This document shows positions 1 through 64,000 of a stretch of 64,000 nucleotides of DNA, one piece after another. Position numbers and translations under genes: made by a program. Location of the stretch: contig JAPPED010000008.1 in the NCBI GenBank assembly GCA_028824295.1, positions 1 through 64,000 on the forward strand, given 5' to 3'. The DNA is from Rhodospirillales bacterium. Lineage in GTDB: Bacteria > Pseudomonadota > Alphaproteobacteria > TMED109. The number at the start of each line of letters is the position of its first letter. Position 1 is the stretch's first letter. The notes below the pieces were generated by a model. It had not been told where the DNA came from. It did no database searches and saw only the letters and a list, made by a program, of their open reading frames with translations.

Positions 1-2
1 GG

Positions 3-854
3 CCGGCCGTGCACGTGGGATTGCCGGGCGAGGAAGGGCTCTCGTTGCTCAAGGAGGCACTCGACCGGATCGCCGAGGATGCGGACCGACACGACGGGAA
101 CTCGGACGTGCTGCTCCTGGGCCGCTACCGGCATACCAAGCCGACAAACCTGGGGAGCCTGGCACGGCATTATCCGGGGCTGAGCTTCTCGTACATGACC
201 ATCCACCGCTCCAAGGGACTGGAAGCCGACTACGCCGTGGTGCTCGACCTGTGCTCAGGCAAGTACGGATTTCCCGCGGAGATCGCGGACGACCCGTTGC
301 TCGACCTGGTGATGGCCGCGCCTGAGGGGCAATCGAACGCCGAAGAACGACGCCTGCTCTATGTGGCGCTGACCCGGGCGCGCCGCCAGGTCTTCTTGCT
401 CGCCGAAGGCGGGCCCCCGTCGGTGTTCGTCAAGGAACTCATCAGCGGCTCGCACGATGTCAGCGTGTTCGGCCGGCTCCCGGAGGGCGACGTGGCTTGT
501 CCACGGTGCAGGGAGGGACGCCTGGAGCGCCGGGAGAACTCGCGCGACGGCAGCATCTTCTACGGCTGCGTGAACTGGCCCTACTGTGAGTACATTGAAC
601 GGCCGTGTCCCCACTGCGGAACTGGCCTTCCGGTCAGGACCGGCAGAGCATTTCGCTGCCGTGACTGCGGCGGGTCGATCGAAGGCTGCCCTGCTTGCGG
701 CGGATGGTTGCGGACCAGGATGGGCAAGTACGGCCGATTCCTGGGGTGCTCGAACTGGCCGGAGTGCAAATACACGCGCAATCTGCAGCCGGGTCAACCG
801 GCGGGCAGAAGGGGCCCAGGTCGCACCAGACCTGCACGTTCCAAACGACGCTGA
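3..854 (+). CDS. UvrD/HelD-type helicase C-terminus with zinc ribbons (5' partial)
   Basis: This is the C-terminal part of a superfamily 1 DNA helicase; the reading frame is open to the window edge, so the true start lies upstream. The segment around SYMTIHRSKGLEADYAVVLD matches helicase motif V, and EERRLLYVALTRARRQVFLL matches motif VI of UvrD/Rep/HelD proteins, which unwind DNA with ATP. After the motor come three CxxC-type zinc ribbons of the topoisomerase C4 type (CPRC...C, CPHC...CRDC, CPAC...CSNWPEC), which would bind DNA. HelD-like helicases with such tails are found in many bacteria. It lies outside the putative attachment site, so I take it as chromosomal flank. The N-terminal Walker A half cannot be seen. 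Confidence 0.85.
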   Translation, partial: PAVHVGLPGEEGLSLLKEALDRIAEDADRHDGNSDVLLLGRYRHTKPTNLGSLARHYPGLSFSYMTIHRSKGLEADYAVVLDLCSGKYGFPAEIADDPLLDLVMAAPEGQSNAEERRLLYVALTRARRQVFLLAEGGPPSVFVKELISGSHDVSVFGRLPEGDVACPRCREGRLERRENSRDGSIFYGCVNWPYCEYIERPCPHCGTGLPVRTGRAFRCRDCGGSIEGCPACGGWLRTRMGKYGRFLGCSNWPECKYTRNLQPGQPAGRRGPGRTRPARSKRR

Positions 855-1149
855 ACGGGACCTGTCCGTCCGCCGCCAACTGTAGCCCGCGGGCCTTTGG
901 CACTTCCCGAGATCAGCGGTGACAACCGGTCCAACGCGACGCCGATCCAATTGCGACCCGAAGGACTTCGCAGTCAGATGGAACGATCTGCGGCACTGGG
1001 GCGGTCCACGCCATCCTCAAAAGACCTCGCCGTCGATGGTCAGAACATATCTTCCAACTGTTTGCCAATTGTTTGCCAGCCGGGAAATCGAGGCTTACTC
1101 GGCCGCCCGCATCAGGTAATTAAACCCATTGATTGCATATGTTTAAGGG

Positions 1150-1199
1150 TGGAGGGCGCACAGGGACTCGAACCCTGGACCCGCTGATTAAGAGTCAGC
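1150..1199 (-). other. 3' half of a tRNA gene (CUU anticodon) = putative attL
   Basis: Read on the minus strand, 1199 to 1150 is exactly the 50-nt segment from the anticodon stem to CCA of a tRNA. The anticodon arm is GCTGA-CTCTTAA-TCAGC (anticodon CTT, lysine), the T-arm is CAGGG-TTCGAGT-CCCTG, then acceptor strand TGCGCCC, T and CCA. The sequence to the right (about 1200-1230) does not form a D-arm or a matching 5' acceptor, so the gene is only a fragment. A 3' tRNA fragment followed by an inward-reading integrase is the usual picture of an ICE attachment site. The U at the discriminator position is odd for tRNA-Lys and may reflect decay. The rest of 855-1361 holds nothing else I can support. 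Confidence 0.7.
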
Positions 1200-1361
1200 T
1201 CATGCTTGCCAGCCCCATCTGCGCTGGAAATATATGATATACTATGAAACAGTATCTTACTGTAACACATTCCACGCCCATTTGCTCTGATTCGCTTGCA
1301 AAATCGATGCAATCTGTTACCTATTTGTTACCTGAAATGATATCGCGAGAGGACGGGACTG

Positions 1362-2510
1362 TTGCCGAAACTGACGAAACGTAGGGTGGACACGATTGCC
1401 GTAGCAGCACGTCCACGAGAGGTCTGGGACGACGAACTCAAGGGCTTCGGGGTGCGCGTCCACCCATCGGGCCGAAAAGTCTTCATTGTGATGACGCGCG
1501 TTGATGGTCGGTTGATCAGAGTGACGATCGGGCAGCACGGGGTGGTCACTGTCGCCGGGGCGCGCGCTCAAGCGATGCAAATTATCGCCCAGGCCAGAGC
1601 CGGAAAAGACCCCACACTGCGGAAGAAGCAGTCTCCCGAAAGCGGGACAATGAAAGAACTGTGTCGCCGCTTCCTCGACGACTACGTTTCTGTGCATTGC
1701 AAGCCAACAACCAAGAAAGACTACAGGCATTCGGTAGAGAGCTTCATTGCTCCGAAACTCGGGAAACGTCGGGTAGTTGATGTCTGGCGAGCGGACGTTG
1801 TGGCTCTACATCAGGATATGCAGGCCACGCCCTACCAAGCCAATCGCACCCTCGCCGTCTTGTCGAAGATGTTCAACTTGGCGGAGCTTTGGGGGATGCG
1901 ACCAGACGGTTCGAACCCATGTCGTCACGTGAAGCGATACAAGGAGCGAAAGCGGGAGCGCTTCCTTTCCGACACCGAGTACGCTCGACTGGGTTCAGCT
2001 CTCAGGGATGCCGAGGTTTCCGAAACGCCGTCCTCTGTCGCGGCGATCCGCCTTCTCATGCTGACGGGTTGCCGTCTATCCGAGATCCTGACGTTGCGCT
2101 GGGACTGCGTAGACTTGGAGGCTGGCCGACTGAACCTGCCCGATAGCAAGAGCGGGGCTAGGATCGTGCCTCTCGGGGAGGCCGCCATTGAAGTACTCCG
2201 CGGGGTTCAACGTGTCGAAGACAATCCTTGGGTTATCGTCGGACGTCGGCGCGGTCGCCATCTCACCGACCTGCAGACTCCTTGGAGGCGGATACGTGCA
2301 CGTGCGGGCCTTGACGATTTCCGTCTCCACGACTTGCGCCACAGCTTTGCCAGTGGCGGTTTGTTAGTTGGCGAGGGCCTGCCGATGATCGGCAAGTTGC
2401 TCGGCCACACTCAAGTACAAACAACGGCTCGGTACGCTCATCTTGCTGCCGATCCGGTAAAGGCTGCAGCAGATCGAATATCCGAACGGATTGCCCAAGT
2501 CACCCGATAG
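1362..2510 (+). CDS. int: Tyrosine recombinase (ICE integrase)
   Basis: The product is a 382-aa site-specific tyrosine recombinase that would integrate and excise the element at the adjacent tRNA site. The N-terminus (about 1-85) looks like the arm-binding DUF4102-type domain, followed by a SAM-like core-binding domain (about 95-190). The catalytic domain shows the full set: R238 in TGCRLSEIL, K263, H323 and R326 in HDLRHSF, H349 in LLGHTQ and the nucleophile Y358 in ARYAHL. The start is TTG at 1362, chosen because a GAGAGG stretch precedes it at good spacing and the domain begins there. It reads into the element, away from the tRNA fragment. Length and motif spacing are normal for P4-type integrases, so it is probably active. 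Confidence 0.93.
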   Translation: MPKLTKRRVDTIAVAARPREVWDDELKGFGVRVHPSGRKVFIVMTRVDGRLIRVTIGQHGVVTVAGARAQAMQIIAQARAGKDPTLRKKQSPESGTMKELCRRFLDDYVSVHCKPTTKKDYRHSVESFIAPKLGKRRVVDVWRADVVALHQDMQATPYQANRTLAVLSKMFNLAELWGMRPDGSNPCRHVKRYKERKRERFLSDTEYARLGSALRDAEVSETPSSVAAIRLLMLTGCRLSEILTLRWDCVDLEAGRLNLPDSKSGARIVPLGEAAIEVLRGVQRVEDNPWVIVGRRRGRHLTDLQTPWRRIRARAGLDDFRLHDLRHSFASGGLLVGEGLPMIGKLLGHTQVQTTARYAHLAADPVKAAADRISERIAQVTR

Positions 2511-2757
2511 CTTTGACGTCAGGTGGGCGAATACGGGACAGATTCTGTTTACGATCATTGCCGATACACCCGCAGTTGCAAGCGGGACACATTGCCCCCA
2601 ATTGTCAAACGCATTGTTGTTTTGTCTGCCCAAACATCGTCTCCCTATTACGCACGAAGGATTACGTTCGCCTGGTCGTCGCTGCGAGCGCAGCCGTGTC
2701 CGTCCGCTACGATGCGGGACGTGAGCGTGGGCTTCGGCTCTTTAGCCTAATTCCACA

Positions 2758-4236
2758 ATGAACGACCTCCCAGGAATTCAACGCCACCGGACGGCAATGC
2801 GTCGCTCTGATTTGTCGCGGCCGGTGAAACTGGCGATGGCAGATGGGGTACTCGAAACCTCTCGCTCCTTCTTCGACTACGGTTGCGGCCATGGTAGTGA
2901 CGTCGAGACCCTGAATTTGTTGGGATTTGAATGCGCGGGCTGGGATCCCGTGCACCGCCCTAGCACACCGATGCGTTCGTCAGCGATTGTGAACCTGGGG
3001 TACGTGATCAATGTCATTGAAGATCCTCGGGAACGCGAAGAGACAGTGCGGAGGGCATTTGGCCTTGCCGAGGAGACGTTGGTCGTCAGCGCCCGCCTTC
3101 ACGATGAGGCGCGGAGAGTGCGGCAGTCGACGGGCTACGCGGACGGATTTCTGACGGGACAGGGAACCTTCCAGAAGTTCTACGACCAGAACGAACTCAA
3201 GACATGGATCGACACAACACTTGGAGTCTTGTCGGTTCCTGCGGGGCCCGGAGTCTTTTATGTATTCCGCGACGATACTGCTCGAACGAGCTTCTTGGCA
3301 CACCGCCACCGACGTCGGGTGGTGGCGCCGAGAATCAGGCGTTCCGAAGCGCTTCTCGCTGAGCATCGAGAAAAGCTAGAGCCCCTAATGGAATTCTTCG
3401 CCGAGCGGGGGCGGCTTCCTGCCGTGGGGGAACTGAAGGGCGGAGAGCAGGGCATTGTGGACGTCTTCGGAAGCCTGAAGCGGGCTTGGCGGACGGTCGT
3501 GCGCGCGACGGGTGATGAAGAGTGGCTGGCGATCGAACAGCAACGCTCGACGGAGCTGCTCATCTTCCTGGGACTCTCTCGCTTTGAGGGGCGCCCCAAA
3601 TTTTCGGGCCTGCCGGCAGCACTGCGGCACGATGTGCGAAGCTTCTTCGGCACCTATAGGGAGGCCTGCGCCGACGCCGACGACCTCCTGTTTTCCATCG
3701 GGCGCGACGAGGTTCGGAAAGGCGCTCTGGACGCCTCACTTATCGGCAAGCGACTGCCGTCAGCACTCTACATGCACGAGAGTGCTCTCGCAGCGCTGTC
3801 GCCTCAACTCCAACTTCTGGAAGGGTGCGCACGAGCGTTGATTGGTCGGGTGGAGGGAGCCAATTTGGTCAAGCTCCATCGTGACGAGCCCAAGGTGTCC
3901 TATCTGAGCTATCCGGACTTCGAGACGGACCCGCATCCGGCACTCGCCCACTCGCTTTCGGTCCACCTGCAGACGTTTCGCGTTCGGGAGAGGGAGTTCG
4001 ACCCTCATCGAAATCCGCCGATCCTGCATCGCAAAGAGGCGTTTCTCGAAGCTGGACATCCCTTCTATGCGAAATTCGCCCGCCTTACTCGCATCGAAGA
4101 GGAGAAAGGACTCTACGATGACACAACGATGATCGGGCGGAGAGATGCTTGGAACACGCTATTGGCGAGAAATGGGCTCTACTTGAGGGGGCATCGCCTT
4201 CTGGCCCTCAAGACGGTAGTTCGGGATAGCGCTTGA
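2758..4236 (+). CDS. DNA phosphorothioation-associated putative methyltransferase
   Basis: This 492-aa protein resembles the putative methyltransferase family that accompanies dnd phosphorothioation genes (TIGR04096 type). The N-terminus carries a SAM-binding glycine loop, DYGCGHGSD (about 40-48), after a conserved lead-in with HRTAM and SRPVKLAM. An NLGYVINVIED segment (about 80-90) fits the motif that follows the cofactor site. The long C-terminal half is family-specific and of unknown function. The substrate is unknown; the family is defined by co-occurrence with Dnd. It is separated from dndBCDE by 12 kb and lies right after the integrase with a 247-bp gap, so it probably has its own promoter. 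Family assignment is from memory of sequence patterns. Confidence 0.82.
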   Translation: MNDLPGIQRHRTAMRRSDLSRPVKLAMADGVLETSRSFFDYGCGHGSDVETLNLLGFECAGWDPVHRPSTPMRSSAIVNLGYVINVIEDPREREETVRRAFGLAEETLVVSARLHDEARRVRQSTGYADGFLTGQGTFQKFYDQNELKTWIDTTLGVLSVPAGPGVFYVFRDDTARTSFLAHRHRRRVVAPRIRRSEALLAEHREKLEPLMEFFAERGRLPAVGELKGGEQGIVDVFGSLKRAWRTVVRATGDEEWLAIEQQRSTELLIFLGLSRFEGRPKFSGLPAALRHDVRSFFGTYREACADADDLLFSIGRDEVRKGALDASLIGKRLPSALYMHESALAALSPQLQLLEGCARALIGRVEGANLVKLHRDEPKVSYLSYPDFETDPHPALAHSLSVHLQTFRVREREFDPHRNPPILHRKEAFLEAGHPFYAKFARLTRIEEEKGLYDDTTMIGRRDAWNTLLARNGLYLRGHRLLALKTVVRDSA

Positions 4237-4428
4237 CCGCCGTTAACAGTTGAGGGCTCGACAAGCGGTGCCTCATGCTCACGCTATTGGAGTCGGTTAG
4301 GGTGACCGCTAGTTTGTTCGGACTTTCACGGCACACTATTGTGGCGCTCATAGTTTGCATGTTTGGCGAAGTGCTTTCTTGCGCCAAGGGCGCAGTAGCG
4401 TGCGCGTGGAACTCAAGGCTGACAGGAT

Positions 4429-5424
4429 ATGTCGGATGTCAATTCGCAAGCTTCAGCGGTCCTTCAGCTTGGAGAACTACGCAATTTGTTGGAAAGTAGC
4501 CGGCTGCATTTTGGCGCCCTTCAGGAAGGTCATGTGAAGGTCAAATACCGCGCCTTGGATCCGATTTGGAGAAACAACACTGCTGACTCGGGTGGCATGA
4601 TTCCGCTGCGAGAGCATGTAAAACGCATGTGCACTGTTGCCAACTATCTGTCGCATCTTGGCACGGCAAATGAGTTACAGACAATTGCAGAGAGTTTGCA
4701 CTTGGCCGCGTCATTAGATGATCTCTTCGCCGATACAGATTTGGATGGTAGCAGCCTCTATTGTAGGCCTGCGGCAGACTTCGAGGAAGCCAACAGCGAA
4801 GTCGCGGCTAAGTATATTGCAAGCGTCATTGTTTTCAACTTTGTATGGATCGCCTATGAGGCAGCTGTCGAAGTAGCAAGCACGCGCGCTGAAAATAAGA
4901 AACGCTTAGGTAAGGGAGCCCGTGGTCGTGACATACTCTTGCGTATAATGGGTGACAAGTGTTTTCCATATCTCCGTGAATCTGTTATCGAAGCGATCAA
5001 TCTGAGCGCAAGTAGCGCGATAGAGCACAATAATGATGAGATGCTACGCCTCTTTTCGGTTAGGGCTACCGCGGCAATAGCAGCCGAACATCTTCGTTGT
5101 TTTCGCAATGCGGTGACCCATGGTACTGTCAAGCCAGATCCGGAAGATTGGGGAGACGAATCGCGATACTGCGCCGATGAAGATCCAGCCCTTCGCCAAT
5201 TCCATGTCAACATTCGCATCACATTGATCTTAATTCAGTTGATAATTCGAAATCAGTTAGACCCAAATGACGAAATTGCAGTATGGCAGTTCAGCCCGGA
5301 GCTATATGAGTTTCACTTACACGACGAGCCCGACGCACTGCTGTTGACGCAGCTGCATTGCGAATTACCGGAACAAGACATGCAGGAGTTACCTTTAGGG
5401 TCCTCGAATTCAGTTAGTGATTAG
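4429..5424 (+). CDS. Hypothetical protein with HEPN-like RNxxxH motif
   Basis: This 331-aa protein is not recognised as a named family. The predicted sequence is mostly alpha-helical and contains FRNAVTHG (about 225-232), which matches the RNxxxH signature of HEPN domains, many of which are RNases in toxin and phage-defence systems. That function is an inference from a short motif. The region is visibly richer in A+T than the dnd or tra genes, with frequent ATT, AAT and TTG codons, suggesting separate acquisition. The start ATG at 4429 has an AGGAT stretch just upstream. It sits alone between the Dnd-associated methyltransferase and the CBS/HEPN gene, with gaps of 192 bp and 304 bp. Confidence 0.6.
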   Translation: MSDVNSQASAVLQLGELRNLLESSRLHFGALQEGHVKVKYRALDPIWRNNTADSGGMIPLREHVKRMCTVANYLSHLGTANELQTIAESLHLAASLDDLFADTDLDGSSLYCRPAADFEEANSEVAAKYIASVIVFNFVWIAYEAAVEVASTRAENKKRLGKGARGRDILLRIMGDKCFPYLRESVIEAINLSASSAIEHNNDEMLRLFSVRATAAIAAEHLRCFRNAVTHGTVKPDPEDWGDESRYCADEDPALRQFHVNIRITLILIQLIIRNQLDPNDEIAVWQFSPELYEFHLHDEPDALLLTQLHCELPEQDMQELPLGSSNSVSD

Positions 5425-5728
5425 GGGAAGAACAACGTGGCGAGCCAGATGCGATCTGGCTGGAGGCTCTTGATGTTTGCCAGTCCTGGCAGGCCCAAAA
5501 ACCGGCACCCCAACTGGCTAGATTCGCTAGAGTTTTAGGCAATGTGGCTACGTCGTATGCGGCAAGCATACGGGAGTCAAAGTGCAAATTCCGGGTTGTT
5601 TACAGGCTCATAATTCCGTTTGAATTGCTCTGCCGCGTCCGGCGGTTTCAATGATCATCTTGCAAGATCGTAGTGTATGCTCTGCGCGGGCTTCCGGCGC
5701 CACAAGCAGCCGTTCCGAGATTGTTTCT
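5425..5728. other. Non-coding gap with a 7-bp hairpin
   Basis: I see no gene in this 304-bp gap. It holds one clear inverted repeat, CGTATGC-GGCAA-GCATACG at 5554-5572. This lacks a following T-run, so it is more likely an operator or structural site than an intrinsic terminator. A frame upstream of the CBS gene is open from 5651, but its N-terminal 26 codons look unlike protein sequence and are excluded. Confidence 0.4.
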
Positions 5729-6736
5729 ATGTCTGAATCGCATAACCAAGGCGTTGCTTGGCTTCAGAACCTAGCCAAGCGACTCCAAGACGAGTTGGAC
5801 GCTGGAGCTGCTCCCCAACCTGAAACGCTCACAGTACGTCAATTCCTCGCAAATTTTGGCTACGCGCGGCGCCGAGGCAGAGTTGTGGGTGAGATCCGAG
5901 AAAATCTGGCATTCTATGGGCTCCAAGCCTCGCCTGATTTCGAGTTGCAGTACATCGACAGCCCAATCACGGTTGAACTTAAAGTCGATATCACGGAAAC
6001 GGAGGACAACAGGTTAGAGAATGATCCCACGGTGCGGGTAGGTATTCTCGATGCGGCGCATAATTCGCCCGTCCGCGTCGCACCTGATGATCTGCTCGTC
6101 AAAGCGACAACACTAATGCAAATGGAAGACTATTCACAGCTTCCGGTGATGACGACTGACCGGACTGTGAAGGGGATCGTGAGCTGGCAATCTATTGGTG
6201 AAGCTTACGCTCGAGGGAGTTTTCCCAAGACGGTTAAGGAGTGCATGGAAGAAGCGTACGAAGTTGATGAGAACATGCCTCTGGCCTCCGCCGCCAACGT
6301 AATATGTGACCAAGGGTACGTCCTTGTTCGAGGCGGAACCGACGATAGGATTACAGGGATCGTAACCGCCGTGGATTTAGCCCATCAGTTCAAACAGGGC
6401 GCACACCCATTCTTGCTAATTGGCGAGATTGAACATCATTTGCGTAATTTGGTTCGACGCAAATTTACTGTTGAGGAATTGGATGGTGCGTCGGACGGCA
6501 GCAAGGAAGTTCGTGGACCTGATGATCTAACTTTCGGCGGTTATTGTCGTCTTCTCGAAAAACCGGAAGCGTGGGCGAAGTTGGAGCTGAACGTCGACCG
6601 CAAGGCGTTTATTGATCTTCTGCAGTCTGTTCGCAGCGTTAGGAACGATATAATGCACTTTACTCCTGATGATCACGATCCTTCAGACATCATGCGCCTG
6701 GAGCGAATGGCACAATTCTTGCGTAAATTGGGCTAG
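5729..6736 (+). CDS. CBS-pair protein with C-terminal HEPN-like domain
   Basis: The product (335 aa from ATG 5729) has a helical N-terminal region (about 1-80), a tandem CBS pair (about 112-222) and a C-terminal helical domain ending in VRSVRNDIMHF. CBS pairs bind adenine nucleotides or similar ligands and act as sensors. The RNDIMH stretch matches the RNxxxH active site of HEPN nucleases. A ligand-gated RNase is therefore a reasonable inference, but no partner or substrate is shown. An earlier ATG at 5651 is open in frame but adds an unlikely low-complexity leader. Base composition resembles the preceding HEPN-like gene. It converges with the minus-strand restriction-like operon, leaving 33 bp between the stops. 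Confidence 0.68.
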   Translation: MSESHNQGVAWLQNLAKRLQDELDAGAAPQPETLTVRQFLANFGYARRRGRVVGEIRENLAFYGLQASPDFELQYIDSPITVELKVDITETEDNRLENDPTVRVGILDAAHNSPVRVAPDDLLVKATTLMQMEDYSQLPVMTTDRTVKGIVSWQSIGEAYARGSFPKTVKECMEEAYEVDENMPLASAANVICDQGYVLVRGGTDDRITGIVTAVDLAHQFKQGAHPFLLIGEIEHHLRNLVRRKFTVEELDGASDGSKEVRGPDDLTFGGYCRLLEKPEAWAKLELNVDRKAFIDLLQSVRSVRNDIMHFTPDDHDPSDIMRLERMAQFLRKLG

Positions 6737-6769
6737 CAGTCTGAAACTACAAGCTCAACTGGCGTATGT

Positions 6770-7270
6770 TCATTTGACCTCATGTGTCGAACTCGGCGGT
6801 GCGCTCGGTAGTAACTCGTTGACCTTTCTTTGAAAGACTCTCAGGAACACATCCAACGTCCTAGGCTGGTCGCCATCAAACCAGTCTTGGAGGACCTCGT
6901 AGCCTCCGTACGCGTATCGGTTGAATTCTCGCACTCCTTCTTCGCTAAGAAAATTCTGGGCGTCCCTGCTGATCAACTTGGCGATCACCGAATGCACCTC
7001 TTTCTTGTCCTGCATGGTAATCCCAAGCTTCCGAAGCTCACTTATCAGAAAAAGCGCAACGAGCAGCCGGCCCCTAGCCTTGTAGCGCTCCGGGAAATAC
7101 GACACTAGCTCTTCTGTCTCGTCCTGTCGCAAATCCTCCTTCCTGCCTTCACAGAGTCCGGCGATAAAGCAAAAATAGAATGCGTCAAAACCAATCGAGA
7201 ACGATTTTTCATCGCGAAGAGGCTTGAACCACCAGTTCCAAGCGCGCTCTCCGACTCTGAACGGTAGCAC
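6770..7270 (-). CDS. Hypothetical protein, last gene of Dnd-linked ATPase operon
   Basis: This 166-aa protein is not recognised. It starts with GTG at 7270, sharing one base with the TAG stop of the upstream SMC-like ATPase gene (TAGTG), so it is almost certainly co-translated with it. It is rich in aromatic residues near the N-terminus (WNWWF, FYFCF) and mostly helical; there is no signal peptide or clear membrane segment. Strict coupling suggests a subunit or regulator of the ATPase/helicase complex. One possibility is a Dnd-system-associated small protein of the kind that recurs beside dnd operons, but I see no motif that proves it. Confidence 0.6.
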   Translation of the reverse strand: MLPFRVGERAWNWWFKPLRDEKSFSIGFDAFYFCFIAGLCEGRKEDLRQDETEELVSYFPERYKARGRLLVALFLISELRKLGITMQDKKEVHSVIAKLISRDAQNFLSEEGVREFNRYAYGGYEVLQDWFDGDQPRTLDVFLRVFQRKVNELLPSAPPSSTHEVK

Positions 7271-9249
7271 TAATCTGGCTCCTCTGAAGAGATTTGGAAC
7301 GCATGGAAGAAATCCTCACCACCTACCAGCATCCCGTCCGCTGTTTCAGCACATAGCTCTGTCTTCCGTGCCATTTCGATCAGCCCGGTAGGACCCTTAC
7401 GAAAGAGCGTCACGAACTGGATCTTTTCTGGACTGGCTTGCTGCAATGGGGCTACGAACTGATCACGTTCCGAAGATATCGTGAACGCAATAAACTGCCC
7501 CGTCAGCTTCGGGATCAGTTCACCGATTTTCGGCCGGATTGCTAAGTCGATTGAGCCTGCGGGACTGTCCACAACGAATGGGAGGGCGTGCTCCGACCTG
7601 TTGAATAGCGTTGCTAGAAATGCCCATGCCACCGAGAGCGTCTCCCCAACGCTACCGCCCTCTTGCCCGGCCAACATTAGGCATTTTTCGATACGCTCGA
7701 TCTCAATAGTATTGTCCGGCATCAGTTCTGTGATGCGCGCATTCGCCTCGTCACATATTTCGCGCGTAATTGCATCGCGGGCCCTTCGGTACGCATCTTC
7801 GAGAATGGAGACTAGGACGTCGCGTTTGTCACGCTGGTCAATCGTGTCCGTAATTTCGGCAACCTTCCGTTCTTGAACTTCTATTCGCTCCCTAATGACG
7901 GCGATCCCGCACGTCTCAGCGTCCGCCCTCGCCGTATCGGGACTCTCGTATCGTTGAAGACGGGCCTCAATCGCCTTGAGGCGTTCCTCTAGTTTCGAAA
8001 CTTCCTCTTGAACGCGGGCAACAGTCGGGTCGGCCTCATTGGCGCGGAGTCGTAGATTCTCCACGTCATTTCGCGCGGCTGTCGCACAGCGGACGCTTTC
8101 AGCCAAAGCGTCCATCTTCCTGCCAAGTTCCTGCGCCGCCGCATCCAGAGACTCTCCCACTGCGTCTTGTATCGCGCTCTTCGTTGCATTCAGAAGCGCG
8201 ACGTCGTCGGATGCCAGATACTGCGTTGATCGCCTTCGGATTATGTCACGCATTTCGTCGTCAATCGGTCGCCCACAGACGCACTCCTCTTCGTCTGCCA
8301 GCTCCTCAAAGAACTCTCGTGCCGCGCTTTCGGGAAGCTTCACTCGATCAAGTCCCGACTTCAGATCCCAAAGATCTCGGGCGAAAACGTGGGACAGTGC
8401 GTGGGGGTCACGCATGGTTTCAAGCGCCTCGCGGGCGGCTTCAAGAGAAGCGGATGACAGCGTCCTGGCTTTTTCTTCCCTTTCGCGCAAATCCGAAGCG
8501 AGTTGGGAGTGTTCATCGATCCTCAGCTGATAGGCGTTCCTCCGATCGGTCAGTTCTGCCTCAATCTTGCGTTTTTCGCCAAGGCAGTACTCTCGTTCCT
8601 TAATCAACTTTGCTAACCGCTTTTCGAGGAGCGCAAGCCTGTTTCTGCGGCGGGAGAGACCGCGATCATCCTTCGCCCCTGCGTCCTTCGCCCGTTGTTC
8701 CCAGTGAGATTTGACCTTGTCTCGGAGCATCAGGAACGAATTGATCTGAAATAGGTTCTCGACGACTGTTTCCGCATCGGTGAGTTCGCGATTCAGGAGG
8801 CTTTGTGCGAGTTCACCGTCAAATATGAAGAAATTGACGAAGTCCTCGTTCATGAAGCGTCGGAAGTCTGGCGGCGGTTTGAAATCATGACGCAATCCTC
8901 CGCCGGTATTGGTGCTCCAGGACACTTGGGCGTTCTCAAAGTCGAATTCGATCCGGATCGTGGCTCTGCGATCGTTCAGTAGGAGGCGTACTTCAAAAGT
9001 TCCGACACTTGTGGTGCTGTCCTTTTTCCGAAATTCTCCAATGCTATTTGTACCCGACTCAATGGTGCGCCGCGAACCGGAGAGGGCCGCGCGCAAGAGA
9101 TTCAATGTCGTCGTCTTGCCCGTTCCGTTCGGCATCTGAATGAGCGTGACGGGATTGATTTCGTTCGTGTCGGCCGAGAAATCAATGTCGTGATCTGGAC
9201 ATCGGAGGCCCTCCGCCTTCCAGCCCAGTATGCGCATAGTGGCGGGCAT
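7270..9249 (-). CDS. SMC/RecF-type ATPase resembling DndD (Dnd-linked)
   Basis: This 659-aa protein has the split-ATPase layout of SMC/Rad50-like proteins. Walker A is PNGTGKTT (about 40-47), with FFIFDGE nearby as in DndD. Long coiled coils follow, with ECVCGRPI near the middle resembling half of a zinc hook. A signature-like GSVGETLSVAWAF and Walker B-like LPFVVDSPAGSID lie near the C-terminus. It is distinct from the canonical DndD at 16465-18459, so this locus has two related ATPases. Start and stop are coupled: the upstream 71-aa gene overlaps as TGATG and the downstream 166-aa gene as TAGTG. Next to a helicase it probably forms a DNA-sensing or processing complex, inferred to be the restriction arm of the Dnd system. 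A Lamassu-type SMC role is an alternative. Confidence 0.75.
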   Translation of the reverse strand: MPATMRILGWKAEGLRCPDHDIDFSADTNEINPVTLIQMPNGTGKTTTLNLLRAALSGSRRTIESGTNSIGEFRKKDSTTSVGTFEVRLLLNDRRATIRIEFDFENAQVSWSTNTGGGLRHDFKPPPDFRRFMNEDFVNFFIFDGELAQSLLNRELTDAETVVENLFQINSFLMLRDKVKSHWEQRAKDAGAKDDRGLSRRRNRLALLEKRLAKLIKEREYCLGEKRKIEAELTDRRNAYQLRIDEHSQLASDLREREEKARTLSSASLEAAREALETMRDPHALSHVFARDLWDLKSGLDRVKLPESAAREFFEELADEEECVCGRPIDDEMRDIIRRRSTQYLASDDVALLNATKSAIQDAVGESLDAAAQELGRKMDALAESVRCATAARNDVENLRLRANEADPTVARVQEEVSKLEERLKAIEARLQRYESPDTARADAETCGIAVIRERIEVQERKVAEITDTIDQRDKRDVLVSILEDAYRRARDAITREICDEANARITELMPDNTIEIERIEKCLMLAGQEGGSVGETLSVAWAFLATLFNRSEHALPFVVDSPAGSIDLAIRPKIGELIPKLTGQFIAFTISSERDQFVAPLQQASPEKIQFVTLFRKGPTGLIEMARKTELCAETADGMLVGGEDFFHAFQISSEEPD

Positions 9250-9464
9250 CAGCGGTTGCTCGCGGTGCGACGGTAATTTGGTAGTTCGGTCCCGTTGAAG
9301 AGCGAATCGAGATGGCGCGCATCCTCGTCCTGGTCGTCAGACAGTTCGGTTCGGCTGTTCACGACCTCCAGCCATTTGGTGATGCGTTCGACGAGTGTCG
9401 CTGGCTGGCCAGCGTTCTGGACGGCCACCCGGACAGCTTCAGCCACGTTGTGGTCGAGCCTCAT
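9249..9464 (-). CDS. Small hypothetical protein coupled to PLD-helicase
   Basis: This 71-aa protein has no recognisable domain. It is acidic in its C-terminal half and predicted helical at the N-terminus. Its 5' end overlaps the helicase gene by 26 bp, and its TGA overlaps the ATG of the downstream ATPase gene. Such tight packing makes it likely to be real and co-translated, possibly as a linker or regulatory subunit between helicase and ATPase. That role is inferred only from position. Confidence 0.55.
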   Translation of the reverse strand: MRLDHNVAEAVRVAVQNAGQPATLVERITKWLEVVNSRTELSDDQDEDARHLDSLFNGTELPNYRRTASNR

Positions 9465-11382
9465 TTTGTTCCTCCCTCAGTTCCGACAGTTCCGACAACC
9501 AGTCGCGCCGCAGTTCATCTGCATTGGGCTCGGCTGGGTCCGCATCGGCGTCGCGTTCCCGGACGAAATCGACGATATTGGCGATCTTTGCCGGATTGTT
9601 GGGGTCGGTGCGCAGGCACCGCCCGATCCGTTGAATCGTTTCCAGCCGGGCTCGGGCAGAAGCAAAGAGAATAACGGAGTTCAGGGATTTGATATCGATC
9701 CCCTCGGAGAGGCGATGGCAGGTGACGAGACACTCGAGCTCCCCAACCGCGAAACGCCGCAGCGTTTCCGACTCCTCGCCGGTGAAATAGGGATGAAAGT
9801 CCGCATGATGGGAGTGAACGATGTCCAGGACGCTCTGTCCGTACTCCACGGTCTCCACGAAGATGATGCAGCGCTTCAGGATGTCGGGACGTTCCGCAAT
9901 GAAACGCGAAAACACGGGGAGCTTCGCTGGTGACGTCTTGTAGACCCGTGCGATCTCGATCCAGACTTCCTCATCAGACATTGGGTTGTCGGCTTCACGC
10001 CGCGCCGCTTGCTTCCTGAACACCGCGCTGATCCGCTCCCGGTCGCCGTCAGTCGGTATGTAGGTCAGGGCGAAATAGTGAAACGGCGCAAGGATGCCGC
10101 CGCGAATGGCGCCATCTAGTCCGAAACTGCATTCCGTGAATTCTTCCCCAATGTGCTGGGCGATGAACGCATTCCCGTCCTCGTCGTAGTCGCGTTCCGG
10201 TGTAGCACTGAGTCCGAGCCGGTACCGGATAGGCTCCGAGAGCCCCTCCAATCTTTCGCGGTTCGAGGGGCTTCCAAGGCGGTGGACCTCATCGTGAATC
10301 AGCACGGTTCGTGCGGCTTCCTTGGTCGAAAGGCTGCGGACGGCTGAGGATAGGGGATCGCGGGAGCGCCCGCCCTGTCGAGAAACCAGGAGTACTGCAT
10401 TCTTGTTGTCCAGAGAGAAGCTCTGGACCTCCTTCCTGTCGTCGTAGTCCCTGTAGATCTCAGGCGGTTTCGGCAGGGAGTGTCGGAAACGGAGTAGATC
10501 CGCATACCACTGGTTCAATAGGTCGTTGCCGTCCATCGTGACGATCACGGTGTCGATGTCGCCCCGCATGAAAAGTGCGCGGATGATCGCAATCGCCGTA
10601 CGGGTCTTTCCCGTACCGGTCGCCATGTTGAGAACGCCGCGCTCGAGCTTCAGAAATACGTCGAGCGCGCTTTGTTGATGCGTCCATAGGTGCGCTTCGT
10701 CCCGCTGGGCATGAGGCTGCGCCTCGCGCGCGCGGCAGATCCGGATCAGCTTGCGCTTTACCGCCTCGGGAAATTCGTAGACATCGACCCCCTGGTCCGT
10801 GCCATCCCAGATCGCCGTAAAGTGTGTCTGCTTGCTCTTTGCCCGAACGGGGCTTTCCCAGGATGTGTATACATCAACGCATTCGCGGTTGTTCTCCAGG
10901 GCGTAGCGGCTTTCGTTGGAGGATCCGGTAAAGGCAACGTAATCGTCGCCGTCAAGGAAGATGCCGATCTTCTCGTGGTAGATGCCGGTTCCTGTCTTGG
11001 GCACGGCGATGCGAATGTCTAGACGCCCCAGGTCAAGCAGCAGCCCAAGTCGCGTCACCCCGTCGCCCACGCCGTCCGCGAACTGCTCGTTGAGAATGGC
11101 GTCGAGCCGCGCACCGCAGACGTCTCGCTTGCTGATACCGCGCTCGATGGCGTGAAGATCGGGCTCCGTGAGTTCGACCGAGGTGACGAGCCGAATGCTG
11201 CCTCCGCTCTTGATGAATTCGCCCAAAGGAGATCCGAATGCCTCGAGGATCGAACTCGAGAAATAGCCGACTGCACGCCAATAGTCAGTGGCCACCCGCA
11301 AGGATGGTCGGAACAGGTCTGCCGCAAGGTCGTCGTAACCGGTGCGATAGTCGACCTTGTACGGGATGTCGCGTAGGGTCAT
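9439..11382 (-). CDS. PLD-domain superfamily 2 helicase, candidate Dnd-linked restriction protein
   Basis: This 647-aa fusion starts with a phospholipase D-like nuclease domain: H136-x-K138 in YHEKIGIF followed by FTGSSNES. It continues as a superfamily 2 helicase, with Walker A ATGTGKT (about 254-260), a DEVH box in LIHDEVHRLG, SATPERD, and motif VI around QRIGRCLR. PLD-helicases cut or remodel DNA in several defence systems, and members are annotated as restriction enzymes of DNA phosphorothioation systems (TIGR04095 type, from memory). It is the first gene of the minus-strand operon 11382-6770, preceded by GTGAGG. With no DndFGH recognised in the window, this operon is the best candidate for cleaving unmodified DNA. 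Activity is inferred. Confidence 0.8.
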   Translation of the reverse strand: MTLRDIPYKVDYRTGYDDLAADLFRPSLRVATDYWRAVGYFSSSILEAFGSPLGEFIKSGGSIRLVTSVELTEPDLHAIERGISKRDVCGARLDAILNEQFADGVGDGVTRLGLLLDLGRLDIRIAVPKTGTGIYHEKIGIFLDGDDYVAFTGSSNESRYALENNRECVDVYTSWESPVRAKSKQTHFTAIWDGTDQGVDVYEFPEAVKRKLIRICRAREAQPHAQRDEAHLWTHQQSALDVFLKLERGVLNMATGTGKTRTAIAIIRALFMRGDIDTVIVTMDGNDLLNQWYADLLRFRHSLPKPPEIYRDYDDRKEVQSFSLDNKNAVLLVSRQGGRSRDPLSSAVRSLSTKEAARTVLIHDEVHRLGSPSNRERLEGLSEPIRYRLGLSATPERDYDEDGNAFIAQHIGEEFTECSFGLDGAIRGGILAPFHYFALTYIPTDGDRERISAVFRKQAARREADNPMSDEEVWIEIARVYKTSPAKLPVFSRFIAERPDILKRCIIFVETVEYGQSVLDIVHSHHADFHPYFTGEESETLRRFAVGELECLVTCHRLSEGIDIKSLNSVILFASARARLETIQRIGRCLRTDPNNPAKIANIVDFVRERDADADPAEPNADELRRDWLSELSELREEQNEARPQRG

Positions 11383-11702
11383 GAATCCATGCGCCTCACT
11401 GCCACCGGATTGACACGGTGGAGTGAACTACCCCTTCCAGGAGAGCCCTAGGACGCATCTTATGCCTGAACGCAGGTGGTCGCTCCCGTGCCGAAGAGGG
11501 CAAGCCATGTGCAAGTGTAAAGCACCAAACTGCTTGGATGCTGAGCAGAGCGCCAGCGTGCCTCAGAGACAGCTTACTGCCAGAAAGCCCATGAATTTCA
11601 AAGGACAGGGTTGCATTCACTGCGCTGACTTTGTTTGACTCACGCCGGGAAACTTGCCACCTTTTCCTCCATCCACCAAGCGTTGGCGGCTCGGGAACAC
11701 AG
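11383..11702. other. Divergent intergenic region
   Basis: This 320-bp region separates the minus-strand helicase operon from the plus-strand GIY-YIG cassette and should hold both promoters. A TTGACA is visible at 11410-11415, but no good -10 sits at the right distance, so I do not call a promoter. Short open frames here look random. Confidence 0.35.
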
Positions 11703-12101
11703 ATGTCGAAACGTCAAGTTTCCGAAATTGGGTTGGGAGGCATTGAGTCGAAGTGGCGTCAAAAGCGCGTGTCCACGCCGCTTACTCACGTTCCGCCTGT
11801 GCCGGGGCTTTATGCATTCGGGCACGACAGCAAGCGCTGTCGCGGGCTTACCAGCGAGCGCGTCTACATGTATATCGGGGAGAGCGGCAATCTCAGAGTA
11901 CGCCTCGGGCAGCATAATCGGCACCGCGAGACAAACGCTCGGCTTCGAGATTACCTCATGGAGCATTACGCTATGGCAATCTGCTGGTTTTGTCCGCTAC
12001 CGGGTACTTCGAAAAATACTCGGGTAAAGCTAGAGAGAGAACTGATTAGGTTCTTCTGCCCGCCCATCAACATTGCAGGCAAGGAAAGGACATCATCGTG
12101 A
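11703..12101 (+). CDS. GIY-YIG family nuclease-like protein
   Basis: This 132-aa protein matches the GIY-YIG nuclease fold. VPGLYAFGHD corresponds to the GIY strand and VYMYIGESGNLRVRLGQH to the YIG strand plus the conserved arginine helix. A late glutamate in KLERELIRFFCPP fits the metal-binding position. It is a single domain with no obvious DNA-binding extension. The ATG at 11703 fits the domain start; an upstream TTG at 11631 is possible but adds unlike sequence. Its TGA overlaps the GTG of the DGQHR gene (GTGA), so the two are translationally coupled. It is the first gene of a three-gene plus-strand cassette lying between the two Dnd operons. DNA cleavage is inferred from the family. Confidence 0.75.
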   Translation: MSKRQVSEIGLGGIESKWRQKRVSTPLTHVPPVPGLYAFGHDSKRCRGLTSERVYMYIGESGNLRVRLGQHNRHRETNARLRDYLMEHYAMAICWFCPLPGTSKNTRVKLERELIRFFCPPINIAGKERTSS

Positions 12102-13792
12102 CATCACCAGATGCCCCTGAGAACATCGACGAGGTGCTGGATGAGGTTGCCAACCTAGAAGAGGAAGACAACCGGTATCTCCGGGGCCTGCGCACCCTGC
12201 TCGATTGGTATTTTCGCAAATACAGTGACCATAGCCGGCTTATTGCTTCGCGCACTACAATGGGAACTACAACGTCGTACGTAACGTCTGTTTCACTGAA
12301 GTGGATACATGAAAACGTGAGATTTGCTAGGGAGCTTCCGGTATTCAAGGAACACGTGCAGCCGGAAACAGGCCGCATTTCCATAAACGATACCACGATC
12401 GATTATCTTCAGCAGCGTGAACCGGACTTTAGGCGACAGCTTCCCATGGTCGCGTACCTCGCTGCAAGGAAATATCACAAGTTCGGCCCTCTGATTTTGG
12501 TTGCCTATAAGAGTTGGGTACATGACAAGAAATCAGACAATTGGGGTCCGGACGGGCGGGCAGTTGAACCATCACTCAACGAGCAACCGTTGGATAGCAG
12601 AGCCTCGTTGGTGGACCTCGATGTCGCAGGAACACAATACTACGCGCTAGACGGACAGCACCGGCTAATGGCCATCAAAGGACTGAATGATCTTCTAGAT
12701 GGGAGATTGGAATCAAAAGATCAGGCAGGGAGAACAAGACCGAGAAATGCATTGGTACGCGACGAGGTAGAGTACAATGTGTTCTTATCCCAAGACAAGG
12801 ATCGGTATGGATTAGAGATCACGAACTTGGATGATCTACTAAACGAAGTTATGGGTATCGAGATCATTCCCGCGGTGCAGCGAAACGAGACCTACAAGGA
12901 GGCTGTGACGCGTCTAAGGAATATCTTCGTCGATGTAAACGAGACTGCACAAAGACCAAAAAAGGGCGAGATAATACTTCTTTCCGAGACTCAAGGATTT
13001 CGGATCGTTGCACGAACCATCATGATCAAGCATGAGCTTTTTCAAGCAGAAAAAGGGCTTCGGGTTAATGAGAGTATGCCCAATCTCACTGAACGCGCCC
13101 GGGAATATACAACACTTGTCACACTCAGTGAGATCGCGGAGGCGTATCTCGCCTCCAAGCCCATTGGGGACACGGGCAAAATTTTTGAATCTTGGTTGAC
13201 ACCGATCTTGGCAAACAGGAAGGAGTGCGGATATCTGCGTCCAGACGGCACCGAAATTAATGACGCGTTGGACAAGTTGACCAAATACTTTGATGCACTG
13301 AAGACCATACCGTCGCACAAGGAAATGGTGGACGGTAAACCAGTCCCTGATCTTCGATCGCGGAAGGACCGGGATAACATCCTGTTCTGGCCCATTGCGC
13401 AAGTCGCATTTGCGAAGGCGGTAGCCAGTCTTCAAATAGAACAGGGCAAGAATCTGCACGACTTGGTGTCACTGCTGGCGAAGTATGAAGCCAAGAACTG
13501 CCTTCGGCTCACGAGCCAGCAGGCACCTTGGTACGGAGTCCTGTGTGACGTGTCCTCAAATAAGATTAGACGTCACAAGACATCACAAGACCTTGCCACA
13601 AAGATGTTCACCTACCTCATGGGAGGCGGGTATCCGGACGATGATGACAGGGAGAGGCTACGGAAGGAGTTTTTTGCTGCCCGCGCGATCGCACCTGGTG
13701 AGGCTGGGCAGAACAATCAATTGATGGCCTATGATCCATCCGGAAAACTCAGGACATTAGAAAAGTTCCGTTTACCGGATCCGTGGCACTAA
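12098..13792 (+). CDS. Large DGQHR-domain protein (DndB-like)
   Basis: This 564-aa protein contains YYALDGQHRLMAI with the DGQHR signature at residues 185-189. That signature is shared by DndB, the regulator of phosphorothioation genes, and by related ParB-like nucleotide-hydrolysing proteins. It is about 200 aa longer than the canonical DndB in the same locus and has its own N- and C-terminal extensions. Sequence outside the signature is not obviously similar to that DndB. It starts with GTG at 12098, overlapping the GIY-YIG stop, with AAGGAAAGGA upstream. The RelA/SpoT gene begins only 7 bp after its stop. A role as sensor or regulator of the flanking nuclease and pyrophosphokinase is inferred. 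GC content is lower than the tra region. Confidence 0.75.
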   Translation: MTSPDAPENIDEVLDEVANLEEEDNRYLRGLRTLLDWYFRKYSDHSRLIASRTTMGTTTSYVTSVSLKWIHENVRFARELPVFKEHVQPETGRISINDTTIDYLQQREPDFRRQLPMVAYLAARKYHKFGPLILVAYKSWVHDKKSDNWGPDGRAVEPSLNEQPLDSRASLVDLDVAGTQYYALDGQHRLMAIKGLNDLLDGRLESKDQAGRTRPRNALVRDEVEYNVFLSQDKDRYGLEITNLDDLLNEVMGIEIIPAVQRNETYKEAVTRLRNIFVDVNETAQRPKKGEIILLSETQGFRIVARTIMIKHELFQAEKGLRVNESMPNLTERAREYTTLVTLSEIAEAYLASKPIGDTGKIFESWLTPILANRKECGYLRPDGTEINDALDKLTKYFDALKTIPSHKEMVDGKPVPDLRSRKDRDNILFWPIAQVAFAKAVASLQIEQGKNLHDLVSLLAKYEAKNCLRLTSQQAPWYGVLCDVSSNKIRRHKTSQDLATKMFTYLMGGGYPDDDDRERLRKEFFAARAIAPGEAGQNNQLMAYDPSGKLRTLEKFRLPDPWH

Positions 13793-13799
13793 TACGCGC

Positions 13800-14774
13800 T
13801 TGAGCGATGTAATGGTGCCTGATTGCTCATATGATAGGAGTACGATCACTGCTCCGGACGGTTCATTGCTCTTCAATTCAATGGGAGACCTTCGGCGAGC
13901 GACTAAGGAATTCGAGAAAAACCCAAAAGATCCACAGGCTGTCGAGACGCTGAACGCGTATAGGAAATTTCGGCTGAATTGTATCCGGACAAGTTTGTCC
14001 TTGCTTCGTGAGTCATTGCCGCCCAAGAACGCTTTGATCAGCGCCCGCCTCAAACGTCTTAGGAGTATTTCCCGGAAGCTCCAGCGCGGACAGCGAGGGG
14101 CGATTAACGAGATGGACGATGTCATCGGCTTCCGTGTGATCTGCGAAACATATACCGATGTCGTGGGGTTGGCAGCGAGGATTAAGGGCAGGTTAGACGC
14201 CCAGGAGAAGAACTATTTGGCAGCCGATCATTACAGTGGGATCGGTTACAGGGCAGTTCATGAAATTGTGCGATTCCATCAGCCGTTTCGCAAATCTGAC
14301 GTTAGGGTGCGGTTTGAGATCCAGATAAGGACCTGGTTTCAACACCTCTGGGCTTGCTGGTGCGAGAGCTACGGTGAGCAGGCCAAGGAAGGGTTCAGGA
14401 CCGTCGAGAAAGACGATGTTGCTACATTGGAATTGATCGATAGGCTTCGCAAGATTTCGGTAGAAATAAGAGACTGGGAAGCCCGGAACCCGAAACACTT
14501 GCAGAGGCAGCTTCCTGAATTTGGCGATCCGCTAAACGTTGCAGTGGCCTGGTTCGATCCTCATGGGCACTATCAGTACGATCCCTTTGGGCGAGATGTA
14601 TCTGGCGCGATGAAGGAACTCACTCGCCAGGAGTCCCTGCCCGGAATAGAGACGTTGTTGTTGGTTGGGGTATCGGAATTAGGTAGTCTGAAGCAGCTGC
14701 TGAGGCAGACCCATCCCCGATTCATGCACAGCACGACATTGGACCCCCAATACTGGATGCCTAGCGAAGAATGA
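13800..14774 (+). CDS. RelA/SpoT-domain nucleotide pyrophosphokinase, candidate toxin
   Basis: This 324-aa protein has a RelA/SpoT synthetase domain with the main family positions: basic helix LKRLRSISRKLQR (about 84-96), D106/D107 in EMDDVIGFRV, G149-Y150 in GIGYRAVHEIV, and E173 in RFEIQIRTWFQHLWA. Family members transfer pyrophosphate from ATP to GDP/GTP, or to ADP or the tRNA 3' end in toxic small synthetases. There is no HD hydrolase, TGS or ACT domain, so it is a stand-alone enzyme whose product could halt growth. TTG at 13800 is used, with ATG at 13812 as an alternative. It ends the GIY-YIG/DGQHR cassette and converges with dndA. The toxin role is inferred from analogy with toxSAS and CapRel systems. 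Confidence 0.8.
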   Translation: MSDVMVPDCSYDRSTITAPDGSLLFNSMGDLRRATKEFEKNPKDPQAVETLNAYRKFRLNCIRTSLSLLRESLPPKNALISARLKRLRSISRKLQRGQRGAINEMDDVIGFRVICETYTDVVGLAARIKGRLDAQEKNYLAADHYSGIGYRAVHEIVRFHQPFRKSDVRVRFEIQIRTWFQHLWACWCESYGEQAKEGFRTVEKDDVATLELIDRLRKISVEIRDWEARNPKHLQRQLPEFGDPLNVAVAWFDPHGHYQYDPFGRDVSGAMKELTRQESLPGIETLLLVGVSELGSLKQLLRQTHPRFMHSTTLDPQYWMPSEE

Positions 14775-14806
14775 TCGTTTCGGGGCCTCCCTGACAAGCC
14801 CGCTGG

Positions 14807-15964
14807 TCAGCGAAGGCCGTCTATGCGCCGGGATACGCTCCCCCAGTCTACCGCGGGGGTCATGTGGCACCAGGAGATCCTGACAGCGCCCTCGATGACC
14901 TGCTGCGGCTGCCGCATCGCTTTCAGCACATGGCTCGGCTCATAGCTCTGCGAGGTGCAGGCGGAGCCGTTCGAGATGGCAATAAGGTCCTTGAGCGCAA
15001 CCATCAGCGCCTCGGCGTCCACGCCTGTGACCGCGAGGTTGACGATGCCCGGCATCGCGAGGTCCTGATCTCCGACGAGTATCGGTTCGAGATCGGCGAA
15101 GGCGTCCAGGAGAGATTCCCGAACGGCGAGGCAGGCGCTGCGTCGGGCCCCGTGGTCCCGCTCCGCCATCTCGGCTGCCACCCCCAGCCCCGCGACCAGC
15201 GGTACCGCGAGCGTTCCGTGCCGGAGTCCTCGCTCCTGCCCACCTCCGTAGTGGACGGGAGACAGCGGCGGTTTCCGAAAACCGCGCCGGCGCGCGACCA
15301 GCGCTCCGATACCGACGGGACCGTAGATTTTGTGGGAGCTGATGCTGATGAGGTCGACGCGCGGGTTGCGGAGTGCCGACAGTTCCTTGCCGAACCCTTG
15401 CGCGGCGTCGACGTGGAACCAGGCCTCGTGATCTGCAAGTAGTGCCGCGATTTCGTCGATAGGTTGGCAGATTCCGGTTTCGTTGTTGGTCTGCATCACC
15501 GAGACCAACAGGGTATCCGACCGAACCGCATCAGCGATCGCGTCGGGCGAGACGGCACCTGTCGCGTCCGGGTCGACCAGCGTCACGTTGAATCCGCGCG
15601 TCCTCAAATATTCAATCGGCTCCAGGACGGCCTTGTGCTCGATAGCTGTTGAGACCACATGACGACGTTTGGTTTCTTCGCCTTGTCCGGCAAGCCCTAG
15701 AATGGCGATGTTGTTGCTTTCCGTCGCCCCGCTCGTGAAGACCACTTCATCGGCACGCGAATCGACAACGGATGCCACCTGCGCTCGTGCCCGCTCCGCC
15801 AGTTTCTTCGCGCTCAGGCCGTACCCGTGGGTCCGGCTGCCCGCGTTGCCAGGTTCCTCCCGCCAAATGCGTGACATCTCGTCGAGTACTGCAGGTTCGA
15901 TGGGACTGGTGGCGGCGCAGTCCAGGTAGACGGGCCCGTCGGTGCTCGGGTTCAAACGGTTCAT
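14807..15964 (-). CDS. dndA: Cysteine desulfurase DndA
   Basis: This 385-aa NifS/IscS-type, PLP-dependent cysteine desulfurase supplies sulfur for DNA phosphorothioation. The PLP lysine is K212 in SSHKIYGP, the upstream aldimine-pocket histidine lies in TAIEHKAV, and the persulfide cysteine is C336 in SNGSACTSQSYEPSHVL. Its position as the last gene of the dndB-C-D-E operon, 30 bp after dndE, identifies it as DndA rather than a housekeeping IscS. In Streptomyces dndA is divergent; here it is operonic. It converges with the RelA/SpoT gene across 32 bp. All catalytic residues are intact. Confidence 0.92.
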   Translation of the reverse strand: MNRLNPSTDGPVYLDCAATSPIEPAVLDEMSRIWREEPGNAGSRTHGYGLSAKKLAERARAQVASVVDSRADEVVFTSGATESNNIAILGLAGQGEETKRRHVVSTAIEHKAVLEPIEYLRTRGFNVTLVDPDATGAVSPDAIADAVRSDTLLVSVMQTNNETGICQPIDEIAALLADHEAWFHVDAAQGFGKELSALRNPRVDLISISSHKIYGPVGIGALVARRRGFRKPPLSPVHYGGGQERGLRHGTLAVPLVAGLGVAAEMAERDHGARRSACLAVRESLLDAFADLEPILVGDQDLAMPGIVNLAVTGVDAEALMVALKDLIAISNGSACTSQSYEPSHVLKAMRQPQQVIEGAVRISWCHMTPAVDWGSVSRRIDGLR

Positions 15965-15994
15965 GGATGCCGTAGAGCACTTGCCACCGGCGCG

Positions 15995-16462
15995 TCAGTC
16001 CGCATGTGCCGTTGGCGATGAGGTGCCATCCGCATGCGCGACGAGGGCATGGTCGGCGTCGGGCGGCTCTCCTTCGCCGGCAGGTTCGGACGGCACAGCG
16101 AGCGCGATCAGGTCGTCGATCCGCTTGAGGCTACGGTCACCGGCCAAGTAGGAGATGCCGCGGTGAAGATGTAGGCGGAACTGCTGCGCAACCGTATCGC
16201 TGTCGATCGGTAGCCCGTCCTGCGCCATCCGCATTTTCAGAAGAGCGGCGTAGAGATCCGCGTGGCGACCGCTGAACACACGCCAGGTCATCTCGACGTT
16301 GCTGTCAGCGGGGATCCGAACGCCCGGCGGAACACCCGGCTCCGACAACGACATGCAAAATCCCCAGCGACAGAGCACATTCCATTGGGCGATTCCCGTC
16401 ACCCGTTTGAGCTTGACGAGTTGGTCCTTGGCCTGCTGCGACAGCTTGATGGTGTCGAGCAT
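15995..16462 (-). CDS. dndE: DNA sulfur modification protein DndE
   Basis: This 155-aa protein is the small DndE component of the phosphorothioation complex, thought to bind nicked DNA. The N-terminal two thirds match the family: IKLSQQAKDQLVKLKR then GIAQWNVLCRWGFCMSLSE, a basic helical surface, and VFSGRHADLYAALLKMR. The C-terminal 30 residues are low-complexity, acidic and alanine-rich, longer than usual. It begins 2 bp after the dndD stop, so it is co-translated with it. Confidence 0.92.
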   Translation of the reverse strand: MLDTIKLSQQAKDQLVKLKRVTGIAQWNVLCRWGFCMSLSEPGVPPGVRIPADSNVEMTWRVFSGRHADLYAALLKMRMAQDGLPIDSDTVAQQFRLHLHRGISYLAGDRSLKRIDDLIALAVPSEPAGEGEPPDADHALVAHADGTSSPTAHAD

Positions 16463-16464
16463 CG

Positions 16465-18459
16465 CTATGCCCTCGCGAGCTCGCCAAAATACCCGTCCGC
16501 AATCTTCGTGCTGCCGGTCGCATCATCATAGGCGAGGTGGTAGCGGCGTCCGACGTAGGGGAGCAATTCGGTCAGGTAGGAGCCGGCAATCTCCTCGTCG
16601 GTGGAAAGCAGCAACACTTGATGGCTGGCGAACGGAAAGTAACGCTTCACGACGTGCATGCGATGATCCGAGTCGAGGCGGCCTAGAGGCGTGTCGATGG
16701 CGGCTGGCAATACTCTTCCGGATGCCTTGGCTAGCCCCCACAACAGGGCGATCGCGAGGAGTTGCCTCTCGCCGGCTGACAGTCGTTCGGCGCCCAGTGA
16801 CCTTCCATCCTTGGAATACAGGGTGAGCGCAAAGCTCTCCGGGTCGATTTCGAGCCGGGAAATCAGGGAGGCCTTGCGCAAGAGTTGAAGGTAGCTTTCA
16901 AGAACGAGGTCCGAGATTCGTCGGACATGCTGCTCGATCACGGCGGAACGGAAGCGGCGCAATGTCGCTCTTACGCGCCCAGCGTGACGCAGGATCCGGG
17001 TGCGGTCATGGCGCCTGTCAGCCGCTTTGACGTCAGCCTCGACGATTCGGGACAGGGCCTGCTCACACCTCTCGGATTCGCGGGACAGCTTCTCCAGTTC
17101 CTCGCCCATGCTCGCGAATTGGGCCTCCAGTCGGTCAATATCTGCGCGGAGGCGGTCACGTTCCCGTGCAAGTTCGGAAACTTCATCGCTTCCGGGAATG
17201 CTGGAGTGCTTCAGTCGGGCACTTTCCATGCGAGCTTCAGCGACCGCACGCCGCTCCTGTGTGCGGCTGAGCAACCGGAGTAGGGCAGTAAGCTCGCCAC
17301 CGAGCAGGGCTGAAAGATCAATTCGGGCCTCGCGACCAAGATCCACAACGGGCTCGTGTTTCCCGGACGTAGCGCGGCGCCGCTCGCGGTCCCGTGTCAG
17401 GTACGCGGAGATTACGTCAACCACATGGGCGTCAACTGCCTCATCACCCAGCTGATCGAGAAGGGCTGCGTCACGATCTTCAATGATGCGGGCGAGGTCA
17501 TGCTCACGACGGACCTCTACCTCCTTTTGGTCCTGCGTTCGAACGGCATTCAGGAGATCGCGGACCAGCAACATAGGCAGCTCTCCGGACGCAAGCTCCG
17601 TCAGGCGGTCCGTGCTCTCGCCGAAGGCGAATTCTGCGTCAGCTTTCTCTCGCTCGATGACCGTGCGCTGCTCGAATAGGTCACCACCAAGATTGCGGAA
17701 CTGCTCCTCGACGTTGACGAGCTTCTTCCGAAGCGGATCAATTTGCGTCGTCCTGAGTGCGGCGCGTTCCTGGGTTAGGTCGCTGGCGCGGGCATGCAAG
17801 TCCTTCAGTTCCCGCTCCGCTCTTTCAATATCGTCCCGGGCAGGGTCCGATCGGTCCTCAGTCCGCTTCCTCCGCGTGTACGTATGCAGGTCCTGGTCCA
17901 GCTGGTCGACGATGTCGAGACCCAGAAGATTGCGGATCGCGGTATGAATCAATCGACGCGAATTGTCCTGAGATGCGTATTCCTCGACCTGTTCGCCGTC
18001 GAACAGGAACAGGCTGGCAATATTGGGTGGGATCAAGTCCTCCACTTCGGCGAGCCAGTTCTCGGAGAGTGCCGCGTCAGTACGCCGGTTCTTGAGCACT
18101 TGAAAATATTCGCGGCAGCCGCTCTTGCCGAGCGTCCAGGAGCGGTGAAGGCGGTAGCGATCCTCCTTGCCATCGATAGTGTGCCGGAACGCGATCTCGA
18201 CCGCTGCTTCGCGTACCCCGGACGTTCGGTGGAGGCTCCGCGAAAGGTATTCCCGATATGACAACCCGTTCCGATTCGAGATTCTCGCTGCCGATCCGTA
18301 GAGGCACAGCTGGATGGCATCCAGTAGCGTCGTCTTCCCGTGGCCATTCAAGCCGCCGAACAGAATGATCGGCTGGTCGGACGATGGCGGCGTCAGGGTT
18401 ACTTTCTGGCGTTCCGCGTAAAGCCCGAAGTTGTGCAGGACCAGTTCATCGAGAATCAT
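16465..18459 (-). CDS. dndD: DNA sulfur modification protein DndD (SMC-like ATPase)
   Basis: This 664-aa ABC/SMC-type ATPase is needed for sulfur incorporation, probably opening or nicking DNA. It has Walker A GGLNGHGKTT (35-44), the DndD hallmark LFLFDGEQVEEYA (about 170), long central coiled coils, the ABC signature LSAGERQLLAIALLWGLA, and Walker B AAIDTPLGRLD. It overlaps the end of dndC by 14 bp and precedes dndE by 2 bp. Length and motif order are normal for DndD. It differs from the paralogous ATPase at 7270-9249, which lacks this exact signature and carries a CxCG hook-like motif. Confidence 0.93.
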   Translation of the reverse strand: MILDELVLHNFGLYAERQKVTLTPPSSDQPIILFGGLNGHGKTTLLDAIQLCLYGSAARISNRNGLSYREYLSRSLHRTSGVREAAVEIAFRHTIDGKEDRYRLHRSWTLGKSGCREYFQVLKNRRTDAALSENWLAEVEDLIPPNIASLFLFDGEQVEEYASQDNSRRLIHTAIRNLLGLDIVDQLDQDLHTYTRRKRTEDRSDPARDDIERAERELKDLHARASDLTQERAALRTTQIDPLRKKLVNVEEQFRNLGGDLFEQRTVIEREKADAEFAFGESTDRLTELASGELPMLLVRDLLNAVRTQDQKEVEVRREHDLARIIEDRDAALLDQLGDEAVDAHVVDVISAYLTRDRERRRATSGKHEPVVDLGREARIDLSALLGGELTALLRLLSRTQERRAVAEARMESARLKHSSIPGSDEVSELARERDRLRADIDRLEAQFASMGEELEKLSRESERCEQALSRIVEADVKAADRRHDRTRILRHAGRVRATLRRFRSAVIEQHVRRISDLVLESYLQLLRKASLISRLEIDPESFALTLYSKDGRSLGAERLSAGERQLLAIALLWGLAKASGRVLPAAIDTPLGRLDSDHRMHVVKRYFPFASHQVLLLSTDEEIAGSYLTELLPYVGRRYHLAYDDATGSTKIADGYFGELARA

Positions 18460-20008
18460 GGTGTGCGTCCGCTTTGGCTGCCGGCAAATCCAGTGACTCT
18501 TGGACTAACGGATCGTGGTTTAGGCCATCCGAGACACGCCTGCGGGCGTCATCAAGCGCCGTTCGCTGTGCCTTCGCCCGCGCAACCGCGTCGTCCTCGT
18601 CGTCGTAGAAATGGCGATGAAACGCGCGCTCGATTGCGTCGAAGAGCCCGAAGCGGCGCAGCATGGACTTGTATTTTTTCTCTACGGAAAGGAGCTCCCG
18701 CGTGAGCTGATAGTGCAGCTCGTCGCCGTCGCAAACTTCTGCAAGTGCCGACATCTCTGATCGCCCGAAAATCTGATTGTCGTCAAGACTGCGGCCGGGA
18801 TAACGTTGGCCGGTTTCATCCTCGTAGATGCGCGGCAGGTCGTCCTCAATCTCGTGTTTTTCGACGACCCAGATGCGCCGGATCTCCTCGAGTTCGGCGA
18901 GCGTGATCAGCGCTACGTCGCGCACCTCCGCAGGCCCGTTTTCTCGAATGTGCCGCTGGGTTGCGAGAACCTTCCTGAGCCAGTGTGATCGCACGTCCTG
19001 CTTGTAGGGCCCCGGGATCGGGCGGTTCTGATACAGCTGAACGGCGCCCGTCAGGCGCCGGAAATCCCGGAGGTGGCGATCCGTATCGACGGTCCGGGGC
19101 GGGTCGAGGTCGTTGCGCAACTCCAGCAGCGGGAGCATCCACTCCTTCTCCTCGTCGTTCTGGATCATCGCCTGCATCGACTTGTCCTTTTCGACCAGCG
19201 TGCACACCCAGCATCCGAAGCGGCTGTCCCCGCAGCTCGGCGTGGAGGTGTCCACGACCAGTGGGCATTCGCCATCGTCCGAGGCGCCCTGATACATGGT
19301 GAGAAGATCTTTGTTCCTGTATCCCCACGGGTTGGCGACCTGCATGAGGAACAGCCAGACGTCGTCGTTGCTCCAGCTTTCGAGGGGGGTGTAGACGAAG
19401 GAGTTGGGAAGTTTGCCGTTGGGACTCAGTTTTTCGCGTACGCGACGTTCCTCGTATTTCGTCATCAAAGCGGCCCGCTTGGTGCTCTCCGCCTTCCGAG
19501 TGCCAAGGATCAGGATTGCCTCGCCATGCCGCTGTACGATCGACGTGATGAACTGCGTGGACGGCATGATCTTGAGGCGCTCGGTGCACCAGCGAAATTT
19601 GGGGCGTGGTGCCGGATAACCGCGCCCGATCAGGTTGACCCAGAACGTGTTGGTGGTCTCGGGGGTGAGGCGGTGAGCCTTGATGGGGAGGTCTTGGGCT
19701 TCGGCCGCCGAGTTGATCTTTTCAAGAGAGCGAGACACCCAGAGGGCGACGATGGGATTCTCGACGAGCGTGTCGGTGCTGATGACATGTACCGGCTTGA
19801 CCCGCCGATCCTTCGGAAGCGCAGCCAGCGCAAGCCAGACAAGCTGCAATACGGCAGTCGAATCCTTGCCGCCGCTGTAACCGACCACCCAGGGAATTTG
19901 ATCGCTTTCGTAGAGCGCACAGACCTCGTCGAGGAGCGATCCAATAGAGCCCTTGAAGCCGATGTCATCGAAGGCGGAGGCCCGCCGCCGTGCTTTAGGT
20001 CTCGGCAT
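18446..20008 (-). CDS. dndC: DNA sulfur modification protein DndC (PAPS reductase-like)
   Basis: This 520-aa protein of the adenine nucleotide alpha hydrolase/PAPS reductase family activates the DNA phosphate with ATP and carries an iron-sulfur cluster. The PP-loop is VVGYSGGKDSTAV (SGGKDS at 45-50). Cysteines in SCGDSRFGCWVCT plus an upstream cysteine in RWCTERLK fit the cluster ligands. ATG 20008 is preferred over the upstream TTG at 20038, because the family N-terminus starts near here. The gene then overlaps dndB by 14 bp, as dndC overlaps dndD. The C-terminal region is rich in acidic and arginine residues, as usual. Confidence 0.93.
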   Translation of the reverse strand: MPRPKARRRASAFDDIGFKGSIGSLLDEVCALYESDQIPWVVGYSGGKDSTAVLQLVWLALAALPKDRRVKPVHVISTDTLVENPIVALWVSRSLEKINSAAEAQDLPIKAHRLTPETTNTFWVNLIGRGYPAPRPKFRWCTERLKIMPSTQFITSIVQRHGEAILILGTRKAESTKRAALMTKYEERRVREKLSPNGKLPNSFVYTPLESWSNDDVWLFLMQVANPWGYRNKDLLTMYQGASDDGECPLVVDTSTPSCGDSRFGCWVCTLVEKDKSMQAMIQNDEEKEWMLPLLELRNDLDPPRTVDTDRHLRDFRRLTGAVQLYQNRPIPGPYKQDVRSHWLRKVLATQRHIRENGPAEVRDVALITLAELEEIRRIWVVEKHEIEDDLPRIYEDETGQRYPGRSLDDNQIFGRSEMSALAEVCDGDELHYQLTRELLSVEKKYKSMLRRFGLFDAIERAFHRHFYDDEDDAVARAKAQRTALDDARRRVSDGLNHDPLVQESLDLPAAKADAHHDSR

Positions 20009-21098
20009 CGAGATCGCGCCGCCGGAAGGCGTCTTCAACCCGTTGCTCCTCGGGCGAGAGCGGCAGCCCTAGTTGGCACTTGATTGCGTTGGTTGTCAGC
20101 GTGACATTCTGTTGCGATTTCTGCACGCGACCACCAAGCAAGACGCGGCCTTCCCACAGTTCGCTGTTGGCCCGGCGCCAGTCAATGTCGGCAATCTTCG
20201 CTATCTCCGCTAGCCAGCGTTCCGGATACTGTCGGAACAGAGCGTTTCCCGCCCGGGCGAGTGCCTGGAGCACGACGCCGTTCGTGTGAACGTAATCGGA
20301 CCGGACCTCCCCGGAAGTGATCCGACCTGACCTGACGTACTCCCATTCGGTCATGTGGCCGGCGACCGCCTCCCAGAACTGGAGGGCCAGGTCCGCCGTC
20401 GTCTCAGGTTCGGCGATGTCCAGATTCTTGAGGAATTCCCCCGTGGCGTGATAGATCGCACTGAGTGTGAACAGGCGTCGTGAACGCTTCGACAGCGTGG
20501 TCTTTTCCATTTCCACGACATCCTTGAATACCGGTGACCTTGCGATCAGATCCTTGGCAAGATTCGCGGTAGCGTCGCGGTAGTCGTACAGGAGGCTGAG
20601 GGACGTGGAGGGACGGATCGCGTACCGGTTGAGGTCTGCAAACATTTGTTGGCAGCGTTGAAGCCCGGCGTCATGGAAGAAGACGACCGCAATCGTTTCC
20701 TCACCCAATTCCGGTCGCTGGTGGAGCGCCATCTCGATAGCCGCTCTCCTGTGCTGGCCGTCATTGATGATGAACCTGGCTTCCATCGGTATGTGCAGCC
20801 GCCCATTGCGGCTCGCTCCCCCGGCCGTTGACAGCTCCTCAAACTCCACATCACCGTCAATAGACGCCGTGATTGCGGAAAAGACGTAGTTGTCGTCGTT
20901 CTCGGTGATGTAGCGCGACATTTCGGGAACGCGTGCCTTGTTGAGATGCCGTTGTGCCCGGAGTTCCGGGACCAGTTCGTCCTCGTCAAAGAGGAAGAGC
21001 TTAGGTATGAGCCGCAGCGGGCACATAGAGGCGTAGTACTCTCGCCCTGCCTGAATTCCGCGAATCGCGGGAAATACGTACTCGAACTCAGTACTCAT
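19995..21098 (-). CDS. dndB: DNA sulfur modification protein DndB (DGQHR regulator)
   Basis: This 367-aa protein is the DndB regulator, which represses dnd transcription and tunes modification level. The DGQHR signature is at about 113-117 in INDGQHRRAAIEMAL, and FADLNRYAIRPSTSL further on is also typical. The start is placed at ATG 21098, not the upstream frame opening at 21158, because a strong GGAAGGGG ribosome site lies 4 nt before it and the family N-terminus (FPAIRGIQAG) begins right after. It is the first gene of the dndBCDE-dndA operon. A weak promoter lies at 21132-21159. Confidence 0.92.
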   Translation of the reverse strand: MSTEFEYVFPAIRGIQAGREYYASMCPLRLIPKLFLFDEDELVPELRAQRHLNKARVPEMSRYITENDDNYVFSAITASIDGDVEFEELSTAGGASRNGRLHIPMEARFIINDGQHRRAAIEMALHQRPELGEETIAVVFFHDAGLQRCQQMFADLNRYAIRPSTSLSLLYDYRDATANLAKDLIARSPVFKDVVEMEKTTLSKRSRRLFTLSAIYHATGEFLKNLDIAEPETTADLALQFWEAVAGHMTEWEYVRSGRITSGEVRSDYVHTNGVVLQALARAGNALFRQYPERWLAEIAKIADIDWRRANSELWEGRVLLGGRVQKSQQNVTLTTNAIKCQLGLPLSPEEQRVEDAFRRRDLDAET

Positions 21099-21131
21099 TA
21101 GCCCCTTCCATATGGTTGGAGATGCAAACAC

Positions 21132-21159
21132 GATATACATACCAAACAAACAGCGCAAA
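21132..21159 (-). promoter_or_regulatory. Possible dnd operon promoter
   Basis: On the minus strand, TTTGCG at 21159-21154 and TATATC at 21137-21132 are separated by 16 bp, 33 bp before the dndB start codon. The surrounding 40 bp are AT-richer than the neighbourhood. The match to sigma70 elements is only partial. The rest of 21160-21381 contains no gene. Confidence 0.3.
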
Positions 21160-21381
21160 CATTGCGGGCGATTGAAGCCGTGTGGAACAAATGTTCAAAG
21201 GGTCTCCAAGAGAGCAAATGAACCGCTGAGGTCTGCAAAGCGTAGGGTGTTGTTTGCGGTACGAGCTGCCCAAGGACCCATCGGTCTGCTTCCGTTCCGT
21301 GCCTCCGACTGACCGAGGGTCAGTACGGGGTGATCGCCGCACGCTGTTGGTCTGTGTTCGGAGCCACGGCCACAGAATTCG

Positions 21382-22065
21382 TCACGCCTTCCTGAGTACC
21401 CAGACGACCTTGCCGACCATGTGCACGTCCTGCGCGGGGACTGCGTAGGGCTCATAGAGCGGGTTGGCGGAGATCAGCCGGAGCTCGGCGGGGTCGCTGC
21501 CAGTGACGGCCTCGACCCGCTTGACGACGAGCCCGAGCCCGTCCCACAGCACGGCCAGCTCGCCGGTGGCGGGCGCGCGGGGCGAGACGTCGACGATGAG
21601 CCGGTCGCCCTCGCCGACCAGGGGCTCCATGGAGTCGCCCCTCGCCCGGAGGATGCGGAGGTTCTCCGGGGAGGCCCCGCCCTCGTGGCGAAGCATGGCC
21701 TCGGGGAGGCTCCAGCGCGCGACCTCCGGCGGATGGTCCTCGCCAATGGCCCCGCCCCCGGCTGCGGCAGCGACCTCGATCTCGGGAATATCCGCCAGCG
21801 GGGCACCGGCGGGAACTGCGGGCATGCCGCCGGCCGGCACCTCCGGTCCGGCCGGCTCGGCGGGCCACAGGTCGGACGGCGCGCAGCCGAGCAGGCCGGC
21901 CAGCACCTCGCGGTCGCGGCGCCGGAGGGTCGCGGGCGAGCCCCGCGTGAGGAACTGCTGGAGGTAGCTGGCGTTCCGTCCCATCGCGAGCGAGGCCTCG
22001 CGCATGGCGATCCCGTTCTGCCGCAACAGGTGCCGCACTGTCTCCCGCACGGGGTCGCGTTCCAT
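21382..22065 (-). CDS. S24-peptidase (LexA/CI-like) transcriptional repressor
   Basis: This 227-aa protein has an N-terminal HTH (MREASLAMGRNASYLQQFLTRG, about 21-42), a proline/glycine-rich linker and a C-terminal S24 peptidase domain. The catalytic serine is S145 in ARGDSMEPLVGEGD and the general base is K182 in LGLVVKRVEAV. A possible autocleavage Ala-Gly lies in the linker near 102-103. Such repressors keep prophages and ICEs silent and self-cleave with RecA after DNA damage. It is divergent from the tra operon across 92 bp, so it most likely represses transfer and possibly itself. Release by SOS is inferred from the intact Ser-Lys pair. Confidence 0.85.
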   Translation of the reverse strand: MERDPVRETVRHLLRQNGIAMREASLAMGRNASYLQQFLTRGSPATLRRRDREVLAGLLGCAPSDLWPAEPAGPEVPAGGMPAVPAGAPLADIPEIEVAAAAGGGAIGEDHPPEVARWSLPEAMLRHEGGASPENLRILRARGDSMEPLVGEGDRLIVDVSPRAPATGELAVLWDGLGLVVKRVEAVTGSDPAELRLISANPLYEPYAVPAQDVHMVGKVVWVLRKA

Positions 22066-22096
22066 TGCAGGCCTCCAGCCCTGTCACACCGGGCGT

Positions 22097-22146
22097 AGGA
22101 TAAATTCTTTCGATTTCCTTTGCAAGTCCGGTTTGATCCCTATACG
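22097..22146. promoter_or_regulatory. Divergent overlapping promoters, repressor / transfer operon
   Basis: The self-complementary TTGCAA at 22120-22125 can serve as -35 for both strands. On minus it is followed after 17 bp by TATCCT (22102-22097). On plus, TTTGCA/TTGCAA is followed after 15-16 bp by TATACG (22141-22146). The two promoters would compete for one polymerase, giving a built-in switch between repressor and transfer expression. No further operator repeats were recognised by eye. Confidence 0.45.
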
Positions 22147-22157
22147 TTCGCCCGCTC

Positions 22158-22580
22158 ATGGCGGAACTTTCGATATTCGTGCGCATGTCTGTCGAGGACT
22201 GGATGGCGCGAGAGAACGTGAGCGGGCGGCGCTTCGGCGAGGTCGCGGCCGGCGATCCGAGCCTGGTGGCGCAACTGCGCCGCGGCCGCTCGCTCCGTCT
22301 CCGGACCGCGGACCGGCTCCTCGCCTTTATGGGGATGGAGCCCGTCGGGGAGGCGTTCCGCCGCGAGGTGGAGGCCTTCCTGGCCGCGACCGGGCTCAAG
22401 GTTTCCCTGTTCGGCGAGCTGGCCGCGGGGGATCCGTCCTTCGTCGCCCGGCTCCGCCGGGGCGCCTCGCCGACGCTCGCGAAGGTGGACCGGGTGCGGG
22501 CCTGGATGGCCGCGTATTCGGACAACCGGGAGCGTGCCGCCGTGGCCTCACTCTTGCCCGGGCAGGCACCGACTCCGTGA
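22158..22580 (+). CDS. Protein with tandemly duplicated HTH-like unit
   Basis: This 140-aa protein consists mainly of two copies of one 47-residue unit (about 12-58 and 71-117). The cores are RFGEVAAGDPSLVAQLRRG and LFGELAAGDPSFVARLRRG. The unit resembles the small HTH found in phage-type regulators of high-GC proteobacteria, so the protein could bind a palindromic operator as a monomer. It is the first gene transcribed opposite the S24 repressor and precedes the AlpA-like gene by 16 bp. A role as Cro-like or activator protein controlling transfer is inferred from position. Confidence 0.65.
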   Translation: MAELSIFVRMSVEDWMARENVSGRRFGEVAAGDPSLVAQLRRGRSLRLRTADRLLAFMGMEPVGEAFRREVEAFLAATGLKVSLFGELAAGDPSFVARLRRGASPTLAKVDRVRAWMAAYSDNRERAAVASLLPGQAPTP

Positions 22581-22596
22581 AAAAGGAGAGCATTCC

Positions 22597-22824
22597 ATGA
22601 ACAACGAACGCCCGATCTATGTCGGGACCCGCGAAGCAGCGCACTTGCTGGGGATCAGCCCCAGAACCCTCGATCGCTATCGGATCAGCGGCGAGGGGCC
22701 GGTCTTCCACAAGTTTGGAAAGAGGGTGTGCTACGCCCGGACTGATCTGGAGGATTGGGCGGCGGCCCGGCGACGCAACTCGACGGCGGACGACGGCAGC
22801 GCGCTGGCAGGAGCGCCCCGGTGA
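22597..22824 (+). CDS. AlpA/MerR-type helix-turn-helix protein
   Basis: This 75-aa protein carries a winged HTH of the excisionase/AlpA class: YVGTREAAHLLGISPRTLDR then GPVFHKFGKRVCYARTDLEDW. Such proteins act as excisionases or regulators in ICEs. ATG 22597 is chosen for the AAAGGAGAG ribosome site 7 nt upstream. Its stop overlaps the GTG start of the pilin gene, placing it at the head of the transfer operon. Confidence 0.78.
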   Translation: MNNERPIYVGTREAAHLLGISPRTLDRYRISGEGPVFHKFGKRVCYARTDLEDWAAARRRNSTADDGSALAGAPR

Positions 22825-23162
22825 GCGGGCGTCGTACGGGCCCGGCAGGACCTGCAAATCGCCGGGAACGGGTTGTGCGGACCGCCATCCTCGCGGTCGT
22901 CGCGCTGTTCCTCGCGTGCCTCGGGATCGATCTCGCCTTCGCCACCACCGACACGACGTTCGACGCGCCGCTCGACACGGTGACCGACATGGTCTCGGGC
23001 ACCGGCGGCCAGCTGGCGGCGGCGCTCGCGGTCGGCGCGGCGCTCGTCGGATCGGTGCTGCGCTTCAACGCCATGCAGCTCATGGGTGCGGTCGGGGTGG
23101 GCGTCGCGGCCGGTGCCGGCACCGGGATCGTGACTGGTCTCGTCGGCACGGCGATCGTCTGA
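22821..23162 (+). CDS. Putative conjugative pilin (TraA-like)
   Basis: This small protein (113 aa from GTG 22821) has a basic N-terminus, a signal-like hydrophobic segment (TAILAVVALFLACLGIDLAFA) and two further hydrophobic stretches split by a short polar turn (about 60-75 and 85-113). That is the layout of F-type prepilins. Its position directly before traL matches F-type operons, where traA precedes traL. Sequence identity to F pilin is not evident, as is normal for pilins. GTG overlaps the preceding stop as GTGA. Confidence 0.65.
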   Translation: MSGRRTGPAGPANRRERVVRTAILAVVALFLACLGIDLAFATTDTTFDAPLDTVTDMVSGTGGQLAAALAVGAALVGSVLRFNAMQLMGAVGVGVAAGAGTGIVTGLVGTAIV

Positions 23163-23172
23163 AATCGCTGCC

Positions 23173-23466
23173 GTGGCCGACCCCGCCCGCCATGCCATCC
23201 CCCGCCGGCTCGACGACCCCGAGCGGTGGCTGTTCTGGACCGTCGACGAGGCGGCGGTGCTGATGGGCCCGGCGCTCCTCGGCCTCGCGGCCAACGCCTT
23301 CGTGCCGGGCCTCGTCGCAGGGGTCGGCGGCTGGCTGCTGCTCCGCCGCGTCAAGCGGGGCGGCGGCGCGAACATCGCTCGCTACGCGCTCTACTGGTTT
23401 CTCCCGGATTTCGTGCTCCGCCTGAAGGCGACGCCGCCGAGCCATGTGCGCCGGCTCATCGGGTAG
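23173..23466 (+). CDS. traL: Type IV conjugative transfer protein TraL
   Basis: This 97-aa inner-membrane protein, a VirB3-like component, matches TraL: N-terminal PRRLDDPERWLFWTVDEAAVL, two close membrane segments (about 29-60) and a tail YALYWFLPDFVLRLKATPPSHVRRLIG. It helps assemble the F-type pilus. GTG 23173 is the likely start, 10 bp after the pilin stop. Confidence 0.88.
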   Translation: MADPARHAIPRRLDDPERWLFWTVDEAAVLMGPALLGLAANAFVPGLVAGVGGWLLLRRVKRGGGANIARYALYWFLPDFVLRLKATPPSHVRRLIG

Positions 23467-23473
23467 GGCGGCC

Positions 23474-24022
23474 GTGCGACGCGACGTGCTGGAGACCGGG
23501 CTCCGCCGCGCCCGCGATGCGCGGGTGGCGCTGGCTGCCCTCCTGTTGCTTTCGATGCTTGCCAACCTTGCGCTCGGGGTCGGGCTCGCCGGGCGCGAAT
23601 CGGTGACCGTGCTGGTACCCGCGGTGACGGGGCCGGCCTGGGAGGTCGGCGCCGGGCGCGCCGGGCAGCGGTACCTCGAGGACATGGCGCGGACGGCTGC
23701 GGTGACGCTGCTGTCGCTCACGCCGGAGAACGCGGAGCACGTCCGCGAGGCGGCCGCCCGCCTGAGCCACCCGTCGGCGCGGGGCGCGATCAGCGCCTGG
23801 GTCGCGGCCGAGGCCCGGCGCATGGCCGGGCGCGACCTGGCCGCGGCCTTCTACCCGAAGCGGATCGAAGCGGACGCGGAAGGCCTCACCGTCGACGTCG
23901 AGGGCGAGCTCGCGACCTGGATCGGGCGCGAGGAGTCCGCGCGCGAGGACAAGCACTACCGCCTCACGTTCCGCCTGGATGCCGGACGGTTGGGCCTGGT
24001 GCGCTTCGAGGAGATGAAGTGA
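23474..24022 (+). CDS. traE: Type IV conjugative transfer protein TraE
   Basis: This 182-aa VirB8-like pilus assembly protein has an N-terminal membrane anchor (about 20-40) and a periplasmic domain with RYLEDMARTAAVTLLSLTPENAE and AFYPKRIEADAEGLTVDVEGELATWIG, typical of TraE. GTG at 23474 is preceded by an AGGGCGG stretch. It overlaps traK at TGATG. Confidence 0.85.
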   Translation: MRRDVLETGLRRARDARVALAALLLLSMLANLALGVGLAGRESVTVLVPAVTGPAWEVGAGRAGQRYLEDMARTAAVTLLSLTPENAEHVREAAARLSHPSARGAISAWVAAEARRMAGRDLAAAFYPKRIEADAEGLTVDVEGELATWIGREESAREDKHYRLTFRLDAGRLGLVRFEEMK

Positions 24023-24798
24023 TGAACATGTACCGAGACCCGGTGGAACCGCCATCCGAAGAATGTGCCGCCCCCCGCACGTCCGCGCTCGTGGCGGCGT
24101 GCCTGGTGGCCGTCCTCCTGCCCGCGCCGGCCGCGGCCATCCAGACCCTGGATGCGGCGGACCACGCCGAGCTCGAGGCGGCGATCTCCGCCACAGGTGT
24201 GAGCCGCGTGGCCCTGGCCGACGATCGCATCCGCCGCGTCATCCGGAGCCCGGGCGGGTTCGACGTCGAGCACGATGCCGCCTCGGGCGACCTGTATCTC
24301 CGCCCGCCGGAGGGGCAGGGGCCGGATGCCGATCCCGGGACGGCGCTGCCGATCACGCTGTTCCTCGGCACCGAGCGGGGCTTCACCTATCGCCTCACCC
24401 TGACTCCCGACGCCCGTCCTTCGGCCCAGGTGCTGATCCGGAACGCCGCTGCGGCTTCCGGTCCGGCGAACCAGGCACACGGGGGCGCTCGGCGCGGCGC
24501 CCGCGTCGCGGAGCTGGTCCGGCTGGTCCAGGCCGCGGCGCGCCACGAGTTCCTGCCCGGTTACCTGGTTGAGGCCGCCCCGTCGCGGCGTGGTCTCCGC
24601 ATCATCGAAACCTGGCGCGGTACGCGGTACGTGGCGCATGTGCTGCAGGCCGGTCGGGACATTGACGCGGCGACCCTTGCCGAGCGGTTCGGGACCGGCG
24701 TTGCCGCGGTCTGGGTGGCCGCCGCGCGGGACCGGGTGCCGCAGGAACGCACGGCGGTCGTCGTGACGGAGCCTGCCCGGGTTGGAATCGCCCGATGA
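24022..24798 (+). CDS. traK: Type-F conjugative transfer protein TraK (secretin-like)
   Basis: This 258-aa periplasmic/outer-membrane ring component is analogous to VirB9 and part of the core complex with TraB and TraV. It has a signal peptide (VAACLVAVLLPAPAAA, about 25-40) followed by beta-rich sequence with GDLYLRPPEG and ITLFLGTERGFTYRLTLTP, as in TraK. ATG 24022 sits 8 nt after GAGGAG; GTG 24019 is also possible. It overlaps traB by 4 bp. Confidence 0.82.
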   Translation: MNMYRDPVEPPSEECAAPRTSALVAACLVAVLLPAPAAAIQTLDAADHAELEAAISATGVSRVALADDRIRRVIRSPGGFDVEHDAASGDLYLRPPEGQGPDADPGTALPITLFLGTERGFTYRLTLTPDARPSAQVLIRNAAAASGPANQAHGGARRGARVAELVRLVQAAARHEFLPGYLVEAAPSRRGLRIIETWRGTRYVAHVLQAGRDIDAATLAERFGTGVAAVWVAAARDRVPQERTAVVVTEPARVGIAR

Positions 24799-26054
24799 GT
24801 GCGGCCGGGAGCGACGCCCGCGCGCACGCGGTCGATGCCGATGCCGGGGGCGTGCGCCGTCGTCAACTGCTGGTCTTCTCCGTCCTCACCGCAGCGCTCC
24901 TCGTGGCGCTCGCGCTGTGGCTCGGGCTGGGCAGCGGCAAGGCACCGCCTGTTTCGCCCAGCATCGATGCCGAGCTCGCTGGCCCGGACACCGCCGAGGA
25001 GGCGTGGACGCGGCGCTCCGAAGCGCGGATCGGGACGATCGAGGCCCGCCTCCGCGAGATGGAGACCGACGCGCGGCGCTTGGGTGCCGAGAACGAGCGG
25101 CTCCGCGAGAAGCTCGCCGTCGACGCGGCGGACGCGCGCGCGGTGATCGACCGCCAGGCCGCGATGATCGACGACCTGGAGCAGTTCGTGTCCGAGGGGC
25201 TGCCCGCGGTCGCGGTCCCCGGGGAGACGCCGATGTTCCCGGGCGCGGCGGGCGACCCGGCGCACGGTCCCGGCGACGGGCTCCCGCTCGTGGCGCCTCC
25301 GGCACCGCTGATCGAAACCTTCGAGCTGGACGATCCGTCCCCGGGCGCTTCGGCGATCGAGGCCTGGAAGCCGCTTTCCACGTGGCTCCCCGCCGGGAGT
25401 CACGCCGAGGCGGTCGTGCTCGCGGGCGTCGACGCCTCGGCCGGCATCTCCTCCCAGGGCGATCCGCGGCCGCTCCTGCTGCGCCTGATCGGGCCGGCCT
25501 GGACCGCGGCCGCGGACGGTTCCGCGCTCCAGGTCGACGTCGCGGGCTGCACCGTGACGGGCGCGGCGCACGGCGACTTGTCGTCGGAGAAGGTGTACGC
25601 GCGGCTCCGCACGTTGACCTGCGCTGGGCCCGAGCCCGGGAGCGTGATCGAGACGGAGGTCGCGGGATTCATCGCGGGCTCCGGCAAGACCGGCGTGCGC
25701 GGGCCGGTCGTGAGCCGCGAGGGCGCGCTGGTCCAGAAGGCGTTCCTCGCGGGGCTCGTGTCCGGCGCCGGGCAGGGGGCCGCGCAGGCGTTCCAGCCGC
25801 AGGCCGTCGCGACCGGCGGCGGTGACGCGGCGGTCGCCAACACCGGCCTCATGGACATCGGTCGGGCCGGCCTCGGGGCCGGCGCGGCGTCGGCCGGACA
25901 GAAGGTGGCCGACTACCTGATCCGCCGGGCCGAGCAGTACCAGCCGGTCATCCAGCTGCGTTCGGGCACACGCGTAAGCGTGGTGTTTCTGGAGGGTGCG
26001 CGCCTCGACGGCGGGCTGCTCGACGGTCAACGCAACACGGGAGAAATCGAATGA
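24795..26054 (+). CDS. traB: Type IV secretion core protein TraB (VirB10-like)
   Basis: This 419-aa inner-membrane protein spans the periplasm and links both membranes. It has one N-terminal transmembrane helix (about 27-46), a coiled coil (about 70-130) and a proline-rich stretch. The C-terminal beta-barrel domain shows WLPAGSHAEAVVLAGVDA, PLLLRLIGPAW, GEL-like cysteine pairs and VVSREGALVQKAFLAGLVSG, typical of TraB/TrhB. It ends overlapping traV by 4 bp. Confidence 0.88.
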   Translation: MSAAGSDARAHAVDADAGGVRRRQLLVFSVLTAALLVALALWLGLGSGKAPPVSPSIDAELAGPDTAEEAWTRRSEARIGTIEARLREMETDARRLGAENERLREKLAVDAADARAVIDRQAAMIDDLEQFVSEGLPAVAVPGETPMFPGAAGDPAHGPGDGLPLVAPPAPLIETFELDDPSPGASAIEAWKPLSTWLPAGSHAEAVVLAGVDASAGISSQGDPRPLLLRLIGPAWTAAADGSALQVDVAGCTVTGAAHGDLSSEKVYARLRTLTCAGPEPGSVIETEVAGFIAGSGKTGVRGPVVSREGALVQKAFLAGLVSGAGQGAAQAFQPQAVATGGGDAAVANTGLMDIGRAGLGAGAASAGQKVADYLIRRAEQYQPVIQLRSGTRVSVVFLEGARLDGGLLDGQRNTGEIE

Positions 26055-26593
26055 AGACGACGATGACGCGGTCACTCAACGCGGGTCTGGCTGCAGCGGC
26101 AATGGTGCTGCTGGCCGGCTGCTCGGCCACCCATGTCGGCGAATCGTGGCAGTGCCCGCTGGCGCAGGGAACCTCGTGCACGAGCATCGCCGAGGCAGAT
26201 CCCGCTGTGCCTGCCGCCGCCGCCCGTTCGGCTGTCCTGTTCGGCGAGCCGCTGCACGGGGCTCGCCACCCGGCGGGCGAGGTGCTGCCGGGCGGACCGA
26301 GCGGTCGCGGTGAAGCGTGCAACCGTGATTGCGGGCCGCTTGCCTGGCTCACGGAGTTGTTCACGGGCGACACCGGCAACGATCCGGCCCCGCTCCCGCC
26401 GGAAGCGCACACAACGGCCGCGGCAGCTGAACCTGCCGCGCCCGACTCCGCGATCACGGCCGACGATTCCCTCCGCGTGCCCGAGGTGCTGGGCCGCATC
26501 TGGATTGCACCCTTCGTCGACGCGGAAGGGATCTACCGCGAGGCCCACTGGGTGCGTGTGGTGCTGGAACCGGCCGGCTGGAAGCTGCCGTGA
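26051..26593 (+). CDS. traV: Type IV conjugative transfer lipoprotein TraV
   Basis: This 180-aa outer-membrane lipoprotein has a signal peptide ending in lipobox LLAGC (cysteine about 23). It is followed by WQCPLAQGTSCTSIAEAD, the conserved cysteine-rich start of TraV. The C-terminus has VLGRIWIAPFVDAEGIYREAHWVRVVL, also family-typical. It anchors the core complex with TraK. The middle is low complexity. The stop overlaps the GTG of traC. Confidence 0.85.
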   Translation: MKTTMTRSLNAGLAAAAMVLLAGCSATHVGESWQCPLAQGTSCTSIAEADPAVPAAAARSAVLFGEPLHGARHPAGEVLPGGPSGRGEACNRDCGPLAWLTELFTGDTGNDPAPLPPEAHTTAAAAEPAAPDSAITADDSLRVPEVLGRIWIAPFVDAEGIYREAHWVRVVLEPAGWKLP

Positions 26594-29172
26594 TCGGTCG
26601 CCTGCTGGAACTCTTCGAGGGCCCGGAAGCGCCCGCGTCCTGGACCCCGCCGCCGGTGCCGGCGGCGCTCCACCAGCTGCTCCCGTGGCGCGCCTGGGAC
26701 GAGCGGAGCGAGCTCTACGTGAACGCGGCGAGCATCGGCTTCGTCTTGGAACTCCCGCCGTTCGTCGACATCGACGAGGAGGTGGCGGGCGCGCTCGCGG
26801 GCACCTTCGCCGACGCCGCCCCGGAGCGATGCACCCTCCAGGTCCTGCACTGGGCGAGCCCCCGCTTCGGGGCCACGTACGATGCGTGGGCAGCGCCCCG
26901 CGCCCGCGCCGGCGGGGTCCAGGCGCGGATCGGCGAGCGCCGCGGTGCGCTCCTGCAGCCCGCCGGCTGGCGGAAGCTCCATGCCGGCGGCCCGCCGAAT
27001 ACGCTCTCCGACTACCGGGTCTTCATCACCGCCTGCCTGGCCGGTCCGCCGGGTCCGGCCGCGGAGACGGCGCTTGGCGCATTCCGCCGGGCGCTCGAAG
27101 GGACGCTCGCCTCGGCCGGTGCGTGGGTGCGCCGGCTCGAGCCCGACGCGCTGCTCAGCCTTGCAGCTGAACTGACCGCGCCCGACGTCCGGGGTGCTGA
27201 CGACGGCGGAATCCGCCCGCCGCCCCGGCGCTGGGCCCCCCGCGACCCGCTCCACGAGCAGTGCACAGCACCTGGCAGGGCGCTCACGGTCGCCCCCACG
27301 GGGCTCACCTTCCACCACCCGGACGGCGAGGACGTGGCGGTGCGGGTGCTCTCGGCGATCGCGTATCCGGACGTGTGGCCGAGCTGGCGCGGCAACGTCC
27401 TCATCGGCGACTTCCACCGGGACTTCCTGCAGCCCGGTTGCCCCGTGCTGACGGCGCTCGTCCTCACGACGGGCGACGAGGCGGCGGGCGAGAAGGCCTT
27501 CCTCAAGTCGGCGCGCGCCACCCAGCAGGCGGGCACCGGGATTGCGCGGTACCTGCCCGGCCTGCCGGAGAAGGCACGCGACTGGCAGGCCGTTACCGAG
27601 CGCATCAAGGACGGCGAGAAGCTGGTGCGCGCGGCCTACCTGGTCGCGGTGTACGCGCCACTCGATGCATTGGACGAGGCCGAGCAGGCGGTGCGCGCGA
27701 TCTACCACGGCCAGGGCTGGCGGGTCACGGCCGAACGCTACGTGCAGCTCCCCTCGTGGCTTGCGTGCCTCCCCATGGCCGCGGCGGGCGGGCTCGACGC
27801 CGATTTCGAACGGATGGGGCGGATGAAGACGCTCCTCACGTCCTCGGCGGTGAATCTCGCGCCCGTCCACGGCGAATGGCGGGGCCAACCGGCCAGTCCC
27901 GACAACCCGCCGGCACTCTTGCTTGTAGGCCGGCGGGGCCAGCCCGCGTGCTGGTCGCCGTTCGCGAACGACGCCGGCAACTACAACGTCGCGGTGACGG
28001 GCAAGTCCGGCTCGGGCAAGTCGGTCCTGATGCAGGAACTCGTGACGGGCCTGGTCGGCGCCGGCGGCGAGGCGGTCGTGATCGACGACGGGCGCTCGTT
28101 CCAGCACACGGCCGAGGCGCTGGGCGGGGCGTTCATCGCGTTCGGGAAGGACCCGGCCTGCCTCAACCCGTTCGCCATGATCGACGCGGAGACCGCCGCC
28201 CGCGACGGCGACTACCGCGAGGAGTGCTTTGCGATGCTCGCGGGCGTGGTCGGCCGCATGGCGCGCCGCCGGGCCGGCATCGACGACATCGAGGCCGCGC
28301 TCATCGACGAGGCGATTGCCGGCGCCTGGGACGAGGCCGGCAACGCGGCCGACCTCGACACGGTCCGGGCTGAACTGACCGCTCGCGGTGACCGCCGGGC
28401 GATGGACATGGCGACCGCCCTCGGTCCGTGGTGTCCGGGCGGCGCGATGGGCCGCCTTTTCGCGGGCTCGGAGACGCCGGAGCTCGATGCCGCGCTCACC
28501 GTCTTCGAGCTCGCGGAGCTGAAGGGAAGGGGCGACGTCCAGGGCGTGGTCCTGATGCTGGTGGTGTTCCTCGCGACCCAGCGGATGTACCACGGCCCAC
28601 GCACGCGGGCCAAGGCGATCGTCATCGACGAGGCGTGGGATCTCCTGTCCGGCGAGGACAGCAAGGCGTTCCTCGAGGGGGCGGCGAGGCGGGCGCGGAA
28701 GTACCGGGGATCGCTCATCACCGGCACCCAGTCGGTCAACGACTACTACGGCTCCCCCGCCGCCCGGGCGGCCTGGGAGAACAGCGACTGGGTCATTTTC
28801 TTGAGCCAGAAGGACGAGTCGGTCGAGCTGCTGAAATCCGAAAAGCGCATCCACTGCGATCCGGGCATGGAGAGGGCGCTGAAATCCCTCACCACCGCCG
28901 ACGGCCGCTATGCCGAGCTGGTCTTGCACGGCCCGGACGGCTGGCGGGTGGCGCGGCTCGTGCTCGATCCGTGGTCGGTCGCGCTCTTTTCGTCGCGGGG
29001 GCCCGCGTTTGCCGCCGTCGAGACGCTGAAGGCAGAGGGGCTCAGCACCATCGAGGCCATCGATCGAATCGTCGGTGGCGCTGCTCCCGAACGGCGCGAA
29101 GACGACTCCGGCCAGGCCGGCCGGAAGGAACCACAAGCAACGGCTGCCGAACGGGAAGGAGAGCACGCATGA
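26590..29172 (+). CDS. traC: Type IV secretion ATPase TraC (VirB4 family)
   Basis: This 860-aa cytoplasmic ATPase energises pilus assembly. The N-terminal third is the VirB4/TraC-specific region, followed by a RecA-like motor with Walker A TGKSGSGKS (about 470-478) and Walker B AKAIVIDEAWDLLSG. A final GTQSVNDYYGS/FLSQKDESVELL segment is typical of TraC. It starts with GTG overlapping traV and ends ATGA with the next gene. Length agrees with F TraC (875 aa). Confidence 0.93.
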   Translation: MIGRLLELFEGPEAPASWTPPPVPAALHQLLPWRAWDERSELYVNAASIGFVLELPPFVDIDEEVAGALAGTFADAAPERCTLQVLHWASPRFGATYDAWAAPRARAGGVQARIGERRGALLQPAGWRKLHAGGPPNTLSDYRVFITACLAGPPGPAAETALGAFRRALEGTLASAGAWVRRLEPDALLSLAAELTAPDVRGADDGGIRPPPRRWAPRDPLHEQCTAPGRALTVAPTGLTFHHPDGEDVAVRVLSAIAYPDVWPSWRGNVLIGDFHRDFLQPGCPVLTALVLTTGDEAAGEKAFLKSARATQQAGTGIARYLPGLPEKARDWQAVTERIKDGEKLVRAAYLVAVYAPLDALDEAEQAVRAIYHGQGWRVTAERYVQLPSWLACLPMAAAGGLDADFERMGRMKTLLTSSAVNLAPVHGEWRGQPASPDNPPALLLVGRRGQPACWSPFANDAGNYNVAVTGKSGSGKSVLMQELVTGLVGAGGEAVVIDDGRSFQHTAEALGGAFIAFGKDPACLNPFAMIDAETAARDGDYREECFAMLAGVVGRMARRRAGIDDIEAALIDEAIAGAWDEAGNAADLDTVRAELTARGDRRAMDMATALGPWCPGGAMGRLFAGSETPELDAALTVFELAELKGRGDVQGVVLMLVVFLATQRMYHGPRTRAKAIVIDEAWDLLSGEDSKAFLEGAARRARKYRGSLITGTQSVNDYYGSPAARAAWENSDWVIFLSQKDESVELLKSEKRIHCDPGMERALKSLTTADGRYAELVLHGPDGWRVARLVLDPWSVALFSSRGPAFAAVETLKAEGLSTIEAIDRIVGGAAPERREDDSGQAGRKEPQATAAEREGEHA

Positions 29173-29795
29173 CATCGGGACCATCGAACGCGGCCGGGGA
29201 AGACCGGCCACTCGCCTGGCCGGGCGACCCCGAACAGGTCAGCGCCGCCGACATCGACTTCGAGGCGCTGGCGCACGTGCTCGCCAACACGTGCCGCCGG
29301 GGCGGCCGGATGCGCCAGTACCATTCGCTGGCCGCGCATGCGGTCGCCGTGAGCGAGGAGATCCAGGCGCTCCACGGCCTGTCCACGGAGGACCAGCGCA
29401 CCCTGGGTCTCCATGCGCTGATCGCGGGCGCGGCTTCCGCGTGGCTCAGGGGCGTGTCGGGCGGCGCCGCGCGGGGCCCGGATCGCGCCGGCAAGCTCGC
29501 CGCGGGGGTGGAACGCGCGCTCCGCGAGGCGGCCGGCCTCGACCCGGTGCTCGGCGAGGAGCAGGCGGAGCTGCTGCGGTTCGTCGACCGGATGGTGGCC
29601 TCGGCGGAGTGCCGCGACCTGCTCGACGGCGAGGACACGGCCAGTGGGGCGCTCGCGTTCCCGCCGTGCCGGCGGCGGATCCGCCCCCTGGCGCCGGACC
29701 GGGCCGCACGGATGTGGCTCAGCCGGTTGCAGGTCCTGCGCGAGACGGCCGGCAGCGGGCGGACACCTGTCGGTACCGATGCCGCGCGGGGTTGA
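29169..29795 (+). CDS. Degenerate HD-phosphohydrolase-like protein within tra operon
   Basis: This 208-aa protein resembles YfbR-like HD phosphohydrolases: RMRQYHSLAAHAVAVSEEIQ corresponds to the usual YSVAQHSVLVA helix. The following metal motif is missing: where the family has LLHDA, this protein reads HALIAGAAS. It is therefore probably catalytically dead or altered. It overlaps traC (ATGA) and trbI by 17 bp, so it is a true operon member. It is absent from F itself. A structural or regulatory role is possible but unproven. Confidence 0.6.
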   Translation: MTSGPSNAAGEDRPLAWPGDPEQVSAADIDFEALAHVLANTCRRGGRMRQYHSLAAHAVAVSEEIQALHGLSTEDQRTLGLHALIAGAASAWLRGVSGGAARGPDRAGKLAAGVERALREAAGLDPVLGEEQAELLRFVDRMVASAECRDLLDGEDTASGALAFPPCRRRIRPLAPDRAARMWLSRLQVLRETAGSGRTPVGTDAARG

Positions 29796-30213
29796 TTCCC
29801 GCCGGCTCGCGGAGGGCCTGCCGGCCGTCGACCTGCCGGCGGCCGCCTGCACGCTGGTGCTGGCCGCCGCCGTTGCGGCTGCCGTCGCGGTGGCCATGGT
29901 GCGCCTCACGCAGCCGGACCCGCCGCGGATCGCGAGCGTGCGGCTCGGCGAACTGACCGCCCGCTTCGCGCTCGACGTGGCCAGTGACGCCAGTTCCGGG
30001 GAAGCGGCGACAGCGGAGGCCCGGCGCTGGGCCGCGGCCCTCGAACAGGCACTCCGAGCGACCGCAGAGCGGCACGGTGCGGTCCTGCTGCCGGCCCGGG
30101 CCGTTGCAGCAGGCGCGCTCGACCTGACGGCCGATGTCGAGCTGACACTTCTCCGTTTGCTGGAAGAGCCCGAGGCGGATGCAGGGGTTGCGCCGACAGG
30201 AACACGGCCATGA
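29779..30213 (+). CDS. trbI: Type-F conjugative transfer protein TrbI
   Basis: This 144-aa protein has a single N-terminal transmembrane helix (about 23-43, alanine/valine-rich) and a helical periplasmic part, as in TrbI, which influences pilus extension and retraction. Assignment rests on size, topology and position between traC and the S26 peptidase/traW genes. It overlaps both neighbours. Confidence 0.65.
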   Translation: MPRGVDSRRLAEGLPAVDLPAAACTLVLAAAVAAAVAVAMVRLTQPDPPRIASVRLGELTARFALDVASDASSGEAATAEARRWAAALEQALRATAERHGAVLLPARAVAAGALDLTADVELTLLRLLEEPEADAGVAPTGTRP

Positions 30214-30734
30214 CGACGCGATCCCGCAACCGGGTGGTCGTGGCCATGGCCTCGCTTGCGGCATTGTGGCTGTTGGCCGCTTCGCGCGTGCACGTCAACG
30301 CAAGCTGGTCGGACGGGGCCTGGGGCTACCTCGCGCTGCCGATCGTTGGGGATCCCGGCATCGGCGACGTCGTCCTGTTCGACCCGCCGGCGGGGATCGG
30401 CGCGGACGTGCCGTACCTGAAGACCGTGCGCGGGCTGCCCGGCGCGCGCATCGAGGTCTGGTCTGATCGCGCGGTGTCGGTCGACGGCCTGGTGCTCGGA
30501 ATTGCCAAGACGGAGGCCCGCGACGGCCGTCCGCTCGCAGCGATCGCGCCCGGCCCGGTGCCGCCCGGCCACTACTTCCTCCACGGGCCGCATCGCGACA
30601 GCCACGACAGCCGCTACGCCGAGATCGGGTTCGTCCCGCGCGAGGGCGTCCGGGCGCGGGCCGTGGCGTTGCCCGATCTGCCGTGGCTTGGCCTGGAAGG
30701 GCCCCTGGTCGGACCGGAGGATCCGGCCCCGTGA
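30210..30734 (+). CDS. traF: Conjugative transfer signal peptidase TraF (S26 family)
   Basis: This 174-aa membrane-anchored serine peptidase presumably matures or cyclises the pilin, as RP4 TraF does. It has an N-terminal helix (about 10-24), serine S34 in VNASWSDGAWGY and lysine K71 in VPYLKTVRGLPGARIEV. GHYFLHGPHRDSHDSRYAEIGFV is the conserved box near the end. The glycine after the serine is shifted relative to the family consensus. The same symbol traF is used for an unrelated thioredoxin-like gene downstream. It overlaps trbI and traW by 4 bp. Confidence 0.85.
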   Translation: MTTRSRNRVVVAMASLAALWLLAASRVHVNASWSDGAWGYLALPIVGDPGIGDVVLFDPPAGIGADVPYLKTVRGLPGARIEVWSDRAVSVDGLVLGIAKTEARDGRPLAAIAPGPVPPGHYFLHGPHRDSHDSRYAEIGFVPREGVRARAVALPDLPWLGLEGPLVGPEDPAP

Positions 30735-31381
30735 GCGCTGCCTTCGCTCGGGTATCTGCCGTCGCGATCACGGTAGCGCTTGCGGTCCTGCCCCAGGTGC
30801 CCGCGGCAGCCAAGGACCTCGGCGTCCGCGGCGAGACCTGGGCGATCGCCGAGCCCGACCTGCTGCAGGCACTTGAAGCCCGCCTCCATGACTTGGAGCG
30901 ATCGGGCGCCATGGCGGCGATCGAGGAGGAGGCGCGCGCCCGCGCCCGCGCGCGGGTCGAGGCGCCGCAGCCAGTGGCCGGGATTGCACCCGCAGCCACG
31001 CACCGCTCGCGCCTGGTCGACCCTTCGGTCGTCCTCGACCGCGACATCCGGCTGCCGGACGGAACGCTGCTTGCCGCCGCCGGCATGCGCCTCAATCCCC
31101 TGGAACACGCGCCGCTCCGCCGCGACCTCCTCTTCATCGACGGCCGCCGGCCGGGCGAAGTGTCGTGGGCGCTCGGTCGCCCGGGCCGAGCCACGATCGT
31201 GCTGCTCGCCGGCCGTCCGCTCGACCTCGCCCGCCGGCACGGCCGGCCCTTCTTCTTCGACCAGGGCGGGCGCCTGGCGGCCCGGTTCGGCCTGGCTGCG
31301 ACGCCGGTCGAGGTTCGCCGGGAAGGTGCCCGCCTCCGCGTCACCGAGGTACCGATCCCGGACCACGGAGTGGGACCATGA
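30731..31381 (+). CDS. traW: Type-F conjugative transfer protein TraW
   Basis: This 216-aa periplasmic protein has a signal peptide (about 1-26) and the TraW pattern: KDLGVRGETWAIAEPDLL, then LDRDIRLPDGTLLAAAGMRLNPL and a C-terminal RHGRPFFFDQGGRLAARFGLAATPVEV. It works with TraU and TrbC in pilus assembly. GTG 30731 overlaps the previous stop; the end overlaps traU as ATGA. Confidence 0.9.
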   Translation: MSAAFARVSAVAITVALAVLPQVPAAAKDLGVRGETWAIAEPDLLQALEARLHDLERSGAMAAIEEEARARARARVEAPQPVAGIAPAATHRSRLVDPSVVLDRDIRLPDGTLLAAAGMRLNPLEHAPLRRDLLFIDGRRPGEVSWALGRPGRATIVLLAGRPLDLARRHGRPFFFDQGGRLAARFGLAATPVEVRREGARLRVTEVPIPDHGVGP

Positions 31382-32376
31382 GCCTCCGTCTGCTCACCCT
31401 CCCGGCCGCGGTGCTGTTGATGGGCCTGGCTTCCCCGGCCGCGGCACAGTCCTGCACCGGCCGCTTCGTGAACCCGATCGCCGACGTCTGCTGGGAGTGC
31501 CTGTTCCCGATCTCGATCGGGCCGATCTCCATCGGCAGCGCTTCCGGCGCGCCCGACACCCCGAACCCGTCCTCGCCGATCTGCCTCTGCGGCTCGCCGA
31601 TCCCGCGCATCGGCCTCTCCCTCGGGGTCTGGGAGCCGGCGAGGCTCGTGGACGTGACGCGCATCCCATGGTGTTTCCCGAACCTCGGCGGACTCACGAT
31701 CAATCCGGGCTTCCACGCGGCGCGCGGCCGGACGGGTTCCTCGGGCGGCGACGGCGCGGCGGGATCCGTCTGGCACGCGCACCTTTATGTGTACCCGCTC
31801 CTCTCCTGGATCGGGGCGCTCCTCGACATGGGCTGCCTCGAGGCCGGCAGCTTCGACATCGCGTGGACCTCAGAGCTCGACCCCGCGTGGCTCGACGACG
31901 AGCTGTCGTTCCTCCTCAACCCCGAGGCGGCGCTCTTCGCGAACCTCCCGGCGCAGGCCGCGTGCGCGGCCGACTGCACGGCCGCATCCACGGGGCTACC
32001 GCTCGACGCGCTCTTCTGGTGCGCTGGGTGCCAGGGCGGGATGTATCCGCTCACCGGCAACGTGGCGGCGCACGTGGGCGGGGTGCAGGCGTCGCTCCTC
32101 GCCGGCCAGCGCCTGCTCTACCGGCTGCACCGCGCCGGGCTCGCCTGGGGCACCTCGGGCTCGGCGGCGCTCTGCGCCCGGTACCCGATGCCGGTCATGC
32201 GGAAGTCGCAGTACCGCTGGCAAATGTCGCAGCCGGTGCCGGCGACGTCGCCGCTCACAGGCTGCAACCCGACGGGCCGGTCGTCGGTGCTCTGGGAGAC
32301 GATGCGCGAGCTCCCTGTGGCCGGCGAAAACTTCGGCTACCTGCTGTGGCGCAAGCGCAACTGCTGTTTCCTGTGA
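31378..32376 (+). CDS. traU: Conjugal transfer protein TraU
   Basis: This 332-aa cysteine-rich periplasmic protein has a signal peptide (about 1-23) followed by CTGRFVNPIADVCWECLFPIS, the hallmark of TraU. CLCG, a central DMGCLEAGSFDIAWTSELDP and a C-terminal WETMRELPVAGENFGYLLWRKRNCC also match. The many cysteines need the DsbC-like thioredoxin TraF downstream. It is needed for DNA transfer more than for pilus formation. It overlaps trbC as GTGA. Confidence 0.93.
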   Translation: MSLRLLTLPAAVLLMGLASPAAAQSCTGRFVNPIADVCWECLFPISIGPISIGSASGAPDTPNPSSPICLCGSPIPRIGLSLGVWEPARLVDVTRIPWCFPNLGGLTINPGFHAARGRTGSSGGDGAAGSVWHAHLYVYPLLSWIGALLDMGCLEAGSFDIAWTSELDPAWLDDELSFLLNPEAALFANLPAQAACAADCTAASTGLPLDALFWCAGCQGGMYPLTGNVAAHVGGVQASLLAGQRLLYRLHRAGLAWGTSGSAALCARYPMPVMRKSQYRWQMSQPVPATSPLTGCNPTGRSSVLWETMRELPVAGENFGYLLWRKRNCCFL

Positions 32377-33047
32377 TCCGCGCGTTCGGTATGTCCGCCC
32401 GCCACCTCGGTGCCGTGCTTGTCGCCGCCGCCGCGACCCTGGTGTGCGGTAGCTCGGCATCCGCGGCAGAAGCGAACTCCGGCTACGCGGATCTCGCACG
32501 GAAACTCGCGGAGGAGGCTGCTGATCTGGTCGGCGGTGAAGCGCTCGACGCCTGGTCGCGAACAGTCTTGGAGCCGGCGCTCCCGGCCGTGCGGGACGAT
32601 GCCACGGCCCAGGCACGGGGCGCGGCGACGGGCGACGTGCTGCTCTTCACCAGCCTCTCGGTGCCGGCCGCGAGCTGGCGCGCCTCGGCGCGAGACGCGG
32701 CCCTGATCGGCGCTCCACTGGTGCTGCGCGGCGTGGCCGGGGGAAGCCTCCCCGAGACTGCCCGGCGAATCGCCGGCCGCCTCGGGGACGCCAGGGTCGG
32801 CGTCGCCATTGACCCCAGGCTCTTCCGCCTGTTCGGGGTTGAGCGGGTTCCGGCCGTCGTCGTCGTGCCAGGGGGCGTGCCGTCCTGTCGGCAGCCCGGC
32901 TGTGCGGGGGACGCACCGCCGCCCTTCGACCGCGTGAGCGGGAACCTTTCCCTCGCAGCCGCGCTGGAAGCGGTCGCGGCGGAGGGCGACGCGGGCCGCG
33001 CGGTCGCGCGGCGACACCTGTCCATCCTCAGGGGGGCCGAACGATGA
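32373..33047 (+). CDS. trbC: Type-F pilin assembly protein TrbC
   Basis: This 224-aa periplasmic protein has a signal peptide (about 10-32). Its thioredoxin-fold-like core has DVLLFTSLSVPAASWRA, ALIGAPLVLRGVAGGSLPETARRI and VAIDPRLFRLFGVERVPAVVVV, typical of TrbC. It acts with TraW in pilus assembly. GTG at 32373 overlaps the traU stop; ATG at 32391 is an alternative. The end overlaps traN as ATGA. Confidence 0.87.
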   Translation: MIRAFGMSARHLGAVLVAAAATLVCGSSASAAEANSGYADLARKLAEEAADLVGGEALDAWSRTVLEPALPAVRDDATAQARGAATGDVLLFTSLSVPAASWRASARDAALIGAPLVLRGVAGGSLPETARRIAGRLGDARVGVAIDPRLFRLFGVERVPAVVVVPGGVPSCRQPGCAGDAPPPFDRVSGNLSLAAALEAVAAEGDAGRAVARRHLSILRGAER

Positions 33048-34114
33048 GAAGACGATGGATCGGCGCGGGCGCGGCCCTGTTGGCAGTGACCCTGGCCGGG
33101 ACCGGGACAGTCCAGGCCGAGGATCCGACGGCCGCGGCCCGCGCCATCGGTCAGGCGGGCAATGCGGCCGCCGCCTCGGTCGCGCGGGATTCGTCGAACA
33201 CGGCCGCGGTGCCGGGCTATGCCGGCACGAACCTGCCGGAGCGCAATATCGGTGCGAGCCGGCTCCAGCACGAGGGCCGGGCCCGGCTTGCCGATCCGGA
33301 CGACCCGGGCGGTGCGGCCGGCAGGGCGGTGCAGGCGGGCGCCCACATTCGCCCGCCCGCGCAGGTGCCCGCCAGCGACCCCGAGGTGGTCCGCTCGGAG
33401 CGCATCGCCGCCACGCCGCAGGCCGCGGCGCACCGGGCGGACGGACTGGCCTCGGGCAGCGTCCAGGACTGCGACGCGACGGTGCAGGCCGCAGAGACGG
33501 GCGGCGCCTGCGGGTCCGTCCGCTACTGCGTCGGCGGCGGCTGCGAGACCGTCGAGCCCGAGGCGGGCGACGGGTTCGTGGAGGCCGCGACGAAACTCAA
33601 CATGGTGATGGAACTCGGCGGGGACGAGTTCGACCGGGGCAGCCTTCGCTTCTTCACCGGTCAGCGCCGCGCCTGCACCATCCGCTGGGGCGGGCTCGCC
33701 AACTGCTGCCGGAACTCCGGGCTGCTGGTGGGACTGGGCAACTGCAGCCCCGGGGAGGTCGAGCTCGCCCGGGAACGCAACCAGGGCCACACGCACTACC
33801 TCGGGCAGTACTGCGCCAGGCGCGTCCTCGGGGTCTGCATCCGTCGCGACCGGGCGTGGTGCGTCTTCGGCTCGAAGCTCGGGCGCATCTTCCAGCAGCA
33901 GGGCCGCCGCCAGCTCGGAATCGGCTGGGGGAGCTGCCGCGGCCTGACCGTGGCGGAGATCCAGAGCGTCGACTTCGACGCGCTGGACCTGAGCGAGTTC
34001 ACCAGCGACCTGCTCGACGGCGCGACCGAGCCGTCGGTCGATCTCCCGGAGACCAGCCCCACGCAAACGCTCCTGCGGGACCGGATCCGCTCGTTCTACC
34101 AGCAGGGGAACTGA
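33044..34114 (+). CDS. traN: Type-F mating pair stabilization protein TraN (short form)
   Basis: This 356-aa cysteine-rich outer-membrane protein stabilises mating pairs. It has a signal peptide (about 1-25), a low-complexity Ala/Pro spacer and a cysteine-rich C-terminal core (CDATVQ, CGSVRYCVGGGCE, CTIRWGGLANCCRNSG, RRVLGVCIRRDRAWCVFGSKLGRI). It is much shorter than F TraN (602 aa), lacking most of the recipient-specific loop region. This suggests different or relaxed recipient recognition. Confidence 0.85.
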   Translation: MRRRWIGAGAALLAVTLAGTGTVQAEDPTAAARAIGQAGNAAAASVARDSSNTAAVPGYAGTNLPERNIGASRLQHEGRARLADPDDPGGAAGRAVQAGAHIRPPAQVPASDPEVVRSERIAATPQAAAHRADGLASGSVQDCDATVQAAETGGACGSVRYCVGGGCETVEPEAGDGFVEAATKLNMVMELGGDEFDRGSLRFFTGQRRACTIRWGGLANCCRNSGLLVGLGNCSPGEVELARERNQGHTHYLGQYCARRVLGVCIRRDRAWCVFGSKLGRIFQQQGRRQLGIGWGSCRGLTVAEIQSVDFDALDLSEFTSDLLDGATEPSVDLPETSPTQTLLRDRIRSFYQQGN

Positions 34115-34115
34115 G

Positions 34116-34901
34116 GTGGGGACCCTCCTCCGCTTGGCGCCAGGCGTGCTGCTCATTGCGCTGGCTGCTCCCCCGGCCGACTCCGGGGAGTGGCGCGCCT
34201 GGTGTGGGGAGGGGCTCGGCTGGCACTTCTACTGCGACCGGGACGACGCTCCCGACGAGGCTCCTTCCGTGATCCCGCCGGAGGTGGCGCCGTCGTCCGC
34301 GCACGCGCGCATCCTGGAGATGCGCCGCGAGCTCGAGGAGGCGCGCGCCACGGCGATCCTCGATCCGTCGCCGGCGCACGTTACCGCATACCTGCGCCTC
34401 CAGCAGGCGGCGCTGCAGAGATCGGCGGCGTTTTCCGACAGCTTCCGGCGCACCGTCTGGGCGACACCGGACCTCGACTACACGCTCCAGCGCCCGGTGG
34501 GCGCGCTCGCGAAACAGCTCTGGTCGGACGAGCGCAGGGCTGCCCGGGACGCAGCACTCGCGCGACTGGGTGAGCGCTACGGGCTCATCTACCTGGGCGA
34601 TCCCGCCTGCGCCGCGTGCCGGGTGTTCGGGCCGCTGCTCCGCGCGTTCGCGCTCCGGCACGGCCTCGACGTGCTCGCGGTCTCGATGACCGGGGAGGCG
34701 CTCGAGGGCTGGCCCGAGGCCATGCCCGACGACGGGCGCGCCGAGAGGCTCGGGTTCGCGGGCTCCCCGCTGCCCGCGGTCGTGCTCTTCGATTCCACGA
34801 CGCAGCAGGTGCTTCCCGTCGGTTTCGGCGTCCTGGCCGAGGACCAGCTCGCGGAACGGATCTTCGCGCTCACGTCCCTGGAGGCCGGCCATGACTATTG
34901 A
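34116..34901 (+). CDS. traF: Type-F pilin assembly thiol-disulfide isomerase TraF (thioredoxin-like)
   Basis: This 261-aa periplasmic thioredoxin-like protein assists disulfide formation in TraU, TraN and TraH. It has a signal peptide (about 1-23), WRAWCGEGLGWHFYCD (typical TraF start), a helical middle and a thioredoxin domain with C165-A-A-C168 in GDPACAACRVFG. LPAVVLFDSTTQQVLPVGFGVLAEDQLAERI is the conserved end. The active CxxC is retained, whereas F TraF has lost it. GTG at 34116 is 1 bp after the traN stop. Confidence 0.88.
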   Translation: MGTLLRLAPGVLLIALAAPPADSGEWRAWCGEGLGWHFYCDRDDAPDEAPSVIPPEVAPSSAHARILEMRRELEEARATAILDPSPAHVTAYLRLQQAALQRSAAFSDSFRRTVWATPDLDYTLQRPVGALAKQLWSDERRAARDAALARLGERYGLIYLGDPACAACRVFGPLLRAFALRHGLDVLAVSMTGEALEGWPEAMPDDGRAERLGFAGSPLPAVVLFDSTTQQVLPVGFGVLAEDQLAERIFALTSLEAGHDY

Positions 34902-36324
34902 TCAGGCTCCGCGGGGCCTCCGCGCCGCCATCACCGCATGCGCGTGTTGGCTCGCGTGCGCGCCGCCGGCCGCGGCCGACGTGCTCTCGGAGATGAACCG
35001 CTTCTGGCAGGGCGCCGCCGTCAACACCACCGGGCCCACCGCCTTCGAGGGGCAGGCCTCCGGGCATTGGACGCTCGGCAACCTCTACCTCCGCTCCCCG
35101 GTGCGCGCCGAGCCGATTGCGACCGTGAACCTGCCGTCGTTCCGGGCGGGGTGCGGCGGCATCGACGCGTTTGCCGGGGCGTTCTCGTTCATCGATTCCG
35201 ACCAGCTGGTGGCGTTCGCGCGGGCGATCGCGCAGAACGCGGCCGGCTTCGCCTTTGAACTCGCTCTCGAGACCATCTCGCCCGTCATCGCCGAGACGAT
35301 GTCCAAGCTCCGCGCGCTCGCGCAGTGGGCCAACAACCGGAACGTCAACTCCTGCGAGACGGCGCAGGCGCTGGTGGGGGCCGTGTGGTCCAGGAACGAC
35401 CGGGCCTCGGCCGCGATCTGCGCCGCGGTCGGCACGTCGCAGGGGATCTTCTCGGACTACGCCGCGGCGCGCCACGGGTGCGGCGCCGACGGCCAGCGCC
35501 ACTCGACCCTGGCCGCGGCCTCAGGCGAGATGGCGGAGCAGGTGCCGGTCAACGTCAACTACGCTTGGAAGACGGTGCAGTCGTCGTCGTTCCTGGCAGG
35601 GGACACGCAGCTCGCGGAGTTCGCGATGTCCGTCTCCGGCACCGTGATCGTGACGGCGCCCACGGCCGACAGCGACACCTCCGGCCCGCGCGTCCGGGTC
35701 CTGGAGCCGCTGGCGCTCGACCGCAGGGTTACCGAGGTTCTGATGGAAGGCGGCGGCGACCTCCCCGTCTACCGCTGCGACACGACGGCCCGGTGCCTCA
35801 ACCCGACGCAGGGCAGTGTCACGGTGCCGGCCGACCGGGGATTCCGCGCGCGCGTCGCGTCGCTGCTCCGCGACCTGGTCGCGGCCGTGCGCACCGACAC
35901 CGCGCCGCCCGCGGCCGCGCTTGGCTTGGTCAACCTCACGACGTTACCCGTCTACCGGGTCGCCAACGCGGCGGCCGCGTATCGGGGCGCGGTCGTCGAC
36001 CAGGAGATCGACGCGCTCGCCGAGGCGGTCGCACTCGACCTCCTCCAGGTCTGGATCGCCGATCTTCACCGCACCGTCGAGGAGCGCGCCGGCACCCTCG
36101 ACATCGCCGACGGCGACCAGCTCCGGCGCTGGCGCGCGGGGCTCCGCGCCAACCGCACGGCACTCGCCCGCCACCGCCACGAGGGGCTCGAGCGGTTCAA
36201 CACCGCGCTCGCCGTCGTGGAGAAGCTCCGCCTGATCGAAACCGAGCTCGCGGGCGCCCTCTCGGCCGACCTCCGCGCGGCGCTCGCGTTTGCCCGCGGC
36301 GGCGCCGGGGCGGGCTCCCGCTGA
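34891..36324 (+). CDS. traH: Conjugal transfer protein TraH
   Basis: This 477-aa periplasmic pilus assembly protein has a signal peptide (about 10-30), then EMNRFWQGAAVNTTGPTAFEGQASGHWTLGNLYLR and LPSFRAGCGGIDAFAGAFSFI, the strongly conserved TraH start. NNRNVNSCETAQALV and a coiled-coil C-terminus follow. Length matches F TraH (458 aa). It overlaps the thioredoxin-like traF by 11 bp and precedes traG by 10 bp. Confidence 0.93.
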   Translation: MTIDQAPRGLRAAITACACWLACAPPAAADVLSEMNRFWQGAAVNTTGPTAFEGQASGHWTLGNLYLRSPVRAEPIATVNLPSFRAGCGGIDAFAGAFSFIDSDQLVAFARAIAQNAAGFAFELALETISPVIAETMSKLRALAQWANNRNVNSCETAQALVGAVWSRNDRASAAICAAVGTSQGIFSDYAAARHGCGADGQRHSTLAAASGEMAEQVPVNVNYAWKTVQSSSFLAGDTQLAEFAMSVSGTVIVTAPTADSDTSGPRVRVLEPLALDRRVTEVLMEGGGDLPVYRCDTTARCLNPTQGSVTVPADRGFRARVASLLRDLVAAVRTDTAPPAAALGLVNLTTLPVYRVANAAAAYRGAVVDQEIDALAEAVALDLLQVWIADLHRTVEERAGTLDIADGDQLRRWRAGLRANRTALARHRHEGLERFNTALAVVEKLRLIETELAGALSADLRAALAFARGGAGAGSR

Positions 36325-36334
36325 CACCTTCTAT

Positions 36335-39250
36335 ATGTACGAGCTCTTCACCCTCGGCGGCGGGCCGTATCTCGTCGACTTGCTCAACGCGGTCGCCGCG
36401 ATCACGTCGGGCGGTGCGTACGTGACGCTCGCGCAGCTCGCGGGCGCGGGCGGGGTCGCCTGGGTCGTATTCCGCACGGCGTTCGGCGGGAGCTGGCGCG
36501 ACAACGCCAAGTGGATCCTCCTCTTCGTCACCGTCTGGGGCGCCATGATCGTGCCGAAGGCGACGGTCAGGGTGGTGGACCGGCTGGACCCGGCGCTGGC
36601 GCCGGCGGTCGTCGCCAACGTGCCGATCGGATTGGCGCTGTTCGCCTCGGTCACGTCGCAGGTGGGCGACGGGCTCACGCGGCTCACCGAGCAGGCGTTC
36701 ACCCTCCCGAACGACCTCGCCTACCGCCGCCACGGGCTGATCTTCGGCGCCCGCCTCGCCGCCACCGCGACCCGGCTCGAGGTGACCGACGCGGTGTTCG
36801 CCCGGAACCTCCGGAACTTCACGCGCCAGTGCGTCTTTCACGCGCTGCTCCTTGGCCACATCTCGGCCGACGACCTGCGCGAATCGACGGACATCTGGGC
36901 CCTGGTCACCGCCGGGGGCTCGCCGTCGGCAGGGGCGTCGCCCGCGCGGATGTTCGAGTTCGCGACGCGCCAGCCGGCGGGCGCCACCGGCGCCACGCCC
37001 GTCGACAGGGAGATCGTCACCTGCCGGGACGGCGCCGGGCGCCTGAACGCCGCCTGGGCCGCAGAGATCGCGCGCGCCGGCACGCTGTTCGGGCGGCGCA
37101 TCTTCCCGGACGCGAGTACCCAGGCGCTGGCGCGGGCCGAACTGCTGGCGGCGCTCCCCGCGGCACACGACTTCCTGATCGGCGCCTCGCGCTCGGCCGC
37201 CGAGATCCTCCGCCAGCAGATGGTCCTCAACGCCGTCCACGACGCGGGCGAGCAGTGGGCGGCGGAGGCCGGCAATGCGGCCGCTCTCCAGACCTACACG
37301 GAGGCCCGCGCGGAGGCGCAGACGGCTGCGGCGTACCGGGCGATCGGCAGGCAGGCCGAGACCTGGGTGCCGCTCTTGCGGATCGTCTTCGAGTGCCTCT
37401 ACGTGGGCGCCTTCCCGCTGGCGGTGCTCCTGATGTTGACCCCTGCGGGGGTCACGATCTTCCGGAGTTACGTGACGGGTCTGATCTGGCTCCAGAGCTG
37501 GGGGCCGCTCTACGCGATCCTGCACCGGATCAGCATGGGGGAGGCGGCCGAGCGGATGCAGGCGGCGGCACTCATGCCGGACGGCGACGTGGGGATCTCG
37601 CTGGTGGCGCAGGCCGGGATCCGCGCCGTTGCAGCCGACGTCGCGGTCATGAGCGGGTACCTCTCGATGTCGGTGCCGTTCCTGGCGGCGGCGCTGGCCT
37701 ACGGGCTCTCCAAGGCCACCGTGCTCGCGACCTCGGTGCTCGCGGTCGGCCAGGACGCCGCAACGTCGGCCGCGCACGAGGGCACGACCGGCAACCTCTC
37801 GCTCGCCAACACGCAGTGGGACACGCACCGGTTCGCGAGCCAGGAGGGCCGCCAGCTCCGGACTTCGGCGCACGTCGACACCGACCGGTACACGGGCTAC
37901 GCGCCGGCGGGTGCGGGCTTCACGGTGACGCCGGACGGTACCGCGGTGGCGGACATGGGGAGCGCCACGAGCCGGGTGCCGGCGGCGGGGGTGCGCCTCT
38001 CGGAATCGCTCGCCGTCTCGCACGAGGAACGCTCGGCCGAGGCCCGGTCGATGGGCCGGAACTGGGACGTGCAGGCGGCCACGGCGCGTACGGCTGCGGC
38101 CACCGACGCCACGCAATTGGTGGAGCGGTACTCGCACGACGTGAGCACCGGCACCGCGCACAGTCACGGGGTCGCCGGGAGCGAAAGCGCGGAAGTCCGC
38201 GAACTGGCGTCGCACGTCGAGAAGCTGGCCGAGTTGGGGAACCTCTCGAAGGACCAGACGATGACCCTGACCGGGGAGGCCTCGCTGGGCGGGGGCCTGC
38301 CCGGGTTCCTTCGCCTCGGTGCCCGCGGTTCCGCCACGTGGCGGGGGCAGACGGTCGAGCATGACGCCTGGAACCGCATGCAGGAGTACGACCGCCAGCA
38401 CGGTGTGACCGATCTCTGGTCGCGGGTCCAGGAGGCGTCCAGGCGCTACTCGACCTCGACGGGCGACAGCGAGCTCGCGAGCCTGGAGGAGAGCCTCGGC
38501 GCCAACCTCACCCGGATGCAGCGCTTCGAGGACCGCGCGGCGCTGAGCTACGGGGAATCGGAGCAGTGGTCGGAGCAGGCAGCCGCGGTGCGTTCGGACG
38601 CGCAGTCGATCGAGCGCGAGCTCGGGCAGCCGTTCTTCGCCTGGCTCGCCGGACGCGAGGGCACCGACGGCCGGCCGATCGGGGCGGGCGGGGCCATGCG
38701 CCTCGCCTCGCCCCAGACCCCTGAGGACGCCGAGGCGCTCCGCGAACATGCCGCCGCCTTCATCGCCGCGCGGTTCCCCGCGCCACCCGGGCCCGATCCT
38801 GCGTCCGTCGCTGGCCGGTCGGGGTTCGAGGCAGCGCGGGAAGACTTCGAGCAGGCCCACGGGCCGGCGGCCGGGACGGCGCATGCCGGCTGGGCGGAGG
38901 GTGTCCGCGCGCGTGCGGTGGGCGCCGGGGCACCTGGTCCGGGCGTTGCGACCGACAGTGCCGCCGCCGGCCGCGGTGACGTCGAGGCGGAGCTCGCCGC
39001 CCGCGAGGCGGACCGCCAAACTCGCGACGGGTCCGTGCGAAGCGACATCGGCGCCGGACGCGCCGCGATCGCAATGGAGAACGTGCGTCCGCTCCGCGAG
39101 CATGCGACTGAAGGGGTGCCGTTCGTCGGCGAGTGGCTGGCGGGCAAGCTCTACGGCACGGCCAGGAACAGCGCGCCGGATGCGGCGGAGCAACAGGCGG
39201 AAGAGAATCCGGCGGAGCGCCGATCGGGGCCGGATTGGGGCGGACCGTGA
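36335..39250 (+). CDS. traG: Conjugal transfer / mating pair protein TraG
   Basis: This 971-aa inner-membrane protein is used in pilus assembly (N-terminal part) and mating-pair stabilisation or entry exclusion (C-terminal part). The start MYELFTLGGGPYLVDLLNAV is typical, and ATG 36335 is chosen for that reason. Several membrane segments lie within 1-130 and about 350-490. The C-terminal half is a long polar, Ala/Thr-rich periplasmic region with heptad-like stretches. It is the last gene of the long plus-strand operon. Confidence 0.92.
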   Translation: MYELFTLGGGPYLVDLLNAVAAITSGGAYVTLAQLAGAGGVAWVVFRTAFGGSWRDNAKWILLFVTVWGAMIVPKATVRVVDRLDPALAPAVVANVPIGLALFASVTSQVGDGLTRLTEQAFTLPNDLAYRRHGLIFGARLAATATRLEVTDAVFARNLRNFTRQCVFHALLLGHISADDLRESTDIWALVTAGGSPSAGASPARMFEFATRQPAGATGATPVDREIVTCRDGAGRLNAAWAAEIARAGTLFGRRIFPDASTQALARAELLAALPAAHDFLIGASRSAAEILRQQMVLNAVHDAGEQWAAEAGNAAALQTYTEARAEAQTAAAYRAIGRQAETWVPLLRIVFECLYVGAFPLAVLLMLTPAGVTIFRSYVTGLIWLQSWGPLYAILHRISMGEAAERMQAAALMPDGDVGISLVAQAGIRAVAADVAVMSGYLSMSVPFLAAALAYGLSKATVLATSVLAVGQDAATSAAHEGTTGNLSLANTQWDTHRFASQEGRQLRTSAHVDTDRYTGYAPAGAGFTVTPDGTAVADMGSATSRVPAAGVRLSESLAVSHEERSAEARSMGRNWDVQAATARTAAATDATQLVERYSHDVSTGTAHSHGVAGSESAEVRELASHVEKLAELGNLSKDQTMTLTGEASLGGGLPGFLRLGARGSATWRGQTVEHDAWNRMQEYDRQHGVTDLWSRVQEASRRYSTSTGDSELASLEESLGANLTRMQRFEDRAALSYGESEQWSEQAAAVRSDAQSIERELGQPFFAWLAGREGTDGRPIGAGGAMRLASPQTPEDAEALREHAAAFIAARFPAPPGPDPASVAGRSGFEAAREDFEQAHGPAAGTAHAGWAEGVRARAVGAGAPGPGVATDSAAAGRGDVEAELAAREADRQTRDGSVRSDIGAGRAAIAMENVRPLREHATEGVPFVGEWLAGKLYGTARNSAPDAAEQQAEENPAERRSGPDWGGP

Positions 39251-39258
39251 GGGTGACG

Positions 39259-39618
39259 CTAGTACGGGTTCCCGCGCATCAGCTGCTCGTCCTGTTCGGC
39301 AAGCCGCATGTAGGTGTAGGCACCGGTGCGTGTGCTCCAGTCGAACGTGTCGTGGTCCACGCCGGGTGGCTCGAATTCACGGAACGCCGACCAGTCGCCG
39401 CGGCGGAGACCCCGCCACAGCACATGGGCGATGCTGGCCAGGACCGTCCAGGCGAACGCTCCGAGCCAGACCGGCGCGAGGATGTCCTCCCCCGCCCCGA
39501 CGGGCGCGCCGAGTGCCGTCGCCGCGCCCGCGCCCGCGATCCCGCCGAACACAAACGCGCGTTCGCGCCACGTGTGGCGTATGCGCGGATTATCTCTCTT
39601 TGTCCGTACTCTGTGCAT
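39259..39618 (-). CDS. Small membrane protein between traG and ssb
   Basis: This 119-aa protein has two hydrophobic stretches (about 22-40 and 48-70) and a polar C-terminus ending in YMRLAEQDEQLMRGNPY. ATG 39618 is preferred; the longer frame to 39687 adds unlikely cysteine/arginine-rich sequence. It is transcribed against the tra genes and overlaps none. Function unknown; an entry-exclusion or regulatory role is possible. Confidence 0.55.
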   Translation of the reverse strand: MHRVRTKRDNPRIRHTWRERAFVFGGIAGAGAATALGAPVGAGEDILAPVWLGAFAWTVLASIAHVLWRGLRRGDWSAFREFEPPGVDHDTFDWSTRTGAYTYMRLAEQDEQLMRGNPY

Positions 39619-39704
39619 GACCGCGCAGTATACGCACGAGGACCCGCGATGGAACCCCTGCCGCCGGCAGCGGGCCGGCAGCCGCACCCCGAAGGAGTGT
39701 CCTG

Positions 39705-40133
39705 ATGCTGAACGTCAACCGCGTGACCCTGCTCGGCCATGTCGGGCGCGATCCCGAACTGCACACCGGCGCGTCCGGCGACCGGGCCGCCCGGTTCAGC
39801 CTCGCCACCACGGAACGGTGGAAGGACCGGGCCGGGGAACTCCAGGAGCGGACCGAGTGGCACCGCATCATCGTGTTCGGGGGACAGGTCGGCGTGGTGG
39901 AGGAGCGGGTCCGCAAGGGGGCCGCGGTCCTCGTCGAGGGCCGCCTCACGGTCCGCGAGTACACGGACCGGCAGGACACGCCGAGGCAGGCGACCGAGAT
40001 CATCGTCGCCGGCCCCCAAGGCATGGTGAATGTGCTGTCCACGGGATCCGAGCGCGTACCTGAACAGCAGGCGGGGGCCGCCGTCGCCGCGGCCGCCCCG
40101 AAACCCGTGACCGACAGCGTCGACTGGGCCTGA
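39705..40133 (+). CDS. ssb: Single-stranded DNA-binding protein
   Basis: This 142-aa OB-fold protein has the family start MLNVNRVTLLGHVGRDPE, FSLATTERWKD, TEWHRIIVFG and VEGRLTVREYTDR. It ends in a Gly/Ala linker and a TDSVDWA tail in place of the usual acidic DDDIPF tip. It protects transferred single strands, and ICE-borne copies often lie near relaxase genes. An AAGGAG ribosome site lies upstream. The unusual tail may alter contacts with host repair proteins. Confidence 0.92.
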   Translation: MLNVNRVTLLGHVGRDPELHTGASGDRAARFSLATTERWKDRAGELQERTEWHRIIVFGGQVGVVEERVRKGAAVLVEGRLTVREYTDRQDTPRQATEIIVAGPQGMVNVLSTGSERVPEQQAGAAVAAAAPKPVTDSVDWA

Positions 40134-40162
40134 CCGGGCCGCTGCGATCTTGAGGGCGCGCG

Positions 40163-42229
40163 ATGCGCGGCATCGGCGGGAGCACGCTCCGGGGTGGCCA
40201 GACCGTCTTCCATGGCATCCGCATGTGGGGCCAGCTCCTGCAGGCGGGGATGATGCTCGCAGCCGTCACGGTGGTCGCGGTGCCGGCGTGGAACCTCTGG
40301 CACACGACCACGGGCTACGACTGGTACGCCGCCGGCCTGCTGACCCTCGCCGAGGCCAAGCTCGCGATCGGTTACCAGCCCGACTCCGGCCAGGTCGTCC
40401 GCGACCGCGATGGCGTCCGGCGGGTCCTCTCGATCCGAACGATCGCGTCGTCGGTCCCGGCGGCGCGCATCCGCGAGCGGATCCGCGACGAGGTGTTCCG
40501 GAGCGCGTGGCGGGGCGGGCAGGCGGGGGCCGGGGCGATCGCGCTGTTCCTCGCCTGGTTCTGGTACCGCGGCGTCCGGCTCGGGCGCCGGCACCGCGTG
40601 CGGGGCGCCGAGCTGGTGACCGCAGCGCAGCTCCGCCGTAGGATCCGGCCGTACCGCCGGCGCCTGCTGGAGTGCCTGCCGGGCATCGAGCGGACCCGGG
40701 CCTACCGGATCGCGGGGATCCCGTTCCCGCCCCGGAGCGAGACCCAGCACACGATCGTCTCCGGCACCACCGGCTCGGGCAAGACCGTGCTGATCTCCGA
40801 CCTCGTGGCGCAGATCCGCAGCCGCGGCGAGCGCTGCGTCCTCTACGACAAGATGGGGAGCTACACGCGCACGTTCTTCGATCCCGCCCGCGACGTGCTC
40901 CTCAACCCGCTCGACGCCCGGGCCCCCCGCTGGTCGCCGTTCCTGGAAGCCCGCAATCCCCGCGACTTCGACATGATGGCGGCCGCGCTCATCCCGCACC
41001 CGCGCGACAGCGCCGACCCGTTCTGGGTGACGGCCGCCCGGCAGCTCTTCGCGCACGGCGCCGCGGTACTGGCGCAGAAGGGCGTCACCGAGAACCGGGT
41101 GCTCGTCGACCACCTCCTGAAGGCCGACCTCACGGCGCTCGCCCGGGCGATGGAGGGGACGGTCGCGCAGTCGATCGTCGACCCCGACAACCCGAGGACC
41201 GCGCTCAGCGTACGCGCGATGCTGACCGCGAACGTGAGCGCGCTCGAGTTCCTGCCCGACGAGGGCGAGCCGTTCTCGATCCGGGAGTGGGTGTCCAGGG
41301 AGGACGGGGACGGGTTCCTGTTCCTGACCTCGCGCGGCGACCAGCACGCGAGCCTTCGGGGCCTGATCTCGACGTGGCTCGAGATCGCCGTCAACGCGAT
41401 GCTCTCGCTCGACCAGGCCGGGGACCGGCGCATCTGGGTGATCCTCGACGAGCTCCCGACCCTCCACCAGGTCCCCTCGCTCCAGCCGGGCCTCGCCGAG
41501 AGCCGGCAGTTCGGGGGTTGCTTCGTGCTCGGCGTGCAGGTGGCCGCCGCGCTCCGCGACCTCTACGGGCGGAACGGCGCGGAGACGATCTCGGGGCTCT
41601 GCGGCACCCGCGTCGTGCTCGCCGCGCCCGACCGCGACACCGCACAGTGGTCGGCCGACAGCCTGGGGCGCAGCGAGGTCGAGGAGGTCGCCGAGAACGT
41701 CAGCTACGGCGCCAACACGATCCGCGACGGGGTGTCGCTCACCCCGCGGCGGGAACTCCGCGCGCTCGCACTCCCCGCCGACATCATGCGCCTCCCGAAC
41801 CTCCACGGATACCTGAAGTTCCCGGGGCCGTACCCGGTGGCGTCGATCGTGCTGAGGCCGGTCGGGCGCCCGGCACTGGCGCCCCGCTTCGTGCCGCGCG
41901 AGGACCGTGAACCGGCACCCGGTACGGGCGACAGCCCCGTCCCCGGGCCGCCGGCCGCCCCGCCCCGCGACGGGGCCGACGCCCTGCCATGGCCGAATGA
42001 GCCGGACACCAGCTGGCCCGAATGCAGCCCTGCGGAGCCTGTTGCCGGAACCGACACCACGCCTGCGGATGACGGCAACGGCGCGGCGTGCGAGCCCGCC
42101 GGACTTGCAACGGCTCCGGAAACCGGGCGCGAGAAGACCGCCCCGCCGGCGATCCAGCCAACGCCTCGCGAGACAGGCGCGCCGCGCGACGGGGCCATCC
42201 CGCCGCCCGGGACGGACGACTGGGCCTGA
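40163..42229 (+). CDS. traD: Conjugative coupling protein TraD (VirD4-like)
   Basis: This 688-aa inner-membrane ATPase links the relaxosome to the secretion channel. It has two N-terminal membrane segments (about 27-48 and 118-136), Walker A GTTGSGKT (201-208), Walker B WVILDELPTLHQVPSLQPGLAESRQFGG and the Gln-containing motor motif after it. The C-terminal 130 residues are Pro/Asp/Gly-rich and disordered, the usual place for relaxosome contacts. It precedes traI by 1 bp. Confidence 0.93.
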   Translation: MRGIGGSTLRGGQTVFHGIRMWGQLLQAGMMLAAVTVVAVPAWNLWHTTTGYDWYAAGLLTLAEAKLAIGYQPDSGQVVRDRDGVRRVLSIRTIASSVPAARIRERIRDEVFRSAWRGGQAGAGAIALFLAWFWYRGVRLGRRHRVRGAELVTAAQLRRRIRPYRRRLLECLPGIERTRAYRIAGIPFPPRSETQHTIVSGTTGSGKTVLISDLVAQIRSRGERCVLYDKMGSYTRTFFDPARDVLLNPLDARAPRWSPFLEARNPRDFDMMAAALIPHPRDSADPFWVTAARQLFAHGAAVLAQKGVTENRVLVDHLLKADLTALARAMEGTVAQSIVDPDNPRTALSVRAMLTANVSALEFLPDEGEPFSIREWVSREDGDGFLFLTSRGDQHASLRGLISTWLEIAVNAMLSLDQAGDRRIWVILDELPTLHQVPSLQPGLAESRQFGGCFVLGVQVAAALRDLYGRNGAETISGLCGTRVVLAAPDRDTAQWSADSLGRSEVEEVAENVSYGANTIRDGVSLTPRRELRALALPADIMRLPNLHGYLKFPGPYPVASIVLRPVGRPALAPRFVPREDREPAPGTGDSPVPGPPAAPPRDGADALPWPNEPDTSWPECSPAEPVAGTDTTPADDGNGAACEPAGLATAPETGREKTAPPAIQPTPRETGAPRDGAIPPPGTDDWA

Positions 42230-42230
42230 C

Positions 42231-45200
42231 GTGCTCTCGATCGGCGCCATCGCCTCGGCCGCGCAGGGGGCGAGCTACTACGAGCAGGACGGCTACTACA
42301 CAAAGGACGATCCCGAGCACCGGGAGGCCAGCGCCTGGTTCGGCAAGGGTGCGGAGGCGCTGGGGCTCAACGGTCCGGTCGACTCCGACACCTTCCGCGC
42401 GATCCTCGAGGGCAAGGTCCCGGACGGGTCCGGGACCGAGCTCGGCAGGCGCGGCCCGGACGGCGAGATCACGCACCGGCCCGGCCGCGATCTCACGTTC
42501 TCGGCGCCGAAGTCGGTCTCGATCGCGGCGCTCGTAGGCGGCGACGCGCGCATCGTCGACGTCCACGACCGGGCGGTGAAGGCCACGCTCGCCTGGGTGG
42601 AGAAGAACGCCGTTGAGGCCCGGGTGCAGGACCCGGAGACCGGCCGCATGGTGCGGACGGGCGGCCAGAAGACCGTGGTCGCGGCCTTCCGCCACGACAC
42701 GTCGCGCAACCTCGATCCCCAGCTGCACACGCACGCCGTGATCGCCAACATGGTCCAGGGCGAGGACGGCAAGTGGCGCTCGATGGCGAACGAGAAGCTC
42801 TACGAGTCGAAGATGCTGCTCGGCGCGCTCTACCGCAGCGAGCTCGCGGCCGGGCTTGCGCGGCTCGGATACGGCATCGAGAAGACCCACGCGGACGGGC
42901 GCTTCGAGATCGCGGGCGTCTCGCGCGAGGTCGTGGAGGCGTTCTCGACGCGGCGTCAGGAGATCGAGGCGGCGGTGGCGGAGCGCGGGCTCGGCGCCCC
43001 GGCGGACAATCCCCGCCACGCCGAGCGCGCGGCGCTGATGACGCGCGCGACCAAACGCGAGGTCGACCGCGGCGAACTCCGCGACATCTGGCAGCGGCAG
43101 GCCGTCGACCTCGGCCTCGACGCGGGAGCGCTGGCGGCGGAGGGCGGAGCAGGCGCAGCCACGCCTCCACTAGACCGGGCGGGGGAATCGCTCGCGGATG
43201 CCCGGACTGCACCCGAGGTTGCGGTCGTCGGTGGGTCGAAAGGGACTGCACCGGGGGGTGACGGGCCGGCAAATGCACCGGCGCCGGGGGATGCCAGGGC
43301 AACTGGCGTTGGGCATGTCCCCGGGCATGCGGTGGCCGCGGAGGCGGTGACTTGGGCACTCGACCACCTCTCGGAGCGCGACGCCGTGTTCCGGCGCACC
43401 GCGCTCCTCGCCGCGGCGCTGTCGGTTGCGCCCGGTACGCTCACCATCGAGGCCGTGGAGCGGGAGGTGGCAGCGCGGGAGGCGGACGGCACGCTGCACG
43501 CGGTGCACCTGCCGGGTGCCCGGGACTCGCTGGCCACCGACCGCACGGTGGGCGAAGAACGCGAGACAATCGCCCTGATGCGCGCGGGCGAGGCCCGCGG
43601 GAAGGCCCCGATGCGGAGCTGGGTCGTCCGGGGGCACCTCCGTCGGGGACCGCTCACGGCGGGGCAAAGGGATGCCGTGCAGCTGATCCTGTCGGCGAGG
43701 GATCGCGTGGTGGGGGTCCAAGGCTACGCCGGGACGGGCAAGACGACCATGCTCGACCGGGCGCGCACCCTCGCGGAGAAGAAGGGATGGCGCATGGTGG
43801 GCCTGGCACCCTCGGCGTCGGCGGTGCAGACGCTCGCCGCGGAGGCCGGGATCGGGTCGCAGACGCTACAGGGGTTCCTGGCCCGAAACGCCGGCGTCGC
43901 CGCGGGGCGCGTCACGAGACGCAGTGTGCGCGCGCTACGGGCCGCCTTCGCGAAAACCATCCTCGTCGTGGACGAAGGCTCGCTGGCCTCCACCGTGCAG
44001 GCCGGGGATCTGCTCCGGATCGCGGACGAGCTCCGCATCCCGCGGGTGGTTCTGGTGGGCGACGCGAAACAGCTCGACGCCGTGGATGCCGGGAAGCCCT
44101 TCGCCCAGCTCCAGGCGGCCGGCATGCCGACAGCGGTGATGGACGAGATCCTCCGCCAGCGCGACCCGGCGCTGAAGGAAGCGGTGGAGGCGAGCCTCCG
44201 GGGCGAGATCCGCCGCGCCTTCGACAGGCTCGGCGCCAACGTCACGGAAACCGGATCCCGCGACATCGCGGGCACCGTGGCCGAACGTTGGCTGGCGCTC
44301 ACGCCGGAGGCGCGGGAACGGACCGGCGTCATGGCCCCGAGTCACGAGCTCCGTCTGAAGATCAACGGCCATATCCGTGACGAACTCGCGCGCGAGGGCC
44401 GCCTGCACGGTCCGGCCGTCGGGGTCGAGCGGCTGGTCTCGAAGGGGTACACGCAGGCCGAGAAGGCACTCGCCGGGAACTACGCGAAGGGTGACGTGGT
44501 CGCCTTCTACCGGGACTACCAGCGGATCGGCGTGGCGAAGGGCGACGAGCGCCGCGTCTCGGGCGTCGATCACGCCCGCCGTGCCGTGCTGATCGACGAC
44601 GGCAGGGGCGGGACCGTCGCCTGGAAGCCGGCGCAGATCGGCGGCCGGAAGGGCGGCACGGAAGTATACCGGGCGGAGGGGATCGAGCTCCGCGCGGGTG
44701 ATCGCATCCGCTGGACGCGGAACGACGCGGGCCTCGGGGTGGTCAACAGCCGCACCGCCGAGGTGCTCGCCGTCGGCAACGGGCGCGTCGCGTTCCGCCT
44801 GGAGGATGGCCGTAACCTGGTCATGGGTGACGGCGACCCGCAACTGCGGCATCTCGACCACGCCTGGGCGTCGACCGCGCACGCCTTTCAGGGACGCACC
44901 GTCGACAACGTGATCGCCGCGATGGAGGCCCGGCACCCGCACCTGACGACGCAGAAGGGCTTCTACGTCGAGATCAGTCGCGCCCGGGACCGTGCGGAGC
45001 TGGTCACCGACGACGCGGGCGGGCTGTGCGCGCAGCTCCAGGCGGCCACGGGCGAGCGCATCGCGGCGCTCGAAGGTATCGGGGAGATGCCGCGGGAGGC
45101 GCGGGACCGGCCGGCGGACGCTGCCCACACGCGCGACACGGCGTCGGAGGAACGCACGGCGGGCATTGCCGCCGGGCCGCGGACCGGGTCCGGTTCGCGG

Positions 45201-45266
45201 ACCACGGAACGGGAGTCGGCCGATCGGGAGCGCAGCCGGGGTCAGGAGCCTGACCTTGGGCTGTGA
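42231..45266 (+). CDS. traI: MobF relaxase/helicase TraI (TrwC-like)
   Basis: This protein of about 1011 aa from GTG 42231 nicks oriT and unwinds the transferred strand. The N-terminal relaxase domain has two tyrosine pairs (Y16/Y17 and Y22/Y23) and the metal triad H155, H166, H168 in NLDPQLHTHAVIAN. The central motor has Walker A GYAGTGKTTM and Walker B TILVVDEGSLAS, and a C-terminal helicase motif is HAWASTAHAFQGRT. Size matches R388 TrwC (966 aa) rather than F TraI (1756 aa). The open frame extends to 41907 within traD, but sequence before 42231 is a shadow. No oriT was recognised; it may lie near 45.7 kb or upstream of int. Confidence 0.93.
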   Translation: MLSIGAIASAAQGASYYEQDGYYTKDDPEHREASAWFGKGAEALGLNGPVDSDTFRAILEGKVPDGSGTELGRRGPDGEITHRPGRDLTFSAPKSVSIAALVGGDARIVDVHDRAVKATLAWVEKNAVEARVQDPETGRMVRTGGQKTVVAAFRHDTSRNLDPQLHTHAVIANMVQGEDGKWRSMANEKLYESKMLLGALYRSELAAGLARLGYGIEKTHADGRFEIAGVSREVVEAFSTRRQEIEAAVAERGLGAPADNPRHAERAALMTRATKREVDRGELRDIWQRQAVDLGLDAGALAAEGGAGAATPPLDRAGESLADARTAPEVAVVGGSKGTAPGGDGPANAPAPGDARATGVGHVPGHAVAAEAVTWALDHLSERDAVFRRTALLAAALSVAPGTLTIEAVEREVAAREADGTLHAVHLPGARDSLATDRTVGEERETIALMRAGEARGKAPMRSWVVRGHLRRGPLTAGQRDAVQLILSARDRVVGVQGYAGTGKTTMLDRARTLAEKKGWRMVGLAPSASAVQTLAAEAGIGSQTLQGFLARNAGVAAGRVTRRSVRALRAAFAKTILVVDEGSLASTVQAGDLLRIADELRIPRVVLVGDAKQLDAVDAGKPFAQLQAAGMPTAVMDEILRQRDPALKEAVEASLRGEIRRAFDRLGANVTETGSRDIAGTVAERWLALTPEARERTGVMAPSHELRLKINGHIRDELAREGRLHGPAVGVERLVSKGYTQAEKALAGNYAKGDVVAFYRDYQRIGVAKGDERRVSGVDHARRAVLIDDGRGGTVAWKPAQIGGRKGGTEVYRAEGIELRAGDRIRWTRNDAGLGVVNSRTAEVLAVGNGRVAFRLEDGRNLVMGDGDPQLRHLDHAWASTAHAFQGRTVDNVIAAMEARHPHLTTQKGFYVEISRARDRAELVTDDAGGLCAQLQAATGERIAALEGIGEMPREARDRPADAAHTRDTASEERTAGIAAGPRTGSGSRTTERESADRERSRGQEPDLGL

Positions 45267-45346
45267 GGACCGTCGGCGGCGGTTCAGGGTTTCCTGTGTG
45301 AACCTGCCGCCCGCCCACGCGTAACCGCATGCCCGGGAGGGAGTTG

Positions 45347-45712
45347 ATGGAGCAGAGACCGGCACGACCCGCGGGCACGGCGGGCAACAGGGGCGGGCAA
45401 CGGCTGCCGCGCACCATCCGTTTTACCGACCATGACTGGGACCGGATTGAGACGTTCGCCGTGATGCGGGGCATGACGGCCCCCGAACTGGTGCGCACGG
45501 CCGCCATCGCCGCGGTCGGGGCGGGGCCAGTCGTGGCCGGTGCCGACGACCGGCTGGCTCGGCAGGTCGACCGGATCTTCCGGTACACGCACATCCTGGC
45601 GACCGCTTTGCGGAACGAGATGATCGGGAACGGCCGCGGGGAGGAGCTGGAAGAGCTGGTCCGCTCGGCCCGCGCGCTGCACGACGAGCTGCGGGCCGGC
45701 CCTTCGGACTGA
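45347..45712 (+). CDS. Probable relaxosome accessory / ribbon-helix-helix-like protein
   Basis: This 121-aa protein has a basic N-terminus and LPRTIRFTDHDWDRIETFAVMRGMTAPELVRTAAI, which looks like a ribbon-helix-helix DNA-binding fold, then a helical tail. Such proteins next to relaxase genes (TraY, TrwA, MobC) bind oriT. ATG 45347 is chosen for the GGGAGG 7 nt upstream; ATG 45329 is also open. It lies 80 bp after traI in the same direction. The 198 bp after it hold no gene before the IS. Confidence 0.55.
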   Translation: MEQRPARPAGTAGNRGGQRLPRTIRFTDHDWDRIETFAVMRGMTAPELVRTAAIAAVGAGPVVAGADDRLARQVDRIFRYTHILATALRNEMIGNGRGEELEELVRSARALHDELRAGPSD

Positions 45713-45902
45713 GCAGTCCTGCCGTCGGGCGAGGCATCCCCGGCGCGATCCCATCGCCGAAATGGCAAGGTTCGGGGCCGGTGGCCCTACCGGGACCGGT
45801 CAGACATGAGCGTGCGTGTGGCCCCTTGCACGTTGCCAGCCTTCCGGCAGCGATGCCGATCGGCACGGTTGACGCCGGCCAGTGGGACTTGACTTGGTTC
45901 CT

Positions 45903-45910
45903 GGAGGTTA
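45903..45910. repeat. Left target site duplication
   Basis: GGAGGTTA, identical to 48318-48325 at the other end of the IS1595-type element. This is direct evidence of transposition into this site. Confidence 0.93.
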
Positions 45911-45960
45911 GGGGATTACGTAGGAAAGTGCCGAACGCCTGACTTGCTCGGCACTTTCCT
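45911..45960 (+). repeat. Left inverted repeat with subterminal hairpin
   Basis: The left terminal repeat (45911-45935) overlaps a 13-bp perfect inverted repeat, AGGAAAGTGCCGA at 45922-45934 and its complement at 45948-45960, with a 13-bp loop. The transposase start follows 32 bp later. The inner copy of the terminal sequence could bind transposase and repress its own gene, or block read-through from outside. Confidence 0.8.
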
Positions 45961-45992
45961 GTAAGATCGGGCCAGTTAGGAGAGACCGACAG

Positions 45993-46979
45993 ATGGCCCG
46001 CAAATCACCCGGAAAGTCCCGCCGCAAAGGCATTTCACTGGTACAGATTTTCAAGCGTTTCCCGGACGACGCGACCGCCGAAGCATGGTTCATCAAGCGG
46101 CGTTGGCCTAAAGAGATTGCCTGCCCGCATTGTGGCTCCATGAACGTTCAGACCGGCGCAAAGCACAAGACCATGCCCTACCGCTGCCGCGAGAAGGAAT
46201 GCGCCAAGCGGTTCAGTGCGAAGACCGGCACGGTCATGGAAGGTTCCAAGCTCGGTTTCCAGACTTGGATGATCGCCACCTACCTGCTGTCCACGTCGTT
46301 GACGTCGGTATCCAGCATGAAGTTGCACCGCGACATGAACATCAACCAGCGGAGCGCATGGTTCCTCGCGCACCGGCTCCGCACCGCGCTGACCGAAGAC
46401 GGAACCGAATTCAGCGGCCCCGTGGAAGCCGACGAGATGTATGTTGGCGGTATCCGAAAGAACATGAGCAACCGGAAGCGGAAGGAACTGGCTGGCACTG
46501 GCCGGGGCGGTTCCGACAAGGCCGCGGTCGTTGGCGTGAAGGATCGGAAGACCAATGAAGTCCGCGCCCGCCACGTTCCGGCTACCGACTATCGGAACGT
46601 TCCCGGCTTCGTCGCAGTCAACACCAAGCCCGGTTCCAAGGTCTACACGGACGACGCACCGATCTACGACATTCTGGAAGCGTGGTACGACCACGAAACA
46701 GTCAAGCACTCGGTATCCGAGTACGTCCGGGGCCAAGTCCACACCAACGAAATGGAATCCGTCTGGAGCATGTTCAAGCGAGCGCACAAGGGGACGTTCC
46801 ACAAGATGTCCCCGAAGCACCTGCAGCGGTACATCGACGAATTCTCCACGCGCCACAATCTGCGGGAGCGTGACACCATCGAGATCATGGCGGCCGTCAC
46901 GACCGGCGGCGTTGGCAAGCGGCTGAAGTACGCCGACCTGATCGCCCACAATGGGCTGGACTCGGGAGCAAGAAAATGA
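45993..46979 (+). CDS. tnp: IS1595-family transposase
   Basis: This 328-aa transposase has an N-terminal zinc ribbon (CPHCGSMNVQ...YRCREKECAKRFS, about 48-72). An ISXO2-like DDE/N domain follows, with ADEMYVGG (about 147-154), VYTDDAPIY (about 220) and HTNEMESVWSMFKRAHKGT near 248-266. The catalytic acidic residues and the N/E position are present. ATG 45993 follows AGGAGAGACC. The stop overlaps the first cargo gene as ATGA, so cargo is co-expressed with the transposase. Confidence 0.94.
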   Translation: MARKSPGKSRRKGISLVQIFKRFPDDATAEAWFIKRRWPKEIACPHCGSMNVQTGAKHKTMPYRCREKECAKRFSAKTGTVMEGSKLGFQTWMIATYLLSTSLTSVSSMKLHRDMNINQRSAWFLAHRLRTALTEDGTEFSGPVEADEMYVGGIRKNMSNRKRKELAGTGRGGSDKAAVVGVKDRKTNEVRARHVPATDYRNVPGFVAVNTKPGSKVYTDDAPIYDILEAWYDHETVKHSVSEYVRGQVHTNEMESVWSMFKRAHKGTFHKMSPKHLQRYIDEFSTRHNLRERDTIEIMAAVTTGGVGKRLKYADLIAHNGLDSGARK

Positions 46980-47377
46980 CCGACGGCGAGAGAATCGAAC
47001 GCGAACGGGAGTGGGTGAAGGCACGGTACGCCTGCACTGTCGATGCGGCATTCAAGACGTTGGTTGCTGTCATTGAATCTGACGTTCAGTCATTCAACAG
47101 ATTGTCTAGCAATGACGATTGCGAAGTGAAGCACGTCGATTACCGGACAGTGACCTTTAGCCGGGGAAGTCGCGTAACGGCTGTGTCTATCTCTGGGCAA
47201 ACAATCGAAGTCAGGCCCATGCGCAGCAACGCCATCCTGAAGGTGATCCATATCACGCCGAAATGGAACGAAGAATCCATGTCCTGTGATTTAGTAATTG
47301 ACGGAAAGGCCATGTCCATGCACCGAGCCAGCCAAAGGGCAATCGGGGACATTCTGTTTCCGCGGGGGGACACTTGA
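46976..47377 (+). CDS. IS cargo protein, unknown (133 aa)
   Basis: This soluble 133-aa protein has a charged helical N-terminus (GERIEREREWVKARY) and a beta-rich remainder. No family recognised. It is coupled to the transposase stop (ATGA) and to the next gene (TTGA). It is less GC-rich than the transposase. Conserved linkage to the transposase would show whether it aids or regulates transposition. Confidence 0.6.
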   Translation: MTDGERIEREREWVKARYACTVDAAFKTLVAVIESDVQSFNRLSSNDDCEVKHVDYRTVTFSRGSRVTAVSISGQTIEVRPMRSNAILKVIHITPKWNEESMSCDLVIDGKAMSMHRASQRAIGDILFPRGDT

Positions 47378-47712
47378 TTAGATCCTCCCCCAGGTTCGTG
47401 ATTTCAGCACTCATCATGCTGTCTGCGCCCTTCGCTTATGGCCAGGAGCCGGAGGGTGTTTTCAGCGATAGCAGCACGCGTGAACTATGCCTTGAGTTAG
47501 CTATTTGGACGCTTCCAAAAATTGGTGAGAAATATGGCGAAGATTCACACGGCTCGATTCCCGCTCACATATTCCGGCCAGCAGCACTGAGTTGTTTTCT
47601 TACCATCGACAATGCCGGATATTTGATCGTCTATCCAAATAACTCCGATGAAGGAATCATCGTCAAATACCAAGTGGACAAATTCAGTACGTTCGAGACG
47701 GATTTCGATTGA
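47374..47712 (+). CDS. IS cargo protein, secreted (112 aa)
   Basis: This 112-aa protein has an N-terminal signal peptide (FVISALIMLSAPFAYGQ, about 8-24) and a short periplasmic domain with two cysteines. No family recognised. TTG start at 47374 overlaps the preceding TGA. Periplasmic location is inferred from the signal sequence. Confidence 0.5.
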   Translation: MIRSSPRFVISALIMLSAPFAYGQEPEGVFSDSSTRELCLELAIWTLPKIGEKYGEDSHGSIPAHIFRPAALSCFLTIDNAGYLIVYPNNSDEGIIVKYQVDKFSTFETDFD

Positions 47713-47761
47713 AGTGCCTTCCGTCAAGATCCCTGCCGCCCATCGCAATGATGAGTAAGGC

Positions 47762-47863
47762 ATGGCAGACGCGCTCACTGTCGCCATCGGTATCTGGGTC
47801 GCGATCGTGATCCTGTACGCCCTGTTCGAGATGACGTGCGCCGTGTTCTTTACCCGCCGCTAA
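47762..47863 (+). CDS. IS cargo micro-protein, one membrane segment (33 aa)
   Basis: This 33-codon ORF starts ATG at 47762 and is nearly all a hydrophobic helix (VAIGIWVAIVILYALFEM), ending CAVFFTRR. The ribosome site (TAAGG) is too close to be good, so expression is uncertain. It could be a small membrane toxin or just an ORF. Confidence 0.35.
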   Translation: MADALTVAIGIWVAIVILYALFEMTCAVFFTRR

Positions 47864-47880
47864 TTCTGGGAGACAACAAC

Positions 47881-48054
47881 ATGACTACCGAAGACCGAAA
47901 ACCGCCCGAGGAGGTCAAGATCGTACGCCCTGACTACCAGCCAAGCCGGGCGGAACTGAACGAAGATATGCGGGTTGATGCGTCGTTCGATGAGGCCGTG
48001 GACGCGCTCGCGAAGCCGGTGAGAATCCGGTACGTCAAAGAACCTACTTCCTGA
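47881..48054 (+). CDS. IS cargo protein, unknown (57 aa)
   Basis: This 57-aa, charged, probably soluble protein starts ATG 47881 after GGGAGACAAC. No family recognised. It lies between two small membrane-segment ORFs; with the following gene it could form an antitoxin/toxin-like pair, but this is only a layout-based guess. Confidence 0.45.
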   Translation: MTTEDRKPPEEVKIVRPDYQPSRAELNEDMRVDASFDEAVDALAKPVRIRYVKEPTS

Positions 48055-48063
48055 GACCCTGAC

Positions 48064-48285
48064 ATGGAATGGTGGCAGTGCTTCGCGGGCGCGGGAGCCT
48101 TCTCTTGTCTAATTCTTCTTTTCAGGATGGTGCAAAAAGACACGCTCTATCTAGCGCAGGAAGCGAGACATGACATCGTGGGGATCGCCGGGCGCGTTGT
48201 CAGCGCGTTCGTTTTTCAATTCGTGCTGTGGGGCGTGCTATTGGGCACGCCCGTCTGGTTCGGGTACTGGTTGTTCTTCGACTAG
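48064..48285 (+). CDS. IS cargo small membrane protein (73 aa)
   Basis: This 73-aa protein has two membrane segments (about 6-20 and 42-70) split by a charged loop. The C-terminus is aromatic (GTPVWFGYWLFFD). No family recognised. It stops 7 bp before the right inverted repeat, so the cargo uses the full element. Confidence 0.5.
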   Translation: MEWWQCFAGAGAFSCLILLFRMVQKDTLYLAQEARHDIVGIAGRVVSAFVFQFVLWGVLLGTPVWFGYWLFFD

Positions 48286-48292
48286 GCAGATT

Positions 48293-48317
48293 TTCGGCAC
48301 TTTCCTACATAATCCCC
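48293..48317 (-). repeat. Right inverted repeat of IS1595-type element
   Basis: Reverse complement of the left end with one mismatch in 25 bp (position 9). It is followed directly by the second GGAGGTTA target copy at 48318-48325. Confidence 0.93.
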
Positions 48318-48375
48318 GGAGGTTACGGGAAACCGGCTCCAACAGTCATCTGGCCCTGCTTCCTCATACCATCAG

Positions 48376-49461
48376 ATGGCCATCCACCGCGAGTCCGCCC
48401 GACGGTTACACTGCTCCGGCTACGACAAGTCGGATGCAAGCATCCCTTCCCTGAGCGAATTCATGGACTGCCACCAGGTCGAGTGGCGCCGGAGCAACGT
48501 CTCGTCGTCCGAAATGGGCACGTGGCGAGGCAAACCCTACCCCTGGATCGTGCCCCGGTGCTTGTGGGAGGAGGGCCTCTGGCCCGGCATCCGCAAAGGC
48601 TCCGACAACCCGCTCGCAACCTATCTCGAGTGTTCGGGGGTGCAGAAGCACAGCGGCGTGCACAATTTGAAGAGCTCTTGGGTTCTGTGCGCCAACCTGT
48701 ATTTCCCTTTCCGAAGGTCGGATCAGGACCGTAGGCTGCTCGCCTCGTTCCTCCGGCAGCACGTTGCTCGTCCGATCACGTCTCTTGAAGCAATCGAGCT
48801 GGAGTATTCCGAGTGTGAGGATGGCGAATTACATCCTTCGCGACTCCTCGGAGAAACCGGCGGAAGCCGGGGTGCCGGGCAGACGTCGCCGGATCTCGGG
48901 CTGAAAGTGAACGACGGACGGGGGCTGGTGCTTGTGGAGAGCAAGTTCACCGAGCCTGATTTCTCCAGATGTTCCGCACGAAATCACAAGGGCAGCGCTC
49001 GGCGGGCGGGAAACCCGGATCCTGATCGATGTGACCAACCGCTAAAGGTGCTGTGGAATCCCGCGGGTCAGTGCCATCAGTCGGCGTGGCGCCGGCGGTA
49101 CTGGGAGCATCTCGCCGCCGTGACCGACCGCGAAGCCCTGGCGGCCATGCCTTGTTGCCCCGCCGCCCGCCGTGGTTATCAACTGTTCCGCCAAACTGCC
49201 CTGGCTGAGGGCATCGCGCGGTCGGGGAAATACGACCTGACCGTGTCCGCAGTCGCCGTTGATGAGCGCAATGAAGATCTGAACAGATGCCTGCGGAAGC
49301 TCGGATTGTCCGACCTACACGGGTGGGGGAAGGTATTCAGGGGGCAAGCGGTGTTTGCCGTGTTCACCCACCAGCAATGGCTGGAATGGGTGAGGGAGCA
49401 TGACCGCGAGGGCCGCTGGCGCCAGTGGCTGTCCTGGATCGGCGACAGATACGCAATGTGA
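48376..49461 (+). CDS. Putative PD-(D/E)XK restriction-like nuclease
   Basis: This 361-aa protein is not firmly named. Its middle matches a PD-(D/E)XK core: GQTSPDLGLKVN with D173, then GLVLVESKFTE with E188 and K190, and a possible E160 upstream. Conserved cysteines and WVLCANLYFPF/CCPAARRGYQLFRQT suggest a defined family, perhaps the PGN_0703-type putative restriction endonucleases. ATG 48376 is used. The IS inserted 50 bp upstream has very likely cut it off from its native promoter. No methyltransferase partner lies nearby. Confidence 0.6.
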   Translation: MAIHRESARRLHCSGYDKSDASIPSLSEFMDCHQVEWRRSNVSSSEMGTWRGKPYPWIVPRCLWEEGLWPGIRKGSDNPLATYLECSGVQKHSGVHNLKSSWVLCANLYFPFRRSDQDRRLLASFLRQHVARPITSLEAIELEYSECEDGELHPSRLLGETGGSRGAGQTSPDLGLKVNDGRGLVLVESKFTEPDFSRCSARNHKGSARRAGNPDPDRCDQPLKVLWNPAGQCHQSAWRRRYWEHLAAVTDREALAAMPCCPAARRGYQLFRQTALAEGIARSGKYDLTVSAVAVDERNEDLNRCLRKLGLSDLHGWGKVFRGQAVFAVFTHQQWLEWVREHDREGRWRQWLSWIGDRYAM

Positions 49462-49848
49462 AGGGCCGCCCGTCAAGTTCCTCGTGCTTCAGACAAGTGA
49501 GGAAGTGGACGCCGTGGGAGGTTCGCTCGGTCAACTCGGCCAGATCCAGCGTCATGCTGCCGCTGCAGAAGTAGAGATCGTCGGCCGCAGTGCCACGGCG
49601 CCAGCCTCGCCCTAGTGGCGGCCTTTGCTGAGGTACGTGCACCTGGCGCCCGCTCGGAAAGAGAGTTCGGAGCACGACAGGCCTCGCCGGATGTTGGTTG
49701 GACACCATGTTCGAGTGCGCGATCCTGCGTCGATTGCCAGCCTAAGTTACGGCGCGGGAGGGAAGCCGGACGGGCAAGGATCCGCGAGGCCGTACGAATC
49801 CGGAACGAAATGCAGAGGCTTGACACCAGTGGTGATAGCATCCCGGCT

Positions 49849-49966
49849 GTATGCAATCCGCACACATCCGCGTATGCAAATCGCATTCACCGAATGCAAA
49901 CCGTTTACATGCGGTGCCGACAGCAAGGAAACATCAGGGTCGCAACGCGTATGCAAATGGCATTCG
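49849..49966. repeat. Cluster of ATGCAAA-type repeats
   Basis: Four related units on the plus strand: GTATGCAATCCGCA at 49849-49862, CGTATGCAAATCGCATTC at 49871-49888, GAATGCAAACCG at 49892-49903, and CGTATGCAAATGGCATTC at 49949-49966. The two longest match in 17 of 18 positions and are partly palindromic (ATGCAAA...GCATTC). This looks like protein-binding sites, iteron-like or operator-like. Confidence 0.6.
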
Positions 49967-49984
49967 CTCGCCCCGCAACCATCA

Positions 49985-50090
49985 GGCCCCTCAAGGGGCC
50001 TAGAGTGCCCTTCAGGGCACGCAATAGCGCGTAAGCGCGCACCCGCAGGGACCTGCGTCGGGTGTGCCCCCGAAACTCCTGCAGGGAGTT
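49985..50090. repeat. Array of five short GC-rich hairpins
   Basis: Five inverted repeats follow each other within 106 bp: GGCCCC-TCAA-GGGGCC (49985-50000), GTGCCC-TTCA-GGGCAC (50005-50020), GCGC-GTAA-GCGC (50027-50038), an ACCCG/CGGGT stem enclosing GCAGG/CCTGC (50041-50063), and AACTCC-TGCAG-GGAGTT (50074-50090). The stems differ in sequence but share short loops. There are no T-runs, so they are not simple terminators. Function unknown. Confidence 0.7.
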
Positions 50091-50737
50091 AACGAAGACG
50101 TTGTGCTCCCAACGCCGCCATCGGCATGCCGTTCGCCGCTAGAAGGAACTGAGCCTTCGCGGCGCTTGAGCGGTGCGCCAGCCACCCACTTGCGGAAACA
50201 GTGCTTGAACAGCCTTTCGGCTTCCGGGCGGCGCGCAATGAGGCAGCAGGACGCGAAGTATTGGGCGAAGGGCACTGCCGACGAGGTGTCTCCATTGGCC
50301 TTTGCTCCGTACTCGTCAAGGTACATGTGCGGAAGCGCCGTACGACGGTTCCGGGCCACCCGTCGCTAATCACAGTGCCGTCCACCGACATCGCGGGAGC
50401 GACAAGACTGGTCACCGGAGCCACGGTGGCCTGAACTATCTCTGGGAACGGATCATCGGCGAAGCTATCGAATCACTGTGGAAGAAGCGTCGTGAGAGGA
50501 ACGCATACTGTAGAGGGGTTCGACGGGCGGACCTGCCGCCCGACGGACCCAAGGATCGCTCTACACGTTGTTCGAAACCATGTCCTTCCATCGGGGATGC
50601 GATGCGGTATTCGCGCGCTCGAAACCGGCGGTTGAGAATGTCACGTGGGCGACCGGCGACGTGCGAGCCCGCCCGTCAGGCGTTGAAGATCATCTAGGCC
50701 GAACCGCGCTTGGCGTGAGAGCGGGAATGGCTCTACC

Positions 50738-51217
50738 TCAGTAGGGTGTGCCGTCCTTGCGTGTGAACTGCCATTTGCCGTTCGCGCCCATGACGGCCTG
50801 AATGTCGTCCTGCGGATAGCTTCCCTCATCCCCTTCGGCACGATCGCCGACCTCGAGTATGACCACGTCCCGGTCGCTGCGGTTGAGGATGTGGTGCGCC
50901 TCGCCCCGGGCTGGGAAGCCGGCGCACATGCCGGCGGAGAGCGGCGTCTCGCCGGAAGGGGTTGCCAGGATCGCCTCGCCCTCCAGCACATAGACCAGTT
51001 CGTCCGACTTGCTGTGCGTGTGCATCAGCGCCGACTCGCCGCCCGGTGCGATCCTCGTCAGGTTCACGCCGACATTCTTCAGGTCGAAGAAATCGCCGAG
51101 CGCCCGCTTCTGCCGCCGCACCATGCGGCTGGCGAAGGGCTCCGGGTAGCTGGACGGCTTCGCGCGGGGCGGCACGTCCATGGCGGCAATTGCCACTGGC
51201 GCCTTGTCGTCGGCCAT
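50738..51217 (-). CDS. Cupin-domain protein
   Basis: This 159-aa protein has a single cupin barrel: HTHSKSDELVYVLEGEAIL holds the first metal-binding motif and GEAHHILNRSDRDVVILEVG the second. Such proteins bind small ligands or act as mild epimerases or oxygenases; the substrate is unknown. ATG 51217 follows GGGGAG. It lies downstream of the acetyltransferase gene with a 153-bp gap, same strand. Confidence 0.8.
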   Translation of the reverse strand: MADDKAPVAIAAMDVPPRAKPSSYPEPFASRMVRRQKRALGDFFDLKNVGVNLTRIAPGGESALMHTHSKSDELVYVLEGEAILATPSGETPLSAGMCAGFPARGEAHHILNRSDRDVVILEVGDRAEGDEGSYPQDDIQAVMGANGKWQFTRKDGTPY

Positions 51218-51370
51218 CGTTCATCTCCCCGGCGGTCGGCAGCGGACGTCGGTCCGGCCCGTTCTCGCAATGCATCCCCTCGGCGACGCTCCCTGGTCGG
51301 CGCTGCCCGCAGGCGCGTCCGGTGACCGCGCAGCGGGTTGGACGGCGTCAGCATGTGTGCGCGCTGCCGC

Positions 51371-51841
51371 TCACCCTCCCTCGTCTGTCCACCGGCTCAT
51401 GACGATGCGCTTCTCGATGGCGTAGCCGAGCCCTTCGTAGAACAGGCGAGCCGCCGCGTTTTCCTCTCGGATCGTCAGGTTGACCCTGGGAGCACCGAGG
51501 CGGCGAAGCCAGGCTTCAGCATGGCGGATCAACCGTTCGCCCAAACCCCGCAGACGATGCTCCGGGGTGACCGCGACATAGTAGACCCAGCCCCGGTGGC
51601 CGTCATTGCCCACCATGATGCTGCCCGCGATGCCGCCGCTGTCTTGGGCGACGGCCACGAAAATCTCTGACGAGGCGTTGGCGCGCGCCCTCCCGATGTC
51701 GCCGAGCGGGTCGTTCCAGGACCGCACCAGCCCGCAGGCGCGCCAGAGTTCCGCGACGGTCTCCTCGTCCCCGTCGCAAATGGGACGGATCGCAAATGCT
51801 ATCCCGTCCCCGCCTCTTTTGTACGTTGCAATTCTCCGCAT
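51371..51841 (-). CDS. GNAT acetyltransferase
   Basis: This 156-aa GNAT-fold N-acetyltransferase shows the acetyl-CoA loop in VYYVAVTPEHRLRGLGERLIRHAEAWL and the closing NLTIREENAAARLFYEGLGY, close to YpeA/RimI-like enzymes. ATG 51841 is chosen for the GGGAGG site upstream; the frame is open to 51931. The substrate cannot be told from sequence. Confidence 0.85.
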   Translation of the reverse strand: MRRIATYKRGGDGIAFAIRPICDGDEETVAELWRACGLVRSWNDPLGDIGRARANASSEIFVAVAQDSGGIAGSIMVGNDGHRGWVYYVAVTPEHRLRGLGERLIRHAEAWLRRLGAPRVNLTIREENAAARLFYEGLGYAIEKRIVMSRWTDEGG

Positions 51842-52043
51842 GCCGCCTCCCTTGCTGACCGCTCCCCAGCGACAGGTCCGGTTCGAATGTCGGTGTCCCG
51901 GTGTTCGGGCTTGCGCCGGTAACCGGACCACCGGATGTAAGACGATCCCGCCCGCCGGCCGTCCCGCCGTTACGCCGGGCGGGCAATCCGACGGATAACC
52001 GCCTTGTCGGCGATGGGCAGATACACGGGGCGCCGTGCCCCAG

Positions 52044-53249
52044 CTATGCGCCCTTCAACAACCGGTCCAGCATGTCGAGCATCTCGGCGATCTCTACGTC
52101 AGACACGTTGAGCGCCGGCATGAAGCGAAGAGCGTCGGCGGCGGGGGCGTTGAGCAACAGTCGGTTCGCCAACGCCGCTTCGACCAGGGCAAATCCGTCC
52201 GTCCGCGGCCTCAGGTCGAGGGCGAGGAGCAGCCCGCGGCCGCGCACTCCGCCGAGTCCATGGTTCTCGCTGAGGGCCTCCAGGCCGCGCCGCAGCGTTC
52301 CCCCTGCATTCCGGACGCGGTCCAGAAAGCCCTCCGCAGTGAGCTGTTCGAGCACTGCGTTGCCGACCGCGGCCATGAGTGCGTTGCCGTTGAATGTGCC
52401 GCCCTGATCGCCGGGTTCGAAACAGCAGACCTGTTCCCGTGCGAGCAACGCGGCCAGCGGGGTTCCCGCGCCGATACCCTTGCCGAGCGTCAGGATGTCC
52501 GGCCGAACGCCGGCGTGCTCGAAGCAGAACAAGGCGCCGGTCCGTCCCATGCCGGTCTGGATCTCATCCAGGATCAGCAGGATTTCCCGCTGGTCGGCCA
52601 ACGAGCGCAGTGCCCGCAAGTACTCGTCGTCGGCAGGCCAGACGCCGGCCTCGCCCTGGATCGGCTCCAGCATGATGGCGACGGTCCTGTCCGTAATCGC
52701 CGCTTCCATCGCCCCCAGGTCGTTCACTGGCACTTTCGGAAACCCCGCCACCTTGGGCTCGAACAGCCCGTCCCAGGCGGCCTTGCCCGACGCGGACATG
52801 GTGGCGAGGGTCCGGCCATGGAAGCCGTGGACGGTGGTGATGATCTCGTGGGCGCCGCCGCGGTACCTTGCGCCCCATTTCCGCGCGAGCTTAATGGCCC
52901 CCTCATTGGCTTCCGCACCGCTGTTGGCGAAGAAGACCCGGTCCAGGCCCGCGGCAGCGGTCAACGCGCTCGCATAGCGCGTCAGTGGCTCGCTGTAGTA
53001 GGCGGGGCTGCAGGTCAGCAGCCTGGTCGACTGCTCGGCCAACACGTGGGCGATGGCCGGCGGGCAATGCCCGAGGCAGTTCACGGCCCAGCCCTGGACG
53101 AAATCCAGGTAGCGATTGCCGTCACTGTCCCACAGCCATCCCCCCCGCCCGCGCGTGAAGGTGATTGGGGGCCGCTGAGTGATTTCCATCAAGGCGCCGT
53201 AGGAACCGTGCGCCGTGCCGTCAGTCAGATGCTCTGCAATTGACGTCAT
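52044..53249 (-). CDS. Class III aminotransferase (acetylornithine transaminase-like)
   Basis: This 401-aa PLP enzyme is of the ArgD/omega-transaminase group. Motifs are [17 protein letters not shown], the aromatic [30 protein letters not shown] and the PLP lysine in [18 protein letters not shown]. It most resembles acetylornithine or succinyldiaminopimelate aminotransferase in arginine or lysine synthesis, but other omega-transaminases share the pattern. ATG 53249 follows GGAGAGGA. It is 202 bp upstream of the acetyltransferase on the same strand. Housekeeping-like genes here may be ICE cargo or chromosomal flank. Confidence 0.88.
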
Positions 53250-53720
53250 TGCCTTGTCCTCTCCGCTTGGGCCGCTGAGGACAAGGGCAGCAACACAGAC
53301 CCCCGCCTCTCGGCGACAGTCGCGGCTGCTTAGATTGTGGTGCTAGTGAACGAGCCTGCGACCGCCTATACGAAGGCGCGTCGTCGAGAAACGCGAATGC
53401 GGGTCCGTGGGCTCATGGCGGCAGACCCTAGATCGCTTGCCCGTCCCTGGCAAGGTTCGCCAGCAGGAACTCCCGCCTGGAAGGACCCAAGTACCTCCGG
53501 AGCTACCCCTGTGGCTATCGTCCAACGTGGCTCTTGGATTCCCATAAGCATGCCAAGACATTGTAGACACTAGGCGCAAAGCAACCGGCGGATGCCCGCC
53601 AGATGCGCCGGGCCTTGGCAAGCCTGCGTCCAGGCCCTTCGAGATCTCGCACTCCGTGCGGTCTGTCCGTCGCTACGGTCGCGTTGCTCCCACCCTTGTC
53701 CGGATCTCGCCCGGACGGTG
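53250..53720. other. Intergenic, no gene seen
   Basis: These 471 bp hold no ORF with a ribosome site and no tRNA or terminator recognised. The part near 53250-53300 should hold the promoter of the aminotransferase gene. Confidence 0.4.
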
Positions 53721-55163
53721 TCATGACAGGCTGCGGCCTGCCGCGATTGCGAGTTCCATGTCCGCGATCTCCACGAACGCCGCCGCGCGGTCGGCGCTGT
53801 CCGCGATCGCGCGGGCAGCTGCCAGGGCAAGGCCGCCCGTCCGCGCGGCCCCGTCCGGATCGCCTCCCCGCGCCTGGTGCGCCGCTACCTGTACGAGCGT
53901 TTGTGAACGGGCGCGGGCCGATTCGATATCGTGGGCCGTCGCAACTGCTTCGCCGACAGCGTCCCCACAGCACAAGGCGTCGCAGATATTGGCGAGCCAG
54001 CCGTCGTTCCCTCCTTCGCGTGCCAGCCGCCGCGCAATCGTGCGGGCCGCGACGGTGTCGCCCGCCATCGCCTGCGCCTCGGCGATGTCGCCAGCGTGCC
54101 AGTCGTATCCGTCGTCCGCCGCATCGCGCTTTGCCGCTGCTGTTGCCTCGGCGATCAAGTCCAGCGCCCCGACCCGGTCTCCGGCCCAAGCTTTCACGTT
54201 GGCAAGCTCGCAAAGCGCGCTCGCGAGGCAGCCGTCTCCGTCGATACGCCGCGCTGCGCGAAGAGCCTCGGCAAGGAGTAGCTCAGGATCCATCAGATTG
54301 CCCAGCCGTTGCTGGTTGCGTGCGATATGGGCGAGCGCGAACACGCGATCGCTGTTGTCCTCAGCCCCCCTTGCGGCCGTGAGCGCCTCCGCGACTGTGC
54401 GAGCAGCGCCCTGACGATCTCCGGTCGCGACCTGGACCCTGGTGATTGCGGTCAGGTGCACTGTGCGGTCGAACCCGTCCGCGAGCATCCGGGCGGTCCT
54501 CAGGGCCTCGACAACCGAAGCGGTAACACCTGCGGCGTCGCCCGCCTCGCCCTGCGTTCGGGCGATCGAAGCCAGACAGTGCGTCCGCTTGTCGATGTCG
54601 TTGGTCGCCCGTGCCGCGCCGAGGGCCGGCGCAAACGTTCCCGCCGACGTGGCGAGCGAGACAATGGCGCCGAGCGTACGGTCGCGCTTGCGACCGTCAG
54701 TCAGCTGTTCGGCGTGCGCCGAGGCGCCGGTGAAGTCACCGCCCGTTGCCTCGGCCAAGGCGAGCTCGGCCAGCGCGGAGAGACGAACCTCGTCGGCGAG
54801 CCCGGGGGTGATCGATGCGAGCGCCTCCGCCGCCGTCGCCCGCCACCCCTGCCGATCGCCGGTCTGCGCCTGGGCGCGCGCGATGCGGGCGAGTGAGAGC
54901 GCGCGTGCGCTGTCGTCCTCGATGTTCCTGGCACCGGCCAGCGCCGTCGCCAGAGTACTCGTGCAGCCCGGCGCGTCGCCGGTTCGCCACCGCAGCACTG
55001 CGACGCGCGCGAGAATGACGGCTCGCTCGGCGCCATCCTCGATCCGCTTGGCCGCGCGGGAGGCCTCGTCCAGGGCAAACCGGACGGACTGCAGCGATGC
55101 CGCTTGCGGCACCGAGGGGCGGGGCGTACCCGGCGGCGGAACCTCACCGGATTGCGGCGTCAT
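53721..55163 (-). CDS. Helical-repeat (TPR-like) protein
   Basis: This 480-aa, alanine-rich protein is built from about ten imperfect repeats of 38-42 residues, each with the pattern R-x-x-x-L-x-x-I-A-R-x-Q-A-x-x-G-D-x-x-G-A. Examples are ALSLARIARAQAQTGDRQGW, HLTAITRVQVATGDRQGA and FALAHIARNQQRLGN. This is a TPR-like scaffold for protein contacts. No catalytic domain or signal peptide is seen. ATG 55163 follows GGGAGA. It stands alone; function unknown. A role as a partner for neighbouring FRG or membrane proteins is possible but not shown. Confidence 0.7.
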   Translation of the reverse strand: MTPQSGEVPPPGTPRPSVPQAASLQSVRFALDEASRAAKRIEDGAERAVILARVAVLRWRTGDAPGCTSTLATALAGARNIEDDSARALSLARIARAQAQTGDRQGWRATAAEALASITPGLADEVRLSALAELALAEATGGDFTGASAHAEQLTDGRKRDRTLGAIVSLATSAGTFAPALGAARATNDIDKRTHCLASIARTQGEAGDAAGVTASVVEALRTARMLADGFDRTVHLTAITRVQVATGDRQGAARTVAEALTAARGAEDNSDRVFALAHIARNQQRLGNLMDPELLLAEALRAARRIDGDGCLASALCELANVKAWAGDRVGALDLIAEATAAAKRDAADDGYDWHAGDIAEAQAMAGDTVAARTIARRLAREGGNDGWLANICDALCCGDAVGEAVATAHDIESARARSQTLVQVAAHQARGGDPDGAARTGGLALAAARAIADSADRAAAFVEIADMELAIAAGRSLS

Positions 55164-55492
55164 CGATCAGTCTCCCTTGAAACCGCTCACAGTCGCACAC
55201 TGCGCGCCATTGCTGGCCCCGGAGAGCGCCGGCGAGGCTCCCCGTGTTTGGGCATTGAGGCCAGCCGGGAGGAGTGGAATCGAGGGGAGACGCGCGCTGC
55301 TGTCACCCGGCCATGGGCTGCGTGCAGGGCTTCGGTACGACTGCTCCGTTTTTGTTTGCGTTAGCCGGAAACGCGTTGCGTCCCGGGTGACGCAAGTCGG
55401 CCCGGGAGGTGCATATGCCGGCGCGAAGCGGAACCGTCCAAAGGGGGCGCGAGTGCCCGCATCGACGACCCGCGAACCCGCTCACGAGGAAT
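55164..55492. other. Intergenic, no gene seen
   Basis: These 329 bp between two minus-strand genes hold no gene, repeat or clear terminator that I can support. Confidence 0.4.
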
Positions 55493-56863
55493 TCACCGGC
55501 CGTGTTTCGTGTTGACGGCACGCGAAGCCTCGTCAAGACCCGGAAACAGGGTTTCACGAGTGATGTCCGCCATCGCCAGCTGGTCGAGGAGGTCCGCCTT
55601 CCTGGATTTCGGAATCTTCTGTAAGTAGTGATGGTAGTGGGGCAGTCCATCGTTCCATTTCAGTACTTCCGCCTCTTCGTACCGCTTGTGGAATGCGGAA
55701 ATCAGAAAAGCTCCCTGTTGAGCGCGGATGCGCTCGAACATCTGCTGTGGCTCCACCACGAACACGCAGTACAAGTCCCTCACATCGATCCGTTCTCGGA
55801 AATTCGGCTTTTCTTGATGAATAAAGTGATACAGCCGACGCATAGCCTTCTCGTATGTAATGTTTCGCGGATCATTTCGCATCAGGCTGACGCCCTTGCA
55901 GCCGAAAATGACGCCTTGCTCGTCCAGAGACAGTCTTGCGAAATTGGCGATGACGCTGATCGTGTCACTGTCGAATGACTTCACCAGACTGAAATCCTGC
56001 GTGGATACCTTGAAGCGTTTGGGAACGGCGAAGATGTGCAGGCGGCCATCTTCATCTGTGTGGGAATCCGGCATCTCAGCAGATCGGCATGCGTTGAACA
56101 GCCCGACCAGCGGATTGCGGGTTACGTCCAGCAGACGGGTCGTCAGGCCATGATGTTGCGCAAGTACCCAATGCGCCAAGGCTGAGTTCATCCCGACGAA
56201 ATCTTCGGGTCGTCGGGAGCGGAGATCAAGCAGCATCTCCCCTTCGTCCGCCGCGGGACTACGCCGCATAACGGCAGGGCGTAACGCCTCGAAGTCTGCA
56301 CACTCTCCACGAAAGTAGAATGTCACGTCGTCGTCCGGGAAATCGGCGTAGTGACGTCGAAGCGTTTGAAAGTCTTTGAACAAATCGGAGAGTTCTTTAA
56401 GTTCGGCATGTAACCTGGATTCGGCAATTCTCGCCGACCGGACTATCGGGGGACGCGAGTGCTCGGGCGGCTCCTCGTACAACTTGGCTCGCCACAGTTC
56501 CGTGTTTGTCAAATTGACCCCGATGAGGTCAGAGTGCGCCAAGTCCGTGCCCTGCAGTTTTGCGGAAGTCAGATTGGCACGATGAAACCTGCAATGTGAA
56601 AAATTGGAGTTTTCCAAGCAAGCCGTGCAAAAGCTCGCGTTCGAGAAATCTGAATTGTAGAAATTCGTGTGCCTCAGATCAGTCCAGGAGAAATCGATGC
56701 CTTCCAGAGGAAGCGACTGACCAGTTTCGAAATTGTACTTCCTGCGAAATTGGTCGCTTGCATTTAGATGCGACAGGTCCGGATTCACGCGTGTGGTTTG
56801 TCGCCAATCATTCCACGCTTTCGCTCCTTCGAGCAATTTGGTTACATGTTCAGGGTTACTCAT
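55493..56863 (-). CDS. Pentapeptide-repeat / FRG-domain protein
   Basis: This 456-aa protein starts ATG 56863 with a GGAG 11 nt upstream. Residues about 50-130 are pentapeptide repeats of the A(D/N)LXX type (GIDFSWTDLRHTNFYNSDFS, ANLTSAKLQGTDLAHSDLIG), which fold as a right-handed beta-helix. Residues about 175-330 form an FRG domain with VTFYFRGECADFEALRPAVMRR and LAQHHGLTTRLLDVTRNPLVGLFNA. FRG proteins are suspected ADP-ribosyltransferase-like toxins and occur in phage-defence islands. The pentapeptide part may mimic DNA or target an enzyme. The frame continues upstream to 56989, but that leader looks unlike protein. Confidence 0.78.
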   Translation of the reverse strand: MSNPEHVTKLLEGAKAWNDWRQTTRVNPDLSHLNASDQFRRKYNFETGQSLPLEGIDFSWTDLRHTNFYNSDFSNASFCTACLENSNFSHCRFHRANLTSAKLQGTDLAHSDLIGVNLTNTELWRAKLYEEPPEHSRPPIVRSARIAESRLHAELKELSDLFKDFQTLRRHYADFPDDDVTFYFRGECADFEALRPAVMRRSPAADEGEMLLDLRSRRPEDFVGMNSALAHWVLAQHHGLTTRLLDVTRNPLVGLFNACRSAEMPDSHTDEDGRLHIFAVPKRFKVSTQDFSLVKSFDSDTISVIANFARLSLDEQGVIFGCKGVSLMRNDPRNITYEKAMRRLYHFIHQEKPNFRERIDVRDLYCVFVVEPQQMFERIRAQQGAFLISAFHKRYEEAEVLKWNDGLPHYHHYLQKIPKSRKADLLDQLAMADITRETLFPGLDEASRAVNTKHGR

Positions 56864-57239
56864 GATTGCTTTGTCTCCAAGAGCATGGAAAGTGTCTACC
56901 AGCAACAATGGGACGACAACGGTCTGCTCATCGGCCGGTCGATGGTTTTTGACTGGACTGTGGCCAGTCGTGCCTGCAGGCTCTTGCATCGCCTGACGCC
57001 GAGCCCTCGAGTTTCCGGTCCAGATGGACGCAGCCGGAACTGGGCTGGATGGTGTGTCGCCGAGTCCGGGACTGGGCTGACTGAGAGAGAGGCCGGTTGC
57101 ACAGATGGGCGCTGCCTCCGGAATGTGGCGCCCGCTGCAAGCGGGATTGAGGGACGGACTGGCGATACAGTCGCCGACCGCCCGGACAAGCTGGGTGCGC
57201 GCCGTCTAGGCGCGACCAGTGCCGGGCGCCCACGACGGT

Positions 57240-57562
57240 CAATCCGGTCGGGGCGGGCGCTGCGCATGGCCGCCGCGGGCGCCCGGCGAAGCCAGTCCTT
57301 CGTCGGCGCCCGGCACCGTGCCCGACTCGCCCGGAAGGATGTCGCCGTCGCTGTCAACGCCACCGCGCGCGAACTCGCCTGCCTGATATACCTGATGGTC
57401 ACCCGCGGAGAGGAATACATCGAGAAGGCCGTCGAGGCTTGGGAGCAACAGCGCGCCGAGCGCACCCACGCCCACCTCGTCCGCAAGGATATAGCGCCCG
57501 GCAACGAACTGATCAGGCCCGCTGATGGTGACGGCCCTGCCGCAGCTGTCACAGCCGCTTAA
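57240..57562 (+). pseudogene. C-terminal remnant of a transposase (IS110-like)
   Basis: In one plus-strand frame, VAVNATARELACLIYLMVTRGEEYIEKAVEAWEQQR followed by a polar tail resembles the C-terminus of IS110-type transposases (pattern ATAHKLARxxYHMLxxG...Y). No start codon, catalytic DEDD part or terminal repeats are present, so it is a decayed remnant. Similarity is judged by eye. The rest of 56864-57623 shows no intact gene. Confidence 0.45.
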
Positions 57563-57623
57563 CGGATCTGTTACTTGAGAGAGAGTCCCATTGAAAGGGC
57601 TCCGGCAAACTCCTCTCGTGACG

Positions 57624-59900
57624 TCACCCTTGCGTCCCGCTCGCGGTCGGCTGCGGCGTGACGTCCAACACTTCTGCAATCTCCTCTAATAGCGTGACCA
57701 GCAATCTGTAGTCGAGGTCTTGCATCACCCGATCCATGATCGACAGGGTGTAGCTGGGCTCTGCGGAGCGCTCGGCCAAGTCCTGCGCCTGTCGACGCAG
57801 GCCGTGCGCGCCATGTGCCCGCACCTCCGGCTCCGGTGCCCCATCACGTTGCAAATGATCTCTGATGGCGGATTTCAATGCCTCCACGGTGCCAGACCCT
57901 GCTATCAAAGCAAGGGCCGCACATCCAGACAGTCCTCTCTCGAGTACCCCCCAGCCCGTAATGTACCGCCCTCCCTTGAAGGCCCACGATACGAGCATGC
58001 GGTCAACATCTACCGCGATGTCGTCGCAATCGCGCTCTCGTGCGTTCATCGCGGCTTCGAACAAAATCTCAGTCAGACCAAACGTTTCGACGAAGGTTAC
58101 TGTTTCCTCATCTTTCGGAATCCAGTCCAAGGTGGCTATCAGCCAACCGGCGTTCTTGCGCAGGTCCAGCCTGGTGTGGGGATCGCAGGCAGGCGCGTTC
58201 GAAGCCGCCAACAGGATTTCCGTAAAGCCTTGTATCCATTGAAACATATGTATCGTGAAATGAGATCTGACCGCAATGCTCTCGAGAAGTAACTCTTTCG
58301 TTGTCCGATAAAGGCCGTCCGACCATCCCTCCAGGTTACGTATGACCGTCCTTGCATTCTCATCGTCTGCTTCTGCCGCACCCGCGGCATTCACCAATTC
58401 TGTCAGATGTACGCGCAGGCTTTGCATGTCGGACGACGAGTAGTACGGAGCCAGCGTCGAAGCATGGATGTTCCCAATCGGCACGCTGGGAACCTTAAGC
58501 AGCAATTTCGCAACGAAGACGACGTTCTCATGCACCTTGCGAAGTGCATATGCTGCGTTGTGACTAGAGGACCGCAACAAGACGAATGTCAAGTGCGCAA
58601 GTTGCTGCACGCCCTCCAGCGACACAGGGCGATGACTCTCGCTGACACAAGTCGCGCCCGCAAGCGTGGCGACTTTCTCACTGAGCACTGCTGGGTAGTT
58701 TGCTTGTCCGGCGGCTAGGAATTGCTGTGCCGCTCTTCCCAAGAGACGCTGTCCCTCCATCAGGACGTCCGTCAGATTGTGTGGCACCACGGCCTGAATG
58801 GCGTTCGCCAGATATCCGGAAGCAAGCTGCGCATGGTATTTCTCCGCATGTGCATTTGCGTAATTGATACCGAGATATACCGGGACAAGCGCACCGATCG
58901 CCTGCAATGACTGTTCGATTTGCCGCTCATCACGGCGCCGAATGGCACCGTCCACGTTCTGGCGCAGATGCTCTAGGCTCTCAGTGATGAATGTGTCGCT
59001 CGCTAGTGGATTCTGGATGAGCAGGTTGTCGCTATAGAACGTCTTGCCCTTCGCTTCGACGTAGGCCGCATTGATGCCGATGACTGCGGTAAGCCCGCCA
59101 CTCGCCACTTCGTAATCGCCCTGCTCCGCATAACGCCGTGCGAACGCCATGGCGTATTGCACACTTCTCGACGCCTCGGCTGTCCAGTGCGGCCTGAGGC
59201 GGAAGAACATGGCCCGTGCAGCATCAGGCATGAGTTCCTTTTCTGACGGGTCGATCTCAGCTTGATCTTCGTCCACCAGCAAAGGTCTCACCCGTTCGAT
59301 CTGGTGAGCCCAGCGCCGCAGTTCTATGCGGGCATCGTCGAGAAGCATCTGGAGCTGATCCAAGGGATTGATAAGCCTCAGCGCTCGCCTGTAGGCATAG
59401 AGAAACAATGTCAAGATCAAGAGGATTGCCCACACCGACGCCACCAGCACTACAGCCAGGTTGTCCAGTTCAACGACAGTGGACAGGGAGGCCACGGACA
59501 CCGCCAACACAAAGGCGCTCGCGAATGCAAGGAGTAGATTGCGGTCCTCGCTGAACCGCCGGAATAGGCGATGCGGCATGCGTTCCACATTCACCTGCAT
59601 CGCGAACAGCACTAGCGATGTCACGATAGCGGTCGCCCCGATCAGCGCGGCCCCTGTGCTCACGAAGAGGTCTTGTACCCTCTGGACCGCTTGATCGCTG
59701 GCGAGCCGGGTTTCAAGCCACGCTTGAACACACGGAATTGGATACACGCTTGCCGCGACGAATATCACGAACGTTCCCGCGCCGATGGCCTTGCCATAGC
59801 GAACTCGATAGTGGCCAGCCTGGTGTTGGATCCTGTAGGCGGAGACCCAGAGCCTAGCGAGAAGCAGACTCCACGCTGTCGCTAACCGACGAAGGGTCAC
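57624..59900 (-). CDS. DUF2254-like membrane protein
   Basis: This 758-aa protein has about four transmembrane segments in the first 175 residues. The stretch ALIGATAIVTSLVLFAMQVNVERMPHRLFRRFSEDRNLLLAFASAF resembles the DUF2254 membrane region. A large cytoplasmic, helical C-terminal domain follows. No enzyme motif recognised. GTG 59900 is assumed, as the frame begins there. Function unknown. The gap upstream separates it divergently from the sacsin-like gene. Confidence 0.6.
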   Translation of the reverse strand: MTLRRLATAWSLLLARLWVSAYRIQHQAGHYRVRYGKAIGAGTFVIFVAASVYPIPCVQAWLETRLASDQAVQRVQDLFVSTGAALIGATAIVTSLVLFAMQVNVERMPHRLFRRFSEDRNLLLAFASAFVLAVSVASLSTVVELDNLAVVLVASVWAILLILTLFLYAYRRALRLINPLDQLQMLLDDARIELRRWAHQIERVRPLLVDEDQAEIDPSEKELMPDAARAMFFRLRPHWTAEASRSVQYAMAFARRYAEQGDYEVASGGLTAVIGINAAYVEAKGKTFYSDNLLIQNPLASDTFITESLEHLRQNVDGAIRRRDERQIEQSLQAIGALVPVYLGINYANAHAEKYHAQLASGYLANAIQAVVPHNLTDVLMEGQRLLGRAAQQFLAAGQANYPAVLSEKVATLAGATCVSESHRPVSLEGVQQLAHLTFVLLRSSSHNAAYALRKVHENVVFVAKLLLKVPSVPIGNIHASTLAPYYSSSDMQSLRVHLTELVNAAGAAEADDENARTVIRNLEGWSDGLYRTTKELLLESIAVRSHFTIHMFQWIQGFTEILLAASNAPACDPHTRLDLRKNAGWLIATLDWIPKDEETVTFVETFGLTEILFEAAMNARERDCDDIAVDVDRMLVSWAFKGGRYITGWGVLERGLSGCAALALIAGSGTVEALKSAIRDHLQRDGAPEPEVRAHGAHGLRRQAQDLAERSAEPSYTLSIMDRVMQDLDYRLLVTLLEEIAEVLDVTPQPTASGTQG

Positions 59901-60292
59901 AATGCCGCCCGGCCTCCACGCTTCGAACGCATCTTTATCCGTAAGCGTTCGTTCGGACCGTGGAGGTTCTGCGGAGTGGATGTCGTGGACCGCGGCAACG
60001 GCAGGAATTCTCTCGATTTTGCCCGCTCATAACACCTTCAGTTGGACATTTCCACGGCCCGAACGAGCGCGTCCTGCAAGGCAACGCCCCGGCGGAGGAG
60101 ACCGGGGTGGTTAGAAACGGCCGGCGCTCGGAACAGAACCGGACGGCGACGGGCTGCTTAGACGGCCGTCGTTAGGTCTGCTTGGCCCAACGTTGGTTCG
60201 ACCCCGGCAGAGCGGGACCGAGGGAGTTCGGTTCGCAGGTCCCCGGCGCCACCAGCTACGATTCACCGAAACAACAGAGAGAGAGGTGCGAC
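59901..60292. other. Divergent intergenic region
   Basis: These 392 bp lie between the minus-strand membrane-protein gene and the plus-strand ATPase gene. No ORF, repeat or promoter stands out. Confidence 0.35.
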
Positions 60293-60367
60293 ATGACGAT
60301 TGGCGTGCGTTCCGCGATGGTGCGATGCCAATATGGTTTGGGAGCTGGCTGCACGGCGCTGAAATGA
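60293..60367 (+). CDS. Possible 24-codon leader ORF
   Basis: ATG 60293 has an AGAGAGAGG stretch 6 nt upstream, the best ribosome site in the area. Its TGA (60365-60367) overlaps the ATG of the large ATPase ORF as ATGA. It could be a leader peptide that couples translation of the downstream gene. The peptide itself matches nothing known to me. Confidence 0.3.
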   Translation: MTIGVRSAMVRCQYGLGAGCTALK

Positions 60368-63300
60368 AGGGCAAGAAGAGCATGGACATAGATGCATCGT
60401 CGGCGAGGCAGAGCGCGAACGGGGAAATCGTCGGCCATTCGCTGGGCGAGATCCGCTCTTTCCTGGATGAGCTCAAGCACGGGAGCAGGAAGTACAAGAC
60501 GATCGCCAGCCTCAGTGGCCAGATCGCGGAGGCCTATCGAGGACGGTGCGTACTCGAGCTGCTGCAGAACGCGCACGACGCGTTGACCGCGGCATCTGGC
60601 GGCGATCGCGGGCAGATCACGTTCGTGCTGGAGACCGAACCCGCGCCGGTGCTTCTGATCGCGAACAGCGGCCGCGCGTTCGAGCGCAGGGACTTCAAGG
60701 GGCTCTGCCGGCTCGGACAGAGCCCCAAGGATCCGAACAGGAGCGTCGGCAACAAGGGACTCGGTTTCCGCAGCGTCCTCGAGGTGGCCTCGGCGCCGGA
60801 GATCTGGTCGACCGGCACCTCGGAGGCCGGTCCTGCATTCGTCTTCCGCTTCGATCCGCAGGTGCGTGAGCGGGTTGCCGATGTGCTGGCGGAACTGGAG
60901 GCAAGAGGACTCGGAACCCGTTCGCCGTTCGACCCGTCCGAGAGGCTCGTCGACTGGACCGAGGACCAACTGCAACGTTATCGCGACCGGTTGAGGGCGG
61001 AGGCATTGGACGGTCCCACGGAGGCGAAAGAGTACCTATCGCCGTACGACCTGCCATTGCCGATAGGGGAAAACCGCGAGGCCGTCGCCGAGCTGCTGCG
61101 CGACGGTCATGCAACCGTCGTGCGCCTGCCGCTCGACGGCGGTCGAACGGGGGACGTCGGCGATGCGGTCGCGTCGGTGCGGACGCAGCTGGAGAATCTA
61201 CTGGACGTCGCCACGACGCTGTTCCTGCCCCGGCTGAGGACGCTCGTCGTGGCCATCGACGGCCGTCGGAGGACGGTTCGGCGGAGAGTGCTTACGGCGG
61301 AGGCATTCGGCGAAGTCGGATGCGGACGGTGGGAGAGGGTGGGGATCTCGTGCTCGGATGCCGGGGAGGAGTCGGCGGCGGCCGCGCGGTTTCTAGTGTG
61401 GACCCGTACGCTCGGCGGCAGCGCCGATCCGAAATGGGCGGCCCGCATCGGCGACGCCGTGCGGCACCTGCCGAACAAGTGGCCCGAGGTCGACTCCGTG
61501 CAGGTGGGCGTGGCCGTGCAGGAGGGGGAGGTCAGCGCCGCGGGCCGGTTCGTGATCTTCCTGCCGACCGAGATGGCGACGGGAACTGGGGCGCACATCA
61601 ACGCACCGTTCTTCGGATCCCTGGACCGCCGCCGGATCCGGTTCGAGGACGAGTACAACCGGTTGCTCCTCGACTGCGTGGTGGATCTTTCCCTGGACGT
61701 GATCGGGGATCTGGCGGCAGGTGAACCCGAGGAGGCCAGCGGGCGGACGATAGTCGACATTCTCTCGTCGGACGGCGAGGTCGGCGAAACCGGCGAGACC
61801 ATGCTGGCGCTGCTGCGCGATCGGGCGGCCGTGCTAGGCGATCCACTCGCCGGGCGCCGGCTGATGCTGTGCGACGACGGTTGGGCCGTCCCCACGGAGG
61901 CGAGAACGATGCCCGAGGTGGCAGAGGGTCTGACGATACGCGCGCCGGACTGGCGGGGGAGCGCGGCGTTCAGGGTGATTTCCCCTGCGCTCGAGGGGCG
62001 CCGGTCCGAGGTTGAAACCGTCCTCGAGGGGCTCGACGGGTCAGTGGAGCCGACACCCGCGGAGTGGGTGGGGACGGTCGAGCGGGTGGCGCACTGCGTG
62101 CAGTCGGGAGAGATCGACGCGAATTGGGACAGCTACCTGACGGCGGTGATCAGCGTGCTGCCGTGGAAACTCATCAGGATCAACAGGCCCGGTGGCGTCG
62201 ATGCGCTCGCGTCCGCGAGCTTTCTCCCAGTCCAGGACGGACGCCTGATCAGCGCGGATGGCCCTGCCCGGGTCTTCTTCCAGCCGGTGAGGGGGATCGA
62301 CGAGGAGGCGGACTTGGTCGACACCGTACCCGACTCCCTGACGCAGCGGATCGCGTTCGTCCATGATGACGTCGTCCTGACGCACGAAGAGGGGTCGCGC
62401 CGACGGAGCACGGAAGTGCACAAGTTCCTCGACGGCCGGTTCGCAAGAGGATTCCGGCGCGAGGAGATCCTCCGGGAGGTCGTGCTGGCGGCGGTGCCGC
62501 CGACGCCGGCGGCATTCGGGAGCGAGGAGGCAGCGCTGTGCGCGGAACTGCTGGGCTGGACGCTGGGGTTGCTCGGCGAGGACCCGCCGGAGCCGGTGCT
62601 CGCGCTGCTCGAGGACCTGCCGGTGGCGTGCGGCGGCGGGTGGCGCTTGGCGCGGGAAGCCAGCTTCGGCGCCGGCTGGCCGGGAAGATCCGGCGAAGAC
62701 CTGCGCACGCTCTGGGAGGAGCTGGACGGGGAGGCGGGCGGGCGCCTGCGAGCGGCTGCGCTGCTGGATCCCGGGGATCCGCGATGGGGTGTCGATGTCG
62801 GGCGGTGGGCGGACCTCTTCGCACGCATCGGCGTCGCCAGGGGTCTTCGCCTGAGACCGGCGGACCGGCTGCGGTTCCGGATGGCGCAGTACGACTACGA
62901 CCTTCCGAGGACCGCCCCATCCGGAGTGCCCCCTGAGGCCTGGGAGGCGTGGCGGGTCGCCGTGCGTCCGGAGGCCTCGCCTGAATACGTGGGTCAATTC
63001 GACTACCGCCTCGAGGGCATCCTGGATCTGCCCGAACTGCATGGCTGCGGCGACCTGAGCCAAGGGGCTCGCCGGGTGTTCTCGCGGCTCGTCGTAGATT
63101 CGATGCGGGGGTGGCCCGCCGGCTGGGAGCGGGTCACTGTGCGGAAGGTGAGCGGCGAAGCCAGCGAGCGGCGGATCACCTCGCCTCTCAAGCACTGGCT
63201 GGGCTCGACGCCGTGGCTTTCGGACGGTGTCGGTGGGGAGCGCGTCCTCTCGGATCGCTGGCTGGTGCCGGTGTCGCTGCTCCAGGGCCAGCGCGAGCGG

Positions 63301-64000
63301 TTCCGTCACCTGCGTCCCCTGTCGCTCGAACTGTCGCGCAGGCTGGACGGGGAAGCGGAACTGTTCGAGACGCTGCAGCGGCTGGGCCTCAACGTCTACC
63401 CCACCGACGGGGAGCGGATCGGGCCAGATCTGCTCGACGCGCTGGCGGAAGCGTGGCGAACGGAAAGGGTACTCCCGGGGCAGTTCGACGTGTTCCTGGG
63501 GCAGCTGCGCCACGCGTGGCAGCACCTGGACGTGGGCAGGGGTCTCCCGGACGCCTTTCTGGTGCGGACCGTCCACAGGCACTTCGAGGTGGTGGACGGC
63601 GCCGGTCTGGCCGGCGCGTACCTGCCGAACGACGCTGCGAAGGGGCGGGCGTTGAGGGAGGAGGACAAGCCCGTCCTGGAGATGGAGGTCGCGCAGGCGA
63701 ACCGTCTGGCTGGAGCGCTTGTAGATGCGACGCCGGTCCGCCTGGCGTCCGAACTCGTGGAACGTGACATGATCGACGGCGCGGTGTGGACCGGGGCGGC
63801 GGAGGCCGTGCGCGCCCTGGAGGAGACGCGCTACGGCTGGCTGGCCGCACCTCTGCTGGCAATCCTGGCGCACGGCGGAATGAACCCCACGGGGCATACG
63901 ACGACCGCCTGGGCGGCCGCGCTGGACCGGCTCCGCGGCGCGGGCGTGCTTGAGTGCGGTTCCATCGCGATCGAGCTGGTGGACGGGGAAGAGCCCATAG
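60364..64000 (+). CDS. Sacsin/HSP90-type ATPase, very large (3' partial)
   Basis: The frame is open from ATG 60364 to the window end, giving at least 1212 residues. The N-terminus is a GHKL ATPase like sacsin: LELLQNAHDAL (N69, H71, D72) is the N-box, and SVGNKGLGFRSVLEV (about 128-142) is the G2-like box with the NKGxGF loop. VLLIANSGRAF (about 96-106) is the G1-like stretch. The following 1000 residues show no motif I know and may be repeated scaffold. Similar proteins occur in defence islands, sometimes with C-terminal nuclease domains (e.g. DUF3883), which would lie beyond this window. ATG 60382 is an alternative start. High GC and strong codon bias set it apart from the left Dnd genes. 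Confidence 0.8.
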   Translation, partial: MKGKKSMDIDASSARQSANGEIVGHSLGEIRSFLDELKHGSRKYKTIASLSGQIAEAYRGRCVLELLQNAHDALTAASGGDRGQITFVLETEPAPVLLIANSGRAFERRDFKGLCRLGQSPKDPNRSVGNKGLGFRSVLEVASAPEIWSTGTSEAGPAFVFRFDPQVRERVADVLAELEARGLGTRSPFDPSERLVDWTEDQLQRYRDRLRAEALDGPTEAKEYLSPYDLPLPIGENREAVAELLRDGHATVVRLPLDGGRTGDVGDAVASVRTQLENLLDVATTLFLPRLRTLVVAIDGRRRTVRRRVLTAEAFGEVGCGRWERVGISCSDAGEESAAAARFLVWTRTLGGSADPKWAARIGDAVRHLPNKWPEVDSVQVGVAVQEGEVSAAGRFVIFLPTEMATGTGAHINAPFFGSLDRRRIRFEDEYNRLLLDCVVDLSLDVIGDLAAGEPEEASGRTIVDILSSDGEVGETGETMLALLRDRAAVLGDPLAGRRLMLCDDGWAVPTEARTMPEVAEGLTIRAPDWRGSAAFRVISPALEGRRSEVETVLEGLDGSVEPTPAEWVGTVERVAHCVQSGEIDANWDSYLTAVISVLPWKLIRINRPGGVDALASASFLPVQDGRLISADGPARVFFQPVRGIDEEADLVDTVPDSLTQRIAFVHDDVVLTHEEGSRRRSTEVHKFLDGRFARGFRREEILREVVLAAVPPTPAAFGSEEAALCAELLGWTLGLLGEDPPEPVLALLEDLPVACGGGWRLAREASFGAGWPGRSGEDLRTLWEELDGEAGGRLRAAALLDPGDPRWGVDVGRWADLFARIGVARGLRLRPADRLRFRMAQYDYDLPRTAPSGVPPEAWEAWRVAVRPEASPEYVGQFDYRLEGILDLPELHGCGDLSQGARRVFSRLVVDSMRGWPAGWERVTVRKVSGEASERRITSPLKHWLGSTPWLSDGVGGERVLSDRWLVPVSLLQGQRERFRHLRPLSLELSRRLDGEAELFETLQRLGLNVYPTDGERIGPDLLDALAEAWRTERVLPGQFDVFLGQLRHAWQHLDVGRGLPDAFLVRTVHRHFEVVDGAGLAGAYLPNDAAKGRALREEDKPVLEMEVAQANRLAGALVDATPVRLASELVERDMIDGAVWTGAAEAVRALEETRYGWLAAPLLAILAHGGMNPTGHTTTAWAAALDRLRGAGVLECGSIAIELVDGEEPI

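Follow-up and report, generated by a model that had tools for sequence, protein, structure and literature searches.

A four-gene operon in a Rhodospirillales genome is an ordinary copy of the known PbeABCD anti-phage module, which shares a genomic island with a complete DndABCDE set. We are highly confident that the operon represents a PbeABCD module paired with DndABCDE, for which a phosphorothioate-guided mechanism is the most likely model. No new name is needed for the module, a kind already published in 2019.

The operon adjoining dndABCDE encodes PbeABCD

The window (the whole stretch of 64,000 nucleotides that was analysed, from contig JAPPED010000008.1) comes from an assembly that totals 3.02 Mb over 35 contigs and is 97.9% complete. 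From position 11382 to 6770 the minus strand carries four overlapping open reading frames (ORFs), adjoining dndABCDE:

9439..11382, minus strand: PbeA, 647 aa, N-terminal HKD/PLD nuclease domain fused to an SF2 (ResIII/Helicase_C) helicase
9249..9464, minus strand: PbeB, 71 aa, small protein of CxC ATPase systems (Sp-CxC)
7270..9249, minus strand: PbeC, 659 aa, CxC-clade ABC ATPase with an ECVCG hook
6770..7270, minus strand: PbeD, 166 aa, GTG start, published as clade-2 DndE

The original prediction had described a coupled operon of a PLD-helicase, a 71-aa protein, an ATPase and a 166-aa protein, and all of these ORFs were recovered at the positions given above. Coordinates and junction sequences place the overlaps along pbeA/B/C/D at 26, 1 and 1 nt, the first being that of the pbeB start with the pbeA end. 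Because neighbouring ORFs overlap in this way, the arrangement fits a single coupled operon, and its A-B-C-D gene order is that of PbeABCD. Decay or loss of function of the module is very improbable, given that the four frames are intact and overlapping and that it keeps its HKD, Walker A, DEVH and CxC residues.

The 647-aa protein matched the PADLOC PbeA model (PDLC02703) over its full length (815 bits, profile positions 1-622 of 626). Pfam searches confirmed the predicted PLD and helicase domains and thereby the domain set of PbeA, with ResIII at 2.5e-21, Helicase_C at 6.1e-9 and PLDc_2 at 5.5e-5, the last of these falling slightly under the Pfam cut-off. The HKD motif (HEK..GSSN) spans residues 136-156, and H136, K138, G153, S154 and N156 are identical in 61/61 aligned PbeA relatives, from archaea to proteobacteria. 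Between PbeA and PbeC lies a small protein of the Sp-CxC type, as in PbeABCD: the 71-aa protein matched Pfam PF20304 (Sp-CxC; 'Small protein from certain CxC ATPase-based DNA modification systems') with 43.7 bits at a cut-off of 27.5.

As published (Xiong et al. 2019, PMC6459918), pbeABCD adjoins dndCDEA; pbeA encodes PLD, ResIII and Helicase_C domains in one protein, pbeB a product of 66 aa, pbeC a protein whose N terminus carries an AAA_23 domain, and pbeD one of 152 aa. Xiong et al. also name Halorubrum trapanicum CBA1232, and on a plasmid of this strain we found dndC, dndD, dndE, a desulfurase, a helicase, a small protein, an AAA ATPase and a 153-aa protein in identical order and with similar sizes. 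The small protein is annotated there as 'CxC ATPase DNA modification system associated small protein', and PbeA shows 37% identity between the two organisms. Rhizobium plasmids show a matching gene order, and the A-B-C-D order is common to about 50 other loci.

The original prediction had suggested that the operon could be a different restriction strategy, that is, a new dnd-linked restriction module separate from PbeABCD. The dnd restriction enzyme model of NCBIfam (TIGR04095) did score far below its cut-off (154 versus 600 bits), and PbeC and PbeD had weak or no matches in the model libraries. Such a module is nevertheless extremely improbable, since PbeA matches over its full length, the Sp-CxC protein is recognised and the same order, with similar sizes, recurs in CBA1232 and at about 50 loci; as a separate kind it is ruled out by these matches. 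Because the profile comparison with PbeABCD-type modules gave such strong matches, the proposed new strategy is unsupported, and what had been predicted is the module published in 2019 (PMC6459918).

PbeC belongs to a sister clade of DndD

The ATPase had been predicted to be an SMC-like relative of DndD with a hook motif, which was borne out by a CVC at residues 323-325 (C323 and C325, within ECVCG), near the middle of the protein. Pfam AAA_23 matched PbeC above its cut-off, and the PADLOC PbeC models reached just 62 bits. The hook is CxC in 46 of 55 PbeC proteins and CxxC at about the same place in the other 9, whereas a CxC is present in the hook region of only 1/27 DndD proteins, and there in another sequence context. 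In a tree, the 55 PbeC and 28 DndD proteins fell into two perfectly separate groups (support 1.0). On the basis of these motif counts and of the tree split, the protein is, as judged from its sequence, an ABC ATPase of the CxC sister clade of DndD and no second DndD copy. We found no solved structure matching PbeC, and scans of viral contigs using PbeC and PbeD alignments yielded no relatives.

The nine PbeABCD loci with a CxxC hook in PbeC (L024, L025, L026, L028, L032, L033, L036, L049 and L050) form a subgroup in which PbeD is shorter (about 125-133 aa) and its N terminus looks more DndE-like. dndC or dndD was seen in 0/9 of the flanks examined, which often end at contig ends.

PbeD may be a remote relative of DndE

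PbeD had no match in the family-model libraries (Pfam, NCBIfam, PADLOC). An ORF directly follows pbeC in 52 of the 54 loci with a readable PbeC (mechanically called ORFs, two of them short). Profile comparison of the close PbeD set alone with DndE failed, while hhalign of 37 diverse PbeD sequences against the DndE profile gave a collinear alignment of 111 columns (probability 64%, E = 6.4e-5; PbeB as a control, E = 0.62). For the CxxC-hook subgroup only 46 N-terminal residues of PbeD aligned with DndE (probability 18%, E = 0.0013), and the actinobacterial PbeD subgroup failed against the DndE profile. Matches of the PbeD profile to designed armadillo proteins were discarded, as these are repeat proteins, only the C-terminal stretch was covered and no stretch passed alone.

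A structure model built from the 37 sequences (pLDDT 84) is nearly all-helical, with a predicted N-terminal helix pair such as a ribbon-helix-helix (RHH) unit would have. An earlier model, built from 10 sequences, was dropped for its low quality (pLDDT 54). Foldseek of the better model against the PDB returned no DndE match, though solved DndE structures exist, and comparison with viral predictions gave nothing convincing. Thus a remote relationship of PbeD to DndE is weakly supported by the profile alignment. The assignment as DndE leans on the 2024 paper (PMC10853773), which counts PbeD as the cognate DndE, of clade 2 and with two RHH units, rather than on our own results, in which the broad profile alignment weakly suggests it, narrower profiles failed and the fold search gave no match.

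The dnd genes and the absence of DndF and DndH

To the right of the pbe operon, positions 21158-14807 hold a complete dndB-dndC-dndD-dndE-dndA set, in which DndC, DndD and DndE score far over the NCBIfam cut-offs:

19995..21158, minus strand: DndB-like (DGQHR) regulator, an ORF similar to proteins encoded beside dndC at other loci
18446..20038, minus strand: DndC sulfurtransferase, TIGR03183 at 673.8 bits
16465..18459, minus strand: DndD, without a CxC hook, TIGR03185 at 578.8 bits
15995..16462, minus strand: DndE, TIGR03184 at 123.8 bits (cut-off 71.85)
14807..15964, minus strand: DndA cysteine desulfurase, TIGR03235 at 471.6 bits (cut-off 480, narrowly missed)

Neither DndF nor DndH, two of the genes by which a DndFGH module would be recognised, had a match in any of the 35 contigs (E. 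coli DndF as query; DndH model TIGR03237). TIGR03237 had also been run over 289 genomes of the class and had no match anywhere. Because no genome matched, this blank could not show absence, and the search was rerun with an E. coli record with identified DndF, DndG and DndH as positive control, in which the DndF and DndH searches both matched. The lack of DndFGH, originally claimed for the window, therefore extends to the whole assembly for DndF and DndH. The further claim that the operon stands in place of DndFGH holds insofar as it is an effector operon with a link to dnd and of a kind other than DndFGH. As a general rule replacement is doubtful, since some genomes carry both PbeABCD and DndFGH (PMC10853773) and dptF occurs beside pbe genes on plasmid pBMG4 of Priestia megaterium. 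On this plasmid (L073) the annotated dptF (DndF) adjoins dndBCDE and pbeABCD, so that both effector modules lie beside the same modification genes.

Genomic setting and neighbouring genes

Other genes noted in the window are the following:

1154-2510: tRNA-Lys (minus strand), then a tyrosine integrase (plus strand)
2758..4236, plus strand: dnd-associated putative methyltransferase, TIGR04096 at 569 bits (cut-off 150)
4429-5424, plus strand: 331-aa protein to which no family model of Pfam, NCBIfam or PADLOC matched
5651-6736, plus strand: CBS-domain protein, DS-11 homologue, NCBIfam NF053863 ('DS11_antiphage') at 329.6 versus 260 bits
11631-14774, plus strand: tight three-gene block of a GIY-YIG protein, a DGQHR/DndB-like (ParB-like) protein and a RelA/SpoT-domain protein
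48376-49461: 'restriction endonuclease associating with ARP' protein, in a second stretch of lower G+C
55493-56989: pentapeptide-FRG protein, in the same second stretch

The G+C content drops from the tRNA-Lys/integrase region to about 21.3 kb, and this region is likely the island edge. Searching the window gave no attachment-site repeat from the tRNA-Lys region, and base 1 of the window is also the start of the contig; therefore the ends of the island are not fixed. The second lower-G+C stretch (45993-59900), which also carries an IS1595-type transposase, may represent another mobile or defence region.

The DS-11 homologue comes right after the pbe operon, on the opposite strand; DS-11 is a defence system from the DefensePredictor paper (PMC13092281) that consists of a single CBS-HEPN protein. 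A relative of the 331-aa protein (81 bits) is encoded between a cysteine desulfurase gene and pbeA on a Ruegeria plasmid (L064), and because of this the protein may be a recurring dnd-pbe neighbour.

The DGQHR protein of the three-gene block is the second DndB relative of the island. DGQHR and RelA/SpoT genes also occur together behind pbeABCD in an uncultured alphaproteobacterium (L014), and two Rhizobium plasmids have RelA/SpoT-annotated genes near pbe, with no detectable similarity at E 1e-4. We regard it as very improbable that in this lineage the GIY-YIG protein, the DGQHR/ParB-like protein and the RelA/SpoT-type synthetase are working parts that couple phosphorothioate defence to an alarmone signal.

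A likely phosphorothioate-guided mechanism

In the most likely model, DndABCDE would put sulfur into the host DNA backbone and so mark self, as its gene content suggests. By the parallel with DndD/DndE and the published proposal, PbeC and PbeD could act together as a complex that scans DNA. Unmodified invading DNA would then engage PbeA, which would translocate by its SF2 motor and block replication; its HKD domain probably nicks or cuts DNA, and PbeB may serve as a small regulator or adaptor. The low PADLOC score of PbeC (62 bits), the lack of a family model for PbeD and the weak PbeD-DndE link count against the PbeABCD reading and this model. In the experiment with the archaeal homologue, pbeB, pbeC and pbeD were each essential and loss of pbeA left low-level resistance; viral DNA replication was inhibited, with no viral DNA cleavage seen, and phosphorothioated virus escaped (PMC6459918).

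The absence of viral DNA cleavage in that experiment sits badly with a nuclease role of PbeA, whereas the 2024 authors hold that cleavage belongs to the mechanism (PMC10853773), and whether PbeA cleaves DNA is disputed. The invariant HKD residues favour cutting of DNA by PbeA without proving it. Their conservation in 61 relatives is a data point for this open dispute, given that the 2019 work saw no cleavage.

Alternatively, PbeABCD could be an independent CxC-ATPase system here, with its own mark or an abortive cleavage of self DNA, that merely adjoins dnd. While dndC or dndD lies in the flanks of 33/55 PbeA loci among species genomes, 22/55 are without them, some of these flanks being cut by contig ends, and the 2024 paper (PMC10853773) makes a case for decoupling and for a suicide mode as a possibility. 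Nevertheless, dnd genes are adjacent in 9/9 of the relatives with 60-64% PbeA identity, that is, beside every relative of at least 60% identity, and the escape of phosphorothioated virus in the archaeal system also argues against independence. We therefore consider this explanation unlikely and prefer the phosphorothioate-guided pairing with DndABCDE.

Comparison with known systems

DndFGH (DptFGH) is likewise an effector module paired with dndBCDE, but has no homologous component here, DndF and DndH being absent from the genome. The CxC ABC-ATPase/clade-2 DndE systems, as which PbeABCD was re-described in 2024 in Nucleic Acids Research (NAR), occur in such tandem arrangements in 936 bacterial and 41 archaeal taxa (PMC10853773). 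They share with our operon the CxC hook ATPase, Sp-CxC, the HKD-SF2 helicase and the small protein after the ATPase. In contrast to them, phosphorothioation genes and the TIGR04096 putative methyltransferase are nearby here, and no gene was recognised as a cytosine methylase or MTaX1 (neither was searched for specifically).

The DndCDEA-PbeABCD system of Haloterrigena jeotgali A29 (PMC6459918) has the same four-gene order and the same dnd link, with no DndFGH nearby. This likeness is by published description, the sequence comparison having been made with H. trapanicum CBA1232. The system described here differs from that of A29 in that it is bacterial, has dndB and has the GIY-YIG/DGQHR/RelA-SpoT block separating pbe from dnd, while the small protein measures 71 aa (66 aa in A29) and the last small protein 166 aa (152 aa in A29).
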